Program-made: the position numbers and the translations under genes
IMG/VR virus record: IMGVR_UViG_3300034407_000002
Location: 1 to 24,360 of that record
Length of the DNA: 24,360 nucleotides
Reading direction: 5' to 3' (one strand)
From: a virus
The notes under the pieces: model-generated
What the model was told of the DNA's origin: nothing
Seen by the model: the letters and a program-made list of their open reading frames with translations, nothing else
The model's database searches: none
Shown here: positions 1-24,360 of the stretch, one piece after another
Position numbering within the stretch: position 1 is the first letter of the stretch
Layout of the letters: the number at the start of each line of letters is the position of its first letter

Positions 1-155
1 ATTGAGCCTGTAGTTGCAAGCATAATGCTTTCCATTCGTTTGACGCGACCAAACAAATCTTTGAATTGGATCTTCATTTCAGTTTGAATTGCAATTACTT
101 GCTTCTCCATGTTGTCGATCCGTTCATGCGCTGATGCTACTGTTCTTTTATCCAT
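1..155 (-). CDS. Short coiled-coil protein, 3' end outside window
   Basis: Only the first 51 codons are visible; the gene runs off the left edge. The peptide starts MDKRTVASAHERIDNMEKQV and is charged and helix-forming, with hydrophobic residues spaced as in an amphipathic or coiled-coil helix. An AAGG ribosome site lies 8 nt before the ATG, and the start is 14 nt after the stop of the tail-chaperone-like gene, so it belongs to the same operon. Small proteins of this shape at the end of a tail module often precede lysis genes, for example XhlA-like proteins with a C-terminal membrane helix. The part that would show a membrane segment is missing, so no function is assigned. It was found by reading the minus strand directly. 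Confidence 0.7.
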   Translation of the reverse strand, partial: MDKRTVASAHERIDNMEKQVIAIQTEMKIQFKDLFGRVKRMESIMLATTGS

Positions 156-169
156 TGTATTTACCTTAG

Positions 170-586
170 TTACTCAGGCTTAGTCGGCCAAGTGATGTCA
201 TGTGGAAAGCCAGCTTGATCTGTGACATTCAGCAAGTCAGTGCGATACTGTGTCCACTCAGCTTGTTTAGCTGCGGTGAGGTCTGCCCAGCGGAGGGCGT
301 TAGACACAATAGGATCAACCTCTGTAACCAAACGCCTGTCACGCTTTTCACGAACCTCTGCGGCTGCGTCTGCATCTAGCTCTGCCTGTGTGGGCGGAAC
401 ATATGCTGCGAAGTCATCACCGATCAAAGCCATGACTGCATCATTGTCAATCGTGGTGTCAGTGTCATAGTCAGTCAGCAGATAGGGTATCCAGCCGTAC
501 TCTGGATGATTAATCTCTACATCCATGATTGTGTTTGCTGCGTTCTTTGACTGTGCGTTACGCACCTCTGTAATTGTAATACTCAT
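170..586 (-). CDS. Probable phage tail assembly chaperone
   Basis: This 138-aa acidic protein resembles the phage tail assembly chaperone group found next to fibre genes. An Ala/Asp-rich linker (about residues 65-80) is followed by a basic patch, EKRDRRL. The C-terminal half then reads RWADLTAAKQAEWTQYR ... GFPHDITWPTKP, the usual pattern of a Trp-containing helix, a YR pair and a final Gly-Phe-Pro/Trp-Pro motif. Family members help fold or attach fibre or tail proteins and are usually not major virion parts. Its ATG lies 1 nt after the stop of the preceding gene, with an AAGGA site 9 nt upstream inside that gene, which suggests translational coupling. The family is recognised from the motif pattern; the exact client protein is inferred. 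Confidence 0.75.
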   Translation of the reverse strand: MSITITEVRNAQSKNAANTIMDVEINHPEYGWIPYLLTDYDTDTTIDNDAVMALIGDDFAAYVPPTQAELDADAAAEVREKRDRRLVTEVDPIVSNALRWADLTAAKQAEWTQYRTDLLNVTDQAGFPHDITWPTKPE

Positions 587-587
587 A

Positions 588-974
588 TCAAGAAATCCTT
601 ACCCACATACCTGTTGCACCGTAGCTAGTACCACTGGTACTTTGATTAGTAGAGCCGTTCATGGACCGCCAAGTACCTGACATTGTAACAGTATAATCAG
701 TATTGACCCAAGCCGAAGGCGAACGGTAGGCAAGCGAACCCAATGTATTACTAGTCGACCTCAAGCCGCTGGCCGTAGTGTTTGCTGGATAGTTAGAGTT
801 GTTTTGAGGACGACCCCATGTATAGGTGCCGACAGCGCCGAATGTTGTACTAGCACCAGCAGAAATATTCCCGCTCCCAACAATAGATGTGCCATTTACC
901 GTTCTTAAACCGCCTACGTTTGACAGGTTCCTACTGTCATCAATAACCGTAGTACCATTAACTTTAATCGCCAT
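588..974 (-). CDS. Small tail/adhesin-like protein
   Basis: This 128-aa protein is rich in Gly, Ser, Thr and Asn. It opens with MAIKVNGTTVIDDSRNLSNV, an opening I associate with tail fibre and baseplate-type proteins of marine phages, and it ends with a Trp-rich stretch (GTWRSMNGS ... GATGMWVRIS) typical of a beta-rich fibre tip. There is no signal peptide or membrane helix. An AAGGA site sits 8 nt before the ATG. It lies between a small conserved tail-region gene and the tail chaperone-like gene, so a role as an accessory fibre or host-contact protein is the best guess. Composition and context support a tail role; the specific function is not shown. Confidence 0.6.
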   Translation of the reverse strand: MAIKVNGTTVIDDSRNLSNVGGLRTVNGTSIVGSGNISAGASTTFGAVGTYTWGRPQNNSNYPANTTASGLRSTSNTLGSLAYRSPSAWVNTDYTVTMSGTWRSMNGSTNQSTSGTSYGATGMWVRIS

Positions 975-1004
975 CTTCGTGTTCCTTCACTATTAGCATT
1001 TAGA

Positions 1005-1307
1005 TTACCAAGGAACCCCAGCGGTAGTCGTTGGGTTCAACTCAGCGTTGATCTGATCTGTAATGCTTGCTTCAACATCTGTACGCACGACAGTATTCCA
1101 AACCCAAGCAAGCACGTTGGCTTGCGTTAAGTCAGCAAATGCAATGAAGTCAGAAGCAGATGCGTCCGGTGTCCATGAGGTTGTCCCGTATGAGGAAGCA
1201 GTAGCCTCCCCATCAACACCCTCGCAGCGCCAGTGTGCTACTGTCACACCGCCATCTGCTGTATTGCGCTCAAGATTTTCGATAGTCCATGTGTGTGTTA
1301 CAGCCAT
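1005..1307 (-). CDS. Conserved small tail-region protein (DUF7936-like)
   Basis: This 100-aa protein starts MAVTHTWTIENLERNTADGG. Its N-terminal half looks beta-rich (WTIENLER, TVAHWRCEG), and a C-terminal amphipathic helix holds the pattern LTQANVLAWVWNTV. Proteins with this TWTIENLER opening and WRCEG motif are common hypothetical proteins beside tail fibre genes in cyanophages and other marine phages; I recall the family as DUF7936 but could not check it. Its strong ribosome site AGGAG lies inside the last codons of the fibre gene, and its ATG is 2 nt after the fibre stop, so it is probably translated together with the fibre. Function is unknown; a structural or fibre-accessory role is inferred from position. 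Confidence 0.65.
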   Translation of the reverse strand: MAVTHTWTIENLERNTADGGVTVAHWRCEGVDGEATASSYGTTSWTPDASASDFIAFADLTQANVLAWVWNTVVRTDVEASITDQINAELNPTTTAGVPW

Positions 1308-1309
1308 AG

Positions 1310-4300
1310 TTACTCTCCTAGTTTAGCTTTAAGCTCGTCAATCTGAGCCTGTTGTTCCTTGATTGCTTCGATAAGAACAGCGACCATGTTGCCGTACTTA
1401 ACTGACTTGATACCTTCGTCATTGGTGCTGACTACATCCGGCAGAACTGCTTCCACCTCCTGAGCAATGACACCTATCTCTGAGCCACCATTCTCTAGCC
1501 AATCGAATGACACACCACGCAGGGACTTAACGGCATCCAGTGAGCCGCTGAGTGTCTCTACGTTAGTCTTGAGCGTGGCGTCTGAGGTGGTGTTGAAGTT
1601 GGCTGCGTTTACTGTGCCAGAGAAGTAAGCGTCTTTGAAGCGTTGGCTTGATATACCTAAGTCGATGGCAGCATCTCTTGCGCTGTTCGTTGAGGGATTG
1701 GCTGGGATTATTGCGTCTGAGGGTGTGTAAAACCTCAACCCCGTGTCACTAGAACCCATCTCCATGTAACCGTTTGCAGTCCCAATACTCCCCACCGTGG
1801 AGCCGTTTTTGCGGAACAATGCAATGTCACCGTCAGTACCTGTACGGTTTAAGATCATTGCTTCGTTATCTTGACGAGCCACTGATAAAAGATTGATTGA
1901 CCCTCTTACAGAAAAGCCTCCGCCAGAAGTTAAATTATGAGGCGTTGAGTTAGTAGTCCCCACCAACAGATTACCGCTGCTGTCGATGCGCATACGTTCT
2001 GCGTTTGCGGTCATGTCTTTAAACTCAAACTGACCGTCATTGCTGCTTATATTTGTGCCAATCTTGTATCGTTTTGCAGAGCCACCTTTATCATCAAAAT
2101 CAATAGAACTTTCAGTGAGGCTATCTATTTTGAGGGTGGTGGGGGTTCCACCACTGTCTAGAGTAAGGGTTGTTGTAGGCGAACTCGTGCCAATCCCGAC
2201 ATTACCGCCAAACGGCTGTAGACTAAGAGGTAAAGCACTACCCAATGTTCGGGTTGCAGCAATACCAATTGCATCATTTGCAGAAGCTACATACCCCGTG
2301 TAAAGGCCATAATCGTTTCCATGATCAACAACAAAACTTGCAGAAGCATTTGCAATAAGACCTGCATTGTTTGTTGGGGTTGAGATGCTACCACCCTTGG
2401 ACTGTAACTTAGTAGTAGGGCTTGTAGTACCAATACCCAACGACTCAGCACTCGCATCCCAGAAGAACTTAGGCGTAGTGCCTGTGTCCTCGTAGAAGCT
2501 GATGTCGCCGCCGCCAGTAATTTTCATATGAGTTTTTGGAGTTGCGGATGTGTTGGTTCTAAACTCAAAAGTCGATGCAGTGGAACCATAGGTATTATCA
2601 AATATAAACCTTGTGTTACTATCTGCTGCATATGAAATCAAACCTTGGTATGCGGAAGTTTGTCCTAATTCTATCGCCCCAGATCCGGTGTTGGCGCCAA
2701 CAACAGACCAGCCGCTAAACTTGCCTTGGGTATCCCCAGTTAAAACAGAAGTCAGCCCATCGCTGGTCAAAGTACCCGTGATGTCCAGATTGCCAGTCAT
2801 AGTATCGCCAGTCACAGCAACAAAGTCTGTGGCAGCAGAAGTGGCAGCAGTACCAAGGCCAAGGTTAGTCCGGCCAGCAGAAGCAGAGGCTAAGTCAGAC
2901 AGGTTGTTGTTAACCAGCAAAGCACCCGAAAGAGAGGCATAAGCAGCAAGCCATTGGCTGCCGTCATACACCTTCATCACATCGTCAGTCGTATTAAAAT
3001 ACAATGCTCCAGAAACTAAAGGGTTCCCGTCATTGTCTACCGTAGGATCGGAAGCCTTAGCTCCAAGATAACGATCATCGAAGTTATCCAGCGCAGCAAG
3101 AGCAGCGTCCTTAGCAGCCTCAGATGCAGAAGCAGAGTTTGCACTAGCCGTGGCCGATGCAGCCGCTTCTCCGGCTTTGGTCGTGGCTATCCCGGCCTGT
3201 GTCGTCGCCGTTGCGGCCGAGGAAGCCGCGTTAGTTTCGCTTGCCGAAGCGTTAGATTCGCTTGTGGATGCAGATGCAGCACTAGCAGCAGCATTAGTCT
3301 CAGCAGTTTCAGCATTGGTCTCAGCCGTTTCAGCAGCGGCCTGGGCGGCAACAGAAGCAACCCTAGATGTTTCACTAGCTGTGGCGCTGTTGGCGCTATT
3401 GGTGGCGCTAGTAGCAGCAGCATTTTTACTGGCCAAAGCAGATGCAGCATTTGCACTCGCGTTTTGAATGTCAGTAATATTGGTTGCGTTTGTATTGATG
3501 GATGCAATGTTTGTTGCGTTTGTGTTTACATTGGCAATGTCTGTGGCAACAGTATTTACATTCGAGATAGATCCAGCGACCGCGCCAATATCAGCGCCAT
3601 CAGCGGCGACCGTATTAATGTTTGATGTGTTACCGGCAACCGTAGTTACATTTGCGCTTATACCAGAAACAGTTGTGACATCAGAATCTATACCGGCGAC
3701 CGTGTTGATGTTTGCAGAGTTTCCAGCAACGGAGTTAATATTAGTCGTATTGCCAGCAACAGTTGTCACGTTTCCAGAGATACCGGAAACAGTGGTCACA
3801 TCTGTGCGGATCGTATTGACGTTTGTAATCGCGTCAGTTGCAACCGTACCATCCTGGATCTCTGCCAGCGTCTTAATATCAGCAGAGATATTTGCTAGTG
3901 AATCGACATCAGCAATATCTGGACCTGGCTCTGGGTCGCCTGTAGTTGCGTTGAAGCCAAGAACCGTCCCCTTACGAGCATCCTTGAGTGGCAGCTCCAG
4001 GTCAGTGAACACATCACCAGGGTTCACAAACAGGCCACGACCAAGCTTCTCATCAAGCTGTTGGGTCATAATCACGTTACTGTCTAGCTGTTCGTTTAAG
4101 CTAGAAGCCAGAAGATCCCCGGCTGTAACAAAGTCTGTGGTCCGTGAAAGCTCACGACCACCAATGATTGTAAGAACGTCAGATGCTATGAGAGCGACCG
4201 CAAGGGTGATAGACCCCGTTCCATTCGCGTTAATACTGACCGTGTAATCAGTAGTAAGCGTTAGCTCCGTAGTCCCCTTGAAGACTGCGATATCACCATC

Positions 4301-4396
4301 GACCAAGATGTTGAACGTAAAGGCATATGGACCGGTTCCGGTATTGCCTGTGAACTGAACCCGGCGGGTTACTGGATTAATTGCGATATCACTCAT
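1310..4396 (-). CDS. Tail fibre with C-terminal S74 self-cleaving chaperone
   Basis: This 1028-aa protein should form the trimeric host-binding fibre. Residues 1-150 resemble the T7 gp17 N-terminal region that docks on the tail (NPVTRRVQFTGN, then a YAFTFNI strand). Residues 190-312 form a heptad-like shaft with Val/Ile at regular spacing (INTVAG, NVTTVAG), and 313-438 are Ala/Ser/Thr-rich. Residues 440-480 hold a linker with GALYFNTTDDVMKVYDG, common in phage fibres. Residues 500-930 are beta-rich with repeated LGIGTTSP/VGIGTSSP motifs. Residues 936-1028 match the peptidase S74 intramolecular chaperone, with SDATLK placing the expected catalytic pair at Ser938 and Lys943. A coiled coil (IKEQQAQIDELKAKL) closes it. 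Known S74 domains cut themselves off before the serine after trimerisation. The receptor cannot be predicted. Confidence 0.9.
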   Translation of the reverse strand: MSDIAINPVTRRVQFTGNTGTGPYAFTFNILVDGDIAVFKGTTELTLTTDYTVSINANGTGSITLAVALIASDVLTIIGGRELSRTTDFVTAGDLLASSLNEQLDSNVIMTQQLDEKLGRGLFVNPGDVFTDLELPLKDARKGTVLGFNATTGDPEPGPDIADVDSLANISADIKTLAEIQDGTVATDAITNVNTIRTDVTTVSGISGNVTTVAGNTTNINSVAGNSANINTVAGIDSDVTTVSGISANVTTVAGNTSNINTVAADGADIGAVAGSISNVNTVATDIANVNTNATNIASINTNATNITDIQNASANAASALASKNAAATSATNSANSATASETSRVASVAAQAAAETAETNAETAETNAAASAASASTSESNASASETNAASSAATATTQAGIATTKAGEAAASATASANSASASEAAKDAALAALDNFDDRYLGAKASDPTVDNDGNPLVSGALYFNTTDDVMKVYDGSQWLAAYASLSGALLVNNNLSDLASASAGRTNLGLGTAATSAATDFVAVTGDTMTGNLDITGTLTSDGLTSVLTGDTQGKFSGWSVVGANTGSGAIELGQTSAYQGLISYAADSNTRFIFDNTYGSTASTFEFRTNTSATPKTHMKITGGGDISFYEDTGTTPKFFWDASAESLGIGTTSPTTKLQSKGGSISTPTNNAGLIANASASFVVDHGNDYGLYTGYVASANDAIGIAATRTLGSALPLSLQPFGGNVGIGTSSPTTTLTLDSGGTPTTLKIDSLTESSIDFDDKGGSAKRYKIGTNISSNDGQFEFKDMTANAERMRIDSSGNLLVGTTNSTPHNLTSGGGFSVRGSINLLSVARQDNEAMILNRTGTDGDIALFRKNGSTVGSIGTANGYMEMGSSDTGLRFYTPSDAIIPANPSTNSARDAAIDLGISSQRFKDAYFSGTVNAANFNTTSDATLKTNVETLSGSLDAVKSLRGVSFDWLENGGSEIGVIAQEVEAVLPDVVSTNDEGIKSVKYGNMVAVLIEAIKEQQAQIDELKAKLGE
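3083..3460 (-). repeat. Ala/Ser/Thr-rich low-complexity fibre segment
   Basis: Residues 313-438 of the fibre are almost entirely Ala, Ser, Thr, Asn and Glu, with short repeats such as AETAETNAET and SASTSESNASAS. The skewed codon use leaves both opposite-strand frames open, which explains the spurious plus-strand reading frames here. It is probably a rigid stalk segment. Confidence 0.75.
3461..3829 (-). repeat. Heptad-like repeats in fibre shaft
   Basis: Residues 190-312 of the fibre repeat a short motif (variants of NVTTVAG, NINTVAG, NVNTNAT) with Val or Ile about every 3-4 residues. The DNA shows matching imperfect units such as ACCGTATTAATGTTTG and GTTGTCACGTTTCCAG. The pattern fits a trimeric helical shaft. 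Repeats like this change length easily by recombination. Confidence 0.75.
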
Positions 4397-4442
4397 GTCG
4401 TTTTCCCGTTCCTTTGTTCACTCTATAGCAGATTAGTTCCAT

Positions 4443-6908
4443 TTACTCAAACACGTTTGATAGATCTGGAGATCTTCTTGGCGTCATTTCCCCACGGCTC
4501 CACCAGTGGTTCTGACCATATTCGCGGCGGTATCTAGATTCCAGCCTGCGCTTCTTCGTTTCAAAATCAGGATCAGCCCACTTCTTTCCCTGGTCCAGAA
4601 CCATACGTTCTAAAGCAAGTCGGGAATACCATAGGGATGAACCTGGGGTATAACGTCCAGCAAAGGTAAGGAACTCAGAGGAAACATTCGTGTCCTCTCC
4701 TTTGACAGCTTGTGTAAGATTGCCGATTGTAAGCTTTCTAAAGTCATCTGCAAATCCGACAACAGGACCGGCAAAGGTTTCTGCAAGCCCACGGTCGTAT
4801 CTGTTTACATCTGAGAATAGGAAGTCTCCGTATATACCAAGCCCCCCACCCTGCATGAAAGCTGCGCCCCAAAACTCTGGGCTATCCATTGGCCTTGGAT
4901 CTCGACCCTTGCTCATTTCCTTTAGCTGCATCGCAAGAGCGCCCATTAGCGTAGTGCTGATTAGTAGATCTGCGAAGTAAGTTCCCTTTGTGCCGGTAGT
5001 TGGCTGGGCTAATCCCCGCATGATGTGTGTATTTACCAGGGTAACACCAAACCCCTTATACATGGCAAAGGATCGTGTAAGCTCACCAGCAAGCGTACCT
5101 GGGCGGGTTTCGTCTACCAAAGCAGCACGGCCCCTAATCGATGTGCTGGGGACAGCAAAGTTAGTTTCTGTTTCCACCATTACCAAAAGGCTAGTGGCTA
5201 GATCACGGGCTAGGTCTGATCGTATGTCGGTGCGCGCCTCGATGTCTTCAGCTCTGAGGAATGAAGCACCCTCATATTCATAAAGAGGAGTTGCTCTTAC
5301 AATCTCCCAGCGATCTGCATTAATGTTGTAGTGATCTAATGTTTTACGCATCATCGGATCTAGCTGGTCAAACGTCTTGCCTGCGTTATCTGCAAGATTA
5401 CCCAGGAACTCCATTCCAAACGCCCACTTGCCAGCGTTGGTCCAAGGGGAGAGCAATGAAGCCCTCATCACAAAGTCGGCTACTCGCCTGGTAACTTCTG
5501 GTCCAGATAGGTCTCCCACATAGCGCATCTGAGCGGCAGCGAGAGTTGACCAACCTTCAGCGGTAAGGCCCAACCTGACTGCAAGCTTACCCTTTTCCTC
5601 TAGGGATAGCGGGTTCATAAACTTTAAATAGTTCTGGACCATTTTAGTTTGAGGCAAACCAACCATTGTTCGAGCAATACGGCCAAAATTCATATCAGTT
5701 ATGGCAGAGATAGCAGCAGCACCTAGCTGTGCTGATTGCAATACCTGTCGAATCCCTGCAAAACTGTAAGCTATACGGCTATCAACAGGAGCATTGATGT
5801 TTCCGTTTACGTTTGAGTACAGGGTATCTATGGCTGTACTCGACCTACGAGCAGCATTTTCTGCGGCTTGATCTCCAGCAGCATCCTTCTGCAAAGTCTG
5901 TTTTACAAAATTCACAGTGGCATTTGGGTTAGGTCCAAGAACTTCCATCAAAGCAATGTCGCGAGACATCGTATCGATATGGCCCATCATCGCATCAAAA
6001 GCATTTGGATTGCCAAATTTCTCTTGGTACTCCATCCAGGCATCTGCATTTTTAAATACAAAGAATCGATGGTCCTGATTGCGCAACGCAAGCGACTTGT
6101 TTCCAACCATAGATCCAGGCTTCAGTTTGTTAAAGCCATCTGTAACTATAGTTTCGTGAGCATCTCTGAGCGCAATTTCTAATTTCTCAGGAGAAAACTT
6201 TAAACCCGTTTGCTCATCTATCATCTTGTTCAAGTCTAGCCGGGTGCGAATAAACTCATTCCACTCATCATAACTTGATTGACGCACCCTCATTGTGTCG
6301 TGCATCTGAGGCATACCCCAATCAGCTCTTTTAGGAATTGATCCGCCAGCAGCGTTGAACCTGGTGCGCAAATATTCAGCAGAAGCCTTCCAAGCCTGGG
6401 CCATCTCACGGGCAGCAGGACTGTCTGTTGATCCCTCGCTGAACACCTCGCGAACCATATCTTTTAGATCGGCTTTATTCCTTGTCTGTCCAATGACATT
6501 ACGCCGAAACGTAGCTAAGAAATCATCGAGCTTGCGCGTGGCGCTTCTAGTAACGGCTTGCTGCACCTGGGCAACGCTATTAAATTTAGAGGTTTCGTCC
6601 TGTTCAAACAAAGCTTTTGCGGCGATGCTTTTGTCTGTCCGTCCTGTAATCGTGCGATAATTATTTAGATCGTTGTTGATTCGTTGCCAGGTAACAGCTT
6701 GAAGCATAGCGCGTCTCTTGCGCTCAGTTGCTATCTTCCTTGCAGCGGCAGTTGTTTCCGTAGCAGCCCTAGCTGTCGCGGCAGCAGAACCCATTTGCCT
6801 GTTGTATTTAACCTCAAGCTCGTCAAACAATCCAAGGATCTCATCAGCCTTTTCTTGAGAGATCTGCCCTTCAGCAACACCGTCATTGATACAGTTTTTA
6901 AAAGTCAT
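4443..6908 (-). CDS. Large internal virion protein (821 aa)
   Basis: This 821-aa protein is the last of a run of four probable internal (ejection) proteins and sits just before the fibre gene, the place of gp16 in T7. The N-terminal 250 residues are helical and charged. A stretch about residues 185-205 (RFNAAGGSIPKRADWGMPQ) is one I recognise from large phage virion proteins. Residues 645-698 hold a hydrophobic helix (FADLLISTTLMGALAMQL) followed by KGRDPRPMDSPEFWGAAFM and a GGGLGIYGDF turn, like C-terminal domains of large polyvalent-type phage proteins. No murein transglycosylase or lysozyme motif was seen. It starts in a 4-nt ATGA overlap with the stop of the 1076-aa gene. The likely role is DNA ejection or membrane passage, inferred from position and composition. 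Confidence 0.75.
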   Translation of the reverse strand: MTFKNCINDGVAEGQISQEKADEILGLFDELEVKYNRQMGSAAATARAATETTAAARKIATERKRRAMLQAVTWQRINNDLNNYRTITGRTDKSIAAKALFEQDETSKFNSVAQVQQAVTRSATRKLDDFLATFRRNVIGQTRNKADLKDMVREVFSEGSTDSPAAREMAQAWKASAEYLRTRFNAAGGSIPKRADWGMPQMHDTMRVRQSSYDEWNEFIRTRLDLNKMIDEQTGLKFSPEKLEIALRDAHETIVTDGFNKLKPGSMVGNKSLALRNQDHRFFVFKNADAWMEYQEKFGNPNAFDAMMGHIDTMSRDIALMEVLGPNPNATVNFVKQTLQKDAAGDQAAENAARRSSTAIDTLYSNVNGNINAPVDSRIAYSFAGIRQVLQSAQLGAAAISAITDMNFGRIARTMVGLPQTKMVQNYLKFMNPLSLEEKGKLAVRLGLTAEGWSTLAAAQMRYVGDLSGPEVTRRVADFVMRASLLSPWTNAGKWAFGMEFLGNLADNAGKTFDQLDPMMRKTLDHYNINADRWEIVRATPLYEYEGASFLRAEDIEARTDIRSDLARDLATSLLVMVETETNFAVPSTSIRGRAALVDETRPGTLAGELTRSFAMYKGFGVTLVNTHIMRGLAQPTTGTKGTYFADLLISTTLMGALAMQLKEMSKGRDPRPMDSPEFWGAAFMQGGGLGIYGDFLFSDVNRYDRGLAETFAGPVVGFADDFRKLTIGNLTQAVKGEDTNVSSEFLTFAGRYTPGSSLWYSRLALERMVLDQGKKWADPDFETKKRRLESRYRREYGQNHWWSRGEMTPRRSPDLSNVFE

Positions 6909-9900
6909 ATTGTGCAGAACTCCAATCGAGCAATCATTGCATCCTCGCTATCCATCTCACTTTTAAGATCTCGCAGCGTCACAGTAGTGGATTCAACCAA
7001 GCCAGTTTCTTCATTAAGCCGCTGCCCAATTGGAACTTCAAGATCCATGTCTGCGTCAGCTAAAGCTTCTGTTTGGATAAGATCCTCTGCACCCTCGCGC
7101 TCTGCGCTTCTGATAGCGTCTGGTCTTGTTCGTCCACCCGGAGGTACATCGAAGCTAGATCCGAGTAACGGGTTTTCTCCTGAGATTTCTCTGACGGTTT
7201 TAGGTTCATTGAAGCCACCGTTGTTGTCAATTTCTGCATAGCCATCTGCCACGCCCTCCTGTTTTAATGTTTTGTAAGTAGCTGAAGGATTAGACCCAAC
7301 CCGATCAAGGTACTCTGGGGGAATAATTCTTCCGGTAGACACAAATCGCCGGATCATACGTTGAAAAGCGTTCTCAGGATTTACGTCCATATTTACAAGA
7401 CGAACTTTGTAACCCTTATTCTTATATAGCGATATCACATCACGAATACTAGAGGCTGAATGACCTACTTTTGGCAGCACAATATTTGTGCCACGCTCTA
7501 TCATTAATGCTTGCAATTCTTTTGCTAAATTAGAGCTTTCCTCATGCACAGCAGAAGCCCCAACGCCACCTTCATATTCTGGCAAAGTCTTTTTGATCTC
7601 GTCACTATCGAGGATTGCAGACCTGTTAGATATGGCTAACTCATTTGCTATGGTGCTTTTACCAGCAGCCGGGGGACCAAGAACTATAGTAAGTTCTTTG
7701 TTTGCCAATACTGGCTCAACATCTAAATTTAACTCTTTAAATGCCAAAGCTTCAGCGTCACGCTCGAACCGAAGCATAGCTTCATCCGTAGAAACAACAT
7801 CCTCACCGTTTATTTTGTAGACGCGAGAATTGTGCCAATCATCTGAATCATAGCCATCAATCTTAACGGTATCTGGCCTAGACGCAATTTCATCTAAGGC
7901 CGACAAAACAGATGGATGATTGTCTATCTGTTCTCTCGTTGGGTTCTGGTCCAGCAATCTGCTGAGATCTTGCAAGCTACCAGGCTCAATCTCATCAGCA
8001 CCAAACATATCGGCAATAAGCTGATCTGCCTGCCGTTCCGAAGCTACGCCTGACGGCTCATCGAATCCTTCGAGGGCTGGCTCGTCTGTAACTTGAGATC
8101 TAGTGATCTCCGGCGCACCATCGACAGCGCGTCCAATGTCGCCAGTAGATACGCGGTCGAAGTCGCCCGATTCAATTGCTCCTCTGACAGCATCGAGGAA
8201 TCCACCTGTTGCTGCGACATAGCTGTTTGTGTCTCTGGCTGTTCTTGCTGCATCATTGAGGGCGTCTGAGAGCGGCCCTTTGCGGTTTGCAAGCGTTTGG
8301 AGGAGCGCGATCGTTTGGGCATCTGTATTCGCCTTTCTTTGGTTTACGTCCTTTACAAGAACATTTCCTTCTGCCTCTAATCTCTCAGAGTTTCTTACAA
8401 GGGTTTCAAATGCTGCCTTGTCACGGCGCAATTCTTTATAAGCCCGGTCCAGAACTTTAGCACGTTCCACATAAAGGCTTTCAGTTACCAGCTCTTCACC
8501 AAACAATGAGATCTGTTCTACCTGGTCGGCATCTGATTCGCGTACCTGACGAACAATAGCCTCTGCCTGGAAAGCATTGCTGGGATCTGCCTTAGCCAAA
8601 ACCTCAATAGCTGCGTCCTGGAGACCTTCATCATCGATCAGCCGACCCACAATCGCACCGTAGTTTGGCGGCACAACTCCGTTTACAACAGCACCAAACG
8701 CAGTATCACTTAGGCCCATCATGTCCCTGGCTTGCCGTACAAGCTCAGAACGTGGCGGAAGCTCAGATATGCGACTAGGATCTACCCTGAGAACCTTTGC
8801 TGCGTCTATGGACGTTCCTGTGCCTTCTGCGATGTTCTTCATTGCCGCGATTACACGGGCCTCTGGTGGCGTTATGCCATCTGTCTCACGAAGCTTGTAA
8901 GCAAATACCCGGATATCCTGAGAAGGATCTTGTGAACGTATGCGCTTTGCCAAACCAAGGCGCTGGTGTCCATCTGCAATAGCCATCCGGCCATCAGCAT
9001 ATTCATAAACAGTAACAGTACCGGCCTTGTACTTATCCCAGGTAGTAATCCCCTGGAGACGCTCAGTCACACCGAACTCATCTCCGCCCTCTTTAAACTG
9101 GAATGTCTTGGCATCCACCTCAATATCCATTGGGTCAAGATCGTAAATGACGCCATCTAGGTTATCTACCGATCTTTGCGCAGCCTGGGGACTAATTGGC
9201 GAAGTTGGCTCACTTGGAATGCGAGGTATTTCGCCCTGCCGTACAGCAGCACTAGCATCTGACAGTCGTGCCTCATGTTCAAATTCAGCCTCAATGCTGT
9301 TAGGAGACTGTAAAGGGTTCGAGGATTCAATGTCAGCTTGGTTGTCTAACGCATCAACTATAGCTTGGTCTTCTATATCCAAAGGCTTTTGCAATTTGTT
9401 CTTGAGAACATTCCAGCCTTTGAGACCCTGCTCTCCGGTCATTCTTATAGCTGCACCAGCAGCAGGCATAGCCGCGCCGAATGCAGCTTGCATACCTACG
9501 TTTTTAATAAAGTCCTCATAACTGTACTCTAATCCAAGTTCGTCATACCATTCCTTAACATCAAGCTCTGTTATAGCACCAGCACCAGCGTTCACAGCCG
9601 CGCTTTGCGCTATGTTTTTCCAAAGAGTTTTGGACCAACCTCCAAATGGCATCGTGTAAAGTGTGACAGGATCTCCAAATCCAGTACCCATTCCTCCAAC
9701 GAATCTTGCTGCACCCCTGATAAAGCCAGGGTTATTTCTTACAAGCTCCGCCATTTCCGCTTCTTTGTTTTCAACAAAGCTTTTCATGGTATCGTCTAAG
9801 AATTGAGGGTTTACTTTTTTCAGTTCAACGGGAAGCCAATCGCTATTCTGTTCAATATAAGAATAGATCTCTTCGGTCTTTGCTCTGTATCTTGTAGGCG

Positions 9901-10135
9901 AATTTTCAAACAACCAAATTGCTGGATTTTCAAATTCATTACCAGTCGAATTAAGCTCTTCAACAATTGGAGACCAAACATCAAGCAACGTAAAGTTCTT
10001 ACTGTTAGAACCAGTGCCGCCCGTGTATTTCGTGGCATCAAAAGCCCCTGTCAAATTCTCCGTAATAGAATTAGGTGCTTGAGATATTCCGTTTTGAGGA
10101 AGGAAATCTAAGGAATCTGGTTTGTCAAAGTTCAT
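6905..10135 (-). CDS. Polyvalent internal virion protein with ParB-like and zeta-toxin kinase domains
   Basis: This 1076-aa protein joins a virion-type N-terminus to two enzyme-like domains. Residues 1-250 include Gly/Ala-rich, possibly membrane-active segments (GAARFVGGMGTGFGDP). Residues 330-450 look ParB/sulfiredoxin-like, with ADGHQRLGLAKRI at 387-399 in the place of the ParB phosphate-binding motif, followed by helices. Residues 811-965 look like a zeta-toxin/PezT kinase: Walker A GPPAAGKST (820-828, Lys826), a DSDEIKKTLPEY block with Asp843, a HEES helix at 864-867, and Arg926/929/930/936 where the family has its lid arginines. Zeta kinases phosphorylate UDP-N-acetylglucosamine and block wall synthesis; no epsilon/PezA antitoxin is visible nearby. 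It overlaps both neighbours by ATGA. Entry into the cell with the DNA is inferred from its place among ejection proteins. Confidence 0.8.
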   Translation of the reverse strand: MNFDKPDSLDFLPQNGISQAPNSITENLTGAFDATKYTGGTGSNSKNFTLLDVWSPIVEELNSTGNEFENPAIWLFENSPTRYRAKTEEIYSYIEQNSDWLPVELKKVNPQFLDDTMKSFVENKEAEMAELVRNNPGFIRGAARFVGGMGTGFGDPVTLYTMPFGGWSKTLWKNIAQSAAVNAGAGAITELDVKEWYDELGLEYSYEDFIKNVGMQAAFGAAMPAAGAAIRMTGEQGLKGWNVLKNKLQKPLDIEDQAIVDALDNQADIESSNPLQSPNSIEAEFEHEARLSDASAAVRQGEIPRIPSEPTSPISPQAAQRSVDNLDGVIYDLDPMDIEVDAKTFQFKEGGDEFGVTERLQGITTWDKYKAGTVTVYEYADGRMAIADGHQRLGLAKRIRSQDPSQDIRVFAYKLRETDGITPPEARVIAAMKNIAEGTGTSIDAAKVLRVDPSRISELPPRSELVRQARDMMGLSDTAFGAVVNGVVPPNYGAIVGRLIDDEGLQDAAIEVLAKADPSNAFQAEAIVRQVRESDADQVEQISLFGEELVTESLYVERAKVLDRAYKELRRDKAAFETLVRNSERLEAEGNVLVKDVNQRKANTDAQTIALLQTLANRKGPLSDALNDAARTARDTNSYVAATGGFLDAVRGAIESGDFDRVSTGDIGRAVDGAPEITRSQVTDEPALEGFDEPSGVASERQADQLIADMFGADEIEPGSLQDLSRLLDQNPTREQIDNHPSVLSALDEIASRPDTVKIDGYDSDDWHNSRVYKINGEDVVSTDEAMLRFERDAEALAFKELNLDVEPVLANKELTIVLGPPAAGKSTIANELAISNRSAILDSDEIKKTLPEYEGGVGASAVHEESSNLAKELQALMIERGTNIVLPKVGHSASSIRDVISLYKNKGYKVRLVNMDVNPENAFQRMIRRFVSTGRIIPPEYLDRVGSNPSATYKTLKQEGVADGYAEIDNNGGFNEPKTVREISGENPLLGSSFDVPPGGRTRPDAIRSAEREGAEDLIQTEALADADMDLEVPIGQRLNEETGLVESTTVTLRDLKSEMDSEDAMIARLEFCTI

Positions 10136-12669
10136 TGGACGGCCTCAATTAACTTCAGAATATCAAACCTAAAAGGTGCGCCACTTAAATCAGTAACATA
10201 TTTCGGCTCACCGTACTGAGTGGAGCCAAAAGTAATACCGGCCAGATTGCCGCCCAGAGAAAGAACCTGCCAGTCATTTTTAGTATTTATTATTCCGTCA
10301 CCATTTACTGAACTCAAAATACCCGCATCTACGACCTGATTGCTTGCTGCATATGCGGAGCTAAAATCAATATTGTTTAATGCGTTTTCTATAGCTTCAG
10401 CACTAACACCGGCAGGCAAAAGAGTATTCTTTCCGCGAACTTCTTGAATGCCGCCAACAGAAACCCCGTCAGAAGACTTCATTCCAGAAGCCATTTCAAT
10501 TGACTCTCTCCATAAGTCTGCGGAAAACTTATCTTGGCCCTGAGAAATATCAGCGTAAATCAGTTTTGCAGTTTCCTGTATTACTCTTTTGGTATTAGGT
10601 GCAAACTTCAAAGCCTCATCTGTTAGTTCTAAAAATATAGATTCTGTGTTTGCGGGAGTAAAATCATTTATCTTGTTGCCAGCTTTTAAATACTCAAGAC
10701 CCCGAAGCGCAAAGTTGGCGGCGCTCATATTTTCTTCATTTACCAAAGCGCCGATACCAGCGAACTCTGGGGAAGAGCTAGATATTTCTGAAAGCATCTG
10801 TGGAACCGCTGGACCTCCTCCTTCGACAATACTGCCGAGGAAAGACATCAATTTAGACCTATCTGTCTGGGGCGATTTTAAAAACTCTGTAAGAAGATCT
10901 CTTTCTTGAGCAGTGAAAAATTTAGGCTCTATGCCATACTTAGATGCAATTACCTGAGCATCATAAACACGCTTTTGAACATTGGCGACAACATCCGGGT
11001 TTTGTGCAGTCGGATTTATAGTCGAGATTTGTATCTGATTATTATTAGTATCCTTAACCCCAACATTCATAGCGAAAGTTAATGGATCATTTGCAAGCTG
11101 AGTCTCCATGTTGCTCAACATTTTTTCAGCAAGATTCAATTGTTTTAGCTCAATAGATGTATCAACCCCCTCTGCACGGAGACCCGACATATAATCAGCA
11201 ATCTCTTTTGGGGTATATGACTGCAATATTGATCCAAGTTCGCCGGTTTCTAATAAAGTTCCAAGCTCCCCTTCCAGATCTCCACGCAAATTGGGTGGGA
11301 TTTCAGTAAGCCTTTGCACAAGACTCGCCATGTCTTCAGGATTTACGGCTATACCTTTGTCAACGATATCTTGGAATGTAGTCACATCGCTTGATAAAGC
11401 ATCAACAATTGGCTGGAACTCTGCTTTTTCTGCATCAGACGCAGCCTTAATAGCTGCTTTAGCGGCTGTTAAATAAGCTTGAGCAACCTGCAATGTTTCA
11501 GCTTCTAGTAAGGTGTCAATGCCAGCTCCACCCAATCCCTGTATCCCAGACTTGAGAGTTTCAACTTCATTATAAAGATCTTCGGCAGTCATGGATCTAT
11601 ATACAGATGCGTTTTCGGCGTTAAACTCTAAGTCTGCAATAGCAAGCCTTGCTGCGGCTCCTTGATCCCCCAGGGCATCTGCGCGCTGCTTCAGAGTAGC
11701 AATTTGTTTTTCAGAAGGCATCCCACCCAAAGCAAGAACTCTCTCCAGTTCTGCGACTTCCGATACAACAGCGTTATTCTCACCCTTGGTTACGGCAAGA
11801 GCAGAATTGTAATCTGCTTTGAGCGATTTTCTAACACCTTGAGTTTGAGATAACGTCATACCAGGGAGAGCCTCTGTCTCCATAACCTTGAGCATTTCCT
11901 GCTTTTCTTCAAGTGAAGCAGTGTTAAATTCATACACTAGCTTTTCTTTGTAAGCAGCATTGTAAACATTCTCTGCAAATTCAGCGGCTTGCAGCTCTGT
12001 GGCGCCAAGCCCGATTTGAAGCTCCGTTTCAACAGCGATCTTTTTGTTTATTTCCTCCATCGTCATACCAGGGAGAATGGCCGATTCTAATACGCTCTTT
12101 GCTCCACGTTCAGCAGCATTCGATCTTTTTACAGCCTGCTTTTGAGCCTGCAATTTAACATAATAATTAGAATACTTTTCAGTTGCCGTAGCAGCAGCAC
12201 CTTGCAAATTAACCTTTAAGACAGAAGATGCTGCTGGATCTATTACCCTGAGAGACTCAGAATAACCGTCCGTTACGTCTGCAAGCTGTGATTGAATGAC
12301 TGAGAAGGGAGTTTCGTTTTTTTCACCGTCAGTCAAAATACGGGAGATCTCAATCTCAGCAGTATTCTGAATTTCAGCAACAGCAACGCGACTTCCAAGC
12401 TCATACGCCGCACGATCAGCAATGGTAAACGCACCACCCTTTTCATCAATAGCCTCTAGTGTTGAGACCGCGCCCTCTTCCTGCACTCGCTCTTGACCGC
12501 GAATTGTAGCAGCCCTGGCAGCTTCCTTAAAAGCAAATTCAGACATACGATTAAGTTGCTGAGAAAGGTTTTGAGAATACCTCGCTTGTTCCCGCGTATC
12601 AGCGAAATCAATGCTACCTGGTTGACGAGTTCTTACACCTAGTCGCTGATATCGTGGGAGCTGTGCCAT
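10132..12669 (-). CDS. Internal virion protein, T7 gp15-like position
   Basis: This 845-aa protein is predicted to be mostly helical and is rich in Ala, Glu, Leu and Gln. It starts MAQLPRYQRLGVRTRQPGS and soon enters a long helix (about residues 25-60, ARYSQNLSQQLNRMSEF). The pattern and length match the large helical ejection proteins of podoviruses; T7 gp15 is somewhat shorter. Such proteins are stored in the capsid above the portal and help form the channel that carries DNA into the cell. No enzymatic motif was seen. The ATG follows an AGG-containing ribosome site, 13 nt after the 152-aa gene, and the stop overlaps the next start as ATGA. The assignment rests on gene order, size and composition, since sequence similarity in this family is weak. 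Confidence 0.75.
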   Translation of the reverse strand: MAQLPRYQRLGVRTRQPGSIDFADTREQARYSQNLSQQLNRMSEFAFKEAARAATIRGQERVQEEGAVSTLEAIDEKGGAFTIADRAAYELGSRVAVAEIQNTAEIEISRILTDGEKNETPFSVIQSQLADVTDGYSESLRVIDPAASSVLKVNLQGAAATATEKYSNYYVKLQAQKQAVKRSNAAERGAKSVLESAILPGMTMEEINKKIAVETELQIGLGATELQAAEFAENVYNAAYKEKLVYEFNTASLEEKQEMLKVMETEALPGMTLSQTQGVRKSLKADYNSALAVTKGENNAVVSEVAELERVLALGGMPSEKQIATLKQRADALGDQGAAARLAIADLEFNAENASVYRSMTAEDLYNEVETLKSGIQGLGGAGIDTLLEAETLQVAQAYLTAAKAAIKAASDAEKAEFQPIVDALSSDVTTFQDIVDKGIAVNPEDMASLVQRLTEIPPNLRGDLEGELGTLLETGELGSILQSYTPKEIADYMSGLRAEGVDTSIELKQLNLAEKMLSNMETQLANDPLTFAMNVGVKDTNNNQIQISTINPTAQNPDVVANVQKRVYDAQVIASKYGIEPKFFTAQERDLLTEFLKSPQTDRSKLMSFLGSIVEGGGPAVPQMLSEISSSSPEFAGIGALVNEENMSAANFALRGLEYLKAGNKINDFTPANTESIFLELTDEALKFAPNTKRVIQETAKLIYADISQGQDKFSADLWRESIEMASGMKSSDGVSVGGIQEVRGKNTLLPAGVSAEAIENALNNIDFSSAYAASNQVVDAGILSSVNGDGIINTKNDWQVLSLGGNLAGITFGSTQYGEPKYVTDLSGAPFRFDILKLIEAVQ

Positions 12670-12682
12670 TCTTTAACCTAAC

Positions 12683-13141
12683 CTATGATAGTTGACCGGC
12701 CATGTAAGCCGCTTCGCCAATACTTGCAGCCGCGCTTACATTTGCACTTAGCTGGGCTGTTCGACCAGCAGACCTGTATATTCCAGCCTGTTGTGTTGCC
12801 TCACCTAGAGCAAGAGCCGCGTTGTCCTGGGCAATCGCAGCCTCTCTGCTACCCTCAGACAAAGCAAACATCTGCATAGTTGCCGCCGATCCAGATGTAG
12901 GATCTACCCCACCAGCACCGGCACGGGCAATAATTGCAGACAATGTTTCATTCAAGTTCTGCAAAGCATCAGCGCCCTGCTGCTTATAAGCAATGGCTTC
13001 TGAACGGCCCTTTAACTCAGCAGCCTGAGCTTGCTGTTCATAACTGGCCCGTTGCGCAGCACCGACATCTCTCTGCGCACTAGCCGCAGCAAGCTTACTT
13101 CCTACTGATACTATCGGGCCTATTACTGACATTGCTTCCAT
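12683..13141 (-). CDS. Small internal virion protein, T7 gp14-like
   Basis: This 152-aa Ala/Gln/Ser-rich protein begins MEAMSVIGPIVSVGSKLAAA, with a short hydrophobic segment near residues 4-20. Long helices follow, including the AYKQQGADALQNLNETL stretch and an ARAGAGGVDPTSGSA turn, both familiar from podovirus gp14-type proteins. In T7, gp14 is ejected first and inserts in the outer membrane. It lies directly after tail tubular protein B and before the large internal proteins, the order seen in T7. A GGGAG ribosome site is placed 7 nt before the ATG and overlaps the end of the upstream gene. The role is inferred from composition and order. Confidence 0.75.
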   Translation of the reverse strand: MEAMSVIGPIVSVGSKLAAASAQRDVGAAQRASYEQQAQAAELKGRSEAIAYKQQGADALQNLNETLSAIIARAGAGGVDPTSGSAATMQMFALSEGSREAAIAQDNAALALGEATQQAGIYRSAGRTAQLSANVSAAASIGEAAYMAGQLS

Positions 13142-13144
13142 GTC

Positions 13145-15343
13145 TTAACTCCCTACGCTCAACCGGTACTCAAGACCGAGAACAATCATTTCCAACGGAA
13201 CATTTTGACTAATCGTAATCTGCCCCGTTCCACTATACCCCAGCAAGCCATGCACAGTTTTTATGCCAGTGAAAGGCTCAACGGGCGAATCTAACACATC
13301 TTCGCCAAAGTTTCTAAACGAGATCTGCTTGCCGTTAATCGTCATATCCTTCGTGCTGTTCACAATAGCATCAACCTGGATAATACGTTTCTTAAAGCCC
13401 TGCACAGATCCAGAAGATAGCACCGGCTCCGCAGGCATTGTCCTAGCTGTGACCGTGTAATTCAAACCAACCTGGTAGCTAGACGTAGCAGCAGAAGCAA
13501 ACGTAACTGTGTAAGGAGATCCTGGGACAGTCTGTTCTGGCTCTAGAACGCCATCTCTAATGATCTGGACTGTCTCCCCCTCAAGATGCTGTAACGTCAC
13601 TGAGGACGCCGCTCCGCCCTCCTTAGAGCTATCTAGCGTAAGATCTGGGTCAAACTTCTCCAGCATATAGTTGTCAGTGCCATCAATGGTCCGTTTAACG
13701 ATCACATAAACATCTGCAACCTCAACGCCCACAGCTATAAACTCACCGTCTGTTGTGAACCGGCTTGGAGCAATAACATTCTGACCGACCAGGATAGAGT
13801 AAACCGCCATCGATCCGTCAGTACCGTTAACCACAAACAGGCGATCCGATTCATCTGTAGACGCAGCCCTACGCGCCGCCATGTCCACAGGATCTTTTAG
13901 CAAGTGAGAGCTTAGAGCTGATATGTTCTGTACCTGATAGGATGCTGTAGTATCGCCAAACTGGAAGACGTTGATAGATTTACCCTGGCGCTGAATAAAG
14001 ATTGACGCGCCGTTCAGCTCTTCTATTGGAATACCAGACTTTGATCCAAGCCGTGTCTGTGGCCGTACAAAGAAAGTCGAAGGAGTAATTGGCTCATTGG
14101 TCCCTTGTAGGATTACAAACTCACCACCGGTTGTGAAGATCCGAAAGTCGTTGCCAGAGAACAAGTTGACAATAGTATTGAGCTGATTGGTGTTGATCGT
14201 TGCCTCAACGCTCTCATCGTCAAGTCCAGTACCGGCGTTGAAATCAAAGTAATTGATTACACCAGAACCCCAGATGGTATTTGGCCGAGACTTAGATCCA
14301 CCAAAATACAACCGGCCCTCATGGAATGCAGCAGACCGAGGCCAGCCGCGAGTGCTGGACCAAACATCTTCGTAACCATGTTCGCTTTCCCAGAAACCAG
14401 CAGTAACAGCATCGGTATCAAAGAAATCAACCTCTGTAACGGCCTTCATTACCGTGTCAGAAACATACTCTACATACCGAGCGCGACCAAAAGTGCTTGT
14501 GACTTGAGCGTATTCACCGACAGCGGCCTCTGCAAATGCAGAAACCTTATAGCCAGTGGTGTTATCGGGAGCCGTATCCCATGCGGGATAGACAGTCAGA
14601 ACCTTGGTGGAAGCTACATAGTCCTCAACGTGCCGCGTCTGTCCAGATCCAGTACCAGAAGTTAAAGTAATAAACATACCGTTTGGTTGATCGTCAGCGG
14701 TGTAGCTTGTTGCTGCCTTGAGAGTAATCGTGTTTGAGCTTCCAGCCTGTGCCGTACCGTTGTCAGTAGTCATTGACGAAGCTGTGATCGTAATGTTTCC
14801 AGTTGTGGCGCTGGGCGTGATCGTAAAGTCTGGCTGATGCGTGTCAAAGGCATAAGCATACTGAGGAAGATTTGTCAGAGGCAAGTTCTCTAGCGTCCAG
14901 CTTGTGTCACTGTTGCGCACAAGCCTCTTGGTTTGGAGATCCTCATGGCAGAGAATGAGCGTATCAACCGCCTGGGTATAGTTGATATCATCCAGCATAG
15001 CGGTAGTGATATCGGTTGCTGTAATATAGTCATTGCCAGATCCGTTGATATTGGTCTGCAAGACACCAGCCTTAAACACATAGATCCTCTGAGTGACAAA
15101 CACCAAGAGGTAACTATCATCAACGCTAAACTCAAAGGGGATTACTTTGAAGTCAGTAAAACTTGATCCAAAGTCATAGATAAACTTCGTACCATCCCGG
15201 CGCTTGAACCCACCCTGCGGCTGAATGATTACATTCGTAGCTTCCTCAAGAGCGTTCTGATATTGCTGCAAGTCGGTACGAGCGCGGATAAGCGGATCAA
15301 GCTCACCAACCGAGAAGTTCGTTTGGAACTGCATAATCCGCAT
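13145..15343 (-). CDS. Tail tubular protein B (nozzle), T7 gp12-like
   Basis: This 732-aa protein should form the tail nozzle below tail tubular protein A. The opening MQFQTNFSVGELDPLIRART, the basic GGFKRRDGTKFI segment (about residues 45-55) and the WPRSAAFHEGRLYFGGS motif (about residue 335) are recognisable features of gp12-type nozzle proteins. The body is beta-rich, with an insert at about 170-265 that looks like an added Ig-like or jelly-roll domain. The annotated ATG gives MRIMQF; a second ATG three codons later is also possible. The start lies one base after the TAA of the upstream gene. The neighbouring gp11-like and gp14-like genes support the call. Confidence 0.88.
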   Translation of the reverse strand: MRIMQFQTNFSVGELDPLIRARTDLQQYQNALEEATNVIIQPQGGFKRRDGTKFIYDFGSSFTDFKVIPFEFSVDDSYLLVFVTQRIYVFKAGVLQTNINGSGNDYITATDITTAMLDDINYTQAVDTLILCHEDLQTKRLVRNSDTSWTLENLPLTNLPQYAYAFDTHQPDFTITPSATTGNITITASSMTTDNGTAQAGSSNTITLKAATSYTADDQPNGMFITLTSGTGSGQTRHVEDYVASTKVLTVYPAWDTAPDNTTGYKVSAFAEAAVGEYAQVTSTFGRARYVEYVSDTVMKAVTEVDFFDTDAVTAGFWESEHGYEDVWSSTRGWPRSAAFHEGRLYFGGSKSRPNTIWGSGVINYFDFNAGTGLDDESVEATINTNQLNTIVNLFSGNDFRIFTTGGEFVILQGTNEPITPSTFFVRPQTRLGSKSGIPIEELNGASIFIQRQGKSINVFQFGDTTASYQVQNISALSSHLLKDPVDMAARRAASTDESDRLFVVNGTDGSMAVYSILVGQNVIAPSRFTTDGEFIAVGVEVADVYVIVKRTIDGTDNYMLEKFDPDLTLDSSKEGGAASSVTLQHLEGETVQIIRDGVLEPEQTVPGSPYTVTFASAATSSYQVGLNYTVTARTMPAEPVLSSGSVQGFKKRIIQVDAIVNSTKDMTINGKQISFRNFGEDVLDSPVEPFTGIKTVHGLLGYSGTGQITISQNVPLEMIVLGLEYRLSVGS

Positions 15344-15344
15344 T

Positions 15345-15962
15345 TTAGTATCTCACATCAATAAGAGAATAATCCTCAATGATCTGCGGCGGCTTACCGC
15401 GACTATCTATGTTCATTGCCTCACGCATCAAGCCACCACGGTTTGACTCACCGGGTGAGCCATATGCCAAGGCCCGAAAGTAGTCTGACTTGCTAATCTG
15501 ATCGGTAATTGTAAAGGCTAACTCAGCAGCCAGTGAGGTGCGGAGAAGGCGCACAAAGTAATTTGGCATTTTGCTTTCATCAACCGTACCTTGGTAGTCG
15601 ATAAAGACCTTCTCAAAATTTGTGTATAGCTGATCGCCGTAAACTTCCCACCCGTACCGGACAGGGTTTTCGCCAATACCAGCGCTTGTAAATAAGGCTA
15701 AGACGCCGGAGAGCATATCTCCTGGCATTTGATAGGCATACTTCCACTCATCGATAGGAGCAGTAGACAGCCGATTTAGCTGCACCTTTTTAACGCTCCA
15801 ACTCCATTGATAGTTTGAAAGCAGCGAGTCACGGAGATCTGGATAAAGTCGATCACAAGCCTGGGCTGAATCAGATCCTTCTGTAAAAGAAGAAATGGGC
15901 GCAGCGCCCAACAATATCAGAGCATCCGAGCAGATCGAGAGTGAGGTATCACCAGCAGCCAT
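15345..15962 (-). CDS. Tail tubular protein A (head-tail adaptor), T7 gp11-like
   Basis: This 205-aa protein shows the adaptor-family layout: an N-terminal ICSDALILLGAAPISSF segment, the ACDRLYPDLRDSLLSNYQWSW block (about residues 35-56), a YAYQMPGDML turn near residue 76, and a C-terminal helix region. The protein forms a ring between portal and nozzle. A GGAG ribosome site sits 7 nt before the ATG, just after a stem-loop that separates this gene from the head genes. It is followed after one base by tail tubular protein B, so the pair is very likely co-translated. Length is close to that of T7 gp11. Confidence 0.88.
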   Translation of the reverse strand: MAAGDTSLSICSDALILLGAAPISSFTEGSDSAQACDRLYPDLRDSLLSNYQWSWSVKKVQLNRLSTAPIDEWKYAYQMPGDMLSGVLALFTSAGIGENPVRYGWEVYGDQLYTNFEKVFIDYQGTVDESKMPNYFVRLLRTSLAAELAFTITDQISKSDYFRALAYGSPGESNRGGLMREAMNIDSRGKPPQIIEDYSLIDVRY

Positions 15963-15982
15963 ATCGTTCTCCGTAAAGGGTG

Positions 15983-16009
15983 GAAGGGGCCAGAGTATCC
16001 AGCCCCTTC
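15983..16009. terminator. Stem-loop between head and tail genes
   Basis: An 8-bp perfect inverted repeat (GAAGGGGC at 15983-15990, GCCCCTTC at 16002-16009) flanks an 11-nt loop. Read on the plus strand it is followed by TTTCTTT, like a weak intrinsic terminator. Read in the direction of the genes (minus) it has no U-run, so it may instead be a leaky terminator or an RNA processing site. Its place between head and tail genes matches that of the T7 T-phi terminator after the capsid gene. Confidence 0.4.
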
Positions 16010-16014
16010 TTTCT

Positions 16015-16254
16015 TTAGATTACAGCCGTTGTAATGACGCCTGCTGTGTTGGTAGCGACAAGCGTTTGACCGCCATCGCTGCCGTATGTGTAGATCCAAT
16101 CACCAGTAGTGATAAGAGCTTCAACTGTGTTGAAATAGCCAGAGCCAGCGATAGCAGCTTTGTTGTCTGTAGCAGACTTGTAGCTGTAAATAGCTGGAGC
16201 ATTGCCGCTTTTAGAAGCGCCAACTGTTGCCCAATTTGCTGTTGCGAATGCCAT
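16015..16254 (-). CDS. Small capsid-adjacent protein, possible head decoration protein
   Basis: This 79-aa protein, MAFATANWATVGASKSGNAP at its start, is beta-rich and uncharged overall. It contains a SGYFN motif near residue 38 and a LITTGDWIYTYGSD strand pair. Short beta proteins with an SGYFN plus GD(W/I)I pattern are often found next to phage capsid genes and within capsid spikes, so a decoration or stabilising role on the head is a reasonable inference. A TAAGGAG ribosome site overlaps the TAA stop of the capsid gene, so translation is probably coupled and strong, as expected for an abundant virion protein. No enzyme motif is seen. It could also be a tail connector piece. Confidence 0.6.
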   Translation of the reverse strand: MAFATANWATVGASKSGNAPAIYSYKSATDNKAAIAGSGYFNTVEALITTGDWIYTYGSDGGQTLVATNTAGVITTAVI

Positions 16255-16266
16255 GTCTTATTCTCC

Positions 16267-17100
16267 TTATTCAGTGCAAGAAATTTTGACAATGCCTTCG
16301 CCGTCAATTGAGACGGAACCAGCAGAGAACATGGAGCTAACCAAGAACGATGTCTTTTCTGGGACATAGTTGACTTCGGTTTTCTGAGCCATCGACTCAG
16401 CATAGCCCATCGAATCTTTGTGCCAGGCAAAGCAAGTACGAGTAGAAGGCTTAGGAATGCCGCCTTCGTCACGGTCGCCCATTGTCAAGATATTGAAGCC
16501 CATGAATGTGTTGATCTCACCTTGGACAAGAGCTTTGACAGAAGCAAAGTCTTGGCTTGTGATTTCAGTTTCACCGAGCAAAGCATCGAGCTGAGAAGCG
16601 TGCATGAGCAAGTTACGGCCTTCAGAAGGTACGTTCTTCTCATTCATAGCTTTCGCAGTAGCGCGGAGCTTTTCGATGTTCATGTTTGTGCCAGCACCAC
16701 CAATGCTTGTTGCAACAGTAGATGTGCCAGTGGCCGCGTTCAGAGCATCGATCATGATCTGGTCCATGCGCCGAGCAATAGACTTAGATACAACCTGTAC
16801 CAATTCAGAACGCTCATCAAAGTTGATGTGGGACTGTTGGAAGATGTCTGAGTATTCTGCTGCAATGTAGTCTTCCATTGTCGCAGTTACTTGGCCGTAT
16901 GTGACGTTAAGTGGAGTAACATCGGTTTGCGGTACGCGAAGCGTAGCTACACCTTTACCGATTGTTGGGAACTTAACAGTGTTACCGGCAACGCCGGTGC
17001 GGGTCCGCATTGTGCCACGAAGCACAGATTCGGCTTGATACGCTTGTTTGACCTCAGAATCGAAAAGATCAACAAACGCGGTTGAGACGTTAATCGCCAT
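16267..17100 (-). CDS. Major capsid protein
   Basis: This 277-aa protein builds the icosahedral shell and is expected to have the HK97 fold. The sequence AINVSTAFVDLFDSEVKQAY leads into an N-arm. A VLRGTMRTRTGVAGNTVKFP beta segment follows, then a helical spine (VSKSIARRMDQIMIDALN, about residues 104-121), an E-loop/P-domain region and a C-terminal beta block ending GIVKISCTE. A longer frame opens at 17127, but the start was set at 17100 because a near-perfect AAGGAGGT site lies exactly 8 nt before this ATG. It is shorter than T7 gp10. It follows the scaffold gene after a 172-nt structured leader and precedes the decoration-like gene. No slippery heptamer for a gp10B-type frameshift was found near the stop. 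Confidence 0.9.
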   Translation of the reverse strand: MAINVSTAFVDLFDSEVKQAYQAESVLRGTMRTRTGVAGNTVKFPTIGKGVATLRVPQTDVTPLNVTYGQVTATMEDYIAAEYSDIFQQSHINFDERSELVQVVSKSIARRMDQIMIDALNAATGTSTVATSIGGAGTNMNIEKLRATAKAMNEKNVPSEGRNLLMHASQLDALLGETEITSQDFASVKALVQGEINTFMGFNILTMGDRDEGGIPKPSTRTCFAWHKDSMGYAESMAQKTEVNYVPEKTSFLVSSMFSAGSVSIDGEGIVKISCTE

Positions 17101-17108
17101 TTGCAAAA

Positions 17109-17116
17109 ACCTCCTT
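17109..17116 (-). promoter_or_regulatory. Strong Shine-Dalgarno site of the capsid gene
   Basis: The minus strand reads AAGGAGGT, nearly fully complementary to the 16S rRNA end, with an 8-nt spacer to the ATG at 17100. It is among the strongest ribosome sites in the window. It fixes the capsid start and fits the need for many copies of this protein. A 6-bp hairpin ends 2 nt upstream. Confidence 0.85.
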
Positions 17117-17118
17117 TT

Positions 17119-17253
17119 GCGTTTCAATTAAACGCTTCCGTTATCCGAGGTTCCGGGCGGTCGCTTGCGCGTTATGGCCGCGCCAACCAGTAGATTACTA
17201 CATCTAACGGGCCGAGCACGGTTAGCCGTTAAGGCTAAAATACACGCAAGCGA
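17119..17253 (-). promoter_or_regulatory. Structured RNA leader upstream of capsid gene
   Basis: The 172-nt gap between scaffold and capsid genes holds no reading frame but several inverted repeats in the transcript sense. A 9-bp outer stem pairs 17245-17253 (UCGCUUGCG) with 17161-17169 (CGCAAGCGA). Inside it are three hairpins: a 6-bp hairpin at 17222-17238 (UUAGCC/GGCUAA), a small CCG/CGG hairpin at 17212-17221, and an interrupted stem at 17187-17210 built on UAGAU/AUCUA. Outside it, a 6-bp hairpin (GCGUUU/AAACGC, 17119-17135) abuts the ribosome site. It is not a tRNA, as it lacks a T-arm motif. Control of capsid expression, transcript processing or a packaging-related role are possible; none is shown. 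Confidence 0.45.
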
Positions 17254-17272
17254 TATTTATTGCAAGTCTCTA

Positions 17273-18034
17273 TCACTTTTGCTGAGATTGGAACCACTTT
17301 TGCTCCATCTGAGTGCGCCAAGCAGCATCGCTTTGCCAGCGCGGATCAGAGATAGCCACCTGTAGATCCTGTTTTGTCATGGTCTCTTGCTGGATCGTAG
17401 GCTTAATAGGAATGTTCTCATTCGTGATTGCCTGGTGATACTTCAAGAAAGCATTGATCGCGTCAGCGTTGTTCAGTGAATATGCTATCGCTTCACGCTC
17501 AGAGTTATTCAGAGGAGCCTTCATCAAGACGCGCTCAGTCATTTGGATCTTCTCAGAAGCATTGGCCCCTAGCTTCTCCATCTCCACGCGCTGATCGTAC
17601 TGTACGCTCTCTTGCTCATCCTTAGACAAGGCAAGTACACGGCCTGCGAGATCCTCAAATGCGTCCTGGCTAATCCCGTTTTCTTTAGCCCAATCCTGAT
17701 ATACGGCGACAGTCGGATCGTCAGAGTCCAAACCCTGATCCGCAAGTGCAGATACATCATACTCTTCCGGTGCTTTATGTTTTCCGGCTTTAAACTTTTT
17801 CTCAAGCTCTGCATAACTCTTTGCCAGCTTTTCAACATCTGGGCCGTCCTCATCCCAAAATTTTTCTGGATAATAATCTGGCCGCTCTAACGGCTCATCA
17901 TCACTTGCAGCAGCAGGCTCACCCTGCGGCTCTTCATGCACAGCAACCGGCGCATCCTCTTGAGGAGTGTCCGGCTCTGCTACGTTAATCATTGGGGCGT
18001 CAGCCTCCACTTGTTCTGCCATTGCTTCAGCCAT
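17273..18034 (-). CDS. Capsid assembly scaffolding protein
   Basis: This 253-aa, strongly acidic protein has an unstructured Pro/Glu/Asp-rich N-terminus (residues 1-50). The block RPDYYPEKFWDEDGPDVEKL (residues 51-70) follows, then AKSYAELEKKFKAGK, a signature of podovirus scaffolds. Middle helices contain DWAKENGISQDAFEDLA. The C-terminus (SDPRWQSDAAWRTQMEQKWF) is basic/aromatic and probably contacts the coat protein. Scaffolds direct prohead assembly and then leave. An AAAGG ribosome site lies 7 nt before the chosen ATG; an in-frame ATG four codons later is possible. It overlaps the Bbp19-like gene by 8 nt. Confidence 0.88.
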   Translation of the reverse strand: MAEAMAEQVEADAPMINVAEPDTPQEDAPVAVHEEPQGEPAAASDDEPLERPDYYPEKFWDEDGPDVEKLAKSYAELEKKFKAGKHKAPEEYDVSALADQGLDSDDPTVAVYQDWAKENGISQDAFEDLAGRVLALSKDEQESVQYDQRVEMEKLGANASEKIQMTERVLMKAPLNNSEREAIAYSLNNADAINAFLKYHQAITNENIPIKPTIQQETMTKQDLQVAISDPRWQSDAAWRTQMEQKWFQSQQK

Positions 18035-18284
18035 TGTTTGACCTTTCTATTCTTTTCTCAATCATGCGTACCATCTCTGCCATGCCTGTCCTTACATAGC
18101 CGAAACTCGCATCCTCTCCAGGGAACCAAGTCGGTTGCTCAATCGTTATACTGCGCAAATGACTTAGAACACGTTGCCCCTCTGTGCTTTTAAACACCTT
18201 GCCGTATAGAACATCTATATCAGCAGCCTTTGGGCTTTCGCTTATTGCTTGGGTTAAACCTTCCCACCCATCGGGTGAACTCAT
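18027..18284 (-). CDS. Bbp19-like small phage protein
   Basis: This 85-aa protein contains the pattern VFKSTEGQRVLSHLRSITIE (about residues 30-49), a WFPGEDASFGYVRTGMAEMV segment and a final basic helix. That matches the Bbp19-like domain named after Bordetella phage BPP-1, found in many podoviruses between portal and scaffold genes. Its biochemical role is unknown. A GGAGG ribosome site lies 7 nt upstream inside the portal gene. The start overlaps the portal stop as ATGA, and the end overlaps the scaffold start by 8 nt, so the three genes are almost certainly translated together. Confidence 0.75.
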   Translation of the reverse strand: MSSPDGWEGLTQAISESPKAADIDVLYGKVFKSTEGQRVLSHLRSITIEQPTWFPGEDASFGYVRTGMAEMVRMIEKRIERSNNG

Positions 18285-19843
18285 TGCATAGCCTCCATTG
18301 TTGCTCCACCATCATCAGCAGTCGGCGGCCCTTGTTCGGCCATTGCTTGCGCCTGCATCTGTTGCATCATCATTTGCTGCTCTTCCGCTGTGGTGAGCAA
18401 GTCCTGTTTGATGTTCATCTTATCGGCAATGAATGCTGTGATCCGTGGGATCGACAATGCCATCTGACCCTGTGGGCCTAGAGAGTTGGCAATCTGCATA
18501 AACTGCACGATATCGTTTACCTCTTGTAACTTCTGGGCTTGAGCCAGAGGAGCCACCGGCGTGACCTTTACCTCTACACCGTTGACCTTGAGCGGCAGAT
18601 CGATGTAGCCAGCCTGGTCCATTACATAGAGAATGCGTGACACCAGCGGGATCATAGTCTCATCGATCAATCGACCAAACGCAGAACCCAGATTAGAAGC
18701 AAGCTCACGGGATCTTTCAGCAATCTCAGTCGCAGACCGGGCTGACATATTATCAGGCGGCAACGTATCATCCATCAAGATCTTCTTAATGTTCATGCGC
18801 AGATCATTCATAACGATCTGACTTGTGTTAAAGTCACCGGCACGGGGCAGAGGAGACAGGGACGGACCCTGTGCGCCACCGTTACGAGCCACACCAATGA
18901 TTGCACCAGGCTGGATCTTTACGTTCTGAGGATTGAGAACGCCATCGTCAGCAGCAGTATATACGCCAGAGATCGACAAAGAAGCATTCTTCAGGACCAA
19001 CTCAACGGTCTTGTTTAGCGTCTTGATGTCAGCAATCGCAGTAACCAGTGGGCCACGGCCATATATCTCACCGGCAACCTTCATGTAACGTGCAACGATG
19101 AATGGCGAAGACTTCATGGTGCGGTAAACCAGATCTTGCCGCTTACCAGGCCAGATAACATGATAGCAATATATCGCTCTTTCGTAATCATAGATCACAG
19201 CATCCATAAGATCGATCTCTTTAGATGGTGATCGTGATATCGCATCTACCAATTCCGGCGTCATTTCAGCATCAGGGAACTCTTGCGGTATCGCTTCAGC
19301 CTTCATTCTTAGCTTGCGATACACATTATCGACATTGCCGAATGTGCCTTCTTCAATAGAAACGAGATACTGAGGGATGGGTGTAAAGCGGATCGGAGTT
19401 GCCTCATCACCAGGCGTCACCATCATCACGGCAGTACCCACACAGAGATCCAGAAGGAACTCGCCCATAGCCAGATCAAAGTTAGTCTGGCGCATTACCT
19501 CAAACATCCGCTCAGTGTAAGCATCAAGCGCAGCTTGAGCCTGTGGCTGTTGTTCTTTTGGGATGCCAGTGCCAGCCTCTAGGCGACACCATTGCTTCTG
19601 AGGTGGGAAAAGGCCAGCCTGTATGCGGTTAGCGAAACGCTGAGTCGCTGAGATAGCTGTGGAGTCGAACACACGGCCCATCTTCTTCTGACCGGCGGTG
19701 TTACCCTCATAGTTTCCATCATACATATTGCGCTGCGGCAGAGCGAACTCGTAGCAATCCTCATAGATAGTACGCCATTGATCCTTGCGGGATTGGGCCT
19801 TGGCCTCACGCTCCATGATCTCTCTTACGTCTAGCCGAGCCAT
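18281..19843 (-). CDS. Portal (head-tail connector) protein
   Basis: This 520-aa protein forms the dodecameric vertex ring through which DNA enters and leaves. The opening MARLDVREIMEREAKAQSRK, the WRTIYEDCYEFALPQRNMY helix (residues 23-41), the RVFDSTAISATQRFANRIQ helix (about 57-75) and the FPPQKQWCRLE strand are characteristic of T7-type head-to-tail connector proteins. The middle contains DLRMNIKKILMDDTLPPDNM, and RSATEIAERSRELAS follows, as in this family. The C-terminus is Gln/Met-rich (EEQQMMMQQMQAQAMA). Length is close to T7 gp8. The ribosome site AAGGA overlaps the upstream stop. The gene also holds an unusually dense set of GATC tetramers. Confidence 0.92.
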   Translation of the reverse strand: MARLDVREIMEREAKAQSRKDQWRTIYEDCYEFALPQRNMYDGNYEGNTAGQKKMGRVFDSTAISATQRFANRIQAGLFPPQKQWCRLEAGTGIPKEQQPQAQAALDAYTERMFEVMRQTNFDLAMGEFLLDLCVGTAVMMVTPGDEATPIRFTPIPQYLVSIEEGTFGNVDNVYRKLRMKAEAIPQEFPDAEMTPELVDAISRSPSKEIDLMDAVIYDYERAIYCYHVIWPGKRQDLVYRTMKSSPFIVARYMKVAGEIYGRGPLVTAIADIKTLNKTVELVLKNASLSISGVYTAADDGVLNPQNVKIQPGAIIGVARNGGAQGPSLSPLPRAGDFNTSQIVMNDLRMNIKKILMDDTLPPDNMSARSATEIAERSRELASNLGSAFGRLIDETMIPLVSRILYVMDQAGYIDLPLKVNGVEVKVTPVAPLAQAQKLQEVNDIVQFMQIANSLGPQGQMALSIPRITAFIADKMNIKQDLLTTAEEQQMMMQQMQAQAMAEQGPPTADDGGATMEAMQ

Positions 19844-19848
19844 CTCAT

Positions 19849-20121
19849 TTATCCTTTTTTATTACGGTTAGCGAAGTTACGCGCCGCCTCTACCGATCCA
19901 AAACCCCATGCCTTTAGAGCCAGAGCCTTGCGGGTGGGTTCACCCTTCTCATTCTTCATCGGGCCTTTCATACCAGCGAACCTAGCAGCAAAGCTAACAC
20001 GCCGGGGATTGGTCCCTGTCTTGACGGGAGCCTTTAAATTGCCCCCATCCTTACGCTCAAAGTGCTTACGGCCAGCCTCGTTAAGACCGCCCTTCGGATT
20101 TTGGTGCGCCTTCTTAACCAT
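19849..20121 (-). CDS. Small basic conserved phage protein (DUF6321-like)
   Basis: This 90-aa, very basic protein contains NPKGGLNEAGRKHF (residues 8-21), GGNLKAPV, NPRRVSFAARFAGMKGPMKN (about 38-57) and EPTRKALALKAWGF. This series of short motifs recurs in small proteins of cyanophages and other marine phages, a family I recall as DUF6321. Function is unknown; the positive charge suggests nucleic acid binding. It is one of four small genes between the gp13/GNAT-like gene and the portal. The ribosome site is weak, and the stop lies 5 nt before the portal start. Confidence 0.7.
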   Translation of the reverse strand: MVKKAHQNPKGGLNEAGRKHFERKDGGNLKAPVKTGTNPRRVSFAARFAGMKGPMKNEKGEPTRKALALKAWGFGSVEAARNFANRNKKG

Positions 20122-20124
20122 ATC

Positions 20125-20310
20125 TTACTTCTTGGCTTTAGCTTTGGGCTTGGCTTTCGCTTTAGCCTTTGGCTTTTCTACCCAGGCTTCATTCTCAGGG
20201 GTATTAGGATCGTCAGCAACAAACCCGCCCTTGGCATTTCTCGCGCGAACCATCTCAACCTCTGGACGATTTCTGTGGTGAACGCGGGGATCTGATTTGA
20301 TTTGAGTCAT
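20125..20310 (-). CDS. Small protein with Lys/Ala/Pro histone-like tail
   Basis: This 61-aa protein has two parts. The N-terminal part (residues 1-45) contains VRARNAKGGFVADDPNTPEN, an arrangement I recall from small marine phage proteins. The C-terminal 16 residues are only Lys, Pro and Ala (KPKAKAKAKPKAKAKK), like the tails of histone H1 or AlgP-type DNA-binding proteins. This suggests binding to DNA or another polyanion, perhaps in the head or during packaging; that is an inference from charge alone. An AAAGG ribosome site precedes the ATG. It lies 3 nt before the next small basic gene. Confidence 0.65.
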   Translation of the reverse strand: MTQIKSDPRVHHRNRPEVEMVRARNAKGGFVADDPNTPENEAWVEKPKAKAKAKPKAKAKK

Positions 20311-20321
20311 GTCGAGCCTTT

Positions 20322-20675
20322 CTAATCTACAAAAATTAGCTTCATCTTTTTAGCCATAGTCTGAGCGGCCTCATACTTCTTGCGCCGAGCCTTGCCCTTC
20401 TTTATCTTGGCTTCTCTTTCAGCAGCCCTGGCAGAAGCAACCTGTTGCTCTGGAGTGGGGCCAGCCGGAGCGCGAGAATAACCAGGGCCATCATCGCTTT
20501 TGTTGCTGTTAGCCATCATATTCTTCAGCATTGCAGCAGACTTCCTGCTTCTTAGAGTGCTTTTCTTCATGGATACTGGAGCGCCCCTTGGCTTTGACGC
20601 TCCAGAGAAAGCTCTGCCAACAGACCTAACAGCATTGTTAAAGTCCATCTTAACCTGCTGTGCGAAACTGGCCAT
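20322..20675 (-). CDS. Small basic protein of unknown function
   Basis: This 117-aa protein is rich in Lys, Arg, Ala and Ser. Residues 30-60 are basic (MKKSTLRSRKSAAMLKNMM), a Pro/Gly linker follows (PGYSRAPAGPTPEQQ), and residues 80-112 form a charged helix (AAEREAKIKKGKARRKKYEA). I do not recognise a named family. The start overlaps the previous stop by one base (TAATG), with a G-rich ribosome-like site upstream. Its company suggests a minor virion or nucleic acid-binding protein. Confidence 0.6.
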   Translation of the reverse strand: MASFAQQVKMDFNNAVRSVGRAFSGASKPRGAPVSMKKSTLRSRKSAAMLKNMMANSNKSDDGPGYSRAPAGPTPEQQVASARAAEREAKIKKGKARRKKYEAAQTMAKKMKLIFVD

Positions 20676-20932
20676 TAGTCACCCCCGAGCTTAGTCTTTA
20701 AATTCTGCGAGTCTGGACCCTCACGCCGAGCGGGGGAGAACAACAAACGCATACCACCAGTTCTACGAAGACGGCGGCGGCGTTGAGCGCCTTGCATTTC
20801 TGACTTCTCTTTAGAAGTCGCACGTTCCTCTGCGCGAGTTCTGGCCGTTTCAGCATCTTGCTCTGCACGAATTTGTGTTGCTGATTTAGGAGGGGGAGCC
20901 GAAGATCCACCACCACCAAATAATCCACCCAT
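20675..20932 (-). CDS. Small Gly-rich/charged phage structural-region protein
   Basis: This 85-aa protein begins MGGLFGGGGSSAPPPKSA, a glycine/proline-rich opening common in small phage proteins encoded near the portal. A charged helix follows (about residues 22-50), then RRRRLRRTGGMRLLFSPARR near residues 51-70. The GGMRLLFSP motif recurs in marine podovirus proteins in this position. Function is unknown. The ribosome site GAGG overlaps the end of the upstream gene, which stops 2 nt before the ATG, and the stop overlaps the next start. Confidence 0.65.
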   Translation of the reverse strand: MGGLFGGGGSSAPPPKSATQIRAEQDAETARTRAEERATSKEKSEMQGAQRRRRLRRTGGMRLLFSPARREGPDSQNLKTKLGGD

Positions 20933-20933
20933 G

Positions 20934-21413
20934 TTAAAACCTCACCATCATGTAGTAGTCGGACCCGTCTGGCCCATACTTTCTCATAACACTTTCTACC
21001 TCAAAACGTAGTGCTTTGGCAAACCTAAATGCGGTATCGTTATTCGTGTTTACGCAGATCTGTAGCCTTTTTATGCCGTTATTAGCTATTGCGGTATCGG
21101 TTAGCTGCTTAGAAGCCCGTATAACCGATATCGCATGGCGCTCAATCTCTTTGCCAGGGATCAGCCACATCTCTGCAACCCCATCCCAAAAGGGGCGAAT
21201 GCCAAACGCACAGACAACCTTACCTCTCCCGATACCAGACCAGCTCATCCCATCTACGGCGTGATCCCAGACATAGTTAATGTAGTTAGGTATCACGTTA
21301 GCAAAGTCTTTGTTCTCTTCTTTAAGGTTTATCCTGGCTAAATGATCGTAGGTCAGCGGGACGATATGCTCATCGTGTCCCATTCTTACCTGGGGAAGTT
21401 GGACTAAAGCCAT
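20934..21413 (-). CDS. T7 gp13-like / GNAT-fold protein
   Basis: This 159-aa protein looks like a divergent GNAT acetyltransferase fold, a shape shared with the T7 gp13 family. Strands and helices can be traced: GKVVCAFGIRPFWDGVAEMW (about residues 64-83), then a helix HAISVIRASKQLTDTAI (93-109), a strand RLQICVNTN and the helix NDTAFRFAKALRFEVE, followed by a C-terminal strand DYYMMVRF. The usual acetyl-CoA pocket signature (Q/R-x-x-G-x-G/A) is not clear, so enzymatic activity is uncertain. In T7, gp13 is needed for assembly. The start overlaps the terminase stop by one base. Confidence 0.7.
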   Translation of the reverse strand: MALVQLPQVRMGHDEHIVPLTYDHLARINLKEENKDFANVIPNYINYVWDHAVDGMSWSGIGRGKVVCAFGIRPFWDGVAEMWLIPGKEIERHAISVIRASKQLTDTAIANNGIKRLQICVNTNNDTAFRFAKALRFEVESVMRKYGPDGSDYYMMVRF

Positions 21414-22936
21414 TAGAAGACCTCGAAATCTGTGCTTGCGTTGAATGTTTGCCCACCCGCAAAGCTTCCGCCATAGGTTCCGCGCCGCAATCTGCGTTGC
21501 TCACCGCCACCGAGCATAAGATATCCAAACGCATCCCCGCAGTGAGAGTGCTCATTCTTTACCGGCGCATCTTTAAACCGATCCTGCCCAGCGCCCATAG
21601 AAACACGCTTAAAGAAATAGCCGCCACTCAGGGATTTCCGCAGCCTCAAGCACTTTTTGCTAACGAGAAGGCCAGGTTTACCACCAACCAGCCGGTTCAT
21701 AGGAGCCGCAGCAGCCTCACGCCTTACATTGAAAGCATTGCTGTCTGTCGGCTGTGCGCGAAACCCAATAGACTGCAAGTGATCGAAGGCTGTAACCTCA
21801 TAGATCTCGTCACGCTTGTTACCGGCAGGGTCTCCCCAGATCTGCACCTCTGCTTTATTGAAGCTTGCAGCGATCTTGCCTATTAACTCCTGCCCAAAGC
21901 GCTCAAGCCCCATGTCAAACGTCACAAGCTCATCGAGGATCTTCCACGCACCGCCAGATGTTCGCTGCCCAAAGATAGCAGCCGGTGTCAAACCAAAGTC
22001 AACGCCGATCTGTAGCGGGTATTGCGGATCATACTGCACATCCGCAGACATCATTTCATCGTCATACTCCGGCCAAACCGGCCTGCCTTCCTGCACGAAG
22101 GTAAACTTGCCCTCTGCATAGCACCTAATCCAGTCAGCATTCTTGCCGCCGAGAAGTTGCTCATAGTAACCATCAGGCAAATGCGTCTTGTTCTCCGCAG
22201 AAGGATTAACCATCCACCACTTGCCACCGGAAAATACAAAGCCATTTGCTTCCGGGTTCTCTGGTAGATCCTTGGCAGACACCTCCAAGACACCACCTGG
22301 CTGACGAAAGAACTTCCACGGGAACCGGCCACCGATAGGGTTCTTCTCGGACAGCTCATGCCACCAGTGATCCGCATCGGGCGGGTTAGTGTCCATGATA
22401 ATCCCGTACCAGGACGCACCACCATCGGATTTGGTAGGGTAACGGCCAACGCGGTGTGTCAAACCATCGATCACAGCCTTTGGCAGCTCTCTGGCCTCGT
22501 TTACCCATGCACCAGTTAGCTCCAGAGACAGCAGCTTACGCACATCTTGGGGCGTAGAAAGGGCCATGAATATAACTTCACAGTCAATACCAGGGGCACT
22601 ATCTCTGCTGGGGAGTTTCAGATGGTGGGTAATAGGCGGTTGCCAGCGCATCGGACCCCACACATCTTCCGGGAATAGCTCCTGCCAGGTCTTAATCGTA
22701 GTTGTTCTAAGCTCTGGATAGGTATTACGCACGATTACAAACCGGGAATACCGAATGCCGTCACGCGGAGAAGGCTTTTGCTGGACAGCTTTTAACATAA
22801 TCTCAGCAGCACAGCCGTATGACTTGCCCGATCCTACCGGACCCATCAGGCCGCGAACAAAAGACTTATCGTGTAGAAACTTCCAGACCGTAGCAGACTT
22901 AGAGAAATCCAAGTTCATGCTGGGGAGATCAGTCAT
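21413..22936 (-). CDS. terL: Terminase large subunit (packaging ATPase/nuclease)
   Basis: This protein of about 507 aa drives DNA into the prohead and cuts it. The ATPase domain shows Walker A GPVGSGKS about 30 residues in and a Walker B-type LTGAWVNEARE (near residue 140). The nuclease domain shows the three expected acidic sites: GVDFG (near 308), GDPAG (near 366) and HCGDAFGY near residue 465. An upstream in-frame ATG at 22948 would add four residues. The start at 22936 was chosen because GAGG (22943-22946) lies 6 nt before it, while no ribosome site fits the upstream ATG. It overlaps the small terminase gene by 8 nt. The whole family layout is intact. Confidence 0.93.
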   Translation of the reverse strand: MTDLPSMNLDFSKSATVWKFLHDKSFVRGLMGPVGSGKSYGCAAEIMLKAVQQKPSPRDGIRYSRFVIVRNTYPELRTTTIKTWQELFPEDVWGPMRWQPPITHHLKLPSRDSAPGIDCEVIFMALSTPQDVRKLLSLELTGAWVNEARELPKAVIDGLTHRVGRYPTKSDGGASWYGIIMDTNPPDADHWWHELSEKNPIGGRFPWKFFRQPGGVLEVSAKDLPENPEANGFVFSGGKWWMVNPSAENKTHLPDGYYEQLLGGKNADWIRCYAEGKFTFVQEGRPVWPEYDDEMMSADVQYDPQYPLQIGVDFGLTPAAIFGQRTSGGAWKILDELVTFDMGLERFGQELIGKIAASFNKAEVQIWGDPAGNKRDEIYEVTAFDHLQSIGFRAQPTDSNAFNVRREAAAAPMNRLVGGKPGLLVSKKCLRLRKSLSGGYFFKRVSMGAGQDRFKDAPVKNEHSHCGDAFGYLMLGGGEQRRLRRGTYGGSFAGGQTFNASTDFEVF

Positions 22937-23348
22937 CATCAGCCTCATATGTTGTGGTGATCTCTGGACCCTTCATGTTGATCCCAATGATCGAAGGCTT
23001 GTCCACGTTCTTCTCTACATCGAGCAAGCCACTAGCCTTAGCCAGAACACGCAGAACACTCACTTTGTCAAACATCTCAATCGTTGTGCCGTACTGACCA
23101 ACCGTAACCTTCTTAATCGCAGCCAATGCTTCAGAAGGGATCTCATCTAGCGGCTTAACCTGACCAGTATGAAGATCAATGATGTCAGTCATACGAGCCG
23201 TACCCATTGCAATCAGCTCAGTCGCAACAGCCTCTTTGTTCTGAGCCAAAGTCTCCGACCGGCCAATCCGGCGCTGCAACACACGCGCACCACCGAACCG
23301 ACCAACCGGCGGGATAGGTTTTATCTTATCCTCTTTCTTTCTAGCCAT
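22929..23348 (-). CDS. terS: Probable terminase small subunit
   Basis: This 139-aa protein is encoded immediately upstream of terL and overlaps it. A basic N-terminal tail (MARKKEDKIKPIPPVGRFGG) leads to helices, then a VKPLDEIPSEALAAIKKVTV segment (about residues 64-83), GTTIEMFDKVSVLRVLAKAS (about 87-106) and DKPSIIGINMKGPE. These helical blocks recur in small terminase-type proteins next to podovirus TerL genes. Small terminases recognise the packaging site and regulate TerL. No clear helix-turn-helix can be drawn by eye. The ATG overlaps the TAA of the 78-aa gene by one base and lacks an obvious ribosome site, so translation probably depends on coupling. Confidence 0.75.
   Translation of the reverse strand: MARKKEDKIKPIPPVGRFGGARVLQRRIGRSETLAQNKEAVATELIAMGTARMTDIIDLHTGQVKPLDEIPSEALAAIKKVTVGQYGTTIEMFDKVSVLRVLAKASGLLDVEKNVDKPSIIGINMKGPEITTTYEADDD
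22943..22946 (-). promoter_or_regulatory. Ribosome site deciding the terL start
   Basis: GAGG on the minus strand, inside the last codons of the small terminase gene, sits 6 nt before the ATG at 22936 and only 3 nt before the ATG at 22939. It supports 22936 over the ATG at 22948. Confidence 0.55.
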
Positions 23349-23584
23349 TAGAACGGAATTTCATCGTCCAGCTTGCCAGCGGCAGGAGCCGCTTGCTGAG
23401 AACGGTTGCCATCATCCTCAAACAACTTCAGCCAAACCTCACCCTCCTTGTTGGGTAAAGGCAATCCCTCAAGCTTGATGCTGATCCCCTTGTCATTCTG
23501 AAAGGCAATGCCATGACGCAGCCAAACAGGCTTATCCCGGCCAGGCACTTCCTTCGCTTGCACAACACTAAATCGCTTGTTCAT
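23348..23584 (-). CDS. Small protein ending in an SSB-like DDEIPF tip
   Basis: This 78-aa protein has a compact beta-rich core (KPVWLRHGIAFQNDKGISI and EVWLKLFEDDG), a Gln/Ala-rich linker and the final residues LDDEIPF. The last six residues closely match the conserved C-terminal tip of bacterial SSB (DDDIPF), which binds partners such as PriA, RecO and RecQ. Small proteins with a similar HGIAFxNKxG core occur on phages and plasmids, but I cannot assign a function. The body is too short for a full SSB OB-fold. A strong AGGAG ribosome site precedes the ATG by 7 nt. It is the first gene of the run coupled to terS and terL. Confidence 0.7.
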   Translation of the reverse strand: MNKRFSVVQAKEVPGRDKPVWLRHGIAFQNDKGISIKLEGLPLPNKEGEVWLKLFEDDGNRSQQAAPAAGKLDDEIPF

Positions 23585-23639
23585 GTGTATCTCCTATACA
23601 ACTTTACAGTGGGATTACGATATCGCATAGAAAACGATA

Positions 23640-23774
23640 TTACAATAGCCCCTTCGCAAGATCCCTAATCACATTGGGAAACTTATCAGTAGGTATCAAA
23701 CCAACCTGCTTACCATCATGGTAAATGCGCAGGCCATCTGGATAAACAACCCACACAGTTACACCATCATCCAT
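23640..23774 (-). CDS. Tiny protein (44 aa), overlapped start
   Basis: This short gene was read directly from the sequence. It starts MDDGVTVWVVYPDGLRIYHD and ends DLAKGLL before a TAA. The composition looks protein-like: alternating beta strands (VTVWVVYP, LRIYHDGKQVGLIP) and a short helix, with no low-complexity bias. Its ATG lies inside the last codons of the 54-aa gene and overlaps it by 8 nt, with AAGAAG as a weak ribosome site, which points to translational coupling. Function is unknown. A small two-sheet protein with a DG turn might bind a partner. A gap of 55 nt separates it from the 78-aa gene. Confidence 0.6.
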   Translation of the reverse strand: MDDGVTVWVVYPDGLRIYHDGKQVGLIPTDKFPNVIRDLAKGLL

Positions 23775-23931
23775 AAGACTTCTTCATCCGCGTCTTGGCA
23801 GCCTTGCGAAAAGCAGCGTCACTAGGAGCGCCCTTGCTACCAGGCTTCCGCATCTTCTCGCCAGAGCCCTCAGCAATACGCTTCTTCTTAGCGTGGATGT
23901 TCGCATATAATCCTGGTTTCTTGTTTGGCAT
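23767..23931 (-). CDS. Tiny basic conserved protein (DUF5872-like)
   Basis: This 54-aa protein reads MPNKKPGLYANIHAKKKRIA, then EGSGEKMRKPGSKGAPSDAA and a basic tail. The KKPGLYANIHAK/KRIxxGSGEKMRKPGxxGAP pattern is one of the most recurrent tiny-protein signatures in phages; I recall it as a DUF5872-type family but could not check. Function is unknown, and the strong positive charge suggests DNA or RNA contact. A GAAAGGG ribosome-like site precedes the ATG by 7 nt. The stop overlaps the next start. It was found by direct reading and is supported by its familiar motif, which makes it more certain than its length suggests. Confidence 0.75.
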   Translation of the reverse strand: MPNKKPGLYANIHAKKKRIAEGSGEKMRKPGSKGAPSDAAFRKAAKTRMKKSYG

Positions 23932-24177
23932 CGGTAAACCCTTTCATGGTTTTTCGGAAAATAGTTTCGTGGGGGACTGTACAGTAGGCGCGAGGGGGCG
24001 GGGGGCAAGGGGTGCTGTTCCAAATGTGGCAGGATTGTGGCGTTCTTGTGCCTCGATGCCCGTCAACCACAACATCTTGTGTCTGCAATTTAACATAATG
24101 TAGATTATAACGCTTAATACAGCCTGACTCGCTGTGCGCCCGAACCATTGACGATAGGATCGTTTGGCTACCCATAC
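23932..24177. other. Non-coding gap with G-rich cluster
   Basis: This 246-bp gap lacks a convincing gene. On the plus strand it holds four G-runs within 42 bp (23971-23975, 23994-23998, 24000-24005, 24009-24012) and a 10-bp palindrome ACTGTACAGT (23976-23985) between the first two. It also holds the TATAAT and dyad described separately. No tRNA cloverleaf was recognised. Confidence 0.5.
24104..24109 (-). promoter_or_regulatory. Possible -10 box upstream of the packaging gene run
   Basis: The minus strand has a perfect TATAAT here, in the 246-bp gap before the tiny basic genes. No good -35 box stands 16-18 bp upstream (best is GCGAGT), so an activator or phage polymerase would be needed. A 5-bp dyad (ATAAT-GTAG-ATTAT, 24096-24109) overlaps it and could be an operator. 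Weak evidence. Confidence 0.25.
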
Positions 24178-24360
24178 CTATGCCGCCTCTGTTTCGTCAC
24201 TGTGCGGCTCTCTCAGTAGCTCTACGGCCTGGTTTGCCAGCATTATGGCCGCTCTGTCCTCGATGTCAGGCGAAATCCACCAGCCTGCACCTTTTGCCCT
24301 GCTGAAAAAGTCTGCTGTGAGACACTGAAAATCAGCCCTTAACTTAGATAGGTCCAGATC
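24178..24360 (-). CDS. Unidentified protein, 5' end outside window
   Basis: An open minus-strand frame enters from the right edge and ends in TAG at 24178, giving the last 60 residues. They include FFSRAKGAGWWISPDIEDRA and a helix AAIMLANQAVELLRE, then an acidic tail HSDETEAA. The composition looks like a real protein, with a mixed helix and a Trp pair. I do not recognise the family. It lies upstream of the packaging region and may be the last gene of the preceding module, which is outside the window. Confidence 0.6.
   Translation of the reverse strand, partial: DLDLSKLRADFQCLTADFFSRAKGAGWWISPDIEDRAAIMLANQAVELLREPHSDETEAA

Follow-up and report, generated by a model that had tools for sequence, protein, structure and literature searches.

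A 1076-residue virion-module protein, encoded on the minus strand of the window (the whole stretch analysed here, 24,360 nucleotides), contains one slot whose content is exchanged between near-identical phages. Comparison with related sequences indicates that its zeta-like kinase is one allele of this swappable cargo. Polyvalent proteins and MuF polymorphic-toxin proteins are already known; what is new is the exchangeable slot in a protein at an ejection position.

Gene neighbourhood and domain layout

The gene appears in the program-made list of open reading frames at 6905..10135, minus strand, and a plus-strand reading of the same interval was ruled out by stops throughout. The features are as follows.

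6905..10135, minus strand: polyvalent protein, 1076 aa, situated where P22/epsilon15 have their gp16-type ejection protein
9161..10135, minus strand: N-terminal constant region, residues 1-325, kept in all close relatives
8054..9160, minus strand: ParB/Noc-like chassis, residues 326-694, with D388-G-H-Q-R392 and a helical region after it (A6 alignment, AlphaFold, Foldseek, phrog_10691)
7051..7990, minus strand: exchangeable cargo cassette, residues ~716-1028 (blastn against L004; empty alleles L040 and L043)
7217..7699, minus strand: zeta-toxin-like P-loop kinase domain, residues 813-973 (Pfam, PDB profile; motif residues K826, D845, H864-E-E-S, P888, R930, R936)
6908..7048, minus strand: constant C-terminal tail, residues 1030-1076, MDLEVPIGQRL...RDLKSEMDSEDAMIARLEFCTI (pattern common to the relatives' alleles)
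4443..6908, minus strand: virion structural protein, 821 aa, phrog_684, downstream, its start overlapping the cargo-protein stop
10132..12669, minus strand: 845-aa protein, upstream, in gp15-like position by gene order
12683..13141, minus strand: gp14-like internal virion protein (phrog_418 "internal virion protein", E 1.2e-8)

The gene shares a 4-nt overlap with each flanking open reading frame and occupies the slot of SPN1S_0018 in Uetakevirus; gene 8 of phage SI2 is homologous to its product (E 1e-81, residues 130-660). The 821-aa protein matches phrog_684 in PHROGs (E 1.5e-175) and has matches in 112 phage records, Uetakevirus among them, while the 845-aa protein had no match in PHROGs and none above the cut-off in Pfam. 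By these sequence matches the gene is located in a podovirus structural module, among virion genes. This agrees with the preliminary description, which had placed a polyvalent protein combining a ParB-like with a zeta-like domain among the internal or ejection proteins and had read the 1076-aa frame and its motif positions as found here. The source phage is marine and short-tailed. A candidate fusion of the 1076-aa and 821-aa proteins in Prochlorococcus P-SCSP1 phages was dropped, the 821-aa protein having no match to their 2571-aa protein.

The N-terminal region is Gly/Ala-rich at ~140-230 and, from its gene position, is presumed to be the channel or virion part. Complete alleles of all four kinds (zeta, synthetase, third-type, empty) retain the C-terminal tail pattern, and the tail is a possible packaging or assembly signal. 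No epsilon/PezA antitoxin gene is found beside the cargo gene, as had already been remarked: both neighbours are large, and there is no space for an adjacent immunity gene because the 821-aa virion gene overlaps the cargo stop. No immunity gene exchanged along with the cassettes was found, and the search for a small alarmone hydrolase (HD_4) gave nothing above the cut-off. Integrase was absent from 15 of the 16 contigs searched and present in the other one, and the phages are probably virulent.

Cassette exchange among relatives

The cassettes were compared among IMG/VR relatives, the close ones being all metagenome contigs. The stretch of residues ~716-1028 is a single cassette slot flanked on both sides by constant sequence; this slot holds a zeta domain in 27 relatives, a RelA/SpoT-like alarmone synthetase in another 27, a third-type family in 4 and nothing in 12; zeta and synthetase occur together in none. 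In blastn, the window and L004 are 97.4% identical before the cassette and 95.9% after it, with no similarity inside, so that different cassettes sit within the same boundaries in phages 95.9-97.4% identical on both flanks. Cassettes are also exchanged between L030 and L033, whose right 2962 nt are 99.7% identical, and between L046 and L047 (flanks 98.8% and 98.5%). The backbone tree requires at least 19 cassette switches. The empty form, seen in L040 and L043, is also that of the cultured phage SI2, and the existence of such alleles shows that the protein can fill its structural role without the cargo. In diverged pairs (zeta, synthetase and ParB) dN/dS is mostly ~0.05-0.13; the cassettes are under purifying selection.

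The alternative cassettes have no Pfam match. The solved structure nearest to the synthetase cassette is Tas1, both by profile (E 2e-18) and by fold (Foldseek, E 2.9e-8), and the synthetase alleles retain invariant D89, R92 and E144 columns. Fold and profile point to an alarmone-synthetase-type enzyme, with putative (p)ppApp/(p)ppGpp production. Tas1/Apk1 (6ox6), which is the best match of the relatives' alternative cassette and not of the window's own, is a T6SS effector with an immunity protein, whereas no immunity gene was found for the phage-borne synthetase cassette. In tblastn the latter matched nothing in phage records, and plasmids gave no match to the DNA of the zeta cassette. The third-type cassette (L009, L033 and L036) had no PDB match; to the eye it looks nucleotidyltransferase-like. 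Relatives of the window protein also show a weak ART match, and viral fold matches bear the name Large polyvalent protein associated domain.

Polyvalent proteins were described as multi-domain phage proteins, with early delivery proposed, by Iyer et al. 2017 (PMC5512222), who list ParB-like, RelA/SpoT, ART and zeta-like kinase domains in them, note domain mosaicism in those of Helicobacter prophages and assign zeta to conjugative elements and to fusions with MuF. The window protein shares with them the combination of several effector-type domains (ParB and zeta) in one large chain. It differs in that the swap between near-identical phages concerns a single defined slot, the rest of the ejection-position protein staying constant. 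MuF polymorphic toxins likewise carry variable toxin domains, RelA-like (p)ppApp synthetases among them, on a virion-protein chassis; their toxin domains are C-terminal, occur in temperate phages and are followed by a small ORF (putative immunity) in 89.4% (PMC5576092; Apk2, PMC12226406). In contrast, the cargo of the window protein lies inside the chain, followed by a constant tail, and has no adjacent immunity gene: the MuF-type downstream ORF is absent, the next gene encoding the 821-aa virion protein, and no MuF domain was matched in the window protein by Pfam at E 0.1. The same two domain types are found in one chain in gene 114 of the halovirus HCTV-5 (zeta toxin and ParB nuclease protein), which also shares the DExKKPIPEYDG...VHDEAS motif style, but this is an archaeal tailed virus, with zeta ahead of ParB and another chassis. 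A literature search on variable domains in internal virion proteins yielded only unrelated antibody papers.

The kinase domain and the ParB/Noc-like part

Residues 813-973 match Zeta_toxin (PF06414) in Pfam with E 7.6e-20 and 71.6 bits (cut-off 22.3). In the PDB profile search the best match is the pSM19035 zeta (1gvn, E 2.9e-9), with PezT among the best (E 3e-6). These scores, together with the low dN/dS of the window's zeta domain against homologues of moderate divergence (0.08-0.11), argue that the match is not by chance, and the profiles bear out the zeta-type kinase proposed from the motifs. The motifs comprise GPPAAGKST (820-828, with Lys826), DSDEIKK (843-849), VHEESS (863-868), RMIRRF (926-931) and STGRIIPP (933-940), so that Walker A and DxD are retained, as are the H..ES motif and the arginines of the lid. 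Zeta and PezT (1gvn, 2p5t) belong to the same P-loop kinase family, and zeta K46, D67, R158 and R171 correspond to K826, D845, R930 and R936, all kept; R936 lies beyond the end of the HMM match to 1gvn and was paired through the family alignment. The DSD motif was correctly recognised earlier, with Asp843 as the key residue, but the catalytic Asp67 of the solved zeta aligns with its second aspartate, Asp845.

Beyond these residues the window protein departs from zeta and PezT, in addition to lacking the epsilon antitoxin and having its domain inside a large phage protein. Zeta Glu116, on which both toxicity and ATPase activity depend (PMC6356619), corresponds to Pro888, and this proline is invariant in the 16-member family alignment (A2). 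Thr118 and Arg120, which contact UDP-GlcNAc (PMC3062530), correspond to Val890 and His892. The absence of these equivalents means that the kinase may have no activity towards the known substrate, or may use another, and it speaks against the UDP-GlcNAc phosphorylation first suggested, despite the kept ATP-binding and catalytic residues. The sequence evidence therefore assigns the domain to the zeta superfamily of kinases; activity as a UDP-GlcNAc kinase is not claimed.

The ParB-like segment noted earlier has no ParB match in Pfam, and the PDB profile search of this region gave polyubiquitin repeat artefacts alone, so the region was moved to a fold search. Its AlphaFold model (pLDDT 75.7) matches Noc/ParB structures in Foldseek with probability 1.00 (best E 3.6e-4), and R392, the active-site arginine of the ParB/Srx fold, is invariant in the A6 alignment. 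Thus, structure prediction supports the segment where the Pfam profile does not, and the modelled fold and its arginine place it among ParB/Srx-fold proteins, as a putative nucleotide- or DNA-binding part. Chassis residues 326-694 match phrog_10691 (E 5e-69).

Proposed role and alternatives

We regard the protein as probably a podovirus ejection-type polyvalent protein, with a constant chassis and one exchangeable enzyme slot, which would be delivered early and whose cargo would act on the nucleotide or nucleotide-sugar pool. The whole protein would be packaged in the phage head and enter the host ahead of or together with the DNA. The ParB-like part would accompany the incoming DNA or remain at the inner membrane while the cargo enzyme would spend ATP modifying the pool, and a host process or defence signal would be disabled within the first minutes. 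Because the cassette is exchangeable and the kinase just one of its alleles, the general delivered-effector reading gains strength and wall-growth arrest loses it.

Canonical zeta action, in which wall synthesis stops because UDP-GlcNAc is phosphorylated by the ejected kinase, has also been suggested for polyvalent zeta domains (PMC5512222). The above-cut-off Pfam match, the zeta and PezT profiles and the four kept residues would fit it, yet it appears quite unlikely given the proline in place of the essential Glu116 across the family, the Val and His at the UDP-GlcNAc contacts, and an interchangeable partner that is an alarmone-synthetase-type enzyme and no wall enzyme. Loss of those same three positions could instead mean that the cassette is an enzyme-derived structural or spacer domain devoid of activity. 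This is improbable, as the kinase motifs and the synthetase D89, R92 and E144 columns are retained, dN/dS is low and the empty alleles indicate that no spacer is needed.

The cargo might also act late, inside the producing cell, either ahead of packaging or with no packaging at all, for instance in host-metabolism shutdown or exclusion of competing phages; the chassis, too, might have its effect at that stage. The gene is within the structural module, and hence probably expressed late, and no antitoxin was seen adjoining it; nevertheless, the cargo is fused inside an ejection-position virion protein whose constant tail is kept in empty alleles, and single-chain translation implies co-packaging, so we hold late action to be unlikely. 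Finally, since the close relatives are all metagenome contigs, assembly chimeras could have put unrelated cassettes on the same backbone. Identical in-frame boundaries across many independent samples, closest pairs 96-99% identical on both flanks, the many separate switches, the conserved tail and the empty form in cultured SI2 make such an artefact extremely improbable.

More tentatively, and as a possibility that we do not hold to be the probable one, the ejection protein of these probably virulent podoviruses may offer a polymorphic effector slot unaccompanied by immunity genes. Two chemically different ATP-using enzymes, an alarmone synthetase and a zeta-like kinase whose substrate is not UDP-GlcNAc, would interchange there because both perform one early task, for example the poisoning of a nucleotide pool of the host or of a defence signal made of nucleotides. 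If the delivered-effector reading is true, the kinase points to a branch of the zeta family whose substrate may differ from the known one. Natural allele sets (kinase, synthetase, empty) would then exist on almost identical phages, and it would become directly testable which components other than DNA phages inject and how the injected enzymes act. Polymorphic-toxin logic could operate in phages without immunity because the producing cell dies anyway, and the swappable slot would point to a weapon that evolves fast and has no linked antidote travelling with it.

The cargo gene and its virion neighbourhood

The cargo gene lies on the minus strand (6905-10135), starts with ATG and encodes a 1076-aa protein; a plus-strand reading of the interval, which is without a long frame, was rejected. 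It overlaps the preceding 845-aa gene by 4 nt and, again by 4 nt, the following 821-aa gene. The window is the structural half of a podovirus and contains:

21413-22948, terminase
18281-19843, head-tail connector (E 4.6e-99)
16267-17127, major head protein
15345-15962 and 13145-15343, tail tubular proteins
12683-13141, gp14-like internal virion protein

By terminase, the nearest relative in culture is Methylophilales phage MEP301 (68%). For the 821-aa neighbour there is a match to phrog_684, a virion structural protein (E 1.5e-175), and 112 phage records contain homologues, epsilon15-type Uetakevirus among them. Uetakevirus SPN1S encodes a 600-aa protein at the equivalent position, flanked by two large virion genes, whose C-terminus resembles by eye the constant tail of the cargo protein; phmmer gave no significant match. 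Operons of this kind hold the ejection proteins in epsilon15 and P22 (PMC8954989). Given these virion neighbours, the SPN1S equivalent and the epsilon15 and P22 operons, the cargo gene occupies an ejection-protein position, and we infer that its product is packaged and ejected. Elsewhere in the window, a 95-aa ORF (23888-24175, minus strand; MGSQTIL.SMVRAHSESGCIK) is almost unchanged in the distant contig G002 (13572-13859); Rfam and tRNA searches of this region gave no match, and the ORF may not be genuine, its frame overlying a DNA or RNA element that is conserved.

The preliminary description had placed a zeta-type kinase domain and a ParB-like segment in this chain. Residues 813-973 match Pfam Zeta_toxin (E 7.6e-20, exceeding the curated cut-off), and a profile built from 16 related domains detects the pSM19035 zeta structure 1gvn (E 2.9e-9) and PezT (E 3e-6). 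The motifs lie where they had been reported, except that Asp67 of zeta pairs with Asp845 and not Asp843 in the alignment. The kinase domain is thus confirmed by the ORF, the motif positions, the Pfam match and the profile matches. For the ParB-like segment, the Pfam search of the cargo protein returned no ParB match and a PDB profile search gave repeat artefacts only, and its support came from the fold: an AlphaFold model of residues 326-694 (33 sequences, mean pLDDT 75.7) matched Noc and ParB structures in Foldseek with probability 1.00 and a best E of 3.6e-4. With modest TM-scores of 0.26 (by query) and 0.39 (by target), the model supports membership of the ParB/Noc fold family rather than a close relationship. 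The structural alignment spans ~220 columns and covers the helical DNA-binding region besides the nucleotide-binding fold; the D388-G-H-Q-R392 motif is invariant in 33/33 sequences. Matches in a viral structure library include proteins that bear the name "large polyvalent protein associated domain".

Exchange of a single cassette

Ten close relatives can be aligned with the cargo protein end to end save for one main segment, bounded by MFGADE (residue ~715) and MDLEVP (residue 1030). This slot holds the zeta domain in the window and in homologous loci L001, L002, L003 and L006, non-zeta content in L004, L005 and L007, and a third kind in L009 and L010. At the DNA level the swap has sharp edges: the window and L004 are 97.4% identical over 8.0 kb, lose all similarity in the cassette (940 nt in the window vs 829 nt in L004) and are again 95.9% identical over 3.4 kb. 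The same holds for L030 (zeta) and L033 (third type), with 95.9-97.2% before the cassette and 99.7% over 2962 nt after it, and for L046 (zeta) and L047 (synthetase type), with flanks of 98.8% and 98.5%. Empty counterparts exist for L035 (L034) and L046 (L049), and in the empty L043 the sequence ...EPGSLQDL-IQTEALADADMDLE... fuses both ends of the window's cassette. Over the 20 kb shared by the window and L004, the largest other divergent block is the tail-fibre region (window 1-3636, compared with contig G001). A second variable site near residue 320 carries an extra ~90-100 aa just ahead of the ParB-like part in L009/L010, L033 and L038.

A broader search gave 80 homologous loci, of which 71 rows, including the window and phage records, had a slot readable by profile: 27 zeta, 27 second type (alarmone-synthetase-type), 4 third type, 12 empty and 1 other. 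Zeta and the second type never occur together (0/71). The cargo label must change at least 19 times (20 with the outlier) on a ParB-region tree, fewer than the mean of 34 for shuffled labels yet well above the minimum of 4. The window and L016 share a 100% identical ParB region, and their cargo differs. In divergent pairs, most comparisons give dN/dS of ~0.05-0.13 for zeta, second type and ParB; values are higher in several near-saturated pairs and in one pair of synthetases, and the near-identical window/L001 pair is uninformative. The persistence of empty alleles shows that the cargo is dispensable for the structural role, and repeated exchange together with purifying selection suggests that it is useful and contested. 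MEP301 (L120) encodes YqaJ, ERF and RusA recombination proteins (gp05, gp06 and gp51), and G002 has ORFs resembling them by eye (8032-8757 and 11216-11632); proteins of these types are a possible engine of the exchange.

Enzymes carried in the cassette

UDP-GlcNAc had been proposed as the kinase substrate. In zeta, toxicity and ATPase activity both require D67, E116, R158 and R171, along with K46 (PMC6356619), and T118, R120, T128 and E100 contact UDP-GlcNAc (PMC3062530). Equivalents of K46, D67, R158 and R171 are retained across the family alignment; the E116 position is an invariant proline, and the window has valine for T118 and histidine for R120. These replacements speak against UDP-GlcNAc, which is probably not the substrate, and the domain has the look of a functional P-loop kinase whose acceptor differs from that of zeta. 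The PDB profile results also contain AvrRxo1 and Pnkp1, related kinases that use other acceptors than zeta; the product of AvrRxo1 is 3'-NADP (PMC5087710).

No Pfam match was found for the second-type cassette. Its profile finds Tas1, a type VI secretion (p)ppApp synthetase and the nearest solved structure (E 2e-18), and its AlphaFold model (pLDDT 76.7) matches Tas1 first (E 2.9e-8), then small alarmone synthetases and CapRel. The D-x-x-R motif and a catalytic-type Glu are retained (columns D89, R92 and E144). The third type had no match among PDB structures by profile search. Some loci carry additional segments: L085:1962-3557 has, behind its zeta cassette, a weak match to ART-PolyVal (ADP-ribosyltransferase; E 1.7e-5, below the Pfam cut-off). 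In L068:5081-7069, ahead of the synthetase-type cassette, there are a weak match to GNAT acetyltransferase (E 0.0072) and a second segment that looks ParB-like by eye; L031, L038 and L064 look similar.

Immunity and proposed mode of action

Both neighbours overlap the cargo gene and lie outside the exchanged DNA; the cassette therefore moves without a cognate immunity gene, in agreement with the earlier remark that no antitoxin is visible. Searches of 16 contigs, which may be fragments, found no integrase in 15 and no alarmone hydrolase above the cut-off in any. Most relatives in bacterial genomes are alphaproteobacterial. Seven prophage-like loci (Aurantimonas, Stappia, Pleomorphomonas, Aureimonas and others) have an empty slot; judged by eye, the synthetase type is present in one Bradyrhizobium locus and in one contig of a flavobacterial MAG.

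Zeta-like kinase, RelA/SpoT and ParB-like domains are already listed among polyvalent proteins, and mosaicism of such proteins is described in Helicobacter prophages (Iyer et al. 2017, PMC5512222); HCTV-5, like the window, combines zeta and ParB in one protein. Polymorphic toxins of the MuF type, (p)ppApp synthetases among them, occur in temperate phages with immunity ORFs (PMC5576092; PMC12226406). The literature searched gave no description of near-identical phages that precisely swap the content of one slot in the middle of an ejection-position podovirus protein without linked immunity.

Most likely, the cargo protein would be made late, packaged with the head core and then ejected; its ParB-like part would associate with the entering DNA or the inner membrane, and the cargo enzyme would modify a nucleotide or nucleotide-sugar in the host cytoplasm. 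The distribution fits, rather than proves, the view that it is mainly cell-killing phages that tolerate cargo without immunity.
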